From Komagataeibacter intermedius TF2 (lineage in GTDB: Bacteria; Pseudomonadota; Alphaproteobacteria; Acetobacterales; Acetobacteraceae), in NCBI RefSeq assembly GCF_000964425.1, contig NZ_BANF01000027.1, positions 62,001 through 126,000 on the forward strand: 64,000 bases of DNA, given 5' to 3'. A program made the translations under genes and the position numbers. The notes under the pieces were generated by a model. That model saw only the letters and a list, made by a program, of their open reading frames with translations, was not told the origin of the DNA and searched no databases. Below are positions 1 to 64,000 of this stretch, one piece after another. Each line of letters starts with the position of its first letter. Position 1 is the stretch's first letter.

Positions 1-2
1 CC

Positions 3-1568
3 ATAGACGAACGCGAACGCGCCCACCGCGCGGGACAGCCACAGGCCGCGTTCACGGTCGTCTATCACCTGATCTCGCTCGCCAGCAGCACGGATGAGGT
101 ACGGATCAAGGTGCCCCTTGGCGCGGATGCCCCTGCCGTACCCAGCATCTGTGACCTGTGGCCCAACGCCAACTGGTATGAACGCGAGGTATGGGACCTG
201 TTCGGCATCCATTTCCATGACCATCCCTGCCTGCGCCGCATCCTGACCCCGCCCACATGGACCGGGCACCCGTTGCGCAGGGACCACCATGCCCGCGCCA
301 CCGAAATGCCGCCCTACAGCCTGACGGAAGACCATGAAGCACGCGAGCAGGACGCCCTGCGCTTCGACCCGTCCGCATGGGGCATGCGGCGGCATGGCGA
401 CCATAGCGACTTCATGTTCCTCAACCTCGGGCCCAACCATCCCAGCGTGCACGGGGTGTTCCGCATCATGCTGCAACTGGAGGGCGAGCGGATTGTCGAT
501 GCCGTGCCCGATATCGGCTTCCACCACCGTGGCGCGGAAAAAATGGGCGAACGCCAGACATGGCACAGCTATATCCCCTATACCGACCGGGTGGACTACC
601 TTGGCGGGGTCATGAACAATTTCCCCTACGTCATGGCGGTCGAGACGCTGGCCGGGATCACCGTGCCGCCCCGCGCGCAGATGATCCGCGTCATGCTGGC
701 GGAACTGTTCCGCATCGCCAGCCACCTCGTCTTCTACGGCACCATGGCGCAGGATGTGGGACAGCTTTCGCCGGTGTTCTACATGTTTACCGACCGCGAA
801 CGCGTATTCGGGATTATCGAGGCGATCTGCGGCTTCCGCATGCACCCCGCCTGGTTCCGCATTGGCGGCGTGGCCATGGACCTGCCCGAAGGGTGGGACG
901 GACTGATCCGCGCCTTCCTTCATGACCTGCCGCGGCGGCTGGACGAATACGATGCGATGGTCATGCGCAACCCAATCTTCCGCGCCCGGACGAAGGGGAT
1001 CGGCGCCTACACCACGGCGGAAGCCGTTGAATGGGGTGTCACCGGGCCGGGACTGCGCGCCACGGGGCGGGAGTGGGATTACCGCAGGCATGCGCCGTAC
1101 GCCTGTTACGATCAACTTGAATTCGACATTCCCACCGGCACGCATGGCGACTGCCATGACCGGATTGCCGTGCATGTGGAAGAAATGCGCCAGAGCCTGC
1201 GCATCATCCGCCAGTGCGTGGACAACATGCCCGCAGGCCCGGTCAAGGCGGACCACCCGCTGACCACCCCGCCGCCAAAGGCGCAGACGATGCATGACAT
1301 CGAAACCCTGATCCACCATTTCCTCAGCGTCAGCTGGGGGCCGGTCATTCCACCGGGGGAAGCCCGGGCCAGCATCGAAGCCACGAAAGGCGTGAATACC
1401 TATACGCTGATCAGCGATGGGGGCACCACATCGTACCGTACCCGCATCCGCACCCCGTCATTTGCCCACCTGCAGATGATCCCGCTGCTCAGTCGTGGCA
1501 TCATGATCGCGGACCTGATCGCGATTTTGGGCAGCATTGATTTCGTGATGGCCGATGTCGACCGCTGA
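3..1568 (+). CDS. nuoCD: NADH-quinone oxidoreductase subunit C/D (fused), 5' partial
   Basis: Peripheral-arm subunit of respiratory complex I, combining the 30-kDa NuoC and 49-kDa NuoD parts near the quinone site. The reading frame is open from base 3, so the start lies outside the window. The visible N-terminal stretch is the end of NuoC (FTVVYHL, then [12 protein letters not shown]). The NuoD part begins around base 400 with [13 protein letters not shown] and [11 protein letters not shown] and ends with the typical DFVMADVDR. Fusion of C and D is usual in E. coli-type nuo operons. It overlaps nuoE by 14 bp in another frame, which suggests translational coupling. nuoA and nuoB are expected upstream of the window. 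Confidence 0.97.
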
Positions 1569-2046
1569 CGCCTCCCTGCCCGCACGCCTGCGGGCGGAAA
1601 TCCTGGGCCTCGCGGCGCAGGAACCACACCCGCGCGGGGCGGCTGTCGCGGCGCTGCGGCTGGTGCAGGCCCGCTTTGGCTGGGTCAGCACCGGACATCT
1701 GTGCGAGGTGGCTGGCCTGCTGGGCATGTCGGCCGATGATCTGGATGGCATTGCCACCTATTTCAACCTGCTGTTCCGCCGGCCGGTCGGGCGGCATGTC
1801 ATCATGCTGTGTGACAGCGTGTCGTGCTGGATCATGGGTCGCGAACCGCTCTGCGCCCATCTATGCCGGGCACTGGGCATCCAGCCGGGGGAAACCACGG
1901 CGGACAACACCATCACCGTACTGCCCACCGTTTGTATCGGGCATTGTGACCATGCCCCGGCCATGCTGGTGGACAGCACCCTGCATGGCGATGTGGATAC
2001 GGCCTGCCTCGACCACCTGATCGACATGCTGAGGAACACGCCATGA
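1555..2046 (+). CDS. nuoE: NADH-quinone oxidoreductase subunit E (24-kDa, [2Fe-2S])
   Basis: Part of the NADH-oxidising module of complex I together with NuoF and NuoG. At 163 residues it has the family's usual length. The four [2Fe-2S] ligands are visible as C86-x4-C91 and C127-x3-C131. The N-terminal helical part contains the thioredoxin-like family's [10 protein letters not shown] stretch. It starts inside the end of nuoCD, and its own stop overlaps the nuoF start as ATGA, so it is likely translated in series. Confidence 0.96.
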
Positions 2047-3341
2047 CGCCCCCATCCGAACGGCCCCTGACCGCCATGATCGACCCCGCCGCCGGGCCAC
2101 CGGACTGCGCGGCATACGGGCGCGCTGGCGGCTGGCAGGCAGCCCGCAGGGCGCTGGGTGGCCTTGCCCCGGCTGACATCATCGACATGGTGACACGCTC
2201 GAAACTGCGCGGGCGTGGGGGGGCCGGGTTCAGCACCGGGCAGAAATGGAGCTTCGTGCCAGAAGATCCCGCATCCGCACGCCGCAAATACCTGATCGCC
2301 AATGCCGATGAAATGGAACCGGGCACCTTCAAGGACCGCCTTTTGCTTGAGGGCAATCCGCTGCAACTGGTCGAGGGGATGATCCTTGCGGCTTATGGCG
2401 TGCAGGCGGGACATGGCATCGTCTTCCTGCGGGGGGAATACCATCTTGCCTGCACCCGCCTGCACCATGCAATCGGAGAGGCACGGCAGCAAGGCTGGCT
2501 GGGGGAGAATATCCTTGGCTCCGGCTTCAGTTTTGACATCCATGTCCATTCCAGCGCCGGGCGCTACATATGCGGCGAGGAAACCGCCCTGCTGACCGCG
2601 CTGGAAGGTCGCCGCGCCACGCCCCGCAGCAAGCCGCCCTTTCCCCAGACCGGCGGCCTGTGGGGCGCGCCAAGTGTCGTGAACAATGTCGAGACACTGT
2701 GCAACCTGCCCCATATCATCGCCAATGGGCCGGAATGGTTCGCGGGGCTCGGGCTGGGGGAGGATGGCGGCACCAAGATCTATGGCGCAAGCGGCCGGGT
2801 GGCGAAGCCGGGGGCATGGGAACTGCCGATCGGCACGCCGCTGCGCCAGATCATTGAGGAACATGCAGGCGGCATGCTGCCCGGCTACCGCCTGCGCGCC
2901 CTGCTGCCCGGCGGGGCATCCACCGCCTTCCTTGACGCCACGTCGCTTGATGTCGCCATGGATTACGGATCGGTGGAAAAGGCGGGCAGCCGGCTTGGGA
3001 CCGGCATGGCCATCATTCTCGATGACCGGACTTGCCCCATCGGCATGATCCGTAACCTTGAACATTTCTTCGCACAGGAATCCTGCGGGTGGTGCACGCC
3101 ATGCCGTGACGGGTTGCCGTGGGTGGAACGCCTGCTGTCCGCGATCGAGGACGGCATGGGACAGGCAGACGACATGGACCAGCTTGCCCGCCATGCCCGC
3201 ATGCTGGGCGCGCCGGGCCGGACCTTCTGCGCCCATGCGCCGGGGGCGATGGCGCCACTGGCCAGCGGGCTGAAACTGTTTGCCGCGGATTTCACCGACC
3301 ACATCCGGCACGGCCGCTGCCCGCTGCGCATGGCGGCGTAA
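2043..3341 (+). CDS. nuoF: NADH-quinone oxidoreductase subunit F (51-kDa, FMN/NADH/[4Fe-4S])
   Basis: NADH-binding and FMN-carrying subunit of complex I, 432 residues. The glycine-rich nucleotide-binding motif GRGGAGFSTGQKW is at residues 57-69 and is followed by the family stretch NADEMEPGTFKDR. The C-terminal [4Fe-4S] ligands are C348, C351, C354 and C396 (SCGWCTPCRDG plus a distal Cys). The start codon overlaps the nuoE stop as ATGA. All expected catalytic motifs are present. Confidence 0.97.
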   Translation: MTPPSERPLTAMIDPAAGPPDCAAYGRAGGWQAARRALGGLAPADIIDMVTRSKLRGRGGAGFSTGQKWSFVPEDPASARRKYLIANADEMEPGTFKDRLLLEGNPLQLVEGMILAAYGVQAGHGIVFLRGEYHLACTRLHHAIGEARQQGWLGENILGSGFSFDIHVHSSAGRYICGEETALLTALEGRRATPRSKPPFPQTGGLWGAPSVVNNVETLCNLPHIIANGPEWFAGLGLGEDGGTKIYGASGRVAKPGAWELPIGTPLRQIIEEHAGGMLPGYRLRALLPGGASTAFLDATSLDVAMDYGSVEKAGSRLGTGMAIILDDRTCPIGMIRNLEHFFAQESCGWCTPCRDGLPWVERLLSAIEDGMGQADDMDQLARHARMLGAPGRTFCAHAPGAMAPLASGLKLFAADFTDHIRHGRCPLRMAA

Positions 3342-3363
3342 GCACACGACAGGGAGCACTGTC

Positions 3364-6096
3364 ATGACCCGCATCTACATAGACGGCAAAGAGTGCCCGA
3401 CCCGTACCGGCATCAACCTGCTGCAGGCCTGCCTGGAAGCCGGGGCCAGCCTGCCTTACTTCTGCTGGCATCCCGAACTCGGTTCCGTCGGGGCATGCCG
3501 CCAGTGCGCCATCAGGCAGTTCAGTGGTCCCGATGATACGAAAGGCCGTATCGTGATGGCCTGCATGACCCCCGTTGGCGAAGATACCATCGTCTCCATT
3601 GACGATACCGAAGCCCGCGACTTCCGCGCCAGCGTGATCGAATGGATGATGGTCAACCACCCCCATGACTGCCCCGTGTGCGAGGAAGGCGGCGAATGCC
3701 ACCTGCAGGACATGACGGTCATGACCGGGCACAACACCCGCCGCTACCGCTTCACGAAGCGGACCCACCGTAATCAGGACCTCGGTCCGTTCGTGAAGCA
3801 CGAAATGAACCGCTGCATCGCCTGCTACCGCTGCGTACGTTTTTACCGTGATTACGCGGGCGGGGATGATCTGGCGGCCTTTGCCTCGCACGATCATGTG
3901 TATTTTGGCCGGGCGGCGGATGGCACGCTTGAAAACGCCTTCAGCGGCAACCTGGTGGAAATCTGCCCGACCGGCGTATTTACCGACAAGCCGTTTTCCT
4001 CCACCTATACCCGCAAGTGGGACATGCGGGGCGCGCCCTCGGTCTGCGTGCACTGCGCGGTGGGCTGCAACACCATTGTCAATGCGCGCGGGGAAACGGT
4101 CCGCCGTATCCTCAACCGCTACAATACGGACATCAACCGCTACGTGCTGTGTGACCGGGGGCGGTTCGGGCATGGCTTCGTCAATGCGCCGACGCGTATC
4201 CGCACGCCATTGCGCGCCACTGACGGCCAGCAGGTGTCCATTCCCGTAGCCGATGCCCTTGCACGTTTTGCACGCATGGCGGCGGATGGCCGGATCGTGG
4301 GCATCGCGTCCCCCCGCGCCGCGCTGGAAACCTGTTTCAGCCTGCATGCGCTGGTGGGACCGCAGCATTTTTCCACCGGCCAGACGCGGCAGGAACAGTC
4401 ATGCGCGGAACTGGCCCGCGCCCTGCTTGGCCGCCACCCGGGCAGGCTGCCCACCATCCATGACATGGAAAGCGCCGACGCGGTGCTGGTACTGGGCGAG
4501 GACGTTTACGCCACCGCCCCCCGGCTGGGCCTTGCGCTGCGACAGTCGGTGCGCCAGCCATCCTTCCATACGGCGGATCAGGCAAAGGTACCACGCTGGA
4601 TGGATGCGGCGGTGCGCACGCTGGGGGCTGAATGCCCATCCGCGCTGCATGTCCTGACACCCGCGCCAACCGCGCTGGATGACGTGGCGGCCGACAGCGT
4701 GCGCGCCGCCCCCGATGACATTGCACGGCTGGGCTTCGCCATCGCCCATGAAATCGATCCCGCCGCCCCGCCCGTCGCGGATATGATGCCAGATGACGCA
4801 CGGCTTGCCGCCCGCATTGCCAGAACGCTTATGGGTGCCCGGACGCCGCTGGTCGTATCGGGCATGCAGTACGGGTCGCCTGCGCTCATGCAGGCCGCCG
4901 CCAGCATCGCTGCGGCCCTTGCGCGCGCCACGCCTTCTGCGGGCCTGTCGCTGGTCCTGCCGGAATGCAACAGCATGGGGCTGGCCATGATGGGAGGCCT
5001 GCCGCTGGAAACGGTAATGGAACAGGCCCGGACCGGCGCGATTTCCACGCTGGTCGTCGTGGAAAATGACCTGACCCGCCACCTGTCCCCGGCGGATGTC
5101 GCGGACCTTGTGGCGGCTGTCCCGGATATTGTCGTGATCGACCATACGGTGACACCGCTGTGCCAGCACGCAAGCCTTGTCCTGCCTGCCGCCACTTTCA
5201 GCGAATGCACCGGCACGTTCATCAGTCAGGAAGGCCGGGCGCAACGTTTCTTTCAGGCTGTCTTTCCCCCTGCCCCCATACAGGCCGGCTGGCGCTGGAT
5301 ACAGGCGCTGGGCCAAAGCCCTGAACGGATCACGCCGCATATGGCGGACCTGACCGTCTGGCGGGATCTGGATGATGTCCTTGCGGCACTGGCGGCAGCA
5401 TTTCCCCACCTTGCCCCCGTAACCGGGGCCGCGCCGGACGCGCAGTACCGCATGGACGGCCAGAAACTGCGCAGCCAGACCTACCGCGCCAGCGGGCGGA
5501 CCGTCATCCGTTCCTTCATCAGCGTCCGCGACCAGCCCCCACCCGCCAGCCCGGACAGTCCCTTCAGCAGTTCAATGGAGGGCGCATATGGGTCCGACAT
5601 GCCAGCCGCACTGGTTTCGGGATATCAGGCATCGCCATGGAATTCGGTCCAGGCGCTGAACCGTTTCCAGCACGAAATCGGGGGGGACATGCGTGGCGGG
5701 GCATCCGGTATCCGGCTGTTTCCCCCCGTCGGACCGGATGACGCCAGGCGCCCCTACGTCTACGCCACGGATATTCCCATGCCGTATGCAGCACGGGCGG
5801 ATACCGTGCTGGTGCTGCCCGATACGCGCCTGTTCGGCAGCGAGGAACTGAGCATGTCCTCGCCCCCCGTCATGGCGCGCGCCGCAGCCCCGGCGCTGGG
5901 GCTGCCTGCAGGCGTGGTCGGATCAGGCCACATGACGCTGCATCTGGAAGACGGCCCGCATGTCCTGCCGGTGCAGTCCGTGCCCGGACTGCCTGCGGGC
6001 ATTGCCCTGTGCCCGGCGCATATGGTCGCACGGGCATTCCGTTTCCCGCGCATGGCCCGGCTGGAGACGGTGCCGGACGCAGGGGACGGGCCATGA
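3364..6096 (+). CDS. nuoG: NADH-quinone oxidoreductase subunit G (75-kDa, Fe-S)
   Basis: Electron-wire subunit of complex I, 910 residues. The start at 3364 was chosen over an upstream in-frame codon because an AGGGAG ribosome site lies 7-12 bases ahead and the protein then opens MTRIYIDGK as family members do. The N-terminal [2Fe-2S] ligands are C34, C45, C48 and C67. An HDCPVCEEGGEC motif gives the His-liganded [4Fe-4S] cluster. A C-x2-C-x3-C-x27-C set (from CVHCAVGC) corresponds to the extra N7 cluster also found in E. coli NuoG. A long molybdopterin-oxidoreductase-like C-terminal part follows. The stop overlaps the nuoH start (ATGA). Confidence 0.96.
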   Translation: MTRIYIDGKECPTRTGINLLQACLEAGASLPYFCWHPELGSVGACRQCAIRQFSGPDDTKGRIVMACMTPVGEDTIVSIDDTEARDFRASVIEWMMVNHPHDCPVCEEGGECHLQDMTVMTGHNTRRYRFTKRTHRNQDLGPFVKHEMNRCIACYRCVRFYRDYAGGDDLAAFASHDHVYFGRAADGTLENAFSGNLVEICPTGVFTDKPFSSTYTRKWDMRGAPSVCVHCAVGCNTIVNARGETVRRILNRYNTDINRYVLCDRGRFGHGFVNAPTRIRTPLRATDGQQVSIPVADALARFARMAADGRIVGIASPRAALETCFSLHALVGPQHFSTGQTRQEQSCAELARALLGRHPGRLPTIHDMESADAVLVLGEDVYATAPRLGLALRQSVRQPSFHTADQAKVPRWMDAAVRTLGAECPSALHVLTPAPTALDDVAADSVRAAPDDIARLGFAIAHEIDPAAPPVADMMPDDARLAARIARTLMGARTPLVVSGMQYGSPALMQAAASIAAALARATPSAGLSLVLPECNSMGLAMMGGLPLETVMEQARTGAISTLVVVENDLTRHLSPADVADLVAAVPDIVVIDHTVTPLCQHASLVLPAATFSECTGTFISQEGRAQRFFQAVFPPAPIQAGWRWIQALGQSPERITPHMADLTVWRDLDDVLAALAAAFPHLAPVTGAAPDAQYRMDGQKLRSQTYRASGRTVIRSFISVRDQPPPASPDSPFSSSMEGAYGSDMPAALVSGYQASPWNSVQALNRFQHEIGGDMRGGASGIRLFPPVGPDDARRPYVYATDIPMPYAARADTVLVLPDTRLFGSEELSMSSPPVMARAAAPALGLPAGVVGSGHMTLHLEDGPHVLPVQSVPGLPAGIALCPAHMVARAFRFPRMARLETVPDAGDGP

Positions 6097-7049
6097 CATA
6101 TCCGGTCATCCTCACCATCGTCCTGATGCCCGTTGTCCTGCTTGGCCTTGCCACCGTGCTGACATGGGTTGAACGGCGGCTGCTGGGATTATGGCAGGAC
6201 CGGCATGGCCCCGACCGCGTGGGACCGGGCGGCATGCTGCAGGCGGTGGCGGACGGGACCAAGATCCTGTTCAAGCAGGACTGGGTTCCCCCCTTTGCCG
6301 ACCGCGGCGTGTTTGTCGCGGCGCCCGCCATCGGCATGATGGCGGTACTGCTGTCCTTTGCCGTCATTCCCGTCACGGCGCACGCAGGCATTGCGGGCGA
6401 CATGAATGTGGGGCTGCTGTTCATCCTCGGCATGATGGGGGTTGGGGTCTATGCCGTGGTGCTGGCCGGGTGGTCATCCAACAGCAAATACGCGCTGCTG
6501 GGAGGCATGCGGGCGGCGGCGCAGATGATCAGCTACGAGGTCTTCATGGGGCTTTCGCTGCTGGGCGTGGTCATGATGACCGGGTCATTCAGCCTGCGCG
6601 ATATCGTGGCGGCACAGGCGGGGCTGTGGTTCATCGTCCCGCAATGCCTTGGCTTTGGCGTCTTCATGCTGGCGGGCATTGCGGAAACGCACCGCCTGCC
6701 CTTCGACCTGCCCGAAGGGGAGAATGAACTGGGCGCGGGATTCCATACCGAATATTCAGGCATGAAATTCGGCATGTTCTTCATTGCCGAATATGCCGGG
6801 ATCGTCCTTGTCTCCTGCCTTGTGACCACGCTTTACCTTGGGGGCTGGCGCGGGCCGTGGCTGCCTGCTGGCGTGTGGTTCGCGCTCAAGACCTGTGGCG
6901 TGGTGGTATTTTTCATCCTGCTGCGGGCAAGCCTGCCCCGCCCGCGTTATGACCAGCTGATGGCGCTGGGCTGGAAGGTCCTGCTGCCGCTTTCGCTGTT
7001 CAATGTCATGGCGACCGGAACCATCCTCATGCTGCGCGCGTCCCTGTGA
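6093..7049 (+). CDS. nuoH: NADH-quinone oxidoreductase subunit H
   Basis: Membrane subunit at the junction of the two arms of complex I, lining the quinone chamber. It has 318 residues and about eight hydrophobic segments. Family motifs visible are [19 protein letters not shown] near the N-terminus, [12 protein letters not shown], and the acidic loop [17 protein letters not shown] followed by [15 protein letters not shown]. The start overlaps the nuoG stop (ATGA at 6093). Confidence 0.97.
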
Positions 7050-7074
7050 CACGCCTGCTGCAAAGGCATATCCC

Positions 7075-7587
7075 ATGCTTGATACCCTGCGCACCCTGTT
7101 CCTGACGGCGCTGCATGCCTTCCACCGGCGCGCAACCGTGCGGTATCCCGAACAGAAGCCTTACCTGCCGCCGCGTTATCGTGGGCGGATCATCCTGTCG
7201 CGCGATCCCGACGGGGCGGAGCGGTGCGTCGCGTGCAGCCTGTGCGCCGTCGCCTGCCCCGTGGACTGCATAAGCCTGCAGAAAACCGAAGCCGATGGCC
7301 GGTGGTATCCGGAATATTTCCGGATCAATTTCTCCCGCTGCATTTTCTGCGGCCTGTGTGAGGAAGCCTGCCCCACCTACGCCATACAGCTGACGCCCGA
7401 TTTTGAAATGGGCGAATACGCACGTTCCAGCCTTGTCTATGAAAAGGAAGACCTGCTGATAAGCGGGACCGGGAAATATCCCGATTACAGTTTCTACGCT
7501 GTCGCGGGCATTCCCGTTCCCGGCAAGGCGCGCGGCATGGCCGAACGCGAACGCCCGCCGGTCGATCTCCACTCCCTGCTGCCGTAA
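7075..7587 (+). CDS. nuoI: NADH-quinone oxidoreductase subunit I (two [4Fe-4S])
   Basis: Ferredoxin-like subunit passing electrons to the quinone-proximal cluster, 170 residues. Two complete binding motifs are visible: C51, C54, C57, C61 and C89, C92, C95, C99. The start at 7075 ([10 protein letters not shown]) was chosen because it gives the usual amphipathic N-terminal helix, and an AAAGG stretch lies ahead. An upstream in-frame codon at 7003 would overlap nuoH by 47 bases and add a non-family extension. The gap to nuoJ is 5 bases. Confidence 0.96.
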
Positions 7588-7592
7588 CCGCC

Positions 7593-8093
7593 ATGCATGC
7601 CCTGGCCCTTCTTGCCGCTGGCATAACCGTCATGGGGGCGATCATGGTCATCACCCGGCGGGTGGCGGTGCATGCGGTGCTGTATCTGGTTGTGACGCTG
7701 CTGGCGCTTTCGGTCGTCCTGGTCATGCTGGGCGCATCGTTCGCGGCAATGCTGGAGGTCATCATCTATGCCGGGGCGATCATGGTGCTGTTCATCTTTG
7801 TCATCATGATGCTCAATCTGGGCCAGCCGGACAGCCAGCGTGAAAAGGAATGGCTGCGCCCGCGCGCGTGGCTGGGCCCGGGCGTTCTGGCCGCCATCGT
7901 GTGCATGGAACTTCTTTACTGCGCCAGTCCCCTTTCCGGGCCCGCGCGCCTGCCTGTCCCCATTACGGCACATGACGTGGGTCTCAGCCTGTTCGGCCGC
8001 TACGTGCTGATGGTCGAACTGGTGTCGTTCCTGCTGCTGGCCGGGCTGGTCACGGCATTTCATATCGGACGCCACCGGGAAGGAGGCCACTGA
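7593..8093 (+). CDS. nuoJ: NADH-quinone oxidoreductase subunit J
   Basis: Small membrane subunit of complex I with 166 residues and five predicted transmembrane helices. The conserved central helix reads EVIIYAGAIMVLFIFVIMML, the pi-bulge helix characteristic of NuoJ. The AGGAGG ribosome site of nuoK (8081-8086) lies inside its last codons. Confidence 0.95.
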   Translation: MHALALLAAGITVMGAIMVITRRVAVHAVLYLVVTLLALSVVLVMLGASFAAMLEVIIYAGAIMVLFIFVIMMLNLGQPDSQREKEWLRPRAWLGPGVLAAIVCMELLYCASPLSGPARLPVPITAHDVGLSLFGRYVLMVELVSFLLLAGLVTAFHIGRHREGGH

Positions 8094-8094
8094 G

Positions 8095-8406
8095 ATGCCC
8101 GCCTTTTCCTTCAACGACACGCTTGTGCTGGCGGCCACCATGTTTTCGGTCGGGCTGGCGGGCGTTCTGGTCCGGCGCAACATGGTGTTCATGCTGATGT
8201 CGCTGGACATCATGCTCAATGCGGCCGCCCTTGTATTCGTGGCGGCGGGCGCGCGCTGGCATGATGCGACAGGACAGGTGATGTTCGTGCTGATCCTTGC
8301 CCTTGCCGCCGTGGAAACGGCGGTCGGGCTGGCCATCATCCTGCGCCTGCACGCCCACGGACGCCCCACGCTGGATGCCGATGCCGGCAACCTTCTGGAA
8401 GGATAG
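8095..8406 (+). CDS. nuoK: NADH-quinone oxidoreductase subunit K
   Basis: Three-helix membrane subunit of the proton-pumping arm, 103 residues, matching the family length. Conserved features are RRNMVFMLMSLDIMLNAA, carrying the membrane acidic position, and the ALAAVETAVGLAII helix carrying the second conserved Glu. A perfect AGGAGG precedes the ATG by 8 bases, and nuoJ ends one base before the ATG. Confidence 0.96.
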   Translation: MPAFSFNDTLVLAATMFSVGLAGVLVRRNMVFMLMSLDIMLNAAALVFVAAGARWHDATGQVMFVLILALAAVETAVGLAIILRLHAHGRPTLDADAGNLLEG

Positions 8407-8410
8407 GGCC

Positions 8411-10318
8411 ATGGCCACGTTCCTGATCCCCCTTCTTGTCCTCTGCCCGCTTGCCGCGTCCCTGATCATATTCATCTCCACAGGCCGGATGGGCGCGCGC
8501 GGGGTCGGGACAGTCGCCTGCGCCGGGGTCGGGATGGCTGCTGTCCTGAGCATCATCGTATCCGTCATCCTTCTGTCAGGCCCGGCGACGGGAGAAGTGC
8601 AGGTGACGCTGTGGCCGTGGATGCATGTTGCGGGGTTTTCAGCGGATATCGCCTTCATGCTGGACCGGATTTCCCTGGTCATGATCCTTGTCGTCACGAT
8701 CGTAGGACTGCTGATCCATGTCTATGCCGCGGGCTACATGCAGGACGATCCCGGGATCGCGCGTTTTTTCGGCTGCATGACCCTGTTCGTGGCCGCCATG
8801 CTGGTTCTGGTGCTGGCGTCCGACCTGCTGTGCCTGTTTATCGGGTGGGAAGGCGTGGGACTGTGTTCCTACCTGCTGATCGGGTTCTGGTATGACGATC
8901 CGGCCAATACCGCCGCTGCCCGCAAGGCCTTCTACATGACCCGCGTGGGGGACGTGGCACTGCTGTGTGGCCTGCTGCTGCTGGCGACCACGACGGGTTC
9001 CCTGCGCACTGGTGCGGTGCTGGCGGCGGTGACGAACGGGCAGGTATCCGCATCCGGCGTCAGCATGGCGGCATTCTTCATACTGGCGGGGGCATTGGCC
9101 AAATCGGCGCAGGTCCCGTTTCAGGCATGGCTGCCGGATGCCATGGCGGGGCCAACGCCGACCTCCGCCCTCATCCATGCGGCCACCATGGTAACCGCGG
9201 GCGTCTACCTGATCGCGCGGCTGCATGACCTGTTCGCCATGGCGGCCCCCGTCATGGCGCTGACGGCCGTGCTCGGGACGCTGACGCTGCTTGTGGGGGG
9301 CTGCGCGGCGCTGGTGCAGTCCGATCTCAAGCGGATCCTCGCATGGTCCACGATCAGCCAGGTTGGGTACATGTTCCTCGCCCTGGGGTGCGGGGTATGG
9401 CAGGCAGCCCTGTTCCACCTGATGACCCATGCCTTTTTCAAGGCGCTGCTGTTCCTTGCGGCGGGCGCCGTCATCATGCGCGCGCGCCATGAACAGGATA
9501 TTTTCCGCCTTGGCGGCCTGCGCCACGCCATGCCGGGACTGACCGTGGCCTTTGTTGCGGGAGCGTCCGCGCTGGCTGGCCTGCCGCTGGTGACGGCAGG
9601 GTTCTACAGCAAGGAAATGATCCTGTCGGGTGTATGGCACGTGCGCTTTGGCCTGACGCGGGACTGGAGCGTGACGGGGCACCCGTTATGGGCAATGGCG
9701 CTGCTGGGGGCCTTCCTGACCGCGCTGTATATTTTCCGCTGCGTTTTCATCGTGTTTTTCGGGAAACCGGGAACCGTGGCGGCAGGCCGGACGTCACGCC
9801 TCATGACCATACCCCTTGGCTGCCTGTGCATTCTGTCCCTGTTTGGTGGAGTGATCGAAATGCCTGATACGCTTCCCTCCCTTCACCTGTTCAGCGCCCT
9901 TCTTGACCCGGCAACACCACTGTCGCATGCGGATGAGCCGGTCTGGCTTGTGCTGGCTGGCGCGATCGTTCCCCTTGCAGGGCTTGCGCTTGCATGGATG
10001 CTGTGGGGGCGTCCGTCATCCGTCATGCACGGTGCCCGCACCGGCGGGGGACTGGATGCGCGGCATGATCGTCTGGCCATATGGCAGCACATCCCTGACC
10101 GTGCCAGCACCGCAGCGGGGGGACTGATGCGGGCCGCCAGCGTCCGTGTTTTCACGATCCGGGCCGGTTTTCTGGACATGCTGGCCAGATGGGGGGGCAG
10201 CATCGGCGACCGGGGCGCGCTGCTGCTGGACCGGCTGCACAATGGCCGCATGCGGTGGTATGCAGCGTGGATTGCAGGCGGCCTGTGCGTTGCGCTTGCC
10301 GTGGCCGTACTGTCATGA
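8411..10318 (+). CDS. nuoL: NADH-quinone oxidoreductase subunit L
   Basis: Largest antiporter-like subunit of complex I, 635 residues. The start at 8411 gives MATFLIPLLVLCPLAASL, the usual N-terminus; the frame is open further upstream, but that would lie inside nuoK. Family motifs include FIGWEGVGLCSYLLIGFWY, AGALAKSAQVPFQAWLPDAM and the TPTSALIHAATMVTAGVYL lysine/histidine helix. A long lateral helix and C-terminal anchor are present. The stop overlaps the nuoM start (ATGA). Confidence 0.96.
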   Translation: MATFLIPLLVLCPLAASLIIFISTGRMGARGVGTVACAGVGMAAVLSIIVSVILLSGPATGEVQVTLWPWMHVAGFSADIAFMLDRISLVMILVVTIVGLLIHVYAAGYMQDDPGIARFFGCMTLFVAAMLVLVLASDLLCLFIGWEGVGLCSYLLIGFWYDDPANTAAARKAFYMTRVGDVALLCGLLLLATTTGSLRTGAVLAAVTNGQVSASGVSMAAFFILAGALAKSAQVPFQAWLPDAMAGPTPTSALIHAATMVTAGVYLIARLHDLFAMAAPVMALTAVLGTLTLLVGGCAALVQSDLKRILAWSTISQVGYMFLALGCGVWQAALFHLMTHAFFKALLFLAAGAVIMRARHEQDIFRLGGLRHAMPGLTVAFVAGASALAGLPLVTAGFYSKEMILSGVWHVRFGLTRDWSVTGHPLWAMALLGAFLTALYIFRCVFIVFFGKPGTVAAGRTSRLMTIPLGCLCILSLFGGVIEMPDTLPSLHLFSALLDPATPLSHADEPVWLVLAGAIVPLAGLALAWMLWGRPSSVMHGARTGGGLDARHDRLAIWQHIPDRASTAAGGLMRAASVRVFTIRAGFLDMLARWGGSIGDRGALLLDRLHNGRMRWYAAWIAGGLCVALAVAVLS

Positions 10319-11817
10319 ACGCCCTGCCCGCCCTTGTGCTGCTGCCCATTCTGGGCGGTGGGGTGGCATGGGTGGCCGGACGCATCCGGCCTGTCCCCAC
10401 ACCCGCATCGCGCGATGCCGCATGGTGGGTGGTGCTTGCGACGCTGGTCATGGAAACGCTGCTGCTGGCGCTGGTCACGTTCGGCCACCAGCCCCATGCG
10501 GGACCATGGCTGGCGCATTTTTCCATGCCATGGCTTCCCGCCATGGGCATTGCGGTCAGGCTGGACATGGATGGGCTTTCGCTGTCGCTGATCTGGCTAT
10601 CGCTCGTTCTGTGCTTTCCATGCGTATTCCTGTCCACCCGGCAGGTCACGGTGAATGCCGGGGCGTTCCACTTCCTTTTCCTTGCAACGCTTACGGGCGT
10701 CATCGGGACGTTCCTTGCCACCGACCTGTTCCTGTTCTTCTTTTTCTGGGAACTGATGCTGGTGCCCATGTTCGTGCTGATCGCCACATGGGGGCATGAA
10801 GACAGGCAGCGCGCGGCCATGACGTTTTTCATGTTCACGCAGGGCAGCGGGCTGCTCATGCTGGTGTCCATCCTGGGACTGGTCATGGCGCATTACCGGA
10901 CAACGGGTGTGCTGACGTTTGACTATGTCACGCTGTCGCGCACGCCGCTGTCCCCCGCCCTGTCCATGCTGCTCATGGTCGGGTTCTTCATGGCCTTTGC
11001 CGTCAAGCTGCCTGTCGTGCCGGTTCATGTCTGGCTGCCTGCCGCCCATACGCAGGCCCCCACGGCGGCCAGCGTGCTGCTGGCGGGGATCCTGCTCAAG
11101 ACCGGGGGATATGGCATGATCCGGTTCAACGTGATGCTGTTTCCCGATGCGGCCAGCCGTTTTGCGCCCATCGCCATGGGGCTGGGCGTGGCAGGTATCC
11201 TGTACGGCGCGTGGCTGTCGTTCGCGCAGGATGATGTCAAGCGCCTGATCGCCTATAGCAGCGTAAGCCACATGGGGTTTGTGCTGCTGGGCATCTTTTG
11301 CGGATCGCGCATGGGGATGCAGGGGGCAATCATGCAGATGCTGGCCCATGGGCTGAGCACGGCAGCGCTTTTCCTGATCGCGGGCGCCATACAGGACCGG
11401 CTGCATACACGTGACATGCGCCGTATTGGCGGATTGTGGGCGGCCATGCCACGCCTGTCCAGCGCGGGCGTGTTCTTTGCCGTGGCCGCACTTGGCATGC
11501 CGGGACTGGGTAATTTCACGGGCGAGTTCCTTGTCCTGCTGGCGGCGTGGCATGTCAGCCCGCCCCTCGCGACCGTGGCAGCCGCGGGGCTGGTGCCCGC
11601 CGCCATGTACGCGCTGCGGATGGTCAACCGCATATTTCTGGCCGCCCCCCGGGCGGGCCTGCGTCCCGGCCCGGATTTGCCCGCCCGGCAGATGGCGGTT
11701 CTGGCCTGCGTCATGGCCCTTGTGGTCATGCTGGGGCTGTATCCGCAGCCTTTCATGACATTTTCCCTGCCCCTGCCCGTTGCGGACATGACCGGTGGGG
11801 AGGATGGTGCGCCATGA
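10315..11817 (+). CDS. nuoM: NADH-quinone oxidoreductase subunit M
   Basis: Antiporter-like proton-pumping subunit, 500 residues. FFFFWELMLVPMFVLIATWG carries the conserved glutamate. KLPVVPVHVWLPAAHTQAPT and the helix ending ILLKTGGYGMIRF carry the conserved lysine and histidine positions. The start at 10315 overlaps the nuoL stop, and a longer in-frame alternative inside nuoL is rejected. The stop overlaps the nuoN start. Confidence 0.96.
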   Translation: MNALPALVLLPILGGGVAWVAGRIRPVPTPASRDAAWWVVLATLVMETLLLALVTFGHQPHAGPWLAHFSMPWLPAMGIAVRLDMDGLSLSLIWLSLVLCFPCVFLSTRQVTVNAGAFHFLFLATLTGVIGTFLATDLFLFFFFWELMLVPMFVLIATWGHEDRQRAAMTFFMFTQGSGLLMLVSILGLVMAHYRTTGVLTFDYVTLSRTPLSPALSMLLMVGFFMAFAVKLPVVPVHVWLPAAHTQAPTAASVLLAGILLKTGGYGMIRFNVMLFPDAASRFAPIAMGLGVAGILYGAWLSFAQDDVKRLIAYSSVSHMGFVLLGIFCGSRMGMQGAIMQMLAHGLSTAALFLIAGAIQDRLHTRDMRRIGGLWAAMPRLSSAGVFFAVAALGMPGLGNFTGEFLVLLAAWHVSPPLATVAAAGLVPAAMYALRMVNRIFLAAPRAGLRPGPDLPARQMAVLACVMALVVMLGLYPQPFMTFSLPLPVADMTGGEDGAP

Positions 11818-13289
11818 TCGGGCATGACGTTTTCCTGCCCGCACCGCTGCTGGTGCTGTCTTTCGGGATCATGATCGTGCTGGCAGCCACGGCATGCCGG
11901 CGTTCGGCGGGACGCAGCCTGCTGGGGGGAATGGTGACGCTGCTGCTGGCCCTAGCAGTCGTAGGGTTGCATACAGGCGGCGTGTCAGGGAGTGAAGGTG
12001 ACACCCTGTTCATTCAGGATCGCTGGACGACCTACACAGCCGCCCTGAGCCTGTTTTCCAGTATGTGCATCCTGCTCATGTCATGGCGGGACACGGCGCA
12101 TGAAGGGGCCGGGACGGGGGATGAATATGTCCTGCTGTTCATGCTGGGCACGCTTGGCGCGCTGGCCATGGTCTTCAGCGCAAATTACATGCCTTTTTTC
12201 ATGGGGCTGGAACTACTGGGCGTCTCCCTCATGGGACTTGTGGCCTTTCGGCGGCGTCCTGCCACGGCAGGGCATGAAGCCGCGATGAAATACCTGATCC
12301 TGTCCGGGGTTTCGTCCGCCATTCTCCTGTTCGGGATTGGCCTGGCCTATGGCGTGACGGGATCGCTGCGCTTTGCGCCGCCCGTTGCAACCGGGGATAT
12401 TCCCGCCGCATTGCCCATGGCTGCCACGGTCATGATCCTTGTCGGCATGTTCTTCAAGCTGTCCGCCGTGCCCTTTCACATGTGGCTTCCGGACGTGATG
12501 GAAGGCGCCCGCGTGCCTGTGGCGGCATTTCTGGCCGTGGTCTCGAAAATTGCGATATTTTCGTCACTTGTCCGCTATTTCGGCGCGGAAGAGCAGCCCC
12601 CGTTCCTTAATGACATCCTGTACGCCGTCATTGTCCTGACCATTCTGGGGGGCAACCTGCTTGCATTGCGCCAGACATCCCTTCCCCGGCTCATGGCCTG
12701 TTCATCCATTGCGCATGTCGGATATCTGCTGATCGCCTTCCTCTGTCCCGGCCTGCTGCAAGCGGGGGCCATAACCATTTATCTTGCGGCGTACAGCGCC
12801 AGTACGCTGGGCGTATTTGCGATCATGACCGCCTTTGCCCCCCCTGACGGGCCGGAAGGCACGGTTATCGCGCAATGGACCGGACTGTTTTCCAGCCGTC
12901 CCTTCCTGGCTTCGGCCATGACACTCATGCTGCTTTCGCTGGCAGGCATTCCGCCCGGCATCGGTTTCCTTGCCAAATTCCAGATCGCTGCAACCGGTGT
13001 CGCACACCAGCGTGACCTGCTGGTGTGTGTACTCGTCATCGGCAGCATTATCGGGCTGTATTATTACCTGAACATCATCCGCGTCATGCTGGCGGCTCCG
13101 TTATTCCCATCCGCCGGCCAGAACCGGGACAGTCGTCCGGAACTGACGGCGCTTGTCATCGTTCTGACCATAATCGTGGTCATCGGCGGGCTTTTTCCTG
13201 TCCGTGCCATCCACCCGATTCTTCCCATGCACCCTGCCCTGCCTGAAACACGGGACGAAACGGTGCATTGGCGGGCCGGCCTGCGATGA
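11814..13289 (+). CDS. nuoN: NADH-quinone oxidoreductase subunit N
   Basis: Third antiporter-like subunit of complex I, 491 residues with about 13-14 membrane segments. Family signatures are FMGLELLGVSLMGLVAFRR, FKLSAVPFHMWLPDVMEGA and SLAGIPPGIGFLAKFQ. GGGGAGG lies 9-15 bases upstream of the ATG at 11814, which overlaps the nuoM stop. It is the last recognisable complex I gene of the operon. Confidence 0.95.
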   Translation: MIGHDVFLPAPLLVLSFGIMIVLAATACRRSAGRSLLGGMVTLLLALAVVGLHTGGVSGSEGDTLFIQDRWTTYTAALSLFSSMCILLMSWRDTAHEGAGTGDEYVLLFMLGTLGALAMVFSANYMPFFMGLELLGVSLMGLVAFRRRPATAGHEAAMKYLILSGVSSAILLFGIGLAYGVTGSLRFAPPVATGDIPAALPMAATVMILVGMFFKLSAVPFHMWLPDVMEGARVPVAAFLAVVSKIAIFSSLVRYFGAEEQPPFLNDILYAVIVLTILGGNLLALRQTSLPRLMACSSIAHVGYLLIAFLCPGLLQAGAITIYLAAYSASTLGVFAIMTAFAPPDGPEGTVIAQWTGLFSSRPFLASAMTLMLLSLAGIPPGIGFLAKFQIAATGVAHQRDLLVCVLVIGSIIGLYYYLNIIRVMLAAPLFPSAGQNRDSRPELTALVIVLTIIVVIGGLFPVRAIHPILPMHPALPETRDETVHWRAGLR

Positions 13290-13313
13290 CCCAAACATGG
13301 AAAGGATTTTCCC

Positions 13314-13814
13314 ATGTCCTCTCGTGTCTTTCACATCCTGGCGCAAAAAGGCAACACGGTCATTACCGTCCGGGCGGACGACCCTGTGCTGGATGTCGCA
13401 ACCACGCTGGCGCGACACAATATTGGCGGCGCACCCGTTCTGGGCGCCGATGACCAGCTGGTGGGCATGATATCGGAAAAAGTGATCGTTCATGCATTAT
13501 CCCAGCGCGGCGCGGACATATCCACCCTGACCGCGAAAGATATCATGACAAGGGATACGCCAACCGCAACGCCCGATGACAGTATTTATGATATTGCCTG
13601 CCGCATGACATATTCGCGCAGCCGGCACGTGCCCGTTATGGAAAACGGCAAACTGGCGGGACTGGTCAGCATCGGGGACATTGTCAAACTACGTGCTGAA
13701 AATGCCGAACAGGAAGCGCGTGAACTACAGGATTATGTGACCGGCAGCGACCATGGCGCAGTCAAGTCCCCCAATGATGCTCCCCCCATGCAATGCGGGG
13801 ACAAGGAAAGCTGA
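13314..13814 (+). CDS. two-CBS-domain protein, distal gene of the nuo operon
   Basis: Soluble 166-residue protein made of two CBS motifs, roughly residues 8-63 (VRADDPVLDVATTLARHNIGG) and 75-130 (DTPTATPDDSIYDIACRM, then SRSRHVPVM). CBS pairs commonly bind adenine nucleotides or NAD(H) and act as energy or redox sensors. It starts 25 bases after nuoN behind an AAAGGA site, so it is probably cotranscribed with complex I. A role in sensing adenylates or nicotinamide nucleotides to tune respiration is an inference. No other domain is visible. Confidence 0.88.
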   Translation: MSSRVFHILAQKGNTVITVRADDPVLDVATTLARHNIGGAPVLGADDQLVGMISEKVIVHALSQRGADISTLTAKDIMTRDTPTATPDDSIYDIACRMTYSRSRHVPVMENGKLAGLVSIGDIVKLRAENAEQEARELQDYVTGSDHGAVKSPNDAPPMQCGDKES

Positions 13815-13828
13815 TCCGCCGCTTTTTC

Positions 13829-14152
13829 ATGTCTCCTTCCGCTGGTACGGCTGTCCTGCCGCTGGCGTTCATGCCGGGCCTGGCACTGGCCAATTCCCCC
13901 CAGGCCGCGCAATACCATCGACTGGTCACGCTGGCGCTGTTCGGGTTCATCAATATCGGGGTATCGCTGATGGACCTGCACGCCAGCATGCTGCTGGCCC
14001 CCGTGCTGCCTGGCATCATCCTTGCGCTGCGGGTTGGCAAACCGGCTGGGGTTTTCGGCGCGACAATGCTGGCTGTTCGACTGAAACTCTCTCCCCCGAC
14101 CCTGACTGCCTGCAGTCAGCTTCCGCGCGCCAGTTTCATGAGGGCAAGGTAA
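13829..14152 (+). CDS. possible small membrane protein or gene remnant
   Basis: An open frame of about 107 residues (an in-frame start at 13793 is also possible) with a hydrophobic signal-like stretch (LPLAFMPGLALA). It has two further hydrophobic segments around LVTLALFGFINIGVSLM and MLLAPVLPGIILALR. Its last 37 bases overlap the end of the convergent permease gene, so the C-terminus is probably accidental. No good ribosome site is visible. It may be the truncated N-terminal end of a larger membrane transporter. I do not recognise it, and it may not be expressed. Confidence 0.25.
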   Translation: MSPSAGTAVLPLAFMPGLALANSPQAAQYHRLVTLALFGFINIGVSLMDLHASMLLAPVLPGIILALRVGKPAGVFGATMLAVRLKLSPPTLTACSQLPRASFMRAR

Positions 14153-15588
14153 CTTCCCCCCCCTGTCAGACACCCCATGAACCATGCAAATCCGGACAGC
14201 GCCGATAACGCGGGTATGAACACGCCCGCGCTTCCCACCATGACGGCGATAAGGAGGGCGGCGACCGCAGCCGGGTTAACCCCGTTACGGTACCAGTAGC
14301 AGCCCTGCGGACTGGTTGTATAAAGTGCTGCCACATCGACCTGCCGACGGTGCACGATATAATAATCGCACACAAGAATACCGAATAAGGGACCGATAAA
14401 CGTGGCCAGCACATCCAGCGTCAGGTGCATGAGCTGCGGACTGCCATACAGCTTCCATGGCATGATGAGGATGGAGCCTGCCGCTGCAATCATGCCGCCA
14501 CCGCGCAGGCTGATATGCCGGGGCGAAAGATTGGAAAAATCAAACGAGGCCGAGACGAAATTGGCCACGATATTGATGCCTGCCGTGGCAATGATGAAGG
14601 TCAGCATGCCGAATATGACCGCTGTCAGGCTATCGATATGCGCCACCGTTTCCACCGGATCGATCATGACATGGCCAAAGGCCGGGGCCGTCAGCGCAAT
14701 GGTACAGATCGTCAGGGCCGAAAACCCGACAAAATTGAACGGCAATCCCCAGAAATTACCACGCCGGATATCCACAACACTGCGGCCATACCGGGCAAAG
14801 TCGCCAAAATTGAGCATCGGCCCGGAAAAATAGGAAACCACAAGGGCCACGGCATTCACGCCCGTCCATACAAGTTCGCCCCCATGCAGGGGGGCGCCAA
14901 CACCGGAAATCTGAAGGGAAAAATGGCGCCACCCCACACGATGGAGCAGATACAGGTCCAGCGCGATCATGACCGCATAGACGGCAGGCCCGGCCAGTTC
15001 GATAAACCGGCGGATTGTCTCGATCCCGCGCCAGAAAATGGCGGCCTGCACCAGCCATAACAGGGCGAACGCCCCCCACCCCACGACGGAAAGCCCCAGC
15101 ATGCCATGCAGCCCGGCCTCCGCCCATGGCGTCAGGCCGGGAACAAGCCGCAGGGCCAGCACGACCAGCGCGTTTGACGCCAGCCATGTCTGTATCCCGT
15201 ACCAGCATACAGCGATCACACCGCGTATCAGGGCCGGGATATTGGCCCCCAGCACGCCAAAGGACATACGGCACACAACCGGAAACGGCGTGCCCGTGCG
15301 CTGGCTGGGCACGGCGACAAGGTTACACAGGACGTTGACGATCAGCACACCAGCCAGCAGGGCGACAAACACCAGCCCCGAAGGCAGGCCAAGCGTAAAC
15401 AGGTTTCCCGCTGTCACATAACCGCCAACGCTATGCACATCCGACATCCAGAAGGAGAGGTAATCGTACCAGCCCCAGTCCTGCCGTTCCGCAGGCAACA
15501 GGTCGCGATTGCGCAACCTGTCATCCTTCCCCCCTGGCTGCATGACCGGAGAACGTGAAACCTCTTCCGGTCGTATGTGCATGTTCAT
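14116..15588 (-). CDS. NCS1 family nucleobase/allantoin/hydantoin permease
   Basis: Inner-membrane cation symporter of the nucleobase:cation symporter-1 family, 490 residues with about 12 helices. The N-terminal family motif is visible around DLLPAERQDWGWYDYLSFWMSD, with GGYVTAG and PVVCRMSFGVLGANIPAL further on. Known members carry cytosine, uracil, allantoin or benzyl-hydantoin; the exact substrate is not predictable here. A GGAGG ribosome site precedes the ATG. It lies 88 bases behind a TonB receptor on the same strand and is probably cotranscribed with it, giving an outer plus inner membrane uptake route. Confidence 0.88.
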   Translation of the reverse strand: MNMHIRPEEVSRSPVMQPGGKDDRLRNRDLLPAERQDWGWYDYLSFWMSDVHSVGGYVTAGNLFTLGLPSGLVFVALLAGVLIVNVLCNLVAVPSQRTGTPFPVVCRMSFGVLGANIPALIRGVIAVCWYGIQTWLASNALVVLALRLVPGLTPWAEAGLHGMLGLSVVGWGAFALLWLVQAAIFWRGIETIRRFIELAGPAVYAVMIALDLYLLHRVGWRHFSLQISGVGAPLHGGELVWTGVNAVALVVSYFSGPMLNFGDFARYGRSVVDIRRGNFWGLPFNFVGFSALTICTIALTAPAFGHVMIDPVETVAHIDSLTAVIFGMLTFIIATAGINIVANFVSASFDFSNLSPRHISLRGGGMIAAAGSILIMPWKLYGSPQLMHLTLDVLATFIGPLFGILVCDYYIVHRRQVDVAALYTTSPQGCYWYRNGVNPAAVAALLIAVMVGSAGVFIPALSALSGFAWFMGCLTGGGSYLALMKLARGS

Positions 15589-15676
15589 GCGCGTAACCTC
15601 CGCAGGACACTATGGTGGGGTGTGCCTGCCGTGTGAAGGTCATGCCCGTGTGCGTATCCCATTACATGATGCCCGC

Positions 15677-18172
15677 TCAGAACCCTGCTCGGAAGGTCAC
15701 GACAGCCGAAAAACGACCCAGCGTATTATAGGTGGGCGCCGTACCCTGAACCTTGCCAATGGTTGTATTGGTCAGGCTGACGCTGTTGATGGCGGAATAG
15801 GCATGGGTATCGATCATGTTGTTGACCCACAGCATGATTTCCGGACTCTTGAGAAAGCTCAGCCCGCGCCCGACAAGGCTGTTGCGCGGCAGGCGCGCGC
15901 CCACGGTCGCATTCATGGTGTACAGCGACGGCAGGGCTTCCTGGTTCATGAAGGTCGAATACTGTTTGGAAAAGTAATTCAGGCCATAATTCCAGAAGAA
16001 AATCCCGTTATCCCAGTCCACCCCCAGCGAAGCCGCCCATGTGGGCGTATTGACCGCCATCTTGCCCTTGGTTGGCAGGCCCTGAATATCGTTATCGATG
16101 GTCGAATGCAGATACTGCATGGATGCATAGGGCCGGAAATGGTGAATGGGTCGCGTGCCGATTTCCGCGTCAAAGCCGTTGGTGGTCTGGTTGCCCGCGT
16201 CAATGACCTGCCCGATGGCCTCGTTCCCCAGGAACATGGACGTGGAAACCTGATGATGCGACAGGTTGTAATGGAAATAGGTAAAGGACCCGATGATGTA
16301 TTTACCGGTATAGCGCACGCCCACTTCTTCCGTGATATTGTATTCATCATGGATGTGTGTCTCGCCCTGGTTGGCGATCTGCCCGGTATTGGGATTGATG
16401 GTGGTGATCATGGCGCTGTCAGGTGGCGCCTTGGCGCCGGTCGAGACCCCACCAAAGATCTGCACATACTTGTTCAGCTGGAAATGGCCGCCAAGGGTGG
16501 GAAGTGGCATGAACTCATTGGCGCTGACCTTGCGCTGCAGGCCGGGGATATTGTCGGTGCCATCACGATGGATCATGGTGACGCGCATGCCCCCGTCCAG
16601 AACCAGCCGCCCGTTCAGAAGTGTAACCGTATCGCCAGCATAGATTCCGTTGACAGTGGAAATATCGCTGTAATTCTGGGAATAGAAGATCTGGCCATTT
16701 GCCAGCCGCAGTGACTTGCTTGCCTTGCCCCATGATGTCGCCGGATCGCCACTGCTGCTGACACCGGTATAACCGACCAGGTTGGTCGAATTGTCATAAT
16801 CGAACCAGTAGCCAAGGTAGATGTGGTGATGCCCGACCTTGTAACTCAGCTTGGCATTCACGCCGCCACGCATTTCGTTCAGGCTGCTGTACTGCTCCGT
16901 CACGCCATAGGACTGACCCGGCAGCTGATTGGGTATCGAAATGGACTGCGGGCTGCCGCCATATCCATAATAAACCTGATCGTTCAGGTCGAAGCCCGAA
17001 CCATAGACCTTCTGATTGGCGGCCACGTAGGGGGTTACATCCAGCGCCAGACGCCCGAAATTGAAGTGCGACGGCGCTGCAATGTTGAAGGTCTTGGAAT
17101 GAAGCCAGTTCAGCTTCCAGTAATCGGTGCCACCGTCGGCATTGTTCTGGTCGTAAGAACCGGACAGTTCATTCTTGAGGCCCTTCTGCTTCCAGCTGGC
17201 CATGGTCATGTCCCAGTACGGCTCGTTCCCGATAATGCCGCGCGTAAAGCCACCGACCAGCGACACCCGATTACCGTCCCCCCATTCCTTGAGGATCTTG
17301 AAATCGATGTGCTTGAAGTCTTCCTGACCCGGTCCATGATAGAACGTGTCATGCTGGTTGGAAAACGAGATGTAGGACCGGATGCCCGTCTTGCCCCATT
17401 CCCCCGTATCCACGCGCAGGAACTGGCGGGTATAGTCACGGTTGCCCACGCCCACGTCCCCCAGTCCGCCGAATTTCCTGGAGGGATCGCGGGTCTTGAA
17501 CTCGAACATGCCGCCAGATCCGTTGATGGCGGGGGTATCGAGATTGGATGAACCGGGCTGCACGGATACGCTGCCGATATTCTCGCTGTCCGTTACCCAT
17601 GCCACGTCAAGGTTGTAGCCACCGATACTGCTCAGCGGCATGCCTTCCCACACATTGGCGATCTGGTCCTGCGTCAGGCCACGCATGCTCAGGGCGGATT
17701 TTTCGTGGCCGGCGGGGTCGGTGTTCGCCACCACGATACCCGGCAGCAGCTTGACGGCGTTATAGGCATTCTGCGCAGGGGACTGCTTCATGATGTAGTC
17801 AGGCGTCACGGTGCTGCGCGCCTTGGGGGCGGTCTGTTTCTGGATCAGCCCGCCACCGGGCGCGCGTCCGGTCACGCCGTCGGCCGAATGGACAACAATC
17901 GCCCCCACCCGGATCTGTTCAGCCCCGCCCGTGGCGCGGACGCCCTGCGGCTGTGCTGCCGTACCGGTATGCTGGGCGGTCGCGGGGCGGGCATGTGCGG
18001 AATGGGTCTGGACCGTACGGGCCAGTGCGGCCCCGCGTGGTGCACTCAGTGCCAGCGCGGTGGTAATGACCAGGAAAACCCGGAGGCTGGCGGGCTGAAC
18101 GGAAAAACGGGGCAGCGGCGCGGCCAACCTGGGGGAATACGATCCGATCAGGCTTTTTCCGTCAAGGCACAT
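15677..18172 (-). CDS. TonB-dependent outer-membrane receptor (1)
   Basis: Outer-membrane beta-barrel receptor for energised uptake, 831 residues. The long basic N-terminus with a hydrophobic stretch (VFLVITTALALSAPRGAALA) is consistent with an export signal. The plug domain covers roughly residues 120-280 (ALSMRGLTQDQIANVWEGMPL). The barrel ends with an aromatic residue in VTFRAGF, as barrel proteins do. A GAAGGA ribosome site lies 8 bases upstream of the ATG, and a TTGACA promoter under an apparent operator sits about 100 bases upstream. Its ligand is unknown. The downstream NCS1 permease suggests a nucleobase or ureide rather than a siderophore (inference). Confidence 0.92.
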   Translation of the reverse strand: MCLDGKSLIGSYSPRLAAPLPRFSVQPASLRVFLVITTALALSAPRGAALARTVQTHSAHARPATAQHTGTAAQPQGVRATGGAEQIRVGAIVVHSADGVTGRAPGGGLIQKQTAPKARSTVTPDYIMKQSPAQNAYNAVKLLPGIVVANTDPAGHEKSALSMRGLTQDQIANVWEGMPLSSIGGYNLDVAWVTDSENIGSVSVQPGSSNLDTPAINGSGGMFEFKTRDPSRKFGGLGDVGVGNRDYTRQFLRVDTGEWGKTGIRSYISFSNQHDTFYHGPGQEDFKHIDFKILKEWGDGNRVSLVGGFTRGIIGNEPYWDMTMASWKQKGLKNELSGSYDQNNADGGTDYWKLNWLHSKTFNIAAPSHFNFGRLALDVTPYVAANQKVYGSGFDLNDQVYYGYGGSPQSISIPNQLPGQSYGVTEQYSSLNEMRGGVNAKLSYKVGHHHIYLGYWFDYDNSTNLVGYTGVSSSGDPATSWGKASKSLRLANGQIFYSQNYSDISTVNGIYAGDTVTLLNGRLVLDGGMRVTMIHRDGTDNIPGLQRKVSANEFMPLPTLGGHFQLNKYVQIFGGVSTGAKAPPDSAMITTINPNTGQIANQGETHIHDEYNITEEVGVRYTGKYIIGSFTYFHYNLSHHQVSTSMFLGNEAIGQVIDAGNQTTNGFDAEIGTRPIHHFRPYASMQYLHSTIDNDIQGLPTKGKMAVNTPTWAASLGVDWDNGIFFWNYGLNYFSKQYSTFMNQEALPSLYTMNATVGARLPRNSLVGRGLSFLKSPEIMLWVNNMIDTHAYSAINSVSLTNTTIGKVQGTAPTYNTLGRFSAVVTFRAGF

Positions 18173-18236
18173 TGCCGGTGTCCTTCATTTTTTATCCCGC
18201 GCAACAGGGCCGGGATTGCGACGTGAAATGATACTT

Positions 18237-18252
18237 GAGAGAAATGTCTCTC
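18237..18252 (-). promoter_or_regulatory. short perfect hairpin in the leader of TonB receptor 1
   Basis: A perfect 6-bp inverted repeat, GAGAGA and TCTCTC with a 4-base loop, lies between the predicted promoter and the ribosome site of the receptor gene. It could form a small hairpin in the roughly 90-base leader. Function is unknown. Confidence 0.3.
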
Positions 18253-18266
18253 GTTACAGATGTAAA

Positions 18267-18311
18267 ATAATATGCGTACAAAATGCGTGTCAACGCATAT
18301 TGTTTACAAAA
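18267..18311 (-). promoter_or_regulatory. promoter and double operator upstream of TonB receptor 1
   Basis: Reading leftward, a consensus TTGACA (-35, 18288-18293) and TATTAT (-10, 18267-18272) are spaced by 15 bp. A 9-bp perfect inverted repeat, AATATGCGT (18269-18277) and ACGCATATT (18293-18301), spans exactly this core promoter. Four bases upstream of the -35 box is TATTGTTTACAAAA (18298-18311), which matches the palindrome at 19161-19174 in 12 of 14 positions. That palindrome has the TTGT-2-ACAA form of GntR/FadR-family operators. The site is probably bound by the neighbouring GntR protein, and the repeat over the core may bind a second regulator. Confidence 0.6.
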
Positions 18312-18318
18312 ATGGATT

Positions 18319-19089
18319 TCAATCCTGATACGCGCAGATATCCGTCCCGGATGCCAGATAACGCTGCAGTTCGGGGGACAGGCCCACTGTTTCCATAGGG
18401 GCATGATGGTGCACGGACGGCGCGGGGTGCGATAACAGGTTACGGACTTCCTGCAGGCTTTCGTGCAGGGAGCACATGACTGGTGCCGCGACATCCGGGG
18501 CAATTCGCGCGGCAAACCCTGCAAGCCCGGCCCCCCCAAGCAGCACGCGGGCCGCGCCGTCATGCCGCACGGCATCGTTACATGTCCGTACGATCTGGCG
18601 GCAGGCGGCGCCCCCCCCTTTCGCCAGCACGTTCCCCGCCGCGGGCAGTATCCGGATGGAGGCCAGCCGCGCGCCCAGCCCCATGGCCTGTACCAGCTCC
18701 GCCAGCATGGGCTTCCATTCCTGCCCACCCGTTACGATGGAAAAACGCCCCGGAAGCCGTGCCGCCCGCATAAGGGACGCCTGCGCCATGCCCGCAACCG
18801 GCACCGGGCAGATACTGGCCAGTGCCTCGCGGCCCGGATCACCAAAACAGGCCACCAGCACCCCGTCAAACGGTCCACGCGCACATGCCAGCGCATCCAG
18901 CACCGCATGGCCCGCAATCGTGACGGACACGCGGTTGGTAATGTAGCGCGCCCCGAAACGCGCGGTTACCGCTTCCACTGCAACAGCACCGTCAAACAGT
19001 GCTTTGGCATGGGCCACCATGCGGCGCGTCATGTCCGTATCGGTATTCGGATTGATAAGCAGCAGACGCGGCACGGGCAGGGCATCCAA
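18319..19089 (-). CDS. Asp/Glu/hydantoin racemase-family protein lacking the second catalytic cysteine
   Basis: 256-residue cytosolic protein of the family that includes hydantoin and allantoin racemases. The opening LLLINPNTDTDM and the first catalytic segment ACFGDPG (C81) are intact. The second cysteine, normally in a GCAG motif, is replaced: the protein reads LLGGAGLAG with glycine at residue 186 (codon GGG in a run of seven G). Cofactor-independent two-base racemisation is therefore doubtful. The TTG start at 19089 is uncertain, since GTG at 19074 would give a more typical N-terminus. It lies beside the NCS1 permease and GntR genes and under the same kind of operator. Confidence 0.8.
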   Translation of the reverse strand: MDALPVPRLLLINPNTDTDMTRRMVAHAKALFDGAVAVEAVTARFGARYITNRVSVTIAGHAVLDALACARGPFDGVLVACFGDPGREALASICPVPVAGMAQASLMRAARLPGRFSIVTGGQEWKPMLAELVQAMGLGARLASIRILPAAGNVLAKGGGAACRQIVRTCNDAVRHDGAARVLLGGAGLAGFAARIAPDVAAPVMCSLHESLQEVRNLLSHPAPSVHHHAPMETVGLSPELQRYLASGTDICAYQD

Positions 19090-19128
19090 TCGTGATGAGA
19101 CAGGTCATATCAGCGACCTTTGTCAGTC

Positions 19129-19174
19129 AGTATGATTTGGAAACGTATTTCGTCAACCATTATTGTTCACAATA
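19129..19174 (-). promoter_or_regulatory. promoter and GntR-type operator between racemase and gntR
   Basis: A perfect palindrome TATTGT-TC-ACAATA lies at 19161-19174. Four bases from it, reading leftward toward the racemase-family gene, is TTGACG (-35, 19151-19156). A 16-bp spacer follows, then CATACT (-10, 19129-19134). The operator-to-promoter spacing equals that at TonB receptor 1. The site also precedes the gntR gene, so autoregulation is likely. Confidence 0.6.
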
Positions 19175-19251
19175 TCAAACCCCTTGACGGGAACAGCAGA
19201 CTGTCCCAACAGAAATGCGTTTCAGCAAAACCGGGGGGGGGAACACGGGCC

Positions 19252-19938
19252 ATGGGATCATCTGCCAGGGAAGAAGCACGCATAGCTGATGCCTTGCGCA
19301 AGGCGGTCCTTGAGCGCAAACTTGCGCCCGGCAGCAAGCTGCCCGAAGAAGAACTGGCCCAGATATTCCGCTCCAACCGCGCCAAGATCCGGCGGGTGCT
19401 GCTCTCGCTCTCGCGTTCCCATATCGTCACGCTGGAACCTGGCCGCGGGGCATTTGTCAGCCGCCCCTCCCCGCAGGAGGCACGTGACGTACTGGCCAGC
19501 CGCCGCCTGATCGAAGTCAGCCTGCTGGCCCGTCCTCACCGCAAGTTATCGACACAGGGTGTAACGCGGCTGCGCAGGATCATGACGCAGGAAGCCGAGG
19601 CGCATGAAAAGCACGACGCGATTGCCATGATCCATGTCTCCGGGCAGTTTCACCTGACGTTGATCGAGGAACTGGGCAACGAAGTCCTGAAAAGCATTAC
19701 CGAGGAACTGATCCTGCGCATGTCGCTGATCATCACGATGTATGAACGGCATAATGCGACATGCTGCCTGTCTTCCGACCATCATGACCTGCTGGACCTG
19801 CTTCTGGCGAAAAAATATGCCGAGGCATCCATCCTTATGGCACGGCATCTGGAAGGCATTGAAAGCTGCCTCGATTTCCACCGAGATCCTGTCACCACGA
19901 CCATACTGAGCCAGATCCTGCAGCCCGTGCAGGGCTGA
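19252..19938 (+). CDS. GntR-family regulator, FadR/FCD subgroup
   Basis: DNA-binding regulator of 228 residues from the chosen ATG. The winged helix occupies about residues 8-75 (IADALRKAVLERKLAPGSKLPEEELAQIF). A C-terminal all-helical FCD ligand domain follows, with histidines in SGQFHLTL, SSDHHDLLDLL and MARHLEGIE. The usual aspartate of the D-x3-H metal motif is serine here. The frame is open further upstream (TTG 19120, ATG 19132), but those starts would place the operator palindrome inside the gene and add a non-family N-terminus. It probably controls the racemase, TonB receptor 1/permease and, from a matching site at 33482, the solute-binding-protein/fdrA operon. Confidence 0.88.
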   Translation: MGSSAREEARIADALRKAVLERKLAPGSKLPEEELAQIFRSNRAKIRRVLLSLSRSHIVTLEPGRGAFVSRPSPQEARDVLASRRLIEVSLLARPHRKLSTQGVTRLRRIMTQEAEAHEKHDAIAMIHVSGQFHLTLIEELGNEVLKSITEELILRMSLIITMYERHNATCCLSSDHHDLLDLLLAKKYAEASILMARHLEGIESCLDFHRDPVTTTILSQILQPVQG

Positions 19939-20290
19939 GGGCCGCACATATCCCCATCACGTCCATTGCAGGCATGATACTGCACGGTCCTGGAGCTGTA
20001 ACGGTTTTGTCCCGTTCCTCACCGTACCGGCCGTGACCGGCCAGTGATGGCCACAGGACGGGCAGGCCATCGCCGCCTCCAGCCATTCAGGTTCATATGG
20101 GATGTGAAATCAGCCTGCCCTGCTGCCTGCTGTCCCATAGTCATTCCCGGACGCCGGTCACGAAACCGTAGATGCCAGGCATCGGAACGGGGGACACCTG
20201 CCCGGTTCCAGTCATTACAATATCGTTTCATTTTCGTGACATACGTGTATGCTGGAACTTCCTGCATGACCCTCAGAAGGCTTTCACATC
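19939..20290. other. intergenic stretch between gntR and the deaminase operon
   Basis: No gene is recognised in these 352 bases. They hold a GC-rich stretch with repeated CCGGCC words near 20030 and, close to the deaminase gene, the candidate promoter described separately. Confidence 0.5.
20226..20253 (+). promoter_or_regulatory. candidate promoter of the deaminase genes
   Basis: TTTCAT (20226-20231) and TATGCT (20248-20253) with a 16-bp spacer lie about 40 bases before the deaminase start. They match the sigma-70 consensus only moderately. No copy of the GntR palindrome is seen here. Confidence 0.3.
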
Positions 20291-21331
20291 ATGATGCCTG
20301 CTTCCGATACGTTTATTGAAGCACTCCCCAAGGCCGAGCTTCACGTCCATCTGGAAGGCACACTTGAACCGGGCCTGAAGATCATCCTGGCGCGCCGGAA
20401 TGGCCATCCGCTTCAGGATGCGACGGAAGACGACATTCGGGCCGGCTACGGGTTTCATGACCTGCCATCGTTTCTGGCCCTGTACTATGAAGGCGTGGAA
20501 CTGCTGCATACCGAGCAGGATTTTTATGATCTCTGCCATGCCTATCTTAAAAAAGCCGCATCACAGAATGTCCTTTATTCGGAAATGTTCTTTGACCCGC
20601 AGCTTCATACCCGTCGCGGCATTGCCTTCGAAACCGTCATCTCGGGCCTGAACCGGGCGCGCAAGGATGCACAGCGGGATTTCGGTATCCGTTCACAGCT
20701 TGTCATGTGCTTTATCCGGGAAATGAGTGCCCAGTCAGCGGAAGAAACCTTCACGCAGGCACTGCCCCACCTGTCGGACATTGTCGGCGTGGGGCTGGAT
20801 TCTGATGAAAAAGGCAATCCACCCGCCAAATTCGCAAACGTATTCAAACGTGCGCGTGATGCGGGGCTGCATGTGACAATGCATTGCGACATCGATCAGG
20901 AAAATACACATGAACATATCCGGCAGGCGCTGGAAGACCTGGGCAGCGAGCGGCTTGACCACGGGCTGAACATTCTGGAAAAGCCGGACCTGCTGCGTCA
21001 GGCACGGGAGAGGCATATCCCCTTCACGGTCTGCCCGTTCCCCAACATGGCGATCCGCCCCAACAGTAACGAGAAGGATATCCGTGCCCTTCTGGACGCC
21101 GGGCTGACCATTACCATCAATTCCGATGATCCGGGATATATGCAGGGTGTCTATATGACGGAAGCAATGAAAATGGCGCGCGATGGCGCACATCTGACGC
21201 CAGATGAACTGCTGGCCATCAGCCGGAACGCCTTCCGTGCCGCCTGGATCGGGGAAAAAGAACGCCGGATCTATCTTGACCGGCTTGATGATTTCGCCCG
21301 GAAGGCCGGCATGATGGTACCCGCCATATAA
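20291..21331 (+). CDS. adenosine/adenine deaminase-family enzyme, divergent active site
   Basis: Cytosolic 346-residue TIM-barrel hydrolase of the adenosine deaminase superfamily. Zinc-site motifs are H18-x-H20 in AELHVHLEG, H198, H224 in RLDHG, and D279-D280 in NSDDPGYM. The segment that in true adenosine and adenine deaminases reads HAGE, supplying the catalytic Glu, reads HCDI here (residues 198-201). The overall sequence otherwise resembles the bacterial adenine deaminase group. Substrate is therefore open: a purine, pterin or related aminoheterocycle. The stop overlaps the first possible start of the next gene (TAATG). Confidence 0.85.
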   Translation: MMPASDTFIEALPKAELHVHLEGTLEPGLKIILARRNGHPLQDATEDDIRAGYGFHDLPSFLALYYEGVELLHTEQDFYDLCHAYLKKAASQNVLYSEMFFDPQLHTRRGIAFETVISGLNRARKDAQRDFGIRSQLVMCFIREMSAQSAEETFTQALPHLSDIVGVGLDSDEKGNPPAKFANVFKRARDAGLHVTMHCDIDQENTHEHIRQALEDLGSERLDHGLNILEKPDLLRQARERHIPFTVCPFPNMAIRPNSNEKDIRALLDAGLTITINSDDPGYMQGVYMTEAMKMARDGAHLTPDELLAISRNAFRAAWIGEKERRIYLDRLDDFARKAGMMVPAI

Positions 21332-21432
21332 TGCAGGTTCCCAGTTACCCGGCAGATCACGCCGCCTGTCGGGCGGGAGGGAGGACGCGGCGCGCGGAAA
21401 GATGCCGGTCGAGACATGAAGAGACTGAAACC

Positions 21433-23007
21433 GTGCCGCAGCATCCGGTAACATATCATCATAACCTGTATTACCGGGTCCTTCCCTTCCTCGCTGCCAT
21501 ATGCGTCCTTCTGGCGGCATGGGGGGCCTGCGCGGATCCTGTTGTGTCCATGCAGGGACGCGAGGCGGCTGTCGCCAGCCGCCTGCACGACATTGCAGGA
21601 GACCGGGCACGGGTCAGGCTGTTCCTCCAGTCCATGCCCAAAGGTGGCGAACTGCATATCCATTCATGGGGAACCGCCTTTGCCGAGACCGATATCGACT
21701 GGGCGCAAGCCCGGAATTACTGCGTCACCCGCCACGGCGCGCCCCAGTTCGTGCCGCCACCATGTGGCAGGCATCATGCACTGCCAGTTGCGCGCATGGA
21801 CGACGTCCGGCGCGCCGCCCTGGTTGCTGCCCTGAGCGAGGACGCGGTGAACGGTCCGGTCCTGCCGCGCCATGACCATTTTTTCGCAACATTTGATGTA
21901 GCGGCCCCCGTGGCCTCCCATTCGCTCATTGATGAACTGGCCCTGCTGCGCACGATACAGGCCCGGCAGAACAGTTCGTATGTCGAATTCATGTCCAGTC
22001 CCGCCAGCGTTGACGCCATGGGCGAGCGTGCCAGCACCATGCATATGGACCCTGCCCGGCTGGACATCATGCATGACAGGCTGGCCCCATCCCTGCCGAC
22101 CATGCTGGATGCCGCCCGGCAGGAAATCGATGCATGGATGGCAGGTGCGGACCAGCGTCAGGCCTGCGCCACCCCCCTGCGCGAAACCACAGGTCCGTGC
22201 GGGGTTACGGTGCGCTTCCTTGCCACCGTGACCCGCACGGGCACGCCCGCCCGCGTGTTTGGCGAAATGCTGGCAGCCTTTGCCCTGGCCCATGCCGACC
22301 CGCGCGTGGTGGGGGTCAACATCCTTGCACCGGAGGACAATGTGACCGCCGTCCGGGACTATGCGCTGCATATGGCAATGTTCCGCTATCTTTCCGCACG
22401 GTATCCCGATGTCCGTTTCTCGCTTCATGCAGGCGAACTGACGCGGGCGGTCGCGCCACCGGCGGCACTGGCGTCACACATTGCCCAGGCGATCGAAGCC
22501 GGTGCATCGCGCATTGGCCATGGTGTCGATATCGCGATGGAAGACCAGGCGCGCGCAACCCTGACCCGGATGGCGCATCGCCCCGTGGCGATCGAGATCA
22601 ACCTGACCAGCAACGATGTCATCCTTGGCGTGCATGGCCGCGCCCATCCGCTGCACCTCTATCTGGCCGCAGGCGTACCGGTGGTGCTTTCGACCGATGA
22701 TCCCGGCGTACTGCGCACGGACCTGACGGAAGAATATGTCAGCGCCGTCGTCGATCAGCATCTTGATTATCACCAGATCAGGCAGATCGTGCGCAACGCG
22801 CTGGAATTCTCGTTCCTGCCGGGGGAAAGCCTGTGGCGCGATCACAGACCCGGCATGCCCGTTGCGACCTGCGCCCGGACAGATGCTCCGCAGCCGTCCC
22901 CCACCTGCGCCGAATTCCTGCACCGCAGCGAAAAAGCGGCCCTGCAGTGGCGGCTGGAGCACGATATTGCCCGGTTTGAAACACAGGTGCTGGCCCATCC
23001 TTTCTGA
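21433..23007 (+). CDS. exported ADGF-like adenosine deaminase
   Basis: Adenosine deaminase-family protein of about 524 residues with an export signal (VLPFLAAICVLLAAWGACA, then DP). The GTG at 21433 was chosen because it gives a normal-length signal sequence. ATG 21331, which overlaps the preceding stop, would add 34 basic residues. Active-site motifs are canonical: GGELHIHSWG (HxH), SLHAGE, RIGHG and LSTDDPG. It resembles the secreted CECR1/ADGF branch and probably deaminates adenosine or related nucleosides in the periplasm or outside. Two deaminases of one fold in tandem, one cytosolic and one exported, followed by a nucleoside-binding protein, point to nucleoside scavenging. Confidence 0.85.
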   Translation: MPQHPVTYHHNLYYRVLPFLAAICVLLAAWGACADPVVSMQGREAAVASRLHDIAGDRARVRLFLQSMPKGGELHIHSWGTAFAETDIDWAQARNYCVTRHGAPQFVPPPCGRHHALPVARMDDVRRAALVAALSEDAVNGPVLPRHDHFFATFDVAAPVASHSLIDELALLRTIQARQNSSYVEFMSSPASVDAMGERASTMHMDPARLDIMHDRLAPSLPTMLDAARQEIDAWMAGADQRQACATPLRETTGPCGVTVRFLATVTRTGTPARVFGEMLAAFALAHADPRVVGVNILAPEDNVTAVRDYALHMAMFRYLSARYPDVRFSLHAGELTRAVAPPAALASHIAQAIEAGASRIGHGVDIAMEDQARATLTRMAHRPVAIEINLTSNDVILGVHGRAHPLHLYLAAGVPVVLSTDDPGVLRTDLTEEYVSAVVDQHLDYHQIRQIVRNALEFSFLPGESLWRDHRPGMPVATCARTDAPQPSPTCAEFLHRSEKAALQWRLEHDIARFETQVLAHPF

Positions 23008-23049
23008 TGGACCGGTCCCTCATCGCCCAACCATAAGGAAAAAAACATC

Positions 23050-24138
23050 ATGCCCTTCCCTTTCATGACCAGGTTTCGCGCTGTCGGGCTGCTCATGGGC
23101 GCTTTATGCACGGTGTCATCGCTGGCGCGGGCGGCGGATGCGCCGTGGCCGGTCAAGGTTGTCATTGTCACGACATTCGAAAACGGCGCCGATACCGGCG
23201 ACAGGCCCGGTGAACTCCAGCTATGGGCCGAACGCGAGCATCTGAGCGAAAAGCTGGACTTCCCAGGTGGCGTGCATCCCATCCTGTCCACGCCAGATCA
23301 TTCGGTCATCGCGGTCGTAACCGGCATGTCACTGGTCAATGCGGGGGCTTCCGTCATGGCGCTGGGAACGGATCCCCGTTTCGACCTCCATCAGGCTTAC
23401 TGGCTTGTTGCCGGCATTGCGGGGGTTGATCCGCAGGTTGCCTCGGTTGGGTCCGCCGCATGGGCGCGGTATGTCGTCAATGACGTTGCGCAGTCCATCG
23501 ACATGCGCGAAGCCCCGAAAGACTGGCCATACGGGATATACGCCAACGGGGCGCAGCGTCCCGACACGCTGGACGGCACCGGCACGGACCACGGCGCCCT
23601 GGCGGATTACCCGATGGTCTTTCCACTCAATGCCGGACTGGCCCAGTGGGCATGGCGGACCACCCGCGCCACGCGCCTGATGGATACGCCGCAGATGCGT
23701 GATTTTTCCAAAGGGTGGGCAGATTATCCCGGTGCGCGTCACAAGCCGGCCGTCATCCTGGGGGACAGCTTTGCCTCTGACCAGTACTGGCACGGGATCC
23801 ACCTGAACCAGTATGCCCGCGACTGGGTGCGCATGTTCACGGCGTCTCACGGCGTATTCGCCATGAGCAACATGGAAGATTCCGCCATTGCCACCGCGAT
23901 GTTCCGGCTCGACCGGATGCATCGGGTCGACTATCAGCGCCTGATGGTGCTGCGTACCGCTTCAAACTATACCCTGCCGCCGCAGGGCCAGACGACCCTG
24001 CAATCCGTGACCGCCGAGTATCCCGATGAGGGAATGCCCGCCTATGAGGCGGCATGGCGCGTTGGCAGCACGATCACACATACCCTCACCGGGAACTGGG
24101 CCCGTTATGCAACCCATGTTCCGTCCGCCCACCCGTAA
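23050..24138 (+). CDS. purine nucleoside permease-family (NUP) exported protein
   Basis: 362-residue protein with a clear signal sequence (GLLMGALCTVSSLARAADA) followed by VKVVIVTTFENGADTGDRPGE and AYWLVAGIAGVDP. These match the NUP family, first described as yeast purine nucleoside permease and related in fold to nucleoside phosphorylases. It has no membrane helices beyond the signal, so in bacteria it is more likely a periplasmic nucleoside-binding or nucleoside-cleaving protein. An AAGGAAAA ribosome site precedes the ATG. It lies 42 bases after the exported deaminase and is probably in the same operon. Confidence 0.85.
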   Translation: MPFPFMTRFRAVGLLMGALCTVSSLARAADAPWPVKVVIVTTFENGADTGDRPGELQLWAEREHLSEKLDFPGGVHPILSTPDHSVIAVVTGMSLVNAGASVMALGTDPRFDLHQAYWLVAGIAGVDPQVASVGSAAWARYVVNDVAQSIDMREAPKDWPYGIYANGAQRPDTLDGTGTDHGALADYPMVFPLNAGLAQWAWRTTRATRLMDTPQMRDFSKGWADYPGARHKPAVILGDSFASDQYWHGIHLNQYARDWVRMFTASHGVFAMSNMEDSAIATAMFRLDRMHRVDYQRLMVLRTASNYTLPPQGQTTLQSVTAEYPDEGMPAYEAAWRVGSTITHTLTGNWARYATHVPSAHP

Positions 24139-24148
24139 GAGGGCGGAC
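24123..24148 (+). terminator. hairpin at the end of the nucleoside operon
   Basis: GTCCGCCC (24123-24130) and GGGCGGAC (24141-24148) form a perfect 8-bp stem whose 10-base loop contains the stop codon of the preceding gene. No T-run follows, so a classical intrinsic terminator is uncertain. Confidence 0.35.
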
Positions 24149-24185
24149 ACAACAGCAGGGCTGGCCACCATGCCATTCCGGTTCA

Positions 24186-24211
24186 GTCGTCCCCGCCATG
24201 CCGGGGACGAC
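24186..24211. terminator. strong hairpin between convergent genes
   Basis: GTCGTCCCCG and CGGGGACGAC make a perfect 10-bp stem with a 6-base loop between two convergent genes. It is probably a bidirectional terminator. It could also be a single REP-like unit, but I did not notice a second copy in the window. Confidence 0.5.
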
Positions 24212-24232
24212 GCGGTTCGTGATATGAACCCG

Positions 24233-24928
24233 TCAGTGCTGTGGCATGCTTTCGTGGCCGTCCGGACCTGTTGCGCCGGTGACGGCCATATCCCCACCTG
24301 ACTGCATGCCTCCGCCGCCGGCATTGCCGCCGCCCTCTTTTTTCCCGTCGTCCTTGCCACGGCTGCCAGTTGCCTGCATGCGGGCGGGCCCCTGCATGGG
24401 CAGGTCGAGATCGGACGGGACAGGTTCGAGATCAAGCGCCTTGCGGATAAAATCCCGCAGCGAGACAACCAGATCATGCGTATGCACGCGTTGTCCTGTA
24501 ACCAGTTCCCGCGCCGCGTGGGTGGCCAGGCGCACCTGTTCGCCCGTTCCCAGCAAAATGATATCTGACAGGGCGGCTTCCACGGCATCACGGATACGCC
24601 GGGCACGGTCGGAACCCGCTGCGGCGCCAGTATCCGTTCCATCACTGGCGCCATCGGGGGACAGATCCGCCCCATTCCCGACCATCCGCAGGTCCCGTCG
24701 ATGCCGGGGATCCACAGCCAGATCCCCGGTAAAGGAACCGCCCAGCGTGCGGTAGGCGGCAATCAGGGTGCGCAGACGTTCATTGATCTGGCGGTTCATA
24801 CGCTCCCTGCGCTGCTGGACCACGACCATGACCAGCAGCCGGATACCCACGCCAATCAAGGTAATCAGGCACAGCCCGATCATAGTGGCCAGAAGGCTGT
24901 GCCATGAACTGAAATCAAGATTGCGCAC
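24233..24928 (-). CDS. membrane-anchored hypothetical protein
   Basis: 231-residue protein that I do not recognise. One transmembrane helix lies near the N-terminus (TMIGLCLITLIGVGIRLLVMVVV), followed by a basic helix (QQRRERMNRQINERLRTL) and a soluble middle part with predicted helices (ARRIRDAVEAALSDIILLG). A low-complexity Gly/Lys-rich C-terminus (KKEGGGNAGGGG) ends the protein. The GTG start is preceded by AAGGAA. It is monocistronic and convergent with the nucleoside genes. Nothing around it defines a role. Confidence 0.7.
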   Translation of the reverse strand: MRNLDFSSWHSLLATMIGLCLITLIGVGIRLLVMVVVQQRRERMNRQINERLRTLIAAYRTLGGSFTGDLAVDPRHRRDLRMVGNGADLSPDGASDGTDTGAAAGSDRARRIRDAVEAALSDIILLGTGEQVRLATHAARELVTGQRVHTHDLVVSLRDFIRKALDLEPVPSDLDLPMQGPARMQATGSRGKDDGKKEGGGNAGGGGMQSGGDMAVTGATGPDGHESMPQH

Positions 24929-25312
24929 GACTGGTTCCTTGCATACAGGCAGCCACCATAACCGATAAATCCGGATTGTCCGGCATGGCCTGACATGCCG
25001 CCATTTATGTCAAGCGGGTTCACTGCTGGTGGCAAGACCGGATCGGTTCCGCAGGCCCCGCGGGAAAGCGCCTGCGCCGACCATAAAACTCCGGATCGGT
25101 GGCGCATCAATACGGACCAGCCTGCGCCATGGTCTGAACGAACCGGGTGGGTCTGGCAATATGCTGGCAAACCGGTATGATTTGGACTGAAGAGGATGTG
25201 TACGGAACCCGCTGCGATCCGATAAGGTCGCCAGCCATGTTCGTACCACAGCGATACTGCAGGAACCGTCCGTCCCATAGCACCTGTATCCTGAAGGGGA
25301 GATATCAACACC
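24929..25312. other. intergenic stretch upstream of the GH32 gene
   Basis: No gene is recognised in these 384 bases. They hold the divergent promoters of the hypothetical gene and the GH32 gene, including the candidate promoter at 25153-25181. Confidence 0.5.
25153..25181 (+). promoter_or_regulatory. candidate promoter of the GH32 gene
   Basis: CTGGCA (25153-25158) and TATGAT (25176-25181) are spaced by exactly 17 bp. That leaves an untranslated leader of about 125 bases before the GH32 start. Confidence 0.35.
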
Positions 25313-26881
25313 ATGCGACCAGATGCTCAGGCAACCGACAGTCTACAGCAGGCACTCCCCGTCCCATCACAGGATACAACCCCTCAGTGGCGCCCGCTCC
25401 TGCATTATACCCCCCGGCGGAACTGGATGAATGATCCCAATGGCCCGTTTTTTTACAAGGGGGTCTATCATCTTTTCTACCAGTACAATCCCCTTGGCGA
25501 GGAATGGGGAAACATGTCGTGGGGGCATGCGACCAGCCCGGACCTGCTGCACTGGCATGAACACGATGTGGCCGTGCCGTTCAGTGACACGAAGGATATT
25601 TTTTCCGGAACGGTTGTCGTGGATACACATAACACGTCCGGACTGGGCACGGCGGACAATCCGCCGCTGGTGGCATTATACACCAGTGTTTTCAAGGAAA
25701 ACGCCCCCAGACCAGCAGGCGTGCAGGCCCAGTCCCTTGCATACAGTCTGGATGACGGGCGGACATGGAAGCCATACGGCAAGGACCCCGTGCTGACATT
25801 GTCACCGGACTCGCCCCATTTCCGCGATCCCAGCGTGTTCTGGTACGCACCCGGTGGGTACTGGGTCATGACGGCCGTCGTTGCCAATGAACAGATGGTC
25901 AAGCTGTACAAATCCACCAACCTGACGGAATGGACGTTCCTCAGCGATTTCGGGCCTGCCGGTTTTGTCCACCCGGACATGTTATGGGAAATGCCATCGC
26001 TGTTTGCCCTGCCACTGGATGGAAATCCGGAACGGCAGAAATGGGTTCTGATGCTGGGGATCAATCCGTGGAGCATCGCGGGTGGATCGGGCAGCATGTA
26101 TTTCGTCGGCTCCTTCGATGGCACGACATTCCATGCCGAGGGACTGCCGCCCGATGGATCGGACCCTGCGGCATATGACTGGCTCGATTACGGCGCGGAC
26201 CATTATGCCGCCCTTGTCTTTTCCGGCCTGCCTGACAGCGCGCCCGTAACCATTGGCTGGATGAGCAACTGGGACTATGCAGCCCAGATGCCGACATCAC
26301 CATGGAAAGGCCAGATGACCCTGCCCATGACCATGGCCCTGCGGACCATTGATGGCCGCCCGCAATTATGCCTGAGCCCTGAAAAGCAGTACACTGCGCT
26401 GGTCGCCGACCGCCCGGCACTTTCTTTCGATGGGCTGCGGCTGTCATCGGAACGCCATCTGCTGCCCGATCATGCGCGTGGTCAGGTTCTGGATATTGAC
26501 ATGAGCATGCACATGCACGATGCGGACCGTGCCGGCCTGTTCGTGCGGGCCACGGCTGATGGCCAGATCAGCACCTGTATTGTTTATGATATGAAAAAGC
26601 ATGAGCTGCGCATTGACCGGTCGCGTTCTGGCCTGACTGATTTCTCACCCAAATTCAGTCATGAACATGCCGTTTCCATGCCTGCCCCGAACGGGGAGAT
26701 TTCATTGCATGTCATTATCGACCGTAATTCGGTCGAAGTGCTGTCCCAAAACGGTTCCATCGTCATAACGGACCTCATCTTCCCGCCTGTTGAAGCTGAC
26801 CGCATCATCGCCTTTTCCGAAAACGGCATGACCGAATTCAGGCATATGAAGATAACCCGTCTGGACCAGAAGCCGGAATAA
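25313..26881 (+). CDS. GH32 beta-fructosidase (levanase/invertase type), no signal peptide
   Basis: 522-residue glycoside hydrolase family 32 enzyme that releases fructose from sucrose, inulin or levan. The catalytic set is visible: nucleophile D41 in WMNDPNG, transition-state D172 in FRDP, and acid/base E226 in WEMP (most relatives have WECP). A beta-sandwich C-terminal domain follows from about residue 350. The N-terminus (MRPDAQATDS) is hydrophilic with no export signal, so the enzyme is predicted cytosolic unless exported by a non-classical route. An AAGGGGAG ribosome site precedes the ATG. No sugar transporter is adjacent. Confidence 0.9.
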   Translation: MRPDAQATDSLQQALPVPSQDTTPQWRPLLHYTPRRNWMNDPNGPFFYKGVYHLFYQYNPLGEEWGNMSWGHATSPDLLHWHEHDVAVPFSDTKDIFSGTVVVDTHNTSGLGTADNPPLVALYTSVFKENAPRPAGVQAQSLAYSLDDGRTWKPYGKDPVLTLSPDSPHFRDPSVFWYAPGGYWVMTAVVANEQMVKLYKSTNLTEWTFLSDFGPAGFVHPDMLWEMPSLFALPLDGNPERQKWVLMLGINPWSIAGGSGSMYFVGSFDGTTFHAEGLPPDGSDPAAYDWLDYGADHYAALVFSGLPDSAPVTIGWMSNWDYAAQMPTSPWKGQMTLPMTMALRTIDGRPQLCLSPEKQYTALVADRPALSFDGLRLSSERHLLPDHARGQVLDIDMSMHMHDADRAGLFVRATADGQISTCIVYDMKKHELRIDRSRSGLTDFSPKFSHEHAVSMPAPNGEISLHVIIDRNSVEVLSQNGSIVITDLIFPPVEADRIIAFSENGMTEFRHMKITRLDQKPE

Positions 26882-27286
26882 AGAGCCTGCGCCCGGTTTC
26901 CCGCGTGCGATGACCTGATCCATTGTCCAGACCACGGGAAACCGCCCCGGTCAGAATATACACATGGCGGCAGGCCCATCCTGTCCTGCCGCCGTCCCCG
27001 TCCCCGTCCTGCGACTGACTGATCAGGTTGCAGCCACGCGCATGGGGGCCACGGAGCCCCTTCCTGCCATGCGCCGCACAGGGTTATGAACCCGTGCCCG
27101 GACACCCGATCGGCAGATGCCAGCCACGAACGCGATCACATTATCACCACAGACGCCTGCCGCCCTTGACCGGGTTGGCGCCCTGCCCCCGAATACCCGG
27201 AATGGCTGATCGCACGCCTGCCGTGCGGATGCCATGGCGGACGCATCACCCAAATCCGCCTGAACAGGAACTGGAAGGATCCGAAC
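26882..27286. other. intergenic stretch between GH32 and alcohol dehydrogenase
   Basis: These 405 bases contain a terminator-like hairpin (26966-26993) and the AAGGA ribosome site of the dehydrogenase. I see no other gene or repeat. Confidence 0.5.
26966..26993 (+). terminator. hairpin downstream of GH32 gene
   Basis: A perfect 9-bp stem GGCGGCAGG / CCTGCCGCC with a 10-base loop lies 85 bases after the GH32 stop. It is followed by a C-rich rather than T-rich tract, so terminator function is probable but not certain. Confidence 0.4.
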
Positions 27287-28342
27287 ATGTTTTCATGTGT
27301 TGGCTACGCCGCGACCGCAGCGGATGCGCCACTCAAGCCGTTTGCCTTTGACCGGCGCGATACCGGCCCTGATGACGTGCGCATCGATATCCTGTACTGC
27401 GGCGTCTGTCATTCCGACCTGCACCAGGCCCGCAATGAATGGCAGAATACGATCTATCCCTGCGTTCCGGGCCACGAAATCGTGGGCCGGGTGTCGGAAA
27501 CCGGGGCGTCCGTAACCCGGTTCAAGGCAGGCGACATGGTCGGTGTAGGCTGCATGGTTGATTCATGCCGCGAATGCACAAGCTGCCGCGACGGGCTGGA
27601 GCAGTACTGCGAGGCCGGCTTTGTCGCCACCTATAATGGCGAGGACCGGCACGGCCGCGGCATCACTTTTGGCGGGTATTCACGCGCGGTTGTGGTTGAC
27701 CAGAGCTTTGTGCTGCGCGTGCCGGATACGCTGGACCCGGCTGCCGCCAGTCCGCTGCTCTGCGCGGGTATTACCACATGGTCACCGCTACGGCACTGGA
27801 AGGTCGGTCCGGGACAGCGGGTTGGTATCGTGGGCCTTGGCGGGCTGGGCCATATGGGGGTCAAGTTTGCCCGCGCGCTGGGGGCGGAAGTCGTGCTGTT
27901 CACCACATCACCCGGCAAGGTGGCCGATGGCCTGCGGCTGGGCGCGCATGAGGTCGTGCTGTCAAAGGACGCTGGGGCCATGGCCAAGGAACGCGGGCGG
28001 TTCGACTTCATTCTCGATGCCGTCGCGGCGGAGCACGACATCAATGCCTATCTGGACCTGCTCAGGCGCGATGGCACGATGGTGCAGGTTGGCGCGCCGG
28101 AACAGCCACTGCCGGTTTCCGTGTTCAGCCTGCTCATGAAACGCCGCAGCTTTGCGGGGTCGCTGATTGGCGGCATTCCCGAAACACAGGAAATGCTGGA
28201 TTTCTGTGGCAGGCACAACATCACGGCGGATATCGAAATGATCCGCATGGACGAAATCGAGACCGCATACGCCCGCATGCTACGCTCGGACGTCAAATAC
28301 CGCTTCGTGATCGACATGGCGACCATGCCGCTGGCTGCATGA
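27287..28342 (+). CDS. zinc-dependent NAD(P)H alcohol dehydrogenase (cinnamyl-alcohol dehydrogenase type)
   Basis: 351-residue medium-chain dehydrogenase, cytosolic. Catalytic zinc ligands appear in CGVCHSDLH and GHEIVG. Structural zinc cysteines are in CRECTSCRDGLEQYC. The Rossmann motif GLGGLGHMGVKFA follows. The overall pattern, with YGGYS-like TFGGYSRAVV, fits the YahK/Adh aldehyde-reductase branch that reduces a broad range of aldehydes with NADPH. An AAGGA site lies 8 bases before the ATG. It stands alone, bounded on the right by a 14-bp inverted repeat. Confidence 0.92.
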   Translation: MFSCVGYAATAADAPLKPFAFDRRDTGPDDVRIDILYCGVCHSDLHQARNEWQNTIYPCVPGHEIVGRVSETGASVTRFKAGDMVGVGCMVDSCRECTSCRDGLEQYCEAGFVATYNGEDRHGRGITFGGYSRAVVVDQSFVLRVPDTLDPAAASPLLCAGITTWSPLRHWKVGPGQRVGIVGLGGLGHMGVKFARALGAEVVLFTTSPGKVADGLRLGAHEVVLSKDAGAMAKERGRFDFILDAVAAEHDINAYLDLLRRDGTMVQVGAPEQPLPVSVFSLLMKRRSFAGSLIGGIPETQEMLDFCGRHNITADIEMIRMDEIETAYARMLRSDVKYRFVIDMATMPLAA

Positions 28343-28368
28343 TCCGGGCGGCCTGAGACACATCGCCC

Positions 28369-28418
28369 CTGTTCCCGCCATCCGTCCCACAGGGCCACAT
28401 ACGCGATGGCGGGAACAG
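28369..28418. terminator. bidirectional terminator-like inverted repeat
   Basis: A perfect 14-bp inverted repeat (CTGTTCCCGCCATC and GATGGCGGGAACAG) with a 22-base loop lies between the convergent dehydrogenase and carrier genes. The placement suggests a shared terminator. Confidence 0.5.
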
Positions 28419-28477
28419 ACTACCATTGATCCGGCGCCCACGATGGCCCACCGGCCTGTCGACCGACTGGACACGGA

Positions 28478-29770
28478 TCAGTCCCGCAACAGCGCATCCG
28501 CCATTTTTTCACGATCCAGCCGCCCTTCCCAGGCCCCGATCACGACTGGCGCCACGCAGTTCCCGGCCAGATTCCCAACCGCGCGCGCAATGCCGATGAA
28601 CCAGTCCACCGCCAGCAGCATCACAAGGCTTGCAACCGGAATGGATGGAATGGCCGCAAGCGTCGCCGCGAGCACAACAATGGCGACACCCGGCACCCCA
28701 TGCGCCCCCTTGGACGTCAGGAGCGCCGTGGCCAGCATGATGATCATCTGCCACGCGGAAAGGTGCGTCCCGGTCGCCTGCGCCAGAAAGACCACCGCCA
28801 GCCCCAGATAGATGGACAGGGCGTCAAGGTTCAGGGAATAGCCCGCCGGCACGACCAGTCCCACCACCTGTGGATCAACCCCCATGCGCCTGAGTTTTTC
28901 CATGACGCTGGGCAATACGGCATCCGATGTGGTGGTCGTGGACGTAATGACCAGTTCTTCACGGAAATAGCGCAGGAAACGCCACGGACTGACACCCGAC
29001 AGACGCAGGCAGCCCCCCAGTGCGATGATGATGAACAGGGCGATGACCACAAAATACAACGCGACGAAAGCGGCAAGATGCATGATGGCGGTCATGCCAT
29101 ACCGTGCGGTTGTCGTGGCCATGGCGCCAAAGACACCCAAAGGCGCCAGGGCGATGATAAGCCGCATCATGCGCGCGAACAGGACCGACAGGGCATCGAT
29201 CAGCCTGACCAAGGGGGCCCCGGCTTCCCCGATCAGGCTGAGGCAGCAGCCGAACAGAATGGCGAAAAACAGGATCTGCAGTACATTGGCCTGCGCGAAC
29301 GCATCCGTCGGGGAACGGGGAACAAGCGAGAGGATGAATGCCGTAATCCCCCCTTCATGCAGGACCTGCGCATTGCGCGCATAGGATGCGACCATCTGCG
29401 CATCCTCCGCCGTTGGAGCGAACACGATGGAACGGCCCGGCTGCACCAGCATGCCAATGCCGACAGCCATAACCAGCGCGAAGGTCGTCATGATCTCGAA
29501 ATACACCAGCGCCTTGACGCCCATGCGCCCGACGGCACGCAGGGAACCAGCCCCCACAATGCCCGTGACGACAATGCAGAATAACAGCGGCCCCACCGCC
29601 ATGACGATCAGGCGCAGGAACAGGTCCGTAGCCCAGTGTGTCCGGCTGGCGAGACCAGGGTCCAGCAGCCCCAGTCCCAGCCCCGCCACACTGGCAATGA
29701 CAACCTGCGTGAACATACCCGGAAGCCATTTATGGCGGTGCGACGGGGATGAAATATGACAATCGCTCAA
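28478..29770 (-). CDS. dicarboxylate/amino acid:cation symporter (DAACS family)
   Basis: Inner-membrane sodium or proton symporter of the DctA/GltP family, 430 residues from a TTG start at 29770. That start was chosen because AAGGA lies 7 bases upstream; a longer TTG start at 29800 lacks one. Family motifs include the ARMMRLIIALAPLGVFGAMA helix, YSLNLDALSIYL and TSKGAHGVPG. The hallmark serine-rich hairpin, TSSSE in DctA, reads TSTTTTSDAVLP here, so substrate preference may differ from C4-dicarboxylates. It is monocistronic and divergent from the carbamate kinase operon. Confidence 0.88.
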   Translation of the reverse strand: MSDCHISSPSHRHKWLPGMFTQVVIASVAGLGLGLLDPGLASRTHWATDLFLRLIVMAVGPLLFCIVVTGIVGAGSLRAVGRMGVKALVYFEIMTTFALVMAVGIGMLVQPGRSIVFAPTAEDAQMVASYARNAQVLHEGGITAFILSLVPRSPTDAFAQANVLQILFFAILFGCCLSLIGEAGAPLVRLIDALSVLFARMMRLIIALAPLGVFGAMATTTARYGMTAIMHLAAFVALYFVVIALFIIIALGGCLRLSGVSPWRFLRYFREELVITSTTTTSDAVLPSVMEKLRRMGVDPQVVGLVVPAGYSLNLDALSIYLGLAVVFLAQATGTHLSAWQMIIMLATALLTSKGAHGVPGVAIVVLAATLAAIPSIPVASLVMLLAVDWFIGIARAVGNLAGNCVAPVVIGAWEGRLDREKMADALLRD

Positions 29771-30192
29771 GCCAGCATCCTTGCAGACAGACGGAAACAA
29801 TCATGAACCGGACAAGTCATGACTTAATGGATATATGCACCCGCCGACCATCATACGATACCAGAACCCTGTCCGTAATCCGTAAGTATGGCAGGCAGAA
29901 TGCCGCGACAGGCCGCCTGCGTTCCCGCACGCCGTTCCCGATGCACGTTTCCGCCTTCAGGGGTATGGGCGCCGGGTATGCCCATCGCAGGGCGGTACAC
30001 CACTTCTGGCGCCACGTCCCACGCTTCGTGGCGACTTCATTACATGAAAATAATGGAACCGGTTGCGATGACACAGGACAGCATGCACATGTCCGCGCGC
30101 ATCCGTTTCGATATCAGAAATATAATTTGCTCATTAAGAACATTTGTGCGCACAGTGACATCCGTGAGGGCTTCTCATCATAAGGAACCGCA
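29771..30192. other. divergent intergenic region before the carbamate kinase operon
   Basis: I see no convincing gene in these 422 bases. Short open frames run through, but they lack ribosome sites and protein-like composition. The right end holds a TATAAT box and a TGTG/CACA palindrome, annotated separately. Confidence 0.45.
30121..30154 (+). promoter_or_regulatory. candidate promoter and operator of the carbamate kinase operon
   Basis: A perfect TATAAT lies at 30121-30126 without a good -35 box. A perfect 10-bp palindrome TGTGCGCACA lies at 30145-30154, where it would overlie the early transcribed region. This suggests repression, perhaps by the IclR protein encoded downstream. The start codon of the kinase gene is 38 bases further on. 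Confidence 0.4.
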
Positions 30193-31107
30193 ATGAAATC
30201 CGTCATCGCCCTTGGGGGTAACGCGCTGATGCAGCGGGGGCAGCCCCTGAGCATATCCGTCCAGCGTGAAAATGCCCGAATGGCCGCATGCGCCCTGGCT
30301 GGCATTGCGCGCAGGCACCAGCTTGTCCTGACCCATGGCAACGGGCCACAGGTCGGCCTGCTGGCCATGCAGTCACAGGCATTCAGGCAGGCCCCGCCCT
30401 ATCCGTTCGATATCATGGGGGCTGCGACCGAAGGCATGATCGGGTATATCCTGGAACAGGAACTGGGCAACGTGCTGGGTCGGGATGTACCCGTGGCAAC
30501 ATTGCTGACACGTGTTGAAGTGGACCCGGACGACCCGGAATTTACCAGTCCAAGCAAATATATCGGTCCCCATTTTGATGAAGCGCAGGCGCAGGCATTA
30601 ATCGACCAGTATGGATGGACCTTCAAAAAGGATGGCCCGTCCTGGCGGCGCGTGATCGCATCCCCCCACCCGTTACGAATTCTGTGGCATCGGCCCATCC
30701 GCTGGCTGCTGGACAATGGCGCGGTCATCATCTGTGGCGGCGGCGGAGGCATTCCTGTCATTTCCACCCCGGATGGCAGCCTGCAGGGCATTGATGCAGT
30801 CATTGACAAGGATCGCGTCTCCAGCCTGCTTGCGGTTCACCTGTCGGCTGACCTGTTCATCATCGCGACGGATGTTCCGGGCATATACGAAAACTACGGC
30901 ACGCCACAGCAGAAGCTCCTGACATCACTGACTGCGGGAGAACTGAAGCAGAAAGAGTTTTCCAAGGGGTCGATGGGGCCGAAAGTCGAAGCGATCATCA
31001 ATTTCGTGCAGAAAACCGGACGTCCCGCCGCGATTGGCTGCCTGTCGGAAATCGAGAAGATCATCGCCCGGCAGGCGGGAACGTGGATCATGCCCGATGC
31101 GAACTGA
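30193..31107 (+). CDS. arcC: carbamate kinase
   Basis: Cytosolic kinase that makes ATP from carbamoyl phosphate and ADP, 304 residues, close to family length. Motifs visible are IALGGNALMQRG at the N-terminus, LTHGNGPQVGLLAMQS, ICGGGGGIPVI and the DKDRVSSLLA aspartate/lysine segment. FSKGSMGPKVEA follows near the C-terminus. An AAGGA site precedes the ATG. It heads an operon with the DUF2877/AllH homologue and a GlcG-like gene. No arginine deiminase or ornithine carbamoyltransferase is nearby, so the carbamoyl phosphate is more likely to come from the FdrA/AllG/AllH-type transferase encoded around it (inference). In that role it corresponds to E. coli AllK. Confidence 0.92.
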   Translation: MKSVIALGGNALMQRGQPLSISVQRENARMAACALAGIARRHQLVLTHGNGPQVGLLAMQSQAFRQAPPYPFDIMGAATEGMIGYILEQELGNVLGRDVPVATLLTRVEVDPDDPEFTSPSKYIGPHFDEAQAQALIDQYGWTFKKDGPSWRRVIASPHPLRILWHRPIRWLLDNGAVIICGGGGGIPVISTPDGSLQGIDAVIDKDRVSSLLAVHLSADLFIIATDVPGIYENYGTPQQKLLTSLTAGELKQKEFSKGSMGPKVEAIINFVQKTGRPAAIGCLSEIEKIIARQAGTWIMPDAN

Positions 31108-31113
31108 AATCCC

Positions 31114-32019
31114 GTGCCAGACATAAAACCTGTCATTGCAGGTTCGTTCATCCGGTCACGATTGCTGGGCATGGAGGGTACCGTCACCGTCCTTGCCCGG
31201 TTTACCGGCTATATATATCTGGCTGTCGCGCATGCCGGGGATCCGGTCATTGTGGTCATTACACTGAGTGGAGGCCGGATCGGGCCACTATCCATCGTGC
31301 TGCCCGGGCACAGGACCCTGCCCCTGAACAGTTCTGCGCGGGGGCGCCTGCGGGGCGGTGTCATCGAAATTGATGCCCTGCGGATCAATCTGCATCAGGC
31401 CCGGATACATGAGTCGGCGCTGAAGGCGCGCATGGCCCCGGCCCGGGTACCATCATGGCTGGAAGGTGTGCTGCGTGACCTCGCTCCCCTGCCCCGGCGC
31501 ACGGCCATCCTGCCATCGGTATCTGCCCCTGCGTCGCCATCGGCCGAAGCCCGCGCCCTTACCCGGCTGTTCCACGCCGGTCTTGCATCTGGACATGCAC
31601 GCGACATTGCCATGGCTGCCGGCAGGCTTGCCGGACTGGGCCGGGGCCTGACACCCGGCGGGGACGATTTCCTGTGCGGATTTATGGTCGCGGTCTGGTT
31701 TTCAGCACCCGACCCGATACAGACCTGCATGCCCATCCTGACTGCGGCCCGCGGACAGACCACGTCATTGTCCCTGGCCTTTCTTGATGCAGCGGCCCAC
31801 GGTCATGTCAGCGATACATGGCGGGACTTTCTGGAACCCGTATCGCATGACGCGCCACGGACCGGGGTACTGAAAAACGTCATGGCGCCCGGCTTCAGTT
31901 CGGGGGAAGATACGCTTGCAGGTTTTATCTGGGGAATGCAGGCCATGCATATGCCACCTGCCGCCCTTCCCCCCATACCACTGGACGCCCTGTCCGCCAT
32001 GGGCGGCGCACCCGATTGA
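31114..32019 (+). CDS. DUF2877 / AllH-like subunit of carbamoyltransferase
   Basis: 301-residue protein recognised by the conserved GLGRGLTPGGDDFLCGF segment in its second half, which matches the family of E. coli YlbF (AllH). In E. coli, AllF (FdrA), AllG and AllH together form oxamate carbamoyltransferase of allantoin catabolism. It starts with GTG, 6 bases after carbamate kinase, and has no clear ribosome site, so coupling to arcC is likely. In this genome it is separated from fdrA and the allG-like genes by an IclR gene and an operon boundary. Confidence 0.8.
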   Translation: MPDIKPVIAGSFIRSRLLGMEGTVTVLARFTGYIYLAVAHAGDPVIVVITLSGGRIGPLSIVLPGHRTLPLNSSARGRLRGGVIEIDALRINLHQARIHESALKARMAPARVPSWLEGVLRDLAPLPRRTAILPSVSAPASPSAEARALTRLFHAGLASGHARDIAMAAGRLAGLGRGLTPGGDDFLCGFMVAVWFSAPDPIQTCMPILTAARGQTTSLSLAFLDAAAHGHVSDTWRDFLEPVSHDAPRTGVLKNVMAPGFSSGEDTLAGFIWGMQAMHMPPAALPPIPLDALSAMGGAPD

Positions 32020-32036
32020 AGGATGGATCAGAAAAC

Positions 32037-32444
32037 ATGAATATTCAGCTTGAAGATGCACAGGCCGCGATGAAGGCCGCGATCGACAGGGCCCGCGCGC
32101 TTGATATCGAAATATGCGTTGCGGTCATGGATGGGGGCGGACGGCTTGTCACGTTCGCACGGATGGACCAGTCCAACTGGGCCAGCATTTTCGGAAGCCA
32201 GGGAAAGGCGGCCACATCTGCGGCAACACGGTGCAAAAGCGGCGTCATACCACCTGAATCCGTTGTCATGTCGCGCATTCGGGAAATGGAGGGCAACAAC
32301 CTGATTTATGCGAAAGGCGCGGTTCCCCTGTTCCGCGATGGCATGCTGATCGGCGCCATTGGCGTGGGCGGGGCAAGCGCCGATCTGGATGAAGCCTGCG
32401 CCGGGGCGGGTGCTGCCGCCATTGGCTGCACAACGTCAGGCTGA
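32037..32444 (+). CDS. GlcG/HbpS-like protein
   Basis: 135-residue protein of the GlcG/HbpS (heme-degrading domain-like) family. Visible are AMKAAIDRARALDIEICVAVMD, ARMDQSNWASI and a C-terminal DGMLIGAIGVGGASADLDE. Members bind heme or cobalamin, or are uncharacterised accessory proteins in glycolate and diol operons. The ATG at 32037 was chosen over TTG 32016 because an AAGGATGG stretch sits upstream and the protein then begins at the conserved helix. It is the last gene of the arcC operon, with a clear terminator following. Confidence 0.82.
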   Translation: MNIQLEDAQAAMKAAIDRARALDIEICVAVMDGGGRLVTFARMDQSNWASIFGSQGKAATSAATRCKSGVIPPESVVMSRIREMEGNNLIYAKGAVPLFRDGMLIGAIGVGGASADLDEACAGAGAAAIGCTTSG

Positions 32445-32488
32445 GGTCGCCGTTTTCCGCCCGCGCCACATGATCCGTGGGGCCGCTT

Positions 32489-32519
32489 CCCCTTTGCATA
32501 AAGGGGGGATTTGTTTTTT
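32489..32519 (+). terminator. intrinsic terminator of the arcC-allH-glcG operon
   Basis: CCCCTTT-GCAT-AAAGGGG forms a perfect 7-bp stem with a tetraloop, followed by GGATTTGTTTTTT. This is the best-looking intrinsic terminator in the window. It sits 45 bases after the glcG-like stop and just before the iclR gene. Confidence 0.8.
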
Positions 32520-32538
32520 AACGAATGGATCTTTTAAT
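32511..32538 (+). promoter_or_regulatory. candidate promoter of iclR, overlapping the terminator tail
   Basis: TTGTTT (32511-32516) and TTTAAT (32533-32538) with a 16-bp spacer lie directly before the iclR ATG at 32550. The predicted transcript would be almost leaderless, about 5 bases. The -35 box overlaps the T-run of the terminator. Confidence 0.4.
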
Positions 32539-32549
32539 TCCATGCGGAC

Positions 32550-33335
32550 ATGACAGTGCAGAACTCTACGGAAGAAATAAAAAAAAACAGGGGACTGGTC
32601 GGGTCCCTGGCGCATGGTCTGAATGTGCTGATGGCTTTCGACAAGGACCATGCACAGATGACGCTGTCCGTTGTGTCCGAACGGACCGGCATGGACCGGG
32701 CCAGCGCGCGGCGCTACCTTCTGACGCTATGCCATCTGGGATTTGTGACCCAGTCCGGGCGTCTTTTCCGACTGACGTCAAAAGTCATGGATCTGGGCTA
32801 CAGTTTTCTGTCATCCATTCCGCTTGCGCAGAAGGCGCAGCCCTATCTGAACATGATCCGCGACCAGACCGGGTTTCCTGTCGCCCTGGGCATCCGGGAT
32901 GAACTGGACATCGTGCATGTCGCATCCGCCAATACGGATGAATTCGCCTCCCCCGCGCTGACGATCGGCAGGCGCTTCCCGCTGGCCTATGCATCCGCCG
33001 GGCGGTGCATCCTTGCATTCCTGCCCGGTGACGAACGTGATGCGATCCTCAGGCGGATCAGGCTTGCGCCCCTGTCGGAATATTCCATCACGACCATGGC
33101 GGGACTGCGCGCGAACCTGACGGATACGCAGAAAACCGGGTTTGCGCTGGTGGATCAGGAAATGCAGGTTGGCATCCGGTCGCTTGCCGTGCCGGTATTT
33201 GATCACAATGCCAATGTTGTCGCCTCGTTCAACACGTTTACATTCAGCAGCATCGTCCCCGAGGACGTACTGATCGAACGGGCGCTGCCGACAATGCTGG
33301 CTGTCGCCACGGAATTCGGCAAAACCATTATCTAG
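32550..33335 (+). CDS. IclR-family transcriptional regulator (1)
   Basis: 261-residue regulator. An N-terminal winged helix covers about residues 13-70 (GLNVLMAFDKDHAQMTLSVV, then ASARRYLLTL). An effector-binding GAF-like domain covers about 85-255, with the family RRFPLAYASAGRCILAFL and GFALVDQEMQVGIRSLAVPV. It resembles the PcaR/PobR branch, whose members respond to aromatic or small organic acids. It lies between the two halves of the carbamoyltransferase genes and is the likely local regulator. No ribosome site is evident, consistent with a nearly leaderless start. Confidence 0.9.
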   Translation: MTVQNSTEEIKKNRGLVGSLAHGLNVLMAFDKDHAQMTLSVVSERTGMDRASARRYLLTLCHLGFVTQSGRLFRLTSKVMDLGYSFLSSIPLAQKAQPYLNMIRDQTGFPVALGIRDELDIVHVASANTDEFASPALTIGRRFPLAYASAGRCILAFLPGDERDAILRRIRLAPLSEYSITTMAGLRANLTDTQKTGFALVDQEMQVGIRSLAVPVFDHNANVVASFNTFTFSSIVPEDVLIERALPTMLAVATEFGKTII

Positions 33336-33455
33336 ACGACGCATATTCCGCCATCCGACCGGGGGATGCCACATTCCATATGAGAAGCGGCGTCCACCTG
33401 CCACGAAATCTTTATTAAAATATTCCCCTGCGGAAAATTCATTTCGAATATGCAC

Positions 33456-33495
33456 TTGCTTTCTCCGGTGCAAACCGTGTCTATTGTGAACATAA
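33456..33495 (+). promoter_or_regulatory. candidate promoter and GntR-type operator of the SBP/fdrA operon
   Basis: TATTGTGAACATAA at 33482-33495 is, on the opposite strand, identical over 11 consecutive bases (TGTTCACAATA) to the palindrome at 19161-19174. A weak promoter, TTGCTT (33456-33461) and TCTATT (33480-33485) with an 18-bp spacer, would place the site over the -10 box, a repressing position. The first gene starts at 33527. Confidence 0.5.
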
Positions 33496-33526
33496 GTTTT
33501 CAATGTGATCATGGTGGGATGATGTG

Positions 33527-35053
33527 ATGACGGGTTCTCCACGGCGGCTGCGCATTGGTGTGCATTACGAGCCCTCCAATATTGACCCTCATCTCGGGGC
33601 GGCCGAACTCGCACTGCAGATGACGAACGGGGTTTTCGATACGCTCGTCAACAAGACCGTCGAAGGTGATTATCTTCCCGGTCTGGCGGACAGTTTTTCA
33701 ATATCGGACGACCAGTGCCGGTATATTTTTTCCCTTCGCAGGGATGTACGGTTCCACGACGGCACGCCGTTTGATGCGCAGGCCGTGCAGGCAAGCCTTG
33801 ACCGGGCGCATGACCCGGCCAACCGCTCCCAGCTGGCCGGCGCCCTGCTGGGTCCCTACCGCCAGACGAACATTCTTGACGCGCATACGGTGGAAATCAT
33901 TCTGGACCAGCCCTATGCCCTGTTCCTGGATGCGCTGAGCCAGGGCTGGCTTGCCCCTGTGTCACCGGCTTCCATTCGCGCGCTCGGTCCTGATTTCTGC
34001 AGGCATCCTGTCGGGACCGGCCCGTTCCGTTTTGAACGCTGGGATTCCGGGGACTGCCTGGTCATCACACGCAATGACGATTATGCATGGGCGCCGGCAC
34101 TGGTCGAAAACAGGGGACCTGCCCATCTGGATGAAATCGTCTTCAAGTTCATTCCTGACGATGGTGCAAGAACCGAAGCCCTTCTGACCGGCGAGGTCGA
34201 CGCCATTTTCGCAGCCAATCCGGCCGATGCGGCGGCACTGAGGAACCAGCCGGGGCTGTCCGTCGCCTGCTGGCCCATACGTGGCGTGCCGGTCAGCCTG
34301 ATGATGAATACCAAACGGGCGCCAACCGATAATATCCATGTCCGCCAGGCCATTTCCTATGCGCTGGATGTAGACAGCCTTGTCACGGAAATATTCAGTG
34401 GTGAATTTACCCGCGCCTACGGGCCTGTGTCCCAGTATACCCTTGGTTATGAACCCCGGGTCGAAAAACTGTATCACCACGATATTGAAAAGGCCCGCAC
34501 CCTGCTGGACGGGGAAGGATGGCTGACCGGCCCGGACCAGTTCCGCCACAAGGATGGCAGGCTGCTGGACGTCATCATTTATGTCCTGCCCGTCAATTTC
34601 TATCCTGAAATCGGCGCGTATGTGAAAAGACAGCTTGCGAAAGTCGGGATCGCGGTCAGGGTCGAACTATGTGATGCCCGGACATGGATCAGGGCGGGCA
34701 TGGATGGCGCCCATAACCTGATCCCGCAGGGCAAATATGCCAGTTCGTCCCAGCTGCTCAGTTTTGTCTATCATTCACGGCAGAGCGGCCAGAACGGATA
34801 TGGCTGGAGCAAGCGGGACGCTTCGGATTTTACCGTCATCGATAAACTGATTGATTCAGCGGAAACCTGCATAAAACCGGAAGACTACGTTCCGATTTTC
34901 AAGCAGGTCCAGATGGAAGTCATGGAAGCCGCCCTGTGCATTCCGGTCCATTGCAATACAAACATCGTGTCCCACAAGAACAGCGTGACGGGGTTCAGGT
35001 TTGACGCTATCGGCGCCTACCCGCTTTTTCACGATACCAACATAACCCCCTAA
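33527..35053 (+). CDS. family-5 extracellular solute-binding protein, no signal peptide
   Basis: 508-residue protein of the dipeptide/oligopeptide/nickel-binding SBP_bac_5 fold. Typical segments are SNIDPHLGAAELALQMTNGVFD, VRFHDGTPFDAQAVQASLDR, VGTGPFRFERWDSGD and VRQAISYALD. The N-terminus MTGSPRRLRIGVHYEPS starts directly at the first strand of the mature fold. An in-frame stop at 33506-33508 excludes an upstream extension, so no export signal or lipobox exists. No ABC permease or ATPase gene is in the window. It is either a cytosolic ligand-binding protein of the pathway or has lost its export signal. It is the first gene of the fdrA operon. Confidence 0.85.
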   Translation: MTGSPRRLRIGVHYEPSNIDPHLGAAELALQMTNGVFDTLVNKTVEGDYLPGLADSFSISDDQCRYIFSLRRDVRFHDGTPFDAQAVQASLDRAHDPANRSQLAGALLGPYRQTNILDAHTVEIILDQPYALFLDALSQGWLAPVSPASIRALGPDFCRHPVGTGPFRFERWDSGDCLVITRNDDYAWAPALVENRGPAHLDEIVFKFIPDDGARTEALLTGEVDAIFAANPADAAALRNQPGLSVACWPIRGVPVSLMMNTKRAPTDNIHVRQAISYALDVDSLVTEIFSGEFTRAYGPVSQYTLGYEPRVEKLYHHDIEKARTLLDGEGWLTGPDQFRHKDGRLLDVIIYVLPVNFYPEIGAYVKRQLAKVGIAVRVELCDARTWIRAGMDGAHNLIPQGKYASSSQLLSFVYHSRQSGQNGYGWSKRDASDFTVIDKLIDSAETCIKPEDYVPIFKQVQMEVMEAALCIPVHCNTNIVSHKNSVTGFRFDAIGAYPLFHDTNITP

Positions 35054-35066
35054 GGAGCAGCGGCCA

Positions 35067-36608
35067 ATGCCATCGCGCATAGTTGTTCGTCCACGTGAAT
35101 ACCATGATTCCGTCAGGCTCATGCGCCTTTCCCAGCTTCTGCGCAAGGAAGCGGGCGTGTCTGAAGCCATGATCATGATGGCGACCCCCAATAACAGGAA
35201 AATACTCGACACCACGGGTTTCTGTTCCGAACAGGCGCGGAATGCAAATCCCGAAGACCTGATCGTGGCGGTGACGGCCCAGACGGAAGAAGAAGCCGAC
35301 GCCGCCATTGCGACAGCAATCCATATGCTGCAGAAAAATATGGAAAATGCAGGGAATGCCGTTCAGGCCGGCACGCTGGATGAAGCGATTTCACTGCATC
35401 CGGACATCAACTTCGCCTGCATTTCCGTTCCTGGCTCCTTCGCCGCTGACGAAGCGGAACAGGCGCTGGAGCGGGGGCTGAATGTCTTCCTATTCAGTGA
35501 CAACGTCACGATTGAAGATGAAAAGCGCCTCAAGCAAACAGCCCTGAAACAGAACAGGCTGCTCATGGGGCCAGACTGCGGCACCGCGATCATCAACGGC
35601 GCCGCCATCGGCTTCGCCAACGCCGTCGCACGTGGTCCCGTCGGGATCGTGGCCGCGTCCGGCACTGGCGCACAGGAAATATCCAGCCTGCTGGACTGGA
35701 TGGATGTCGGCATAAGCCACATCATCGGCACGGGTGGCCGTGACCTGCATCAGGATATCGGGGGGGCAACAATGTGCCAGGCCCTCGAACTGATGGCGCA
35801 GGACCCGCAGACGGACATTATTGTCGTGACGTCCAAGCCGCCTTCGGCCATCGCGCAGGACCGTGTCTTTGCGACCACCGCCAGGATTGGCAAGCCGATC
35901 ATTTTCAATTTCCTTGGCGCGACCCCGCCTGCCGATGCAGCGGGCGCGGAATTCTGCGCGACGCTGGCGGAAACGGCACTGGCAACCGCGCGGCATGTCA
36001 GACCGGAAGCCACCCTGCCCTGCGCCCCGCAGGCGGACAGGGACGACTTCATCCGCAATGCGCTCGACACCAGAACGCCTGTTCAGCGCTATGTCCGCGG
36101 CCTGTATGCGGGTGGGACGCTCTGTTATGAAGCGCTTCTCCTGCTGGGGGATATTCCGGGCGGGGTCTATTCCAACCTCAAGCACGACAGCCATGCCCTG
36201 ACGGATATATTTACCAGCCAGGGTCATACCGTGATCGACATGGGGGACGACGCCTATACGCAGGGCCGTGCCCATCCCATGATCGATCCCGGCCTGCGGA
36301 ACCAGCGGATATTGCATGAAGCCGCGGACCCCGAAGTCGCACTTCTGCTGCTTGATCTTGTCATCGGCTACGGCGCGCAGGACAACCCGGCGCGCAATCT
36401 GGCTGAAATCCTGCACACAGCGCGCAATATCGCCGGACAGGACGGACGTAGCCTGCCGGTCATCGTGACCATCTGCGGGACCAGGCATGATATCCAGAAC
36501 TACAGTGACCAGGTTGAACAGCTTGAGCAGGCAGGTGTCATGGTGACACGCAGCAATGCAGAGGCCGTTACTTTGGCAAAGCGTTATGTTGAGGCAATCA
36601 ATGTCTGA
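35067..36608 (+). CDS. fdrA: FdrA / AllF-like subunit of carbamoyltransferase
   Basis: 513-residue protein of the FdrA family, built from two CoA-ligase-like halves. Conserved segments are GPDCGTAIING at 168-178, SGTGAQE at 199-205, GTGGRDL at 221-227, and a C-terminal half with YAGGTLCYEA and GRAHPMIDP. In E. coli FdrA (AllF) joins AllG and AllH as oxamate carbamoyltransferase, which phosphorolyses a carbamoylated product to carbamoyl phosphate. An AAGGAG site lies before the ATG, 13 bases after the solute-binding-protein gene. The stop overlaps the next small ORF by 8 bases. The carbamoyl donor here need not be oxalurate. Confidence 0.88.
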   Translation: MPSRIVVRPREYHDSVRLMRLSQLLRKEAGVSEAMIMMATPNNRKILDTTGFCSEQARNANPEDLIVAVTAQTEEEADAAIATAIHMLQKNMENAGNAVQAGTLDEAISLHPDINFACISVPGSFAADEAEQALERGLNVFLFSDNVTIEDEKRLKQTALKQNRLLMGPDCGTAIINGAAIGFANAVARGPVGIVAASGTGAQEISSLLDWMDVGISHIIGTGGRDLHQDIGGATMCQALELMAQDPQTDIIVVTSKPPSAIAQDRVFATTARIGKPIIFNFLGATPPADAAGAEFCATLAETALATARHVRPEATLPCAPQADRDDFIRNALDTRTPVQRYVRGLYAGGTLCYEALLLLGDIPGGVYSNLKHDSHALTDIFTSQGHTVIDMGDDAYTQGRAHPMIDPGLRNQRILHEAADPEVALLLLDLVIGYGAQDNPARNLAEILHTARNIAGQDGRSLPVIVTICGTRHDIQNYSDQVEQLEQAGVMVTRSNAEAVTLAKRYVEAINV

Positions 36609-36777
36609 AAATCCCAATCCACTGCTTTCCGGCGCCCCCCTTCATATCGCCAATATTGGTATCGAACTGATCGGCGAAAATCTGGAACGGCAGGACGTCA
36701 AGGTGGTTCAGGTCCGCTGGCTTCCCCCGGTCAGGCATGACGCAGAACTGACAGCCCTGCTTGATACGTTGCTCTGA
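36601..36777 (+). CDS. 58-residue protein between fdrA and the DUF1116 genes
   Basis: Short ORF starting 8 bases inside the fdrA end and stopping 21 bases before the first DUF1116 gene. Its sequence has a clear fold-like pattern: LHIANIGIELIGENL, then VVQVRWLPPVR, then a short C-terminal helix. From memory, similar INxG...VxxVxWxPP segments occur fused to FdrA or to YlbE/AllG-type proteins in other genomes; I could not check this. It is most likely a genuine small subunit or a split-off module of the transferase, translated by coupling to fdrA. Confidence 0.72.
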   Translation: MSENPNPLLSGAPLHIANIGIELIGENLERQDVKVVQVRWLPPVRHDAELTALLDTLL

Positions 36778-36798
36778 CAGCGACCACGGAGAACAGAT

Positions 36799-38064
36799 AT
36801 GGTAGATATCAAGACCCGCATCGAAACGGCCAATGCCCGGACGATTGAAATCATGCGTACCGGCACGGCCCAGCTTGTCGACGTCGGGCCGGCGCTGGAA
36901 ATCGTACCGGGCATGCAGAAGAACATCATTCTGCATTCCGGTCCGGCCATTCCATGGCGGGAAATGTGTGGCCCCCACCGCAACGGCGTCACGGGCGCCG
37001 CCCTGTGGGAAGGACTGGCGCAATCCCCCGAAGAGGCATGGCGCAAGCTTGATTCAGGCGAAATCCAGGTGGCGCCGTGTCACGACTACCTATGCGTCGG
37101 CGCTGGGGGAGGAATCATTTCCGCCTCCACCCCCGTGATGGTGGTCGAGAACACGACCTTCGGCAACCGCGCCTATAGCTGCATTTCGGAAGGGGGCGGC
37201 CTGCGCCTGCTGAAATGGGGGTATTATGACGACGCCATCCTGAAAAACCTGTCATGGCAGGCCGAAGTGTTCGCGCCAGTGTTCCAGAAGGCGCTGCGGG
37301 CATCCGGGCCAATTGACATCAAGGCGATCATCTCCCGCGCGGTGGAGATGGGCGACGAATGCCATAACCGCTCCATTGCGGCGACGCTTCTGTTCCTGAG
37401 GGAACTCTACCCCTCACTGCTGACGCTGGACATGCCGGGCGAGGATGTCAGGACTTCCCTGAAATTCCTGGTGGATTCCGAACATTTCCTCCTGCACGCC
37501 ATCATGGCGGCGGCCAAGGCGGTGCTGGTGCCAGCCGAACGGATCCCGTACAGCACGATTGTCACGGCCATGGCCCGCAACGGGGTGGACTTCGGCATAA
37601 AGGTCAGCGCCTTGGGCGATACGTGGTTCACGGCCCCCGCCCGGATGGTGAAAGGGCTCTATTTCCGTGCGGAATGGGATGATAACTGCGCGGCACCCGA
37701 TCTGGGGGACAGCGCCATTACCGAAACCGTCGGACTGGGCGGATTCATTCAGCCCTGCGCACCTACCGTCACCCAGTTCGTTCAGGGCAACATCCACTCC
37801 GCAATCGGCAATACGCGCAAAATGCAGGAAATATGCGCCAGCACCAATCCTGATGTCCGTATCCCGGTCATGGATTTCACGCCCGGCCCGATCGGTATTG
37901 ACATCCGCAAGGTTGTCCGGACCGGCATTACTCCCCTGCTGGATACCGCCATCACCCACAAGGATGGCGGCCTGATTGGCGCAGGCGAAGTGCATGCCCC
38001 CCTGGAATGTTTCGAAAAGGCGCTCAGGGCGTTCGGTCAGCAGCTGGAAGGCATGTCGGCATGA
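36799..38064 (+). CDS. DUF1116 protein, AllG/YlbE-like (copy A)
   Basis: 421-residue member of the YlbE/YahG (DUF1116) family, the AllG subunit of oxamate carbamoyltransferase in E. coli. Visible motifs are VAPCHDY at 91-97, the family segment GNRAYSCISEGGGLRLL at about 122-138, GDECHNR at 185-191 and ARNGVDFGIKVS. A GGAGA site precedes the ATG. Its stop overlaps the start of a second DUF1116 gene (ATGA). Copy A keeps the GNRAYS motif that copy B has lost, so the two probably have different roles. Confidence 0.88.
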   Translation: MVDIKTRIETANARTIEIMRTGTAQLVDVGPALEIVPGMQKNIILHSGPAIPWREMCGPHRNGVTGAALWEGLAQSPEEAWRKLDSGEIQVAPCHDYLCVGAGGGIISASTPVMVVENTTFGNRAYSCISEGGGLRLLKWGYYDDAILKNLSWQAEVFAPVFQKALRASGPIDIKAIISRAVEMGDECHNRSIAATLLFLRELYPSLLTLDMPGEDVRTSLKFLVDSEHFLLHAIMAAAKAVLVPAERIPYSTIVTAMARNGVDFGIKVSALGDTWFTAPARMVKGLYFRAEWDDNCAAPDLGDSAITETVGLGGFIQPCAPTVTQFVQGNIHSAIGNTRKMQEICASTNPDVRIPVMDFTPGPIGIDIRKVVRTGITPLLDTAITHKDGGLIGAGEVHAPLECFEKALRAFGQQLEGMSA

Positions 38065-39320
38065 CACTGAAGGAAAAAATCGAAGCCGCCAACCAGGAAG
38101 CATTTTCCCGGCTGCACCTTGCAAAACCGGTCTGGGTAGATGTCAGGCCAGCCATTGACGCACTTCCGGGCATGACCCGTTCGACCATCCTGCATGCGGG
38201 GCCACCGATTGACTGGAACCGCATGTGCCCGCCCCAGAAAATGGGCGTGGTACAGGGAATCCTGCATGAAGGGCTGGCTGAAACGGAACAGGCTGCCGAG
38301 GCGCTGATCGCCTCCGGGGCCGTTACGGTCGCGCCCTGTCATGAATATGGCGCGGTCGGGGGCATGGCGGGCATCACGACAGCCTCCAGCCCCCTTGCCG
38401 TGGTCCATGACCCGGTCCATGACAGCTGGGGGTACTCCCAGCTGTTCCAGGGACCGGCGACCGGGCTGCAGGACCGGGCCGATTACAACCGCGAAGCCCG
38501 CAGGCGGTGGACATGGCTGGAACAGGTCTTTGGCCCCACGCTTGCGGCCGCCGTCCGCGCAACCCCTGGCATTCCCGTCAAGCCGGTCATGGCCCGCGCG
38601 CTGGAAATGGGCGATGAATGCCATAACCGCAACAGTGCCGGCAGCAGCGTGATCCTGAACGCCCTGATCATGGCGCTATATGATACATGCAAGGATCATG
38701 GCAGACTGCGCGAGATACTGGCTTACCTGAAAATCAATGACCAGTTCTCCCTGTGTGTCTCCATGGCGGCGGCCAAGGCCATGGCCAACGCCGTGGGAGG
38801 GATCGAGTATAGTACGGTTGTGTCCGCCATGTGCCGCAATGGCGTTGATTTTGGCATAAAGATCAGTGGCATGGGGGATCGCTGGTATACCGCGCCCGCC
38901 AACCGCATCCACGGGCTTTATTTCTCATCCGAATGGACCGATGCGGATGCCGTGCCCGATATCGGGGACAGCAGCATCATGGAAACCATCGGGCTTGGTG
39001 GTCATGTGCAGGCGGCCGCCCCGGTGCTGCAGCAGTTTGTGGACGGCTCATTCGCCCATGCCCAGTCCGTCGTGCACAAGATGGAGCAGATTACTGTCGG
39101 CGCCCTGAAGGAGTTCAAGATCACGACCATGGACTTTATCGGCGCACCCGCCGGTATCGACATACGCAAGGTCATGAAGACCGGCATCACCCCGGTCATA
39201 GATACGGCGATTGCCCATCGGCAGGGCGGCGTGGTCGGCGCGGGACAGACCACGGCCCCCATGGGATGCTTTGCCGAAGCACTCCGGGATTTTGGCCGAC
39301 GTTATACGCAAACAGCCTGA
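38061..39320 (+). CDS. DUF1116 protein, AllG/YlbE-like (copy B)
   Basis: 419-residue paralogue of the preceding gene, starting at 38061 in an ATGA overlap. It shares VAPCHEY, GDECHNR (184-190), CRNGVDFGIKISG and the GIDIRKV..TGITPVIDTAI end segment. Where copy A has GNRAYSCISEGGG, copy B reads DSWGYSQLFQGPATG. The pair therefore looks like an old duplication with divergence, possibly forming a hetero-oligomer. It is the last gene of the operon, and the stop codon lies in the loop of a terminator-like hairpin. Confidence 0.88.
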   Translation: MTLKEKIEAANQEAFSRLHLAKPVWVDVRPAIDALPGMTRSTILHAGPPIDWNRMCPPQKMGVVQGILHEGLAETEQAAEALIASGAVTVAPCHEYGAVGGMAGITTASSPLAVVHDPVHDSWGYSQLFQGPATGLQDRADYNREARRRWTWLEQVFGPTLAAAVRATPGIPVKPVMARALEMGDECHNRNSAGSSVILNALIMALYDTCKDHGRLREILAYLKINDQFSLCVSMAAAKAMANAVGGIEYSTVVSAMCRNGVDFGIKISGMGDRWYTAPANRIHGLYFSSEWTDADAVPDIGDSSIMETIGLGGHVQAAAPVLQQFVDGSFAHAQSVVHKMEQITVGALKEFKITTMDFIGAPAGIDIRKVMKTGITPVIDTAIAHRQGGVVGAGQTTAPMGCFAEALRDFGRRYTQTA

Positions 39321-39335
39321 AAGGGGCTGTTTGCG
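39307..39335. terminator. terminator hairpin at the end of the fdrA operon
   Basis: CGCAAACAGCC (39307-39317) and GGCTGTTTGCG (39325-39335) form a perfect 11-bp stem with a 7-base loop containing the stop codon of DUF1116 copy B. It separates this operon from the convergent gamma-glutamyltransferase gene. No T-run follows. Confidence 0.55.
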
Positions 39336-39360
39336 GAAAATCCGCCGGGCCGCAGCGGGG

Positions 39361-40854
39361 TCATATGACCCCGGCCCAGTTTTCTCGCCGCCAGTCGCCT
39401 ACAGCATAAGGCATGCCTGCCCTGTCCACCCCGGCACAGGCGATGGCGCCAAAACACATTGCCCCGTCCGCCATCGGTTCGATGACATGCCCCATCCCGG
39501 CCAGGGCGGATCGGGCAGGATGCCTGTGTTCCATCAGCAGTTTACCCGCCTGACTGCGCCACCGGGGGGCGGCAATGGCAGTTGCCAGGTCTTCCCCGCG
39601 CCGGATGATACGGTCAATGAACTGCAGAAGGGTCTGGACCTGCCCATCAGCCCCCGGCGTCGCAATGGCAAGCGTGCCACGGTCCGTCCGCAACAGGGCT
39701 GGTGCCAGCGTATGGACCGGCCTTTTACCCGGTGCATAGGAATTGGCACCCTGTGTAAAACCGCCCGCCCTGTTGTTCAGGAAAATGCCCAGTTCGGGAA
39801 CGAAAACACACGACCCGAAATCATCAAACACGCTGACAAGGGAAGATACCGCCATTCCCTGCGCATCGGTCACGCAGACGCCCGCGGTATGCAGGTACCC
39901 ACGCGGGCCACCACGGTTTGCGGCGCGGGATACGTCAATCTCCAGCGGCTGATCCAGCAGCGCCATTCCTTCAAACGCGCGGTCGCGACAGGCAAAGGAA
40001 GCTTCGGTCAGTTCAACGGCAATGTGTTCCGCCGCAATATCATCGGCCGGCTGGAAATTCGCGAAATTGTTCAGGACCATTCCCAGCAGCACGCCCTGCG
40101 TCGGCGGTGGCTGGAGAAAAACGTCCACTCCATTATGGTTGACCTGCAGGGGATCGGTCAGCCCTGTCTGGTGAACGGCCATGTCATTCAGGTCAAGTGC
40201 GCCGCCCAGCGCGCGGACGCGGCTGACAATGGCGCGGGCCATGTCCCCTGTATAGAAACACGCAGGCCCCGTGCGGGCGAAAGCACGCAGCACTTCGGCC
40301 AGTTGCGGCTGGACATGTTTTTCACCTGCCTTCACATGCCGCCATGGGCACGCGGCAGATCCGTTCTGTCGCAGGCGTTCATCATGCCCCGCAAGGGTCC
40401 TGCCCAGACAGGCGGAGACCTCAAACCCGTTTTGCGCGATCAGCGTGGCGCGTTTCAGGCACGCTTCCAGCGGCAGGACGCCCCACCTGTCATGCATGAC
40501 GGACCATGCGCCCGGCAGGCCCGGCACCGTGATGCTGTTCGCCCCGTCAATCGCGCAGTCATGACCGGATGCGGGGGCCGCCCCGGCACCGCTTATGGCC
40601 TTTACCGACTGACTGTCATCGATAATCGCGAACAGATCCCCCCCGATGCCACATGCATCGGGGGAAACCACGCAGAGAACGGCCTGCGCGGCGATGGCCG
40701 CATCCACGGCCGATCCCCCCTGCCCCAGTATTTCCTGTCCCGCCGCCACCGCCAGGGGATGGGCCGCGGACACCGCGCCCGTACAGCCTGAAAGGACGGG
40801 CATGACCGGTGACGAATAGCCATCGGCAACCCGCCAGTGCGAACCTGTTGTCAT
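39361..40854 (-). CDS. gamma-glutamyltransferase-family Ntn hydrolase, cytosolic
   Basis: 497-residue enzyme of the gamma-glutamyltransferase (GGT/YwrD) family, which hydrolyses or transfers gamma-glutamyl groups after self-cleavage. The large-subunit part carries AAHPLAVAAGQEIL and GGSAVDAAIA. The nucleophile aligns to T323 in YLHTAGVCVTD, where classical enzymes read TTHYSVVD. The oxyanion region PELGIFLNN follows. There is no export signal, unlike the periplasmic E. coli enzyme. As the last gene of the nine-gene operon it could remove a gamma-glutamyl group added by the GS-like ligase encoded at 56 kb (inference). It abuts the SDR gene with no gap. Confidence 0.87.
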   Translation of the reverse strand: MTTGSHWRVADGYSSPVMPVLSGCTGAVSAAHPLAVAAGQEILGQGGSAVDAAIAAQAVLCVVSPDACGIGGDLFAIIDDSQSVKAISGAGAAPASGHDCAIDGANSITVPGLPGAWSVMHDRWGVLPLEACLKRATLIAQNGFEVSACLGRTLAGHDERLRQNGSAACPWRHVKAGEKHVQPQLAEVLRAFARTGPACFYTGDMARAIVSRVRALGGALDLNDMAVHQTGLTDPLQVNHNGVDVFLQPPPTQGVLLGMVLNNFANFQPADDIAAEHIAVELTEASFACRDRAFEGMALLDQPLEIDVSRAANRGGPRGYLHTAGVCVTDAQGMAVSSLVSVFDDFGSCVFVPELGIFLNNRAGGFTQGANSYAPGKRPVHTLAPALLRTDRGTLAIATPGADGQVQTLLQFIDRIIRRGEDLATAIAAPRWRSQAGKLLMEHRHPARSALAGMGHVIEPMADGAMCFGAIACAGVDRAGMPYAVGDWRRENWAGVI

Positions 40855-41595
40855 TTATACCGCCGTGTAACCGCCATCGATGACGATGGACGTACCCGCT
40901 ATGTACCGCCCTGCTTCCGAACTCAGCAGCAGGATCAGGGATGAAACCTCGTCCGGCACACCGTGTCGGCCCAGCGGGATCTGCGCATCGATTTCCTTGC
41001 GCCGCCCCTGCGGATCCTGCTGGAAGGTCCAGAAGGGATCATTGAACGGCGTGTCGATCCAGCCTGGCAGGATGCAGTTGATCCGGATGCCCCTGGGGCC
41101 AAGTTCCGCAGTCAGGCTACGCGCCAGCCCCGGCAGGGCGGCCTTTGTCGCCTGATAGGCGGACATGCCTGCATGCCCCTTGATCGCCCCGGTGGAGGAC
41201 GTGAAGATGATGCTGGGGTTATCGGACGCCGCAAGATGGGGTGCGGCTGCCTGCGTCATGAAGAACGGCATCTTGAGATTGAGGTCCGTCGTACGGTCCC
41301 ACATCTCCTCGGTCCAGTCGGGCAATGTTGCCGACAGCATGAGGGCGGCGGTAATCAGGACGGTATCAAGCCCGCCAAACTGCCGGACTGCGGTCTCCAC
41401 CACTTCCCTGGCCACACCTGGCGCGCCAAGGTCGCGCTGCATGAACATGCAGGCTCCCTTTCCCGGCTCATCCGCCACGGCCTGCGCCTGTTCACGATGG
41501 TCGACAAGGACGACATTATCCCCGCGTTCGCGAAACTTCCTTACGCTTGCCAGCCCGATACCTGTCGCACCGCCAGCAACGATTACGGTTCCCAT
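40855..41595 (-). CDS. SDR-family oxidoreductase
   Basis: Short-chain dehydrogenase/reductase, 246 residues from the ATG at 41595; the longer frame upstream runs into the P450 gene and is rejected. The nucleotide motif GGATGIG lies at the N-terminus. Acidic VDHRE after the second strand favours NAD(H). The catalytic residues are Ser in FTSSTGAIKGHAG and Tyr/Lys in SAYQATKAA. The ending GTSIVIDGGYTAV is typical. It sits 14 bases after the P450 gene and probably oxidises an alcohol or dihydrodiol formed by an oxygenase of the cluster. Confidence 0.92.
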   Translation of the reverse strand: MGTVIVAGGATGIGLASVRKFRERGDNVVLVDHREQAQAVADEPGKGACMFMQRDLGAPGVAREVVETAVRQFGGLDTVLITAALMLSATLPDWTEEMWDRTTDLNLKMPFFMTQAAAPHLAASDNPSIIFTSSTGAIKGHAGMSAYQATKAALPGLARSLTAELGPRGIRINCILPGWIDTPFNDPFWTFQQDPQGRRKEIDAQIPLGRHGVPDEVSSLILLLSSEAGRYIAGTSIVIDGGYTAV

Positions 41596-41609
41596 TTTAT
41601 CTGTTCTCC

Positions 41610-42809
41610 TTATCTGGGACCAATGGCCATGGGCAGCGTGAGCAGGCCACGCAGTCCGGGCGTCAGGCGCAGGGTTGCGTCCTGTGTCATGTCCAGCCTG
41701 CCAAACTTTTCCGCCAGCGTGCGGAAAAAGACCTCGCCTTCCAGACGCGCCATCATCTGCGCGACACAGCCATGGATGCCGGTGCCATAGCCGATCTGGT
41801 GCGTGATGCGGCGGCGGATATCGAACCGGTCGGGTTCCTCCCACACAGCCGGGTCGCGACCGGCCGAGCCGATCAGCACCAGTACCTTCTGGTGCCTGTC
41901 CAGCTTCTGGCCTTCGAACTCGAACGCCCCGGTCGTCGTGCGGAACAGGCTCTGGGAGGAACTGTCGTAACGCGTTGCTTCTTCAAACGCGGCACGGGCC
42001 AGGGTGGGATCTTCCTGCAGGATCTTCCACTGTTCGGGATGTTCCGCCAGCGCGCGCAGGCACAGGCCTATGGAATCAATGGTCGTATCCACCCCCGCCG
42101 AGAGGAAGGAGCGCACAAGCAGCTTGGCTTCCGCATGCGTGACTTCGCCGCGGTCAGCCGCAGCATAGATGGCCGCGCCCAGCCCGTCATCGGTCAGGGC
42201 GGACCGCTCGCACCTGGCATCGACCCACGCACTGACTTCATCAGCACGTTCCAGCAGCCTGTCATACCAGGCCGTACGCGGCCCGAAGGCGCCGAAGACC
42301 ATACCACCGTAAATAAGCATCATGTCCCGGTCCAGCGGGGGCATGCCCACTGCGTCGGGAAAGACCTTCATGGGGAAGGGCTGCACCAGCTGCGAAATCG
42401 CCTCGATTTCCCGGTTTTCAAGCACCCGGTCCATCAGCGTGTTGGCTTCCTGCAGAAAAACCTTGCGCATTTTCTGAAGCGCGCCCGGCGTGAAAAGACG
42501 CATCAGCACACGGCGCGTGCGTTCATGTTCCGGTGGATCGACTTCAAGGATGATGCTTGGCTTGCGCCAGTTCGGTTCCTTGAAATAATTGGTCAGGCCA
42601 CCGCCGCCCGCATTGGAAAACCGCTTCCAGTCGGTCAGGACTTCCTTGACCTGCGCATAGTGGTGCACAACCCATATGTCATAGCGTTCCAGCCACACAA
42701 TGGGGCCCAGCGCCCGCAACTGCGCATAATGCCGATAGGGATCCGCGCGGAATTCTTCCGAAAAAGGGTCCAGGTCGGAACAGACCCGTCCATCCGTATG
42801 GTAAGTCAC
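41610..42809 (-). CDS. cytochrome P450, CYP199-like
   Basis: 399-residue bacterial class I P450. The I-helix reads AGVDTT (238-243), the ExxR pair is E277/R280, and the heme-binding loop is GYGTGIHGCVA with cysteine 348. The usual Phe of FGxG is Tyr, and the Gly after the Cys pair is Ala. Segments such as WRKPSIILEVDPPEHERTRR and VFPDAVG closely recall the CYP199A group, which O-demethylates para-substituted aromatic acids. It needs a ferredoxin and reductase; a matching pair lies at 53.3-54.8 kb. It overlaps hyuB by 4 bases. Confidence 0.9.
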   Translation of the reverse strand: MTYHTDGRVCSDLDPFSEEFRADPYRHYAQLRALGPIVWLERYDIWVVHHYAQVKEVLTDWKRFSNAGGGGLTNYFKEPNWRKPSIILEVDPPEHERTRRVLMRLFTPGALQKMRKVFLQEANTLMDRVLENREIEAISQLVQPFPMKVFPDAVGMPPLDRDMMLIYGGMVFGAFGPRTAWYDRLLERADEVSAWVDARCERSALTDDGLGAAIYAAADRGEVTHAEAKLLVRSFLSAGVDTTIDSIGLCLRALAEHPEQWKILQEDPTLARAAFEEATRYDSSSQSLFRTTTGAFEFEGQKLDRHQKVLVLIGSAGRDPAVWEEPDRFDIRRRITHQIGYGTGIHGCVAQMMARLEGEVFFRTLAEKFGRLDMTQDATLRLTPGLRGLLTLPMAIGPR

Positions 42810-44539
42810 TGTTTCGCTCCGCTTAAAATCCGGCGCTGGTTGCGTGTTTCGTTTTCATCAATGACATGGTCCGGCGTAATGACCACCCCGTAATCCCGTG
42901 CCGCTGTCTGGATCGAGATCTTTTCGTCCAGCACGTCATCAAGGACCATCTGTGGGTCACGCTCGTGCGGCAGGCCATATCCCCCGCCCCCTGCCATGGT
43001 ATGATGGAACACATCGCCGGTATTGAGGATGATGGGCTGTGTCGGCATCGCGGGCAGGACCTGCTCATGTCCGTCCACCTGCAGGATATTGACCGCAGGT
43101 GCCCCTGTTCCGCCGCCGAACAGCCCGTAAGGCGGATACTTCACCTTGTCCGAACGGACACCGAAATACACGTCATCATGCAGGATGCGGTAGGCACGGG
43201 TAATCCCCAGCCCGCCCCGGTAACGCCCCGCGCCCGCAGTATCGGGGGCGATGGCGTACTCCTCTATCCGGATCGGGTAATCCGCTTCGATGATTTCAAT
43301 GGGCACATTGGCCTGGTTGGAGGCCATATGCGGCACCCCTTCCTGCCCGTCATGCTGGCTGGTGGCGCCCCATACGCCCATGATGCATTCGGAAAACACG
43401 AATGTTTTTCCCCGCTGGCGGCCACTGAAGCTGGGCAGGGTCGATCCACCCGCGCCATCGGCGGCGACACGGTCAGGCAGGCAGTCCGCCAGCGCACCGA
43501 ACATGCAGTCCACAATCCGGTAGCCTGTGATCCCACGCCCGCCGCAGGCTGCGGGGTAGGTACAGTTCAGGACGGTCCCCTCCGGCGCGATGACCCTGAT
43601 CGGACGTGTATAGCCATGGCAGTTGGGCACATCATCACCCATGACCGAACGCAGGGCCGCATACACATTCGATTTGCAGAAGGACAGCGGTGCATTGATG
43701 CCCCCCGCAACCTGGGCCGATGTCCCGGTCCAGTCGGCCACCACCTCATCACCGGAAATTTGCAGGCTGAGGCGGAACACAACCGGTTCGGGACACTCAC
43801 CCAGCCCGTCGATATGGTCTTCGAAAGTGTAACATCCATCCGCTATGGCGCTGATGGCGGCACGGGCAAGCTTCTCGGCATAATCATGCAGGGCAATGGT
43901 GTACTGCTTTATGCGCTCCCTGCCATATCGGCGCAGCATTTCATGCAGGCTGCGCGTCCCGGCTTCGACCGCCGCGCACTGGGCCGCAATGTCGGGCAGC
44001 ACAAGGTCGGGCGTGCGGACATTGGCGGCAATGATGCTATGGATGGCCCGATCCGGCGTTCCTGCACTGAAAAGCTTCAGGAACGGCAGACGCAGCCCCT
44101 CCTGATGGATGCTGGTCGCACTGAGCGAGTTGCTGCCGGGAACCAGTCCGCCCACATCGACATGATGGGCAATTGTTGCCGCCCATCCACACAGTTCGTC
44201 TTCAAAGAAAATGGGCCGGACAACATAAATGTCCGGCAGATGCTGCCCCGACGCAAGATAGGGGTCATTGCCGATAAAGACATCGCCATCGGCAATATCC
44301 CCCTCATACTGCTTCATGAGATGCTTCATCGCATCATAGAAGCTGCCAAGATGCATCGGCGTGGTCAGGCCCTGGGCGATATTTTCCCCGTTGGCGTCAC
44401 ACAGCGCCGTGGAAAAATCCATGGCGTCGCGCACGATTGGCGAATGGGCCGTCCGCATGAGGATGATCGCCATTTCGTCGGCAATGGCCTCAAAGCCATT
44501 CTTGATGATTTCGAGGAGAGCCAGATCACATTCAGCCAT
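42806..44539 (-). CDS. hyuB: hydantoinase B / oxoprolinase-family subunit
   Basis: 577-residue beta-type subunit of ATP-dependent hydantoinase/5-oxoprolinase/acetone-carboxylase-like enzymes. Family segments are MRTAHSPIVRDAMDFSTALCD, GDVFIGNDPYLASGQHLPDI, HHVDVGG and the C-terminal GAGRYRGGLG and MAGGGGYG. It partners the HyuA subunit encoded immediately upstream; the genes overlap by one base (TGATG). Known pairs hydrolyse N-methylhydantoin, 5-oxoproline or related lactams at the cost of ATP. The substrate here is unknown. Confidence 0.92.
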   Translation of the reverse strand: MAECDLALLEIIKNGFEAIADEMAIILMRTAHSPIVRDAMDFSTALCDANGENIAQGLTTPMHLGSFYDAMKHLMKQYEGDIADGDVFIGNDPYLASGQHLPDIYVVRPIFFEDELCGWAATIAHHVDVGGLVPGSNSLSATSIHQEGLRLPFLKLFSAGTPDRAIHSIIAANVRTPDLVLPDIAAQCAAVEAGTRSLHEMLRRYGRERIKQYTIALHDYAEKLARAAISAIADGCYTFEDHIDGLGECPEPVVFRLSLQISGDEVVADWTGTSAQVAGGINAPLSFCKSNVYAALRSVMGDDVPNCHGYTRPIRVIAPEGTVLNCTYPAACGGRGITGYRIVDCMFGALADCLPDRVAADGAGGSTLPSFSGRQRGKTFVFSECIMGVWGATSQHDGQEGVPHMASNQANVPIEIIEADYPIRIEEYAIAPDTAGAGRYRGGLGITRAYRILHDDVYFGVRSDKVKYPPYGLFGGGTGAPAVNILQVDGHEQVLPAMPTQPIILNTGDVFHHTMAGGGGYGLPHERDPQMVLDDVLDEKISIQTAARDYGVVITPDHVIDENETRNQRRILSGAKQ

Positions 44540-46641
44540 CAGGAGTCATCCCGCGTTTCAAGTTCGATTACAATATTGTTGTAATCATCAAGCCATGCGC
44601 GGCAGTCGGGCGGGACAACTGTCGTGCCTTCATATTCCTCAATGATCAGCGGCCCCTGCATGGGCTGCGTATCCAGCATGTCCCGCCGCAGGACCGGTGT
44701 TTCCACCAGCCCCCCCAGCGGGCCGAAATAGGCCATGCGCACGCTCGTGCATCCGTTCTCCGCCGCACGGCCTGGGCTCTGGATTTTTGTGGTTCCACGG
44801 GGGGCGATTGCGGCCACGACGCGGATGGCGGCCAGTTCGATGGGGGTATTTTCGTGGGAATATCCGTAGCTGCGCACATGCTCCGCCACGAAATCCTCGA
44901 TCAGCCGGTTTACGATCCCGGCCGTAATATCCGACGTATCGACCGCGATCCCCAGTTCAGACCCCTGTCCGTGATAACGCAGGTGGACGGTCCTGCGGAC
45001 CTGCACGCCGGACCTGGCCTGCATGTCGTCCATCACGGCGCGTTCAAGCGATTCCAGTGCGCCCTTCAGTTTCTGGCAATCTGCCTGTTCTGCTGACAGG
45101 AGACCGGACAGCGCAAGGCTGCGCCCGGATTCATAATCCGCGAACAGCAGTCCGACCGCGCTGAATACGCCCGCGCCCAGCGGCACGATGACCCGGCCCA
45201 TATTGAGTTCACGCGCCAGCGCCGCGGCATGCATCCCGCCATTGCCGCCAAACGCAAGCATGGTGAAATCCTTCGGATTACGCCCACGATATGTCGAGAC
45301 ACCCTTGACGGCGCGCATCATCGCGGCATTCGCGACGCAGTGAATGCCATAGGCTGCGTCCAGCAGGCTGACATCGGTCTGGCTGCATACCGCGCGGCGG
45401 ATCGCCTCTTCACCACGGGCCCTGTTCAGGCATACGCTGCCGGATGCAAGGGCTTCGGGATTAAGGTATCCCAGCACCAGATTGGCATCCGTTACCGTGG
45501 CTTTTTCACCGCCTGCGTCATAACAGGCGGGGCCGGGAACGGCACCGGCACTTTCCGGGCCGATCTTGATCACGCCGCCCGCATCCAGGCGGACGACACT
45601 GCCGCCCCCTGCCCCAACTTCGGATACGTCGATAATGGGCAGCTTGAGGGCATATCCGCCCCCCTTGGCCAGTGCGCTGGACATGGAAATCCCGCCGCCG
45701 ACTTCGTAATCATCGGTTACGGTCAGGCCGCCGTCCTGAATCAGCGACGCCTTGGCAGTCGTGCCGCCCATGTCAAAGGTAATCAGATCCCGATACCCCG
45801 CAGCAGCCCCCAGCCGCGCGGCGCCAACCACGCCCGCCGCCGGGCCGCTTTCGACGACCGTTGCCGGTTTCGCCACGACCTTGTCCACATCCAGCAGGCC
45901 ACCGCTGGACTGCATCATCAGGACATGCCCGTCAAAACCCGCATCCTTCAGCCGGGATTCCAGCGTTGTCAGGTAACGGCGGACCACCGGGCCGACATAG
46001 GCATTCACGACCGTGGTGCTGGTGCGTTCGTATTCACGCATTTCAGGCAGCACGTCGTAGCTGGTACAGACAAAGCAGCCTGCCGGCAGCACGTTGCGAA
46101 GCCGGGACAGGACAGCCTGTTCATGCGCAGGGTTCGCGTAGCTGTGCAGGAAGCAGACCGCGACCGCCTCAACCTGCAGGTCACGCAGCCGGACGGCCAG
46201 CGCGTCCACATCCGCAGTATCCAGCGGTGCAAGCACCTGCCCTTTCGGGTCCATGCGCTCGGTAATTTCAAAGCGCAGGCGCCGGGGCGCCAGCGGTGGT
46301 GGCTTGCAGTACAGCGGTTCATACAGCCGCGGCACGCGGATACGCCGCAGTTCCAGCACGTCCCGGAAACCGCGGGTCGTAACCAGCGCGGTCTTCGCCC
46401 CCTTGCTTTCCAGTATGGTGTTGGTCGCGATTGTCGATGCGTGAAGCAGATTCGCGAAATGCGACATCGGCACGTCCACGCGTTCAATAATCTGGCGAAT
46501 ACCGTTCAGGATGCCTTCGCTATAATCATGCGGCGTGGACGGCACCTTGGCCGTCAGCAGGATACCGTCGCCCGAAAGACATGCGATATCGGTGAACGTC
46601 CCGCCAATATCCGCCGCGATACGATAAGTCGTCATGCTCAT
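44539..46641 (-). CDS. hyuA: hydantoinase A / oxoprolinase-family subunit
   Basis: 700-residue ATP-using alpha-type subunit. The N-terminal actin-like ATPase motif IAADIGGTFTDIACL, the central TFDMGGTTAKASLI and AFGGNGGMHA, and ARELNMGRVIVP identify the family. Together with HyuB it would open a lactam or hydantoin ring, giving an N-carbamoyl or glutamate-like product. Such an N-carbamoyl compound is a plausible source of the carbamoyl group handled by the FdrA system (inference). It overlaps the enolase-superfamily gene by 4 bases (ATGA). Confidence 0.93.
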   Translation of the reverse strand: MSMTTYRIAADIGGTFTDIACLSGDGILLTAKVPSTPHDYSEGILNGIRQIIERVDVPMSHFANLLHASTIATNTILESKGAKTALVTTRGFRDVLELRRIRVPRLYEPLYCKPPPLAPRRLRFEITERMDPKGQVLAPLDTADVDALAVRLRDLQVEAVAVCFLHSYANPAHEQAVLSRLRNVLPAGCFVCTSYDVLPEMREYERTSTTVVNAYVGPVVRRYLTTLESRLKDAGFDGHVLMMQSSGGLLDVDKVVAKPATVVESGPAAGVVGAARLGAAAGYRDLITFDMGGTTAKASLIQDGGLTVTDDYEVGGGISMSSALAKGGGYALKLPIIDVSEVGAGGGSVVRLDAGGVIKIGPESAGAVPGPACYDAGGEKATVTDANLVLGYLNPEALASGSVCLNRARGEEAIRRAVCSQTDVSLLDAAYGIHCVANAAMMRAVKGVSTYRGRNPKDFTMLAFGGNGGMHAAALARELNMGRVIVPLGAGVFSAVGLLFADYESGRSLALSGLLSAEQADCQKLKGALESLERAVMDDMQARSGVQVRRTVHLRYHGQGSELGIAVDTSDITAGIVNRLIEDFVAEHVRSYGYSHENTPIELAAIRVVAAIAPRGTTKIQSPGRAAENGCTSVRMAYFGPLGGLVETPVLRRDMLDTQPMQGPLIIEEYEGTTVVPPDCRAWLDDYNNIVIELETRDDS

Positions 46642-47795
46642 TTATCAGACCGGAAAGACTGAAGCTTTTCTTCATCAACAACGATTCCGAGCCCCGGCGC
46701 ATCAGGCGGCAGGAGGGCCCCGTCCTTAACAGCCATTGGCTCCGCCAGGACATCATCATCATAATAATGGCCGGCCACACGATACGGATGGGTGCCCGAT
46801 GGCGCGCTGATCGCGATGACCGCCGCCAGGGAAACACTCGGCCGCGCCAACGCGAAATGCACATTGGCCGCCGTGCCGATCGCTGACTCAATGGAACCAT
46901 TGACGTCACAGGCCATGAGATGTGATTCCGCAAAGTCCGCCACCTTGCACGCCCCGCCAAAACCGCCGGCCTTGGCAAGGTAGATGGAGAAGCAGTCGGC
47001 TGCCCGTTCACGGACGACATCGTAGGCGTCATGAATGTCCCAGCAGCTTTCATCCGCCACGATGGGCACGGACGACGATGCCGTGACTTCCGACATGTAA
47101 CGCAGGCCCTGCGACGGCTGTTCCACCAGTGACACACCGGCATCCGTCAGCTGCCTTACGACACGCGACGCATTCTTGCCGTGGCCATATCCCTGATTGG
47201 CATCCATGCGCAGCGTGATGCCATCCCCCAGCAGCCTGCGCAGTTCCGTGATGAGCGAGATATCCCGCGCGCTATCCACGCCCCCCTTGATCTGGAGGGT
47301 GCCGACACCATCTTCCACCGCCATGACGGCTTCCTGCACGGCCTCGGCCTGCGGCATCAGGCCCACCATATGCGCGACCGCCACGCCATCACGCACCTTT
47401 CCGCCCAGCAGCCTGTACACAGGCAGGCCTGTCACCTTGCCCCATGCGTCATACAGCGCGATACTGACGGCGCATTTGGCATAGACGTTCCCGACCGCCA
47501 CATGGTTCATGATCTGGGCCGCACGCGTCACATCTGAAACATCCGACCCGATCAGTGCCGGCCCCAGCACGTTCTGGACCATTTCGATAACGGTTTTGAC
47601 CGTCTCGCCAGCATGACGGCCAAAATCCCCGCCCCAGTCGGGAAGCGGTGTTGCTTCCCCCCAGCCGACAACGCCATTTTCCGTTTCGACCCGGACCGCG
47701 ACAAAATTCCCCAGGTCCCCCAGCATGCCAGCCCAGCGGAAGTCACGCCGCGTGGGCAGTGAAAATGGGAACGCCGTAATAGAGATAATTTTCAA
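46638..47795 (-). CDS. enolase-superfamily (muconate-cycloisomerase/mandelate-racemase type) enzyme
   Basis: 385-residue metal-dependent enzyme. The barrel motifs are visible in order: Lys in LQIKGG, metal ligands in MDANQGYG, VEQPSQ and ADESCW, and Lys in LAKAGGF. Members abstract a proton next to a carboxylate and act as racemases, epimerases, dehydratases or cycloisomerases. The start is TTG at 47795, supported by a GAGGAGAA ribosome site 7-14 bases upstream, and it overlaps the MFS stop by 4 bases. In this operon it may epimerise or cycloisomerise an intermediate. It is not classifiable further by eye. Confidence 0.88.
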   Translation of the reverse strand: MKIISITAFPFSLPTRRDFRWAGMLGDLGNFVAVRVETENGVVGWGEATPLPDWGGDFGRHAGETVKTVIEMVQNVLGPALIGSDVSDVTRAAQIMNHVAVGNVYAKCAVSIALYDAWGKVTGLPVYRLLGGKVRDGVAVAHMVGLMPQAEAVQEAVMAVEDGVGTLQIKGGVDSARDISLITELRRLLGDGITLRMDANQGYGHGKNASRVVRQLTDAGVSLVEQPSQGLRYMSEVTASSSVPIVADESCWDIHDAYDVVRERAADCFSIYLAKAGGFGGACKVADFAESHLMACDVNGSIESAIGTAANVHFALARPSVSLAAVIAISAPSGTHPYRVAGHYYDDDVLAEPMAVKDGALLPPDAPGLGIVVDEEKLQSFRSDK

Positions 47796-49051
47796 GTTCT
47801 CTTCTCCTCATGAAGAATTGGGGATGTCCGGTCTGGCGAATGGGTTCCGATACCGGTCTGGCTGGCCAGTCCTGTCCGGCCTCCGGGAACAAGCCACGCG
47901 GCAAGAAGCAGCGTGACCGACGCCAGCCCCCACAGGATATTCCACTGCGAAATGGCCAGAAAAACAGGTGGGGCAAGCAGGCAGACAAAGGACGTTATCT
48001 GCCCGATGATACCGGATGCGAGCCCAATATCCCCTGGGGACGTAACCAGTAATGGCAACTGTGCCGTGGCTGACCCGACCAGTCCCCCAAATGCAAGCAG
48101 CCACATGACCAGACCCAGCAGGGCGATCGGGAACGTCCCATACGGGAAAAACAGCACCAGGATCGCGAATATCCCCATCACGACCAGCAGGCGGTACAGG
48201 TTCCGGAAATCCACCTTGCGGATCAGAAGGTACCCCGTCAGGACACCACCACAGACCATAGCCAGTATCTTGGCCCCCGCAACGCCGCCGTTCGATACCT
48301 TCAGGCTCAGCCCGTACAGATGTTCAAGATAGGAAGGCGTGACCACACTGACCCCGTACGCCACGGCATTGGGCAGCGCCAGGGCAAGGGCGAGACGGGG
48401 CACGGCACGATCAAGCAGGAAAAGTTTCAGGCCCGCACGCAGGCTACGGACTTCCACGATTGCGGATTGTGCCGGAAGCCAGAACGCCAGCACGATCAGG
48501 ACACAGAAAATACCACCGTCCCACGCAAATGACTGGCGCCAGTGGGTGCCTGTTGCAAACGGCACGGCCAGCAGCAGGCCACAGGCATAGCCAACCGGTC
48601 CATAGGTGGACCAGAAAGACAGCGCACGCGTACGGAGATTTCCATCAAGCCAGGAAACCAGGGCACTGGGGCAGGCGACCGCCATGCAGCCGAAGGCCGT
48701 ACCTTCCAATGCCATGCCGCCATACAGCATTTCGGGATCACTGGCGCCAGCAAGGAAAATATTACCCAATGCCGCCAGAATACCGGCCAGGACCATGCCG
48801 TACCGGATGCCGATACGGTCAATCAGCCGCCCGATCGGCATGCAGGCCAGAGCGGCCGGGATCGAATAGATCGACAGCGCCATACCGGCTTGCGCACGCG
48901 ATATATGCAGATCCCGCCCGATTTCGACAACAAACGACACGAATATGCCAACGCTGGTCATTGAAAGCACAATGCTTGCGTAACAGAAAGCGATCAGCAT
49001 TGCGGATCTTACGTTCCGCCGGGCCACGGGCCTGTCTATTGCCGCATTCAT
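47792..49051 (-). CDS. MFS transporter
   Basis: 419-residue major facilitator with 12 predicted helices and the loop 2-3 motif GRLIDRIGIRYGMV. No family-specific signature points to a substrate. It is encoded between a Tat-type esterase and the catabolic enzymes in a tightly packed operon led by a TonB receptor. The natural reading is import across the inner membrane of the molecule brought in and trimmed by those proteins. The gap to the esterase gene is one base. Confidence 0.9.
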   Translation of the reverse strand: MNAAIDRPVARRNVRSAMLIAFCYASIVLSMTSVGIFVSFVVEIGRDLHISRAQAGMALSIYSIPAALACMPIGRLIDRIGIRYGMVLAGILAALGNIFLAGASDPEMLYGGMALEGTAFGCMAVACPSALVSWLDGNLRTRALSFWSTYGPVGYACGLLLAVPFATGTHWRQSFAWDGGIFCVLIVLAFWLPAQSAIVEVRSLRAGLKLFLLDRAVPRLALALALPNAVAYGVSVVTPSYLEHLYGLSLKVSNGGVAGAKILAMVCGGVLTGYLLIRKVDFRNLYRLLVVMGIFAILVLFFPYGTFPIALLGLVMWLLAFGGLVGSATAQLPLLVTSPGDIGLASGIIGQITSFVCLLAPPVFLAISQWNILWGLASVTLLLAAWLVPGGRTGLASQTGIGTHSPDRTSPILHEEKRT

Positions 49052-49052
49052 G

Positions 49053-50657
49053 TCAGCCCTGCTCCAGCACGCGGTTTTCCATGGCTTTTCCCAGAAGTGC
49101 CAGCCTTTCGTAATTTTCTATTGGCACAAGCACCGGGGGCCGCTCATCCAGCCGGAACAGTTGCCGCTGTCCGGGCGTGTAACGTGGCCACTGGGGCAGG
49201 CCCGCACCGTTCGGGTTGCCGTTTCGTGCAAAATTCAGCCAGTAGCCCGACATCCTGCGCATGAGATCTTCCTGTTCGTGCTGGCGTTCGGACCATATTG
49301 GCTGGGTCTTGAACACAAAGCCTATTTCCGCGCCATGAAACGCATATCCCGGCGGCGCTGCGGTGGCATTTTTCGCACCCCATACAGCCGGAAGCGCATA
49401 TCTGTAGTCAAAACGGTAGGCATAGCTTGTACTGACGCGGGCCATCATCATGGCCAGGACAATACTGTTCCAGTTGAAAACCAGATCCCCGAATACATCG
49501 CGTCCCATTGTTGTGGGCGTCGCCCCGGGTTCCGCCTGCATCAGGGACAGCACCCTGCCCGCCTCATTGCCATATATCTGATGGACAGCCTTGCCCAGGC
49601 CAGCGGCCGTGCCATTGCCGATGGGCGGGAACAGGCTGCCTTCATCATGATTATGTCCGGCCATGACCGGCACCCGGGCGCAGTTTCCGGCCGCCAGCAT
49701 GCGAAAGGGATGTTCAGGCACAAGGAAACCGTCAATCACGGGATAGAACTGCCAGCTGAACCCGTATTCCCTGATCAGGATCTCTGGCGGCAGGCTACGT
49801 AGCCCGGCGAGATCGGGGTGGCCGATCCGACGACCGAAAGCGGCGCCTGCCTGCTGCATTTCAGGCAGTCGTCCGAGGAGAATTTCGGAATCCGGCCGCC
49901 CCAGCGGCGCACCGCTCTGGGCAATGGCGCGATGGAACAGCCCGCGTGACTGGGGCATGACCAGATGGTAGGCCACACTGAATGCACCGGCGGACTGCCC
50001 AAAAATGGTAACATTGTCCGGATCGCCACCAAAGGCTTCAATATTGTCACGCACCCAGCGCAGGGCGGCGATCTGGTCCATCAGGCCATAATTGCCCGAG
50101 ACGCCCTGGGGGGACTCCCGCGCCAGTTCCGGATGGGCAAAAGACCCCAGAATACCAACGCGGTAGTTCAGGGAGACGACAACCACGTCCTCAGCCGCAA
50201 GTGCCGCGCCATTATAATGCGGATCCGCACTGGATCCCATGATGAAGGCGCCGCCATAAATCCAGACCATGACCGGACGGAGCGTCCCGCGACGCGGGGG
50301 CGCCCAGACATTCAGCGTCAGGCAGTCCTCGCTCATGTCCGCAGGGGTAAAGGCGCTGTCCGTATCACCGGAGAGCGAGGATGGCGCATACGGGCTATGA
50401 CCGAAATGATCGGCCCTGCGCACCCCTTTCCATGCCCTGACAGGCTGGGGAGGACGCCAGCGGAGCGGGCCGACAGGTGGCTCGGCATACGGAATGCCAA
50501 GCCATGCGGTCACACCAGGAACAGCGGTAGAGACACCTTCCAGCGCCCCGTCCTTTGTCCGTATGACGGCGGAATGGGCCTCTGCCTTACTCCATCCGAG
50601 CATGGTCAGCCCCGAGCCGATCATGAAACCGCGTCGTCCTGTCTGCCCTCGCACCAC
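49053..50657 (-). CDS. type B carboxylesterase with probable Tat signal
   Basis: 534-residue alpha/beta hydrolase of the carboxylesterase/p-nitrobenzyl-esterase family. The N-terminus GRRGFMIGSGLTMLGWSKAEA is a credible twin-arginine signal with AEA cleavage. Ser222 in FGQSAGA is the nucleophile. The oxyanion stretch is YGGAF, the acid lies in GHNHDEGS, and the His is in AFHGAE. SEDCLTLNVW is a family hallmark. The GTG start has a GGGGAGG site 8 bases upstream. It would cleave an ester in the periplasm before import by the MFS carrier. It lies 28 bases behind TonB receptor 2. Confidence 0.9.
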   Translation of the reverse strand: MVRGQTGRRGFMIGSGLTMLGWSKAEAHSAVIRTKDGALEGVSTAVPGVTAWLGIPYAEPPVGPLRWRPPQPVRAWKGVRRADHFGHSPYAPSSLSGDTDSAFTPADMSEDCLTLNVWAPPRRGTLRPVMVWIYGGAFIMGSSADPHYNGAALAAEDVVVVSLNYRVGILGSFAHPELARESPQGVSGNYGLMDQIAALRWVRDNIEAFGGDPDNVTIFGQSAGAFSVAYHLVMPQSRGLFHRAIAQSGAPLGRPDSEILLGRLPEMQQAGAAFGRRIGHPDLAGLRSLPPEILIREYGFSWQFYPVIDGFLVPEHPFRMLAAGNCARVPVMAGHNHDEGSLFPPIGNGTAAGLGKAVHQIYGNEAGRVLSLMQAEPGATPTTMGRDVFGDLVFNWNSIVLAMMMARVSTSYAYRFDYRYALPAVWGAKNATAAPPGYAFHGAEIGFVFKTQPIWSERQHEQEDLMRRMSGYWLNFARNGNPNGAGLPQWPRYTPGQRQLFRLDERPPVLVPIENYERLALLGKAMENRVLEQG

Positions 50658-50685
50658 GAAGCGCCTCCCCTATTCCATAACAGTA

Positions 50686-53073
50686 TTAAAAGCCGGCACT
50701 GACCGTCGCCATGACCATGAACGGTGTCGAAACATAGTATGTGGGAGCCCCACCCGCTGCGATTGTCGTGCCTTTCAGGCCGCGCGATGCATTGGCGCTT
50801 GTCTGCACACCATACACACCCGACAGGTAATGGTTGTTCGCCGCGTTGATCATGTTGACACGGATTTCGGGCCGCTTGAGGAAACCGACATTGTTGAACC
50901 GGTACCCACCCGTCAGATCGAGCTGCACGTAAGGATCGATGGACGCATCATTCATGAAAGTCGAATACTGCCGCCCGACCCATTTCACGCCCGCGTTGCC
51001 GAAGAAGTGGCCATCGTCATAATCAAGCGCGAAACCAAGCTGGTATTTCGGGGCTTCGACAGCGCTTTTTCCCTTCGTGCGCAGATAATCCGCACCGACC
51101 TGCAGGTTGCTGTCCTGGCGGGCATCCAGATATTCAGCCGAAATATAGGGCCGCAGATGGTGCCAGGGTCCCGTGCCCATTTCGAAGTCAACGCCACGGG
51201 CATGTTCCCCACCGCCATTGATTTCGGACGGGATCTGCTGCGAACCGCGATAGGTTTCCGTGCTGACCAGACGGTTGGTAAAGTTGTAGTTGAAGAAGGC
51301 GATCCGCGCCATCAGGAGCTTTGAAGTATACCGGTAGCCAATTTCTTCAGTAATGGAGTATTCAGGTTTCAGGGACGTATTTCCCGCCTTGGTCTCCACG
51401 CCATTATAGGTCCCTTCGAACAGGGCATTGGATGACGGAACACGGAAAGCAGTGCTTCCATTGACATAGAACTGATGATGACGGTTGAGCTTGAACGTCG
51501 CGCCGAACATGGGCAGCGGTTCGGCATTGTTGGTGTTGGCATTATACGGCACGCCCGGCAGGGAGTTGACACCCTGACGCGTCACCATCGCTTCACGGAA
51601 ACCGGCCATCATCTTCAGGCGGTCATGCAGCAGCGAGACCGTATCGGCAATGTACAGCACATTTGTCGTAACATAGGAGTGCTGCGCCATGAGCGAGATC
51701 GGATGACCGTTATACGTGTAGTAGTTCGTGGTGCCCCATGGGTCCAGCGGCGCGCCACTGGAGCTTACGCGCCCGTAATTCGAATACAGATCATCATTTT
51801 CGTACTGGAACCAGTAACCAAATGTAAGGGAGTTATGCTTCGTTTTATATTCAAGGTTCGTATTGAAACCTGACCGGGACGTTTCCTCGATATAGGGCTC
51901 ATAGACCATCGAACTTCCGCCGATTTTTCCATCGCCATTCAGATCGACAGGCACGCTTGTCAGACCGGAGTAAACCGCGTTTTCACTTACGGTACCGCCA
52001 AAGCCCGTGGTGCCGAACATATAATATGTATAAGGGGTGAAGTTTAATTTCAGATTCCTGGTGATATTGATGTTGGTGGGCAGGGACACCAGCAGTGACT
52101 CATAGGGGTTATCATGCAGCTTGTAGTATTTTGAATTGGTGCCATTAGCCCAGTTGTTGGTGTAATTGTACTGACCGCCCTGATTATACTGGGCCAGGGT
52201 CGGATAGTTGTAGTTGGAAATATCAAATTCGCTGAACGAAATCGTCAGCTTGGACCGGCTGCCATGTCCCCAGTCCTTCAGCAGGCCAAGGTCCATGTGG
52301 GTCTTGGAGTCATGACCGTAACCGCGTGTGTGGTTGCCTTCCGACTGCGAGACGGAGATGAACATGCGCACGCCGGACCGACCGATCTCACCCGTATCCA
52401 CACGGACAAAGCCACGCGCCATGTCATACGAACCGCCGGTGGAATCCGCGGTAATATGGAAGTTTTTGGATGGATCACGGGTAAACATGGTGACGACACC
52501 ACCGGACGCATTGACGGTTGGTGTTGAAATATCCGGCGAACCCTGATCCAGCCGCACGCGTTCCAGGTTTTCTGTATCGGCCCATTCCGCCGGATTGACC
52601 TGGCTGTTGTAGGTGCTGGTAACGGGAATGCCTTCGTATACAAACCCCATCTGGGATGAATCGAGGCCACGCACCGAAAGACCGCCCCCCCCGAACTGCA
52701 TGTTGAAGGGATCGCTCGATGCGGCATTGGCGCCGGGTTCATATTTGAGCAGCTGGAATATGGACTGTGTTGGCGACTGTTTCGCAATGAAATCGTGGCT
52801 GACCGTACTGGCCGACTTGAAGCCCGTTTCAGCCGAGATCAGGCCACCCCCCATCTGCCGCCCCGTAACGCCAGTCGAAGAAATGGCGCCATCGGCGGTA
52901 ACGGTCATCAGTTCAACTTTCTGAGCTTCCGTCCGGTCTGCCGTTTTTTGTGCCTTATGCTGGCTTGCCCGGGTCTGCTTTGTCGCAACCGCGCTCTGAG
53001 CGCTAGATTGTTGCGAATATGTTGCGGCAACCACGCAGCTCGCCAACAGGAAAATTCGTCTACTAACGCTCAT
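50686..53073 (-). CDS. TonB-dependent outer-membrane receptor (2)
   Basis: 795-residue receptor. The signal sequence RRIFLLASCVVAATYSQQSSAQS is followed by a plug domain with LSVRGLDSSQMGFVYEGIPV and a large barrel ending in MVMATVSAGF. A GGAGATAAAAG ribosome site precedes the ATG. It heads the nine-gene minus-strand operon, so its ligand is likely the substrate of the esterase, MFS, P450 and hydantoinase genes behind it. It resembles receptor 1 in layout (QSPxQ start of plug, STFMN near the end), suggesting related ligands. Confidence 0.92.
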   Translation of the reverse strand: MSVSRRIFLLASCVVAATYSQQSSAQSAVATKQTRASQHKAQKTADRTEAQKVELMTVTADGAISSTGVTGRQMGGGLISAETGFKSASTVSHDFIAKQSPTQSIFQLLKYEPGANAASSDPFNMQFGGGGLSVRGLDSSQMGFVYEGIPVTSTYNSQVNPAEWADTENLERVRLDQGSPDISTPTVNASGGVVTMFTRDPSKNFHITADSTGGSYDMARGFVRVDTGEIGRSGVRMFISVSQSEGNHTRGYGHDSKTHMDLGLLKDWGHGSRSKLTISFSEFDISNYNYPTLAQYNQGGQYNYTNNWANGTNSKYYKLHDNPYESLLVSLPTNINITRNLKLNFTPYTYYMFGTTGFGGTVSENAVYSGLTSVPVDLNGDGKIGGSSMVYEPYIEETSRSGFNTNLEYKTKHNSLTFGYWFQYENDDLYSNYGRVSSSGAPLDPWGTTNYYTYNGHPISLMAQHSYVTTNVLYIADTVSLLHDRLKMMAGFREAMVTRQGVNSLPGVPYNANTNNAEPLPMFGATFKLNRHHQFYVNGSTAFRVPSSNALFEGTYNGVETKAGNTSLKPEYSITEEIGYRYTSKLLMARIAFFNYNFTNRLVSTETYRGSQQIPSEINGGGEHARGVDFEMGTGPWHHLRPYISAEYLDARQDSNLQVGADYLRTKGKSAVEAPKYQLGFALDYDDGHFFGNAGVKWVGRQYSTFMNDASIDPYVQLDLTGGYRFNNVGFLKRPEIRVNMINAANNHYLSGVYGVQTSANASRGLKGTTIAAGGAPTYYVSTPFMVMATVSAGF

Positions 53074-53277
53074 CTTTTATCTCCGGCCTGCAGAATATTA
53101 CGACAATCAACCAAGTGCGCCTGACCCCGGCATGTCGTTACGGTCCAGCACCAAAAATGTAGCATCGCATGCGGTGATAAGAAACTATTTTTCCTTTCAG
53201 GAATTATCTTAGACGTCAGGTGTAGCACCAAACACACACAAAACTGCACCTTAGGGAAAGTATAAGTTGTGCTAATT

Positions 53278-54498
53278 CTATACTTTCAGGTCCAACTTCC
53301 CTTCATGTTCAAAACGTTGCTGCTCCAACTTCTTGCCGGCAGCCATCGCCCTACGGATCTGCATGTGAATGGCGGGGTTGTTGACGGTCTCGGCCGCGCA
53401 CAGATTTTTTTCTGAATCGAAATGAAAGAATGAGCCCTTTCCATTTTCGATATCCCCATGCGTGATGGACGAGACGGCATTATCCAGAAAACCGACAGTC
53501 TGCAGCTTTGACCCCATCTGGTCAGACCAGAACCATGGCACCGGCCTGTAGGGGGTCGGATTGCCTGCAATGGTGGCGGCGACCGTCCTTGCCTGATCAT
53601 GCGCATTCTGAACGCATTCCAGCCGCACCATGCGATCAACCTGAGCAACGGAAAAGCGCGTACAGTCCCCGATCGCATAGACGCAGGGGTCATCCGTCCG
53701 GCAGAATTCATCCACCATGATGCCATCGGCGCACCGGATACCTGCCTGCAAGGCCAGTTCCTCATTGGGGACAATCCCAAGGCCCAGTATGACCACACTG
53801 GCTTTCACATCCGGCTGGCCATCCAGCACGACCGCGTCCACCACGCCATCGGATGTTTCAAACCCGACCATGGGCGTATTCAGCAAAAGGCGTGATCCCG
53901 CCAGCACATGCTGACGCGCCACCCAGTCCGACAGCAGGGGTGAAGCCGACCGGGACAGGAGACGGCCGGATGCTTCTATAATAACAACATCACGGCCAAA
54001 CTGCGTCCTGACTGTCGCCGCCAGTTCCAGGCCAACATACCCGCCACCCACGATTGCGACGGTCCCGTCCGTCGCCTTCAGGGTACGGACGATCTGACGC
54101 GCATCGGCAAGGGTGCGCAGGACATGCACATTGCCAGGCATTTCCCCTTTCCGCCACAGCCGGGGGCGACTGCCCGTCGCCAGCACCAGGTTGTCGTATT
54201 CCAGCGTCTCGCCATTGGACAGTGTTACGGTGCGCGCTTCACGACAGATGAAGTCCGCGCGCAGCCCGCGCCTCAGTTCGACCTGTTCATCTGTATAGAA
54301 GGCGTGGCTTTTCAGCTCGATATCTTCTTCCGACACCTTTGCGCAGATGAAGGTCTTCGATAGCGGGGGACGATGGTACGGCAGGGCATCATCCTCGCCC
54401 ACAAGGATGATGCGTTCGGCGTAACCTGCGTCCCTCAGGGCCGATGCACACTGCACGCCAGCATGCGAGGCACCAATGACAAGCGTCCCCTTTCCCAT
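53278..54498 (-). CDS. FAD-dependent ferredoxin reductase (P450/Rieske type)
   Basis: 406-residue NAD(P)H:ferredoxin oxidoreductase of the putidaredoxin-reductase/BphA4 family. It has an N-terminal FAD motif (LVIGASHAGVQCASALR), PYHRPPLSK, an NAD motif IVGGGYVGLELAA, and VYAIGDCTRF. The C-terminal domain includes WFWSDQMGSKLQTVG. The ATG at 54498 overlaps the ferredoxin stop by one base (TAATG); an upstream in-frame start would overlap further. It supplies electrons to the ferredoxin and from there to the P450 and probably the Rieske oxygenase. Confidence 0.93.
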   Translation of the reverse strand: MGKGTLVIGASHAGVQCASALRDAGYAERIILVGEDDALPYHRPPLSKTFICAKVSEEDIELKSHAFYTDEQVELRRGLRADFICREARTVTLSNGETLEYDNLVLATGSRPRLWRKGEMPGNVHVLRTLADARQIVRTLKATDGTVAIVGGGYVGLELAATVRTQFGRDVVIIEASGRLLSRSASPLLSDWVARQHVLAGSRLLLNTPMVGFETSDGVVDAVVLDGQPDVKASVVILGLGIVPNEELALQAGIRCADGIMVDEFCRTDDPCVYAIGDCTRFSVAQVDRMVRLECVQNAHDQARTVAATIAGNPTPYRPVPWFWSDQMGSKLQTVGFLDNAVSSITHGDIENGKGSFFHFDSEKNLCAAETVNNPAIHMQIRRAMAAGKKLEQQRFEHEGKLDLKV

Positions 54499-54821
54499 TA
54501 AAACTGGCACTCCGGCACATCAACGCCAAAGGTTTCCACATCATCCGGCACGGTAATCTGGCATGCCAGGCGACTGTTGGGGCGCCGTTCCGCCGCGACA
54601 CCGTCAAGCATTTCGGATTCTTCTTCATTCGCAGGGGGGATCAGCCCCACGTATTCCGGTTCGACATAGACATGACATGTGGCGCACGCGCACGCCCCAC
54701 CGCACTCCGCATCAATTCCACGGACGTTTCCCTGCACGGCGACCTGCATGACGGTCTGGCCAGACTTGGCGGCGACCGATCGGGCGGATCCGTCAGGTAG
54801 GTGGAAAATCACTTCGGTCAT
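54498..54821 (-). CDS. [2Fe-2S] ferredoxin, adrenodoxin/putidaredoxin type
   Basis: 107-residue electron carrier. Cluster ligands are C40-x5-C46-x2-C49 and C87 in the AECGGACACATCHVYV and LACQI segments, as in putidaredoxin-like partners of class I P450s. The ATG at 54821 was chosen because GGGG lies 9 bases upstream and the protein then begins MTEVIFHLPDG. Another ATG three codons ahead is possible. It forms a two-gene unit with its reductase, divergent from the Rieske oxygenase gene. Confidence 0.93.
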   Translation of the reverse strand: MTEVIFHLPDGSARSVAAKSGQTVMQVAVQGNVRGIDAECGGACACATCHVYVEPEYVGLIPPANEEESEMLDGVAAERRPNSRLACQITVPDDVETFGVDVPECQF

Positions 54822-54924
54822 GCTTGACATCCCCAATACATGCAATTGAGCGGTACACATGTCGTAACAAGTTTATTGTCACGAGTGCGAAACAAGCTTG
54901 CTCTTCTTCCACAATTAGCGCAAG

Positions 54925-54967
54925 CATAATGTCCATATACGGAAGTCTTGTTCGCTAATCGGACAAG
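54925..54967. promoter_or_regulatory. divergent ferredoxin/Rieske control region with inverted repeat
   Basis: The 189-bp region between the ferredoxin and Rieske genes contains CATAAT at 54925-54930 as a candidate + strand -10 box. Downstream is an 8-bp inverted repeat, CTTGTTCG (54947-54954) and CGGACAAG (54960-54967), with a 5-bp AT-rich centre and one mismatch. It lies where a repressor of the Rieske operon would bind. The IclR protein encoded in that operon is the obvious candidate. Confidence 0.45.
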
Positions 54968-55010
54968 ATACAGCAAATACATCTGACATCTCGCTGGAGT
55001 ACCTCGCGAT

Positions 55011-56324
55011 ATGATGAGTTCGGAACAGAACGATTTCATAACAAGAATTTCCGCCGGTACACCGGCCGGCACGCTGTTGCGCCGTTACTGGCAACCGGTG
55101 GCGCTGTCGGACGAACTTGAAGGAAAACGGCCTATCCGGCCGGCCAGGCTGCTGGGGCAGGATCTGGTTGTCTTCCGCGATGAAACCGGCAGGCTGGGCG
55201 TTCTTGACCGTGACTGTCCACACCGGGGGGCGGACCTGGCATTCGGTCGGCTGGAAGACGGTGGCCTGCGCTGCCCGTTCCATGGCTGGCTTTTCGATGT
55301 GCAGGGCCAGTGCCTTGAAACCCCGGCCGAACCTGCAGGAAGCAGGCTGTGCAGGAAGATCCACCAGCGTTCGTACCCCGTCGTGGAAAAAAGCGGCATC
55401 ATCTTCGCCTATCTTGGTGAAGGCGAGCCCCCGGCCTTCCCGGCCCTTGACTGTTTTCAGGCCCCCGACAGCCATGTCTTCGCGTTCAAGGGACTGATGG
55501 AATGCAACTGGCTTCAGGCGCTGGAAGTCGGGATCGACCCGGCGCATGCAAGCTTCCTGCATCGCTTTTTTGAAGATGACGAACCCGAATCCGCCTATGG
55601 CAGGCAGTTCCGAGCGACATCTTCGGACAGTGACATGCCGATGACACGCGTGTTGCGGGAATTCGATGCCCCCGCAATCGAGGTCGATAAAACCGATTAC
55701 GGCCTGCAACTGATCGCCACCCGGCCGATGAGCGGTGACAAAACCCATGTCCGCGTCACCAACCTTTTGTTTCCGCAGGCATTTGTCATTCCGCTTTCAA
55801 GCGAAATGACCATCACGCAATGGCATGTACCGATCGATGATACATCATGCTACTGGTACGCCATCTTCACCAGCTTCACGACACCCGTGAACAAGACCCA
55901 TATGCGCAACCAGCGTCTGGAACTGTATACACTGCCGGATTACAGGCCACGTGTCGGACGCCATAACAATTACGGCTTCAATGTCGAGGAACAGCTCCAC
56001 AAGACATATACCGGCATGGGCGAAGACATTAACGTACATGACCAGTGGGCCGTTGAATCCCTCGGACCAATCCAGGACAGGACGCGCGAACACCTGGGGC
56101 AGAGCGACAAGGGCATTATCGCCTACCGGCGCATTCTGGTTGATGCGATCACCAGGGCCATGAACGGCGAAACCCCGCTTATGGTCCTGACAGCCGATGA
56201 AGCAGCTGCGATCCAGGGCCCCGCCACCATGGACGGGGTCGCCCCCAGCAACAGTATCGACACCTACTGGCGTCAGGTCGACGCCAACCGACGCAACGGA
56301 GCTTCCTGGAAAAAACGCGATTAA
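55011..56324 (+). CDS. Rieske non-heme iron oxygenase, alpha subunit (phthalate-dioxygenase-like)
   Basis: 437-residue oxygenase. The Rieske [2Fe-2S] ligands are C69, H71, C88 and H91 (DCPHRG and CPFHGW). The mononuclear iron site shows the bridging D176 and H179/H184 in GIDPAHASFLH. It looks like the single-subunit phthalate 4,5-dioxygenase/vanillate-demethylase group, which hydroxylates or O/N-demethylates. No beta subunit or dedicated reductase is adjacent. The divergent ferredoxin and reductase are the likely partners, possibly shared with the P450. GGAG lies 12-15 bases upstream of the first ATG. Confidence 0.92.
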   Translation: MMSSEQNDFITRISAGTPAGTLLRRYWQPVALSDELEGKRPIRPARLLGQDLVVFRDETGRLGVLDRDCPHRGADLAFGRLEDGGLRCPFHGWLFDVQGQCLETPAEPAGSRLCRKIHQRSYPVVEKSGIIFAYLGEGEPPAFPALDCFQAPDSHVFAFKGLMECNWLQALEVGIDPAHASFLHRFFEDDEPESAYGRQFRATSSDSDMPMTRVLREFDAPAIEVDKTDYGLQLIATRPMSGDKTHVRVTNLLFPQAFVIPLSSEMTITQWHVPIDDTSCYWYAIFTSFTTPVNKTHMRNQRLELYTLPDYRPRVGRHNNYGFNVEEQLHKTYTGMGEDINVHDQWAVESLGPIQDRTREHLGQSDKGIIAYRRILVDAITRAMNGETPLMVLTADEAAAIQGPATMDGVAPSNSIDTYWRQVDANRRNGASWKKRD

Positions 56325-56338
56325 AAAGTAGCGAGACA

Positions 56339-57775
56339 ATGTCCTTCATAGAAAAATACGATCTGTGGTCACTGGAGCAGCAGCAGGCGGCCAGGGAAGT
56401 CCAGAACCGGATCAGGGCTGGGGACCTGTCGGTGGTCAGGTTTTCTTTTCCTGACCAGCACGGGGTCCTGCGCGGCAAGACACTGGTTGCAGGCGGGGTG
56501 GAGGGCGCTTTTAAAAACGGCCTGACAATCGCGTCATCGCTGTTAATGAAAGATACGGCGCACCGCACGGTCATTTCCGTCTTCACGCCCCAGAATGTTC
56601 CGGGGCTGAAGGAAATGCGCGGGTCGGCCGACATGGTCATGGTGCCTGACCCCACGACGTTCCGGGTGCTGCCCTGGGCGCCGCATTCAGGCTGGGTGCT
56701 CTGTGACCTGTATTTCAGGGATGGCCGGCCCGTTCCGATCGCCACGCGCCACCTGTGCCACAATGCCATGAAGTCGCTGGCCGATCAGGGATATGATTTC
56801 ATGTCGGGGCTGGAGGTCGAATTCCACCTTACGCGCATGGTCGATCCCCGGCTTGCGCTGTCGGATGCAGGCCAGCCGGGGGAACCGTCCTCGGTGGAAC
56901 TGACCCATCGCGGGTACAACTACTTAACGGAACTGAATTACGATACGCTGGACCCGATTCTTGAAGTCCTGCGGGAAAATGTTCAGGGCCTTGGGCTCGA
57001 CCTTGCCTCGCTGGAGGTGGAATTCGGGCCCAGCCAGGTGGAAATGGTCTTCAATGTCGGGCGGGGCAGCCAGCCTGCCGATGACATGGTCCTGTTCCGT
57101 GCCGCCGCAAAGCAGGTCTGCCAGCGTCATGGCTATCATGCCAGCTTCATGTGCCGACCCCGCCTGCCCTCGGTCATGTCAAGCGGGTGGCACCTGCATC
57201 AGTCGCTGTGCGATCGCCAGACCCACCGGAATGTTTTCGAACCATCCGGCCCGGCGGACGCCATGTCGGACATAGGGCTGCACTGGATGGGCGGCCTGCT
57301 GAAGAATGCTGCCGCGGCGGCTGTATTCTCCACCCCGACCATAAATGGGTACAAACGCTACCGTCCCTTCTCACTTGCGCCGGACCGGGCGGCATGGGGC
57401 ATTGACAACAGGGGGGTCATGGTACGGGCGCTATGCGCGCCGGGCGACAGGGCGTCGCGCGTGGAAAACCGTGTGGGCGAACCCGCAGCCAACCCCTACC
57501 TGTACCTTGCATCGCAGGTCGTGGCAGGCATGGACGGGCTGGCCAGAAAGATCGACCCTGGTCCCCCGACCGAAACCCCTTATGACAACCAGAGCCCCCT
57601 TCTTCCCCAGACCCTGGCCGAAGCGGTGGACGCGCTGCAGACCAACGAAACATTCCGCGCAGCCTTCGGGGGGCTGTTCATAGATTATATAACGCAGATA
57701 AAACGATCAGAAATCAGGCGGTATGAACTGGAGGTCAGCGAATGGGAACAGCGGGAATATTTCGACCTGTTCTGA
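56339..57775 (+). CDS. glutamine-synthetase-like ligase (probable gamma-glutamyl-amide synthetase)
   Basis: 478-residue member of the glutamine synthetase fold. Metal and substrate residues are visible in SGLEVEFHL, LEVEFGPSQVEM, SGWHLHQSL, TINGYKRYRP and the RVENRVGEPAANPYLY end motif, so the enzyme is probably active. It differs from the housekeeping GlnA type and resembles PuuA/IpuC/aniline-type gamma-glutamylating ligases, which join glutamate to an amine. Its position 14 bases after a Rieske oxygenase recalls aniline catabolism, where gamma-glutamylation precedes ring oxygenation. The amine acceptor is unknown. Confidence 0.87.
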   Translation: MSFIEKYDLWSLEQQQAAREVQNRIRAGDLSVVRFSFPDQHGVLRGKTLVAGGVEGAFKNGLTIASSLLMKDTAHRTVISVFTPQNVPGLKEMRGSADMVMVPDPTTFRVLPWAPHSGWVLCDLYFRDGRPVPIATRHLCHNAMKSLADQGYDFMSGLEVEFHLTRMVDPRLALSDAGQPGEPSSVELTHRGYNYLTELNYDTLDPILEVLRENVQGLGLDLASLEVEFGPSQVEMVFNVGRGSQPADDMVLFRAAAKQVCQRHGYHASFMCRPRLPSVMSSGWHLHQSLCDRQTHRNVFEPSGPADAMSDIGLHWMGGLLKNAAAAAVFSTPTINGYKRYRPFSLAPDRAAWGIDNRGVMVRALCAPGDRASRVENRVGEPAANPYLYLASQVVAGMDGLARKIDPGPPTETPYDNQSPLLPQTLAEAVDALQTNETFRAAFGGLFIDYITQIKRSEIRRYELEVSEWEQREYFDLF

Positions 57776-57884
57776 CCCCTGCCACATTACGGACAGGCCA
57801 CCCCTGTCATGGCCGGGATGTGCCGGTCCGTATGACATGACATATCCATGGCCAACCTGACATAAACATGGGAACCATCAGAAC

Positions 57885-58691
57885 ATGAGCCGGCTTCAGA
57901 ACAGCAGCGCCGATGCACGGAGTACAAACCCGGCTGGCAGGGATTTTTCGGAAGCACTGGCGCGTGGCCTTGCCGTTCTCGGGACTTTCTCATCCGACAG
58001 CCGGGCCATGACGCTAAGTGAAATCGCACGGAAGCTGGACCTTCCCCGCGCGACCGTGCGCCGCGCGCTTCTGACCCTTGTACATCTGGGCTATCTTGCC
58101 GAAGAAGGACGGCTGTTCAGGATCCAGCCCAAGATTCTGGAACTGGCCAGCAGTTATCTTGATACCAACCCCATATCGTCCATTCTCCAGCCATTGTGCG
58201 AACGACTGGCCACCGAACTGGACGCCAACTGTTCCGTCGCGGTCATGGACCAGACCGAAGCCCTGATGATCGCCTATGCTTCCCCCGGGAAATCTCCGAC
58301 GTACCAGATCCGGGAAAACATCGGCATGCGGCTGCCCGCATATTGCAGCGCTGTCGGGCGTATCCTGATTTCCGCCCTCCCGCCCGAGGAACGTGACGCA
58401 TTCCTCCAGAACCTGTCACCCGTACCTCTGACGCCATTTACGGTGACGGACAAACAGCGGTTAAGTGACATCTTCGCCCATACTGCCGAGACAGGTTTCT
58501 GTATTGTCGAACAGGAAGTCGAGATCGGGTACTGTTCGATTGCCGTTCCACTGATCCGGCGTGATGGGGTGCAGGTCGCCGCCCTGAACATGGGGACCCG
58601 CGTCGAGAAGATCAGTTCCCCCGAGAAAAAAGAGAGCATTATTCCGGTTCTGCATCAGGCATGTTCGGAAATAAGGAACCAGTTACTATGA
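57885..58691 (+). CDS. IclR-family transcriptional regulator (2)
   Basis: 268-residue regulator. The winged helix covers about residues 22-82 (ALARGLAVLGTFSSDSRAMTL, then RATVRRALLTL). An effector domain follows with MRLPAYCSAVGRILISAL and GFCIVEQEVEIGYCSIAVPL. It is of the PcaR/PobR branch and similar in layout to the IclR at 32.5 kb. It sits 109 bases after the GS-like gene and overlaps the following hydrolase gene by 4 bases (ATGA). It is the likely regulator of the Rieske operon and perhaps of the divergent ferredoxin unit. Confidence 0.9.
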   Translation: MSRLQNSSADARSTNPAGRDFSEALARGLAVLGTFSSDSRAMTLSEIARKLDLPRATVRRALLTLVHLGYLAEEGRLFRIQPKILELASSYLDTNPISSILQPLCERLATELDANCSVAVMDQTEALMIAYASPGKSPTYQIRENIGMRLPAYCSAVGRILISALPPEERDAFLQNLSPVPLTPFTVTDKQRLSDIFAHTAETGFCIVEQEVEIGYCSIAVPLIRRDGVQVAALNMGTRVEKISSPEKKESIIPVLHQACSEIRNQLL

Positions 58692-59953
58692 TACCAAAGT
58701 CTTGCTTGCTTTTATCCGTTGCTGCTGGCCTGACACTGGGCAGCGCGCATGCAGAAGGTGTTCTGGCCCCGCTCCCGCCCTTTTATGAATGGTCGGAACC
58801 TGTATCGGCTGCTCCGGGCACGATGCTCCGCACGGAAAAACTGACCGAGTCCTGGCTGCCCCCTGCGACAGGGAAAGCGCTGCGCATGCTGTACAGTTCC
58901 ACGAATGGCCTGAACAATACAGAAAAGACCGCCGTATCGGGCTACATACTGTTTCCAAAATCCGCTCCCCCAAAAGGCGGCTGGCCGCTGGTTTCATGGG
59001 AACATGGCACCGTGGGCTTTGCCGATCAGTGCGCCCCGTCCCGGCGCGGGCCCAGTCCGCGCGATCAGGCCTATCTGGACGCATGGCTGAAAAAGGGATT
59101 TGCCGTTGTCGCAACGGATTACCAGGGACTGGGGACAGAAGGTCTGCATCCTTACCTGCTCTACCGGCCCGAAGCCTATAGCGCCCTTGATGCCGCGCGT
59201 GCGGTTATTGGCGACAGATCACTGAATATCCAGAACCGGATCGTCCTGATCGGACAGTCACAGGGTGCGGGTGCCGCACTGGCTGCCGCATGGGAATATC
59301 CGCATTACGCACCGCAACTGCATATTGTCGGTGGGGTGCTGACCGGACTGGTGACCGCCATTGGCGATAAGGAACGTAAAGGACAGACAAGCGTCGACAG
59401 GCATTATACGACCATCATGAAAATGGACCCTGCCTTTGCAATGCTGCGGCTGGCGGGCAGTGACCAGGCCATCGCGCCCCGGACCGACCTGCCTGCCTAT
59501 CTGTCGGAAAAGGGAAAGGCGCTTTACAAGACGGCAAACGAGGGCTGTCTTCATGATCTGTTCAATCAGGCAAAGGCGCTTGATATCCATGAGGGCGGTG
59601 AACTGGTCAAGTCGGATCTTCCGCCATCCGATGCCAAATTCAACACCTATTTCGATCTGCCGGATGGCCATGTGACCATACCGCTTTTTGTCGGCACGGG
59701 CCTTTCCGATAACATGGCAGGCACCAACGGACAGTATGAAGCAGTCAAGACGCTGTGCCAGGCTGGCACATCCGTTGCCTGGTACAAATATCCCGGACTG
59801 ACCCATAGTGGTACCGTCAATTACGCACTGCAGGATTCATGGCCCTTTGTTCAGGACGTCATGGATGGCAGGACAGTGCCCTCCTCCTGTCATGACCTTG
59901 CGGAACCTGGTCCCATACAGCCCCCGCGAACGGACGTGAAATTCAATAACTAA
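58688..59953 (+). CDS. exported secretory-lipase-family alpha/beta hydrolase
   Basis: 421-residue hydrolase with a clean signal sequence (SCLLLSVAAGLTLGSAHA, cleavage before EG). The nucleophile is Ser191 in IGQSQGAGAA. SWEHGTVGFADQCAPS and VVATDYQGLGTEGLHPYL match the secretory lipase (LIP) family. The catalytic His lies in PGLTHSGTV. The ATG at 58688 overlaps the iclR stop. It probably acts in the periplasm or outside on an ester, in parallel with the Tat-type carboxylesterase of the other operon. Confidence 0.88.
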   Translation: MIPKSCLLLSVAAGLTLGSAHAEGVLAPLPPFYEWSEPVSAAPGTMLRTEKLTESWLPPATGKALRMLYSSTNGLNNTEKTAVSGYILFPKSAPPKGGWPLVSWEHGTVGFADQCAPSRRGPSPRDQAYLDAWLKKGFAVVATDYQGLGTEGLHPYLLYRPEAYSALDAARAVIGDRSLNIQNRIVLIGQSQGAGAALAAAWEYPHYAPQLHIVGGVLTGLVTAIGDKERKGQTSVDRHYTTIMKMDPAFAMLRLAGSDQAIAPRTDLPAYLSEKGKALYKTANEGCLHDLFNQAKALDIHEGGELVKSDLPPSDAKFNTYFDLPDGHVTIPLFVGTGLSDNMAGTNGQYEAVKTLCQAGTSVAWYKYPGLTHSGTVNYALQDSWPFVQDVMDGRTVPSSCHDLAEPGPIQPPRTDVKFNN

Positions 59954-59992
59954 GCTTCCGGTATCAACCGGGATAATCGCAGTTTTCTGTTT

Positions 59993-61462
59993 ATGGATGA
60001 CACCATGGATCTGGATGTAGACTATCTTCTGGCCAACCCGACGGATCCTGAACTGGTGGCCAACCAGCGCCTGTGCCTGAACGGCAGGCATATCGCGCGT
60101 ATTGTCCCCTCTCCTGATCCGGGTGGGACATCGCCCCGGGTGGCCATGCCGCCCTTTGCCAACGCGCATGACCATGGACGCGGTTTTCCCACCCTGTCTG
60201 TTGGCATAGCCGATGGTCCGCTGGAAATATGGATGGCGCGCCTTGGGCTGGAGCCGCGCGCCCTTTCCTATCTCAGCACGGCCTGCGCCTTTACCCGCAT
60301 GGCGGAAGCCGGAATCGGTGCTGTGGTACACTGCCATAACACGCAGGATGGCCGCAGATTGCTGGAAGAAGCGCAAGGCGTGGCGCAGGCAGCCCGGCAG
60401 GTCGGGATCCGTGTTGCGTTCGCCCTGCCCTTTGCGGGGGAAAACCCGTTTGTCTATGGCGAAACGGCAGATCTGGCGCGCTTTGTCGATAATCCGCAGG
60501 CTCACCCGCAGCTATGGGCAGATCGCCATAAACGCACACTGGAAGACGGGCTGCATATCTTTGAAGAACTGAAGGCGCTGGAAACGGATACTTTCACCAT
60601 ACAGTTTGGCCCCGTTGGCCCGCAATGGACCAACCGGGAAACGCTTGAAAGGATTGCCGAGATTTCGGCGGTCGAAAACCGCCGTGTCCACATGCATTTC
60701 CTTGAAACAAAACTGCAGCGGGACTGGGCCGATCATCACTTCCCGCAGGGTATCGTAACCTATTTTGATGAAATTGGCCTGCTCAGTCCCCGCCTTACCC
60801 TTGCACATTGTGTCTGGCTTCAGCCGTGGGAACTGGAACTGCTGACACAACGCGGCGTCACGATCGCATGCAACCTGTCATCCAACATGCGTCTGTGCTC
60901 CGGCTTCCCGCCCCTGCCCCGGATCGTCCGTTCAGGCATTACGTTTGGTATCGGCCTGGATGGAATGGCGCTGGAAGACGATGACGATATCCTGCGTGAA
61001 GCACGCCTTGTGAGGGGCATAACGCAGGCCCTGGCCCCCGGCATTGACGGCCCGGGCGACATGAACCTGATGCTGCCCGCCTGCCTGAAGGCATTGATGC
61101 AGGATGGACGGTACCTTGTGACCGGATCGCGCGATGGAGGCCGTCTGGCCACAGGGGAGGTTGCGGATGTCGTTGTGCTGGATACCGGACGCATTCATGC
61201 GGCAGGTCCCGCCATGCCCCTGACCCCTGACATACTGATGTCGCGCCTGACACATCAGGACGTGGACAGCCTGATCATAAACGGGAAAACCATTGTCGAA
61301 AACGGTCGGTGCCGCACGGTCTCAAGATCCGACATTGAAGCAGAACTGCGCAGTACCGCCCGGTTCATCGATGCAAGGACCAATATGGACAGACAGGCGC
61401 ATGACCTGCAGATGCACGACGGCATAAGACGCTTCTATCGGTCCGGTGCGCATACGGCCTGA
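59993..61462 (+). CDS. COG0402-type amidohydrolase (deaminase/chlorohydrolase family)
   Basis: 489-residue metal-dependent hydrolase. Metal and substrate residues are seen in PPFANAHDHG (H59, H61), HMHFLET (the HxxE motif), LAHCVWL and GIGLDGMALED (Asp). These define the cytosine/guanine-deaminase and TrzA/AtzA-like subgroup acting on amino- or halo-substituted N-heterocycles or imines. It has no signal peptide and no evident strong ribosome site. It lies 39 bases after the lipase gene. It may release ammonia from a heterocyclic or amidine intermediate. A creatinine- or pterin-type substrate would fit but is not shown. Confidence 0.88.
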   Translation: MDDTMDLDVDYLLANPTDPELVANQRLCLNGRHIARIVPSPDPGGTSPRVAMPPFANAHDHGRGFPTLSVGIADGPLEIWMARLGLEPRALSYLSTACAFTRMAEAGIGAVVHCHNTQDGRRLLEEAQGVAQAARQVGIRVAFALPFAGENPFVYGETADLARFVDNPQAHPQLWADRHKRTLEDGLHIFEELKALETDTFTIQFGPVGPQWTNRETLERIAEISAVENRRVHMHFLETKLQRDWADHHFPQGIVTYFDEIGLLSPRLTLAHCVWLQPWELELLTQRGVTIACNLSSNMRLCSGFPPLPRIVRSGITFGIGLDGMALEDDDDILREARLVRGITQALAPGIDGPGDMNLMLPACLKALMQDGRYLVTGSRDGGRLATGEVADVVVLDTGRIHAAGPAMPLTPDILMSRLTHQDVDSLIINGKTIVENGRCRTVSRSDIEAELRSTARFIDARTNMDRQAHDLQMHDGIRRFYRSGAHTA

Positions 61463-61519
61463 CTACGGTCCAATACAGATGACATACATGCAACAGACAA
61501 CATACCATGGAGAAGTGGC

Positions 61520-62293
61520 ATGACGGCCGTCGAACGTCTTTATATTCTTCTGTGTGGATATGAAGTCATACCCAAATCCGTCTCCACCCTGGGCCATGGG
61601 CAGAATTTCATGATCTGTGCCCCGATCTGTGTCTACCTGCTGAAAACGTTGACAGGGTGGACAATGCTCGATACTGGTCTGGACCCTTTTTATATTTCAA
61701 CCGAGAAAAACAAAGCCAGATATTTTTCCGATTATGGCGTAACACCGCCCATTATCCGCGAAGGGCATGATCTTGAAGGACTGCTTGCGGAAATCGGCAT
61801 CGGGCTGGACGACATTTCCGACGTCATTATTTCCCATCTGCACTATGATCATTCCGGATACATAAAAAAGCTTCCCAATGCCGTCATTCATATACAGGAA
61901 GCAGAATACTCTTACGCCATGGAGAGCAAGGAATACGGCTATTTTACCGAAGACTTCGCCAGTGATGATATTGCATGGACCTTCCATAACGGTGACTGGA
62001 ACCTGTGCCCCGGGCTGGACCTGATTGCAACATGCGGTCATACGCCGGGGCACCAGTCGGCAATTGTTACCCTGCCCAGTTCGGGTAAAAAGATACTGAC
62101 ATTCGATGCCGGTGATTTACGCGAGAACTTTGCGCATGAAGTGCTGCCCGGGGTCACCTATGATGCCGAAGCGGCCCTTGAGTCCATCCAGCGGATCAAT
62201 GCCCTTTCCCAGCGTTTCAATGCGGAACTCATCCTGTTCCATGACCCGCAGGAAATACAGGAACTGCCGCTATCCCCCAATTTCTATGCCTGA
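61520..62293 (+). CDS. metallo-beta-lactamase-fold hydrolase, AHL-lactonase type
   Basis: 257-residue protein with the dinuclear zinc motif SHLHYDHSG (H106, H108, D110, H111), a further His in CGHTPGHQ, Asp in TFDAGD and His in LFHDP. The pattern and length match N-acyl-homoserine-lactonase-like enzymes (AttM/AiiA type). Within a catabolic operon it may instead open a lactone intermediate formed from the substrate. GGAGA lies 7 bases before the ATG. It is the last gene of the Rieske operon. Confidence 0.87.
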   Translation: MTAVERLYILLCGYEVIPKSVSTLGHGQNFMICAPICVYLLKTLTGWTMLDTGLDPFYISTEKNKARYFSDYGVTPPIIREGHDLEGLLAEIGIGLDDISDVIISHLHYDHSGYIKKLPNAVIHIQEAEYSYAMESKEYGYFTEDFASDDIAWTFHNGDWNLCPGLDLIATCGHTPGHQSAIVTLPSSGKKILTFDAGDLRENFAHEVLPGVTYDAEAALESIQRINALSQRFNAELILFHDPQEIQELPLSPNFYA

Positions 62294-62304
62294 ATGACCG
62301 GAAT

Positions 62305-62332
62305 GCGGGCCGTAACGGACAAAGCGGCCCGC
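62305..62332. terminator. terminator-like hairpin between convergent operons
   Basis: GCGGGCCG (62305-62312) and CGGCCCGC (62325-62332) form a perfect 8-bp stem with a 12-base loop between the lactonase-like gene and the convergent glnT gene. Confidence 0.45.
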
Positions 62333-62405
62333 CCCATTTGCACCATGAAAACAGGCGGGAACCTGCCGGTCACCCGCCCTGCGCGCGTACACGTTTCATG
62401 TTTCT

Positions 62406-63734
62406 TCAGCAATCAAGTGTCGCCTGCCGCTCCCATGTGGACAGATGCCCACAATAGGCGTTCCACTCCCCCATTTTCAGGTTGATATAGGGGGTGACCA
62501 GCCCATCGCCCAGCAGTCGCCGCATCGCCGTGGACGTATCCAGCGCACGGACGGCATCCAGCAGGTTCAGGGGCAGTTTCTTGGCATCCGGGACGGTATG
62601 GCCGTGCGTGTACATGTTGATGTCCAGCGGCTTGCCCGGGTCAAGCCTGCGTTCCAGCCCATCCAGCCCGGCCGCCAGCAGGGAAGCCTGCAGCAGGTAA
62701 GGATTGGCCGCGCCATCGGGCAGTCGCATTTCAAAACGCCCCTTGCCCGGCACACGGATCATGTGGGTCCGGTTGTCCCCGGCATACGTAACGGAATTGG
62801 GGGACCACGTAGCGCCTGAAACCGTCCGCGGCGCATTGATGCGCTTGTAGGAATTCACCACGGGATTAAGGAAGGCGCACAGCGCATCCGCATTTTCGAT
62901 CAGGCCACCGACAAAATGATACCCCTGCGCGGACAGTCCCAGCGGATCGCCGTCCGCATGACAGACATTCCTGCCGTTGTTCCACAGCGAGATATGCGCA
63001 TGACAGCCGCTGCCCGTCAGGTTGACGAAGGGTTTGGGCATGAATGTCGCCCGCAATCCATGCTTCTCGGCAATGGAGCGCGTCATGAATTTGAAAAATA
63101 CATGACGGTCCGCAGTGACCATGGCCTCATCGAATATCCAGTTCATCTCGAACTGGCCATTCGCGTCCTCATGGTCATTCTGGTAGGGTTGCCAGCCCAG
63201 ATCCAGCATCGCATCGCATATTTCGGTAACGACATCGTACTGCCGCATCAAGGCCGATGCATCATAACATGATTTGGCAGCATTATCGTGCGGGTCACCA
63301 ATGGCCTGCCCATCCGGTGTCAGCAGAAAGAATTCGCACTCTACCCCGGTCTTGACCGTCAGTCCGGCCTGCGCCGCCCGGACAATCATCCGGCGTAATG
63401 TATTGCGTGGCCCCTGTTCGATCCACTGCCCATGCATTTTCAGGTCGGATGCCAGCCAGCCAACTTCAGGCTTCCATGGCAGCTGGATCAGTGTCGTGGG
63501 GTCGGGTACGGCAACCAGGTCAGGATCAGCAGGAGAAAGCTGGAACGCAGCCGCAAACCCCGCAAATCCGGCCCCGTTCTTCTGCATTTCCTTTATGGCG
63601 ACAGCCGGTACCAGTTTCGCCCGCTGTGCGCCAGACAGATCGGTATAGGAAATGAGAAAGTATTTTATTCCCCGTTCTTCAGCTACGGCTGCAAGATCGA
63701 CAGGCGACCGCTGCGGGATAATATCTTGAACCAT
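62406..63734 (-). CDS. glnT: type III glutamine synthetase / gamma-glutamylmethylamide synthetase-like (GlnT)
   Basis: 442-residue GS-fold enzyme of the GlnT group. Characteristic segments are KYFLISYTDLSGAQRAKLVP, KTGVECEFFLLTP, QNDHEDANGQFEMNW, TGSGCHAHISLW, NPVVNSYKRINAPRT and MRLPDGAANPYLLQAS. In methylotrophs close relatives (GmaS) make gamma-glutamylmethylamide from methylamine; in rhizobia glnT is linked to glxBCD. The start at 63734 (MVQDIIPQRS) follows the neighbouring upstream gene by 75 bases. Glutamine versus methylamide synthesis cannot be told by eye. Confidence 0.88.
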   Translation of the reverse strand: MVQDIIPQRSPVDLAAVAEERGIKYFLISYTDLSGAQRAKLVPAVAIKEMQKNGAGFAGFAAAFQLSPADPDLVAVPDPTTLIQLPWKPEVGWLASDLKMHGQWIEQGPRNTLRRMIVRAAQAGLTVKTGVECEFFLLTPDGQAIGDPHDNAAKSCYDASALMRQYDVVTEICDAMLDLGWQPYQNDHEDANGQFEMNWIFDEAMVTADRHVFFKFMTRSIAEKHGLRATFMPKPFVNLTGSGCHAHISLWNNGRNVCHADGDPLGLSAQGYHFVGGLIENADALCAFLNPVVNSYKRINAPRTVSGATWSPNSVTYAGDNRTHMIRVPGKGRFEMRLPDGAANPYLLQASLLAAGLDGLERRLDPGKPLDINMYTHGHTVPDAKKLPLNLLDAVRALDTSTAMRRLLGDGLVTPYINLKMGEWNAYCGHLSTWERQATLDC

Positions 63735-63809
63735 AAGCAGGATATCCGTGTTCAGTGTCGTCGAAAAATCTGAAAAGGAGCACCCGCGCGAAGGTACTCC
63801 GCCATGTCT

Positions 63810-64000
63810 TCAGAAGCCTTGCCTGCCCGGGTACCATTCCGTCCCGGCCAGGGGGATGCGGGTCATGGCGGCTGCTTCCATCGTCAACGCGACAAGGTCT
63901 TCGGGTTCAAGATTATGCAGGTGGCTCTTTCCGCATGCGCGGGCAATCGCCTGCGCTTCCATCGTCATGACGGACAGGTAATTGGCAATCCGCCGCCCCC
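63810..64000 (-). CDS. GlxD-like glutamate synthase domain protein, C-terminal end only
   Basis: Running leftward from the window edge is an open frame of about 62 residues ending at 63810. It reads RRIANYLSVMTMEAQAIARA, then CGKSHLHNLEPEDLVALTM, then ITRIPLAGTEW-like RIPLAGTEWYPGRQGF. This matches from memory the C-terminus of the FMN-binding glutamate-synthase-type subunit (GlxD, or MgsC of N-methylglutamate synthase). It is transcribed toward glnT with a 75-base gap, the usual neighbourhood of glnT/gmaS. The remainder and any glxB/glxC lie outside the window. Confidence 0.7.
   Translation of the reverse strand, partial: GRRIANYLSVMTMEAQAIARACGKSHLHNLEPEDLVALTMEAAAMTRIPLAGTEWYPGRQGF

What the first reader, a model, noticed from the sequence alone, without database searches (positions are those of the whole stretch)
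30193..39320. Split FdrA/AllG/AllH carbamoyltransferase plus carbamate kinase in an apparently aerobic catabolic island
All parts of the E. coli oxamate carbamoyltransferase set (AllF, AllG, AllH, and carbamate kinase AllK) are present. They are divided into two operons separated by an iclR gene, and lie beside hydantoinase A/B, P450 and Rieske genes. No allantoate amidohydrolase, ureidoglycolate dehydrogenase or oxalurate-specific gene is in the window. The transferase may therefore recover ATP from a different N-carbamoyl compound, for example one made by HyuAB. That would be a new use of this enzyme family.
Basis: partly seen in the sequence, partly recalled or inferred. Interest (0 to 1): 0.8.

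Follow-up and report, generated by a model that had tools for sequence, protein, structure and literature searches.

The report
Carbamoyl-transferase set in hydantoinase island
A rare block of about 32,000 bases in acetic acid bacteria joins the E. coli type enzyme that recovers energy from carbamoyl compounds to genes that oxidise and open rings, so it probably burns an unknown ring compound rather than allantoin and regains some of the energy spent.

Summary
Observation confirmed: arcC, allH, fdrA, a 58-residue ORF and two allG genes at 30193-39320, in two operons around iclR; an HbpS-like gene and a signal-less solute-binding protein are also there. They belong to a ~32 kb block (30193-62293) kept in order, at 33-81% protein identity, in two genomes of another genus with different flanks. 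In two searches of 299 genomes of the order, island-type fdrA and the island's MR/MLE gene were in the same 4. So the HyuAB/P450 link is conserved. AllD and AllE: no match in those 4; AllC and allantoinase: only sub-cutoff paralogues. A motif from the other genus has its two best window sites upstream of the fdrA and arcC operons. The 58-residue ORF is a detached domain, fused to AllF or AllG in E. coli. AllG2 lacks a Glu and a Gly invariant in the other AllG aligned. A non-allantoin setting is not itself new: allC/D/E lie near fdrA in 4 of 80 relatives, and a 2025 paper reports allFGHK beside biuret genes. Pairing with HyuAB was not seen in other loci read. Substrate unknown. Most likely HyuAB spends ATP to open a cyclic ureide and this set recovers ATP via carbamoyl phosphate.

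The parts
30193..31107 (+). arcC, carbamate kinase
   Evidence: NF009008 428 bits, cut-off 361; 97% in G355, 69-70% in G295/G265
31114..32019 (+). allH (DUF2877), start GTG; fast-evolving subunit
   Evidence: PF11392 75 bits; 89% in G355, 33% over 284 aa in G265, 48% over 120 aa in G295; long open frames in both
32037..32445 (+). HbpS/GlcG-like gene in the arcC operon
   Evidence: PF03928 91 bits; 69-70% in G265/G295
32550..33335 (+). iclR regulator between the two operons
   Evidence: PF01614, PF09339; 65-66% in G265/G295, where arcC is divergent from it
33493..33512 (-). operator-like site upstream of the SBP5-fdrA operon
   Evidence: top-scoring of 63,981 window positions with a matrix from G295/G265 sites
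30125..30144 (+). operator-like site upstream of arcC
   Evidence: second of 63,981 positions with the same matrix
33524..35053 (+). family 5 solute-binding protein without visible signal peptide, first gene of the fdrA operon
   Evidence: PF00496 255 bits; N-termini of 4 of 4 orthologues judged by eye; 65-66% in G265/G295
35067..36608 (+). fdrA/allF
   Evidence: NF004760 482 bits, cut-off 433; 94% in G355, 59-60% in G295/G265
36601..36777 (+). 58-residue linker domain, free-standing; fused to the C-terminus of E. coli AllF and the N-terminus of YahG
36799..38064 (+). allG1; keeps family-invariant Glu131 and Gly141
   Evidence: PF06545 264 bits; 74-75% in G265/G295
38061..39320 (+). allG2; Gln130 and Ala140 in place of invariant Glu and Gly
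   Evidence: PF06545 233 bits; 73-74% in G265/G295
39361..40854 (-). GGT-family (Ntn) amidase lacking gamma-glutamyl-binding positions
   Evidence: PF01019; below NCBIfam GGT cut-off; motifs
40855..41610 (-). short-chain dehydrogenase (start uncertain)
   Evidence: PF13561; 74-75%
41610..42809 (-). cytochrome P450
   Evidence: PF00067; 80-81% in G295/G265
42806..44539 (-). hyuB
   Evidence: PF02538; 78-79%
44539..46641 (-). hyuA
   Evidence: PF01968, PF05378; 68%; best PDB match 7hk5 N-methylhydantoinase
46638..47795 (-). MR/MLE enolase-superfamily enzyme
   Evidence: PF13378; 76-77%; orthologue in 4 of 299 genomes
47792..49051 (-). MFS transporter
   Evidence: PF07690; 55-56%
49053..50657 (-). 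carboxylesterase with Tat-like N-terminus (by eye)
   Evidence: PF00135; N-terminus; 62-63%
50686..53073 (-). TonB-dependent receptor
   Evidence: PF00593; 68-72%
53278..54510 (-). FAD ferredoxin reductase
   Evidence: PF07992; 48-51%
54495..54830 (-). [2Fe-2S] ferredoxin (ends approximate; identified by eye)
   Evidence: frame read; counterpart ORFs in G295 and G265
55011..56324 (+). Rieske oxygenase
   Evidence: PF00355, PF19301; 78%
56339..57775 (+). GS1, glutamine-synthetase-family ligase
   Evidence: PF00120; below the cut-offs of the NCBIfam models it matches; 66-69%
58661..59953 (+). secretory lipase/esterase
   Evidence: PF03583; 58-59%
59993..61462 (+). amidohydrolase, 8-oxoguanine deaminase/Trz-Atz-like
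   Evidence: PF01979; sub-cut-off NCBIfam; 56-57%
61520..62293 (+). metallo-beta-lactamase-fold, lactonase-like; right end of the shared block
   Evidence: PF00753; 50-53%

Best explanation
The 30193-62293 block is a mobile aerobic catabolic island of acetic acid bacteria for an unidentified, probably ester-linked, N-heterocyclic compound. Inferred steps: TonB receptor and secreted esterases take it up and de-esterify it; P450/SDR and Rieske/ferredoxin oxidise it; the ATP-dependent HyuAB pair opens a cyclic ureide (hydantoin- or imide-like ring). The carbamoyl group of the opened product is then phosphorolysed by an AllF/linker/AllG1-AllG2/AllH complex to carbamoyl phosphate, and ArcC turns that into ATP, CO2 and ammonia. 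The GGT-like amidase may hydrolyse the amide left behind. The ATP gained would offset the one spent by HyuAB, as in a creatinine-type route whose hydrolase is replaced by a phosphorolytic transferase. AllG1 is probably the catalytic AllG and AllG2 a degenerate partner that reshapes the site. Shown: the genes, their conserved block, the co-occurrence, no AllD/AllE match, the shared operator-like site, the AllG2 substitutions. Inferred: every reaction and substrate.
For: Whole block kept in order in two genomes of another genus with different flanks. Island-type fdrA and the MR/MLE gene occur in the same 4 genomes in two searches of 299 genomes of the order. AllD and AllE no match in 4 of 4, AllC and allantoinase none over cut-off. 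A matrix from the other genus ranks sites upstream of the SBP5-fdrA and arcC operons first and second of 63,981. HyuA best PDB match is N-methylhydantoinase. Elsewhere the family sits beside other ureide-ring or biuret enzymes: BiuH-like 12 of 80, ring-opening AtzD-like 3 of 80, and a plasmid set fdrA-DUF1116-AtzD-arcC. Purified E. coli AllFGH has oxamic transcarbamylase activity, assayed with carbamoyl phosphate and oxamate; the reaction is described as reversible (PMC11326118, abstract, introduction and discussion read).
Against: No substrate is identified. HyuA and HyuB score far below the NCBIfam equivalog cut-offs of the models they match, so hydantoinase activity is a family-level guess. 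HyuAB and the fdrA set are on opposite strands in separate operons, and no operator-like site ranks high before the HyuAB-side operon with the non-palindromic matrix (TonB2 region rank 30). The known substrate oxalurate is an acylurea; a classical hydantoinase product is not. AllG1/AllG2 group with lone AllG proteins, mostly beside GS genes and without an FdrA hit in the fetched stretches, so AllG may have another role; long branches make that grouping unsure.
Confidence: 0.4

Rival explanations
1. The transferase still acts on oxalurate. Oxalurate arises from another ring compound (for instance HyuAB opening a parabanate-like imide) or is imported, and the GGT-like amidase is an oxamate amidohydrolase of HpxW type.
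For: GGT-like proteins with the HT motif lie beside AllF/AllG in two other genomes of the class, L171 and L174; the island GGT small subunit matches 5hft_B (72.7 bits) better than other chains (next 51.3); 5hft as HpxW is recalled. HpxW as oxamate amidohydrolase: passage in PMC5270733. Island FdrA groups weakly (91) with two allantoin-type FdrA.
Against: Island GGT has TPGADGQ where L171 and L174 have TMGGEGQ and 5hft_B SMGGDGQ; its large subunit matches several other GGT-family chains better than 5hft_A. No AllD or AllE match in 4 of 4 genomes.
Confidence: 0.2
2. FdrA, AllG1 and AllG2 are not a carbamoyltransferase here but do amide or acyl-transfer chemistry tied to the glutamine-synthetase-like genes; ArcC and AllH serve something else.
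For: Lone AllG proteins, four of which group with AllG1/AllG2, lie near GS genes: GS2 hit near AllG in 8 of 20 fetched class stretches, and GS-family genes near a lone DUF1116 in a Rhodococcus plasmid. AllG2 has lost invariant residues. The island has GS1.
Against: ArcC and AllH are in the same block in 4 of 4 island genomes, and the arcC and fdrA operons share the operator-like site. FdrA of the window deviates from the columns invariant at 93% or more at 4 columns only.
Confidence: 0.15
3. The transferase and HyuAB are travelling companions only: two independent catabolic modules moved on one mobile island.
For: Different strands and operons; the arcC operon is inverted between genera; the Rieske-GS pair also occurs without the island on other plasmids.
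Against: Order and content kept at 33-81% protein identity; fdrA of this type and the MR/MLE orthologue not seen apart in the 299-genome searches.
Confidence: 0.15

Closest known systems
E. coli allFGHK oxamic transcarbamylase set (PMC11326118)
   Same: AllF, AllG, AllH, catabolic carbamate kinase, linker domain
   Different: Single AllG, linker fused to AllF, one operon, beside allantoin genes, anaerobic. Here AllG is doubled, linker free, two operons, no AllD/AllE match, beside HyuAB/P450/Rieske
E. coli yahE-F-G-I-J
   Same: Second complete FdrA/DUF1116/DUF2877/carbamate kinase set without allantoin genes around it
   Different: Linker fused to YahG; adjacent amidohydrolase YahJ, no HyuAB in the 15 kb read
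allFGHK collocated with triuret/biuret genes in comammox and archaea (PMC12625717, passages)
   Same: No upstream allantoin genes, oxygen-using hosts
   Different: Biuret/allophanate hydrolases instead of HyuAB; authors propose oxalurate degradation
Creatinine route by N-methylhydantoinase (recalled)
   Same: Deaminase-like amidohydrolase and ATP-dependent HyuAB leading to a carbamoyl compound
   Different: There a hydrolase releases the carbamoyl group without energy recovery; here a phosphorolytic transferase is proposed
Plasmid set fdrA-DUF1116-ring-opening amidohydrolase-arcC (Aminobacter pSR8)
   Same: Transferase set paired with a ring-opening enzyme
   Different: AtzD/TrzD family, not HyuAB; no P450 or Rieske in the stretch read

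Membership tests
OXTCase (AllF-AllG-AllH) | AllF, AllG and AllH homologues together | tested here: met
OXTCase (AllF-AllG-AllH) | Small linker domain present | tested here: met
   58-residue ORF, E 3e-14; E. coli AllF C-terminus 6e-17 with the same profile
OXTCase (AllF-AllG-AllH) | Family-invariant AllG residues | tested here: inconclusive
   AllG1 keeps Glu131/Gly141, AllG2 does not; 6 and 9 deviations of 55 columns against a median of 0; one lone AllG (L009) deviates at 13, two others at 6
OXTCase (AllF-AllG-AllH) | Allantoin-to-oxalurate genes in the genome | tested here: not met
   AllD, AllE no match in 4 of 4; AllC, allantoinase none over cut-off
OXTCase (AllF-AllG-AllH) | Phosphorolysis of oxalurate | not testable with these tools
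   needs assay
Carbamate kinase | Curated carbamate kinase model | tested here: met
   NF009008 (subfamily) 428.3 bits, cut-off 361; but the equivalog TIGR00746 352.2, just under its 358.25
ATP-dependent hydantoinase/oxoprolinase (HyuAB) | HyuA and HyuB domains, adjacent genes | tested here: met
ATP-dependent hydantoinase/oxoprolinase (HyuAB) | Substrate class by curated equivalog | tested here: inconclusive
   best CapA 495 and CapB 274 bits, cut-offs 1000
Gamma-glutamyltransferase | GGT equivalog cut-off and gamma-glutamyl-binding positions (positions recalled) | tested here: not met
   240 bits, cut-off 357.85; motifs SGAGAAP and VHTLAP
HpxW oxamate amidohydrolase | HT and T/SMGGxGQ motifs of the 5hft chain | tested here: inconclusive
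   HT present, second motif TPGADGQ

The most novel reading that the evidence does not exclude
A previously unreported ATP loop: an ATP-dependent ring-opening hydantoinase coupled in one island to a carbamoyl-phosphate-forming transferase with a heteromeric AllG1/AllG2 pair (one half degenerate), so that an oxygen-using bacterium regains by substrate-level phosphorylation the ATP spent on opening a cyclic ureide. ('Unreported' rests on the searches in an open-licence library only.)
Probability: 0.33. Interest if true: 0.8.

Novelty: new variant of a known kind. Interest (0 to 1): 0.6.

Why it matters
E. coli AllFGH was assigned as oxamic transcarbamylase in a 2024 paper (PMC11326118). The survey here suggests that allantoin is a minority setting and that the set is a reusable tool for harvesting ATP from ureides. 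The island gives a tractable case with a conserved gene list, a shared operator-like site and a natural AllG1/AllG2 pair for finding which AllG residues do the chemistry.

Tried and rejected
Chance or a misread: rejected by the conserved block. A hidden allantoin pathway: no AllD or AllE match, sub-cutoff paralogues for AllC and allantoinase. The GGT gene as true gamma-glutamyltransferase: below cut-off and binding positions changed. Fixing the HyuAB substrate from sequence: plasmid and PDB relatives gave no clear answer. Fixing the island substrate from relatives of P450, MR/MLE and Rieske: the plasmid neighbourhoods read do not hold the island; MR/MLE relatives at about 40% in G063, G015 and G652 lie near xanthine-dehydrogenase-like genes, with no HyuA or HyuB hit in the stretches read. 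A palindromic version of the operator matrix was less clear: arcC rank 3, SBP5 rank 6, two in-gene sites on top. Papers: no hit for ring-opening amidohydrolase with carbamate kinase or Komagataeibacter with hydantoinase; N-methylhydantoinase with carbamate kinase gave one genome paper, listing only; the two papers naming the yah genes were seen as listing only.
Full report
Observation. Operon 1 is arcC, allH, HbpS-like gene; operon 2 is SBP_bac_5, fdrA, the 58-residue ORF, allG1, allG2, with gaps of -8 to 21 bases; the GGT-to-carboxylesterase genes on the other strand abut or overlap by 1-4 bases, with the SDR start uncertain and one gap of 1 base. The window lies in a 150,470-base contig of a 3.88 Mb genome, by inference a Komagataeibacter or close kin.

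Conserved island. fdrA was sought in 299 genomes of the order: 7 match at 1e-40, the own genome, G355 (94%), G265 (60%), G295 (59%) and three relatives at 43-44%. tblastn of window proteins shows the same block in G265 and G295: HbpS-like, AllH, ArcC, IclR, SBP5, FdrA, (orf58), AllG1, AllG2, GGT-like, SDR, P450, HyuB, HyuA, MR/MLE, MFS, carboxylesterase, TonB receptor, FAD reductase, ferredoxin, Rieske, GS1, lipase, amidohydrolase, lactonase-like, at 33-81% identity (AllH lowest), with only the arcC operon inverted (the ferredoxin was recognised by eye among the ORFs). orf58 of G265 fell below the tblastn limit but is readable in frame. Flanking ORFs differ between G295 and G265 and from the window; IclR2 and GS2 of the window gave no hit of their own in the two blocks. 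In G355 ArcC to the carboxylesterase was seen; its contig is only 28,304 bases, and I did not read bases 1-2999 or look for the rest elsewhere in that genome. The MR/MLE gene, sought in 299 genomes of the order (the handles shown agree with those), is found at 76% or more in the same 4 genomes; two further genomes have 39-43% relatives. In a class draw of 385 genomes only 39-40% relatives were found beyond the own genome.

Not the allantoin route. AllD: no match at E 0.001 in 4 of 4 island genomes. AllE: likewise. AllC and allantoinase: matches in 4 of 4 but none over the curated cut-off; several are probably pyrimidine-pathway paralogues (inference). In each search E. coli was among the ringing controls; one control was over the cut-off for AllD, AllC and AllE, two for allantoinase (the outputs do not say which).

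The family at large. In these 80, by tblastn with chosen seeds at E 1e-10: AllG 73, AllH 45, ArcC 36, PF04199 cyclase 31, XdhA 24, BiuH-like 12, ankyrin/YahD-like 12, AtzF-like 9 (many weak), YahJ 6, AllC, AllD and AllE 4 each, AtzD 3, HyuA 0, HyuB 0, P450 0, GGT 0. Many loci are cut by contig ends, so these are lower bounds, and the 80 are those nearest the query. More than one AllG occurs in one of the 80, L065, which has two FdrA and three AllG. PMC12625717 (abstract and passages) reports allFGHK beside biuret genes without upstream allantoin genes, so a non-allantoin setting is in print.

Linker domain. A profile of 57 AllG N-terminal tails finds E. coli YahG (2e-26), the C-terminus of E. 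coli AllF (6e-17), the G295 ORF (1.5e-21) and the window ORF (3e-14), search space set to 100. YahG comes from the AllG set from which the profile was drawn, so its score is not independent; the other three are not in it. Thus the 58-residue ORF is a movable domain: fused to AllF, fused to AllG, or free as here.

AllG1 and AllG2. The two are 43% identical. In an alignment with 110 other AllG rows (not all independent), 55 columns are at least 95% invariant; AllG1 deviates at 6, AllG2 at 9, the median of the well-covered others is 0, but a lone AllG, L009, deviates at 13 and two others (L134, L135) at 6 like AllG1. AllG2 has Gln130 where 101 of 101 lettered rows have Glu and Ala140 where 102 of 102 have Gly; AllG1 keeps both; both share a one-residue deletion. 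AllG2 of G355, G295 and G265 differs at the same two columns (Gln in each; Ala, Asp, Asp). This suggests a heteromer with one altered half. In the tree of 97 AllG rows (23 of 120 left out by length or thinning), AllG1 and AllG2 form separate full-support clades inside a 14-row clade (99) with four other AllG of the class; branches are long. Of 29 places outside the own genome listed I fetched stretches around 20: a GS2 hit lies within about 3 kb of AllG in 8 of 20, none of them with an FdrA hit; one more (L160) has a lone AllG without GS. Three of the four AllG grouping with the island are in those 8. The FdrA tree of 90 rows (of 105 collected) puts the island clade (100) weakly (91) with two allantoin-type rows.

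GGT-like gene. It scores 240 bits against a GGT cut-off of 357.85. Against E. coli GGT it has SGAGAAP and KRPVHTLAP where E. coli has REMAP and KRPLSSMSP (roles of these positions recalled). The small subunit matches 5hft_B best (72.7 bits; identity of 5hft as HpxW recalled), the large part matches several other chains better than 5hft_A. GGT-like genes also lie beside AllG/AllF in L171 and L174, with the motif TMGGEGQPQTQ, which the island lacks (TPGADGQVQT). An amidase for the amide left after phosphorolysis is therefore likely, oxamate itself less certain.

Regulation. A 20-base matrix built from four sites (two of them identical) upstream of SBP5 and Rieske in G295 and G265 ranks 33493 (upstream of SBP5) first and 30125 (upstream of arcC) second of 63,981 window positions; third is a site inside a gene, the Rieske region ranks 15 and the TonB2 region 30. 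The SBP5 site could be conserved by descent; the arcC site is not orthologous to any site in the matrix. A symmetrised matrix was less clear.

Other features. SBP5 shows no signal peptide by eye in 4 of 4 orthologues, and none of the island genes annotated here is an ABC permease or ATPase, so it may be a cytosolic binding subunit. The carboxylesterase has a Tat-like and the lipase a Sec-like N-terminus (by eye). The amidohydrolase resembles 8-oxoguanine deaminase and Trz/Atz enzymes, the lactamase-fold protein AHL lactonases, the MR/MLE muconate cycloisomerases, all below curated cut-offs.

Mechanism. For E. coli: oxalurate plus phosphate and oxamate plus carbamoyl phosphate interconvert; the purified enzyme was assayed from carbamoyl phosphate and oxamate (PMC11326118). 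From this and the island content I infer that HyuAB opens a cyclic ureide at the cost of ATP and that the AllF/G/H-type complex plus ArcC recovers ATP. Oxalurate is an acylurea; biuret and ureidomalonate are too (chemistry, recalled), which fits the BiuH and AtzD settings and would favour an imide-type ring here. The substrate remains unknown.

Verdict. Observation confirmed; interpretation partly supported; new variant of a known kind.

Noticed in passing
L159, L161-L166, L175; L191: Lone AllG (DUF1116) genes without an FdrA seed hit sit near glutamine-synthetase-family genes in 8 of 20 class stretches and on a Rhodococcus plasmid, hinting at a second role for DUF1116.
   Followed up: partly
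33524-35053: Family 5 solute-binding protein without visible signal peptide, conserved as first gene of the fdrA operon; no ABC permease or ATPase was seen among the annotated island genes.
   Followed up: partly
L149 (Aminobacter pSR8) and plasmids: A plasmid-borne set fdrA-DUF1116-ring-opening amidohydrolase-arcC-BMP transporter-DUF2877 in Aminobacter; fdrA relatives are on 168 plasmid records (Escherichia 95), whose other neighbourhoods I did not read.
   Followed up: partly
53278-57775; L146, L147: Rieske-GS-ferredoxin-FAD reductase module is shared, Rieske at about 68-71%, with Methylobacterium nodulans and Polaromonas JS666 plasmids without the rest of the island in the stretches read.
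   Followed up: partly
62406-63734: Type III glutamine synthetase (636 bits, cut-off 470) directly right of the shared block, with no hit of its own in the G265/G295 stretches.
   Followed up: no
14116-24138: Left of the island: NCS1 purine/allantoin-type permease, TonB receptor, two adenosine-deaminase-family genes in tandem and a purine nucleoside permease family gene, a likely nucleoside salvage cluster.
   Followed up: no
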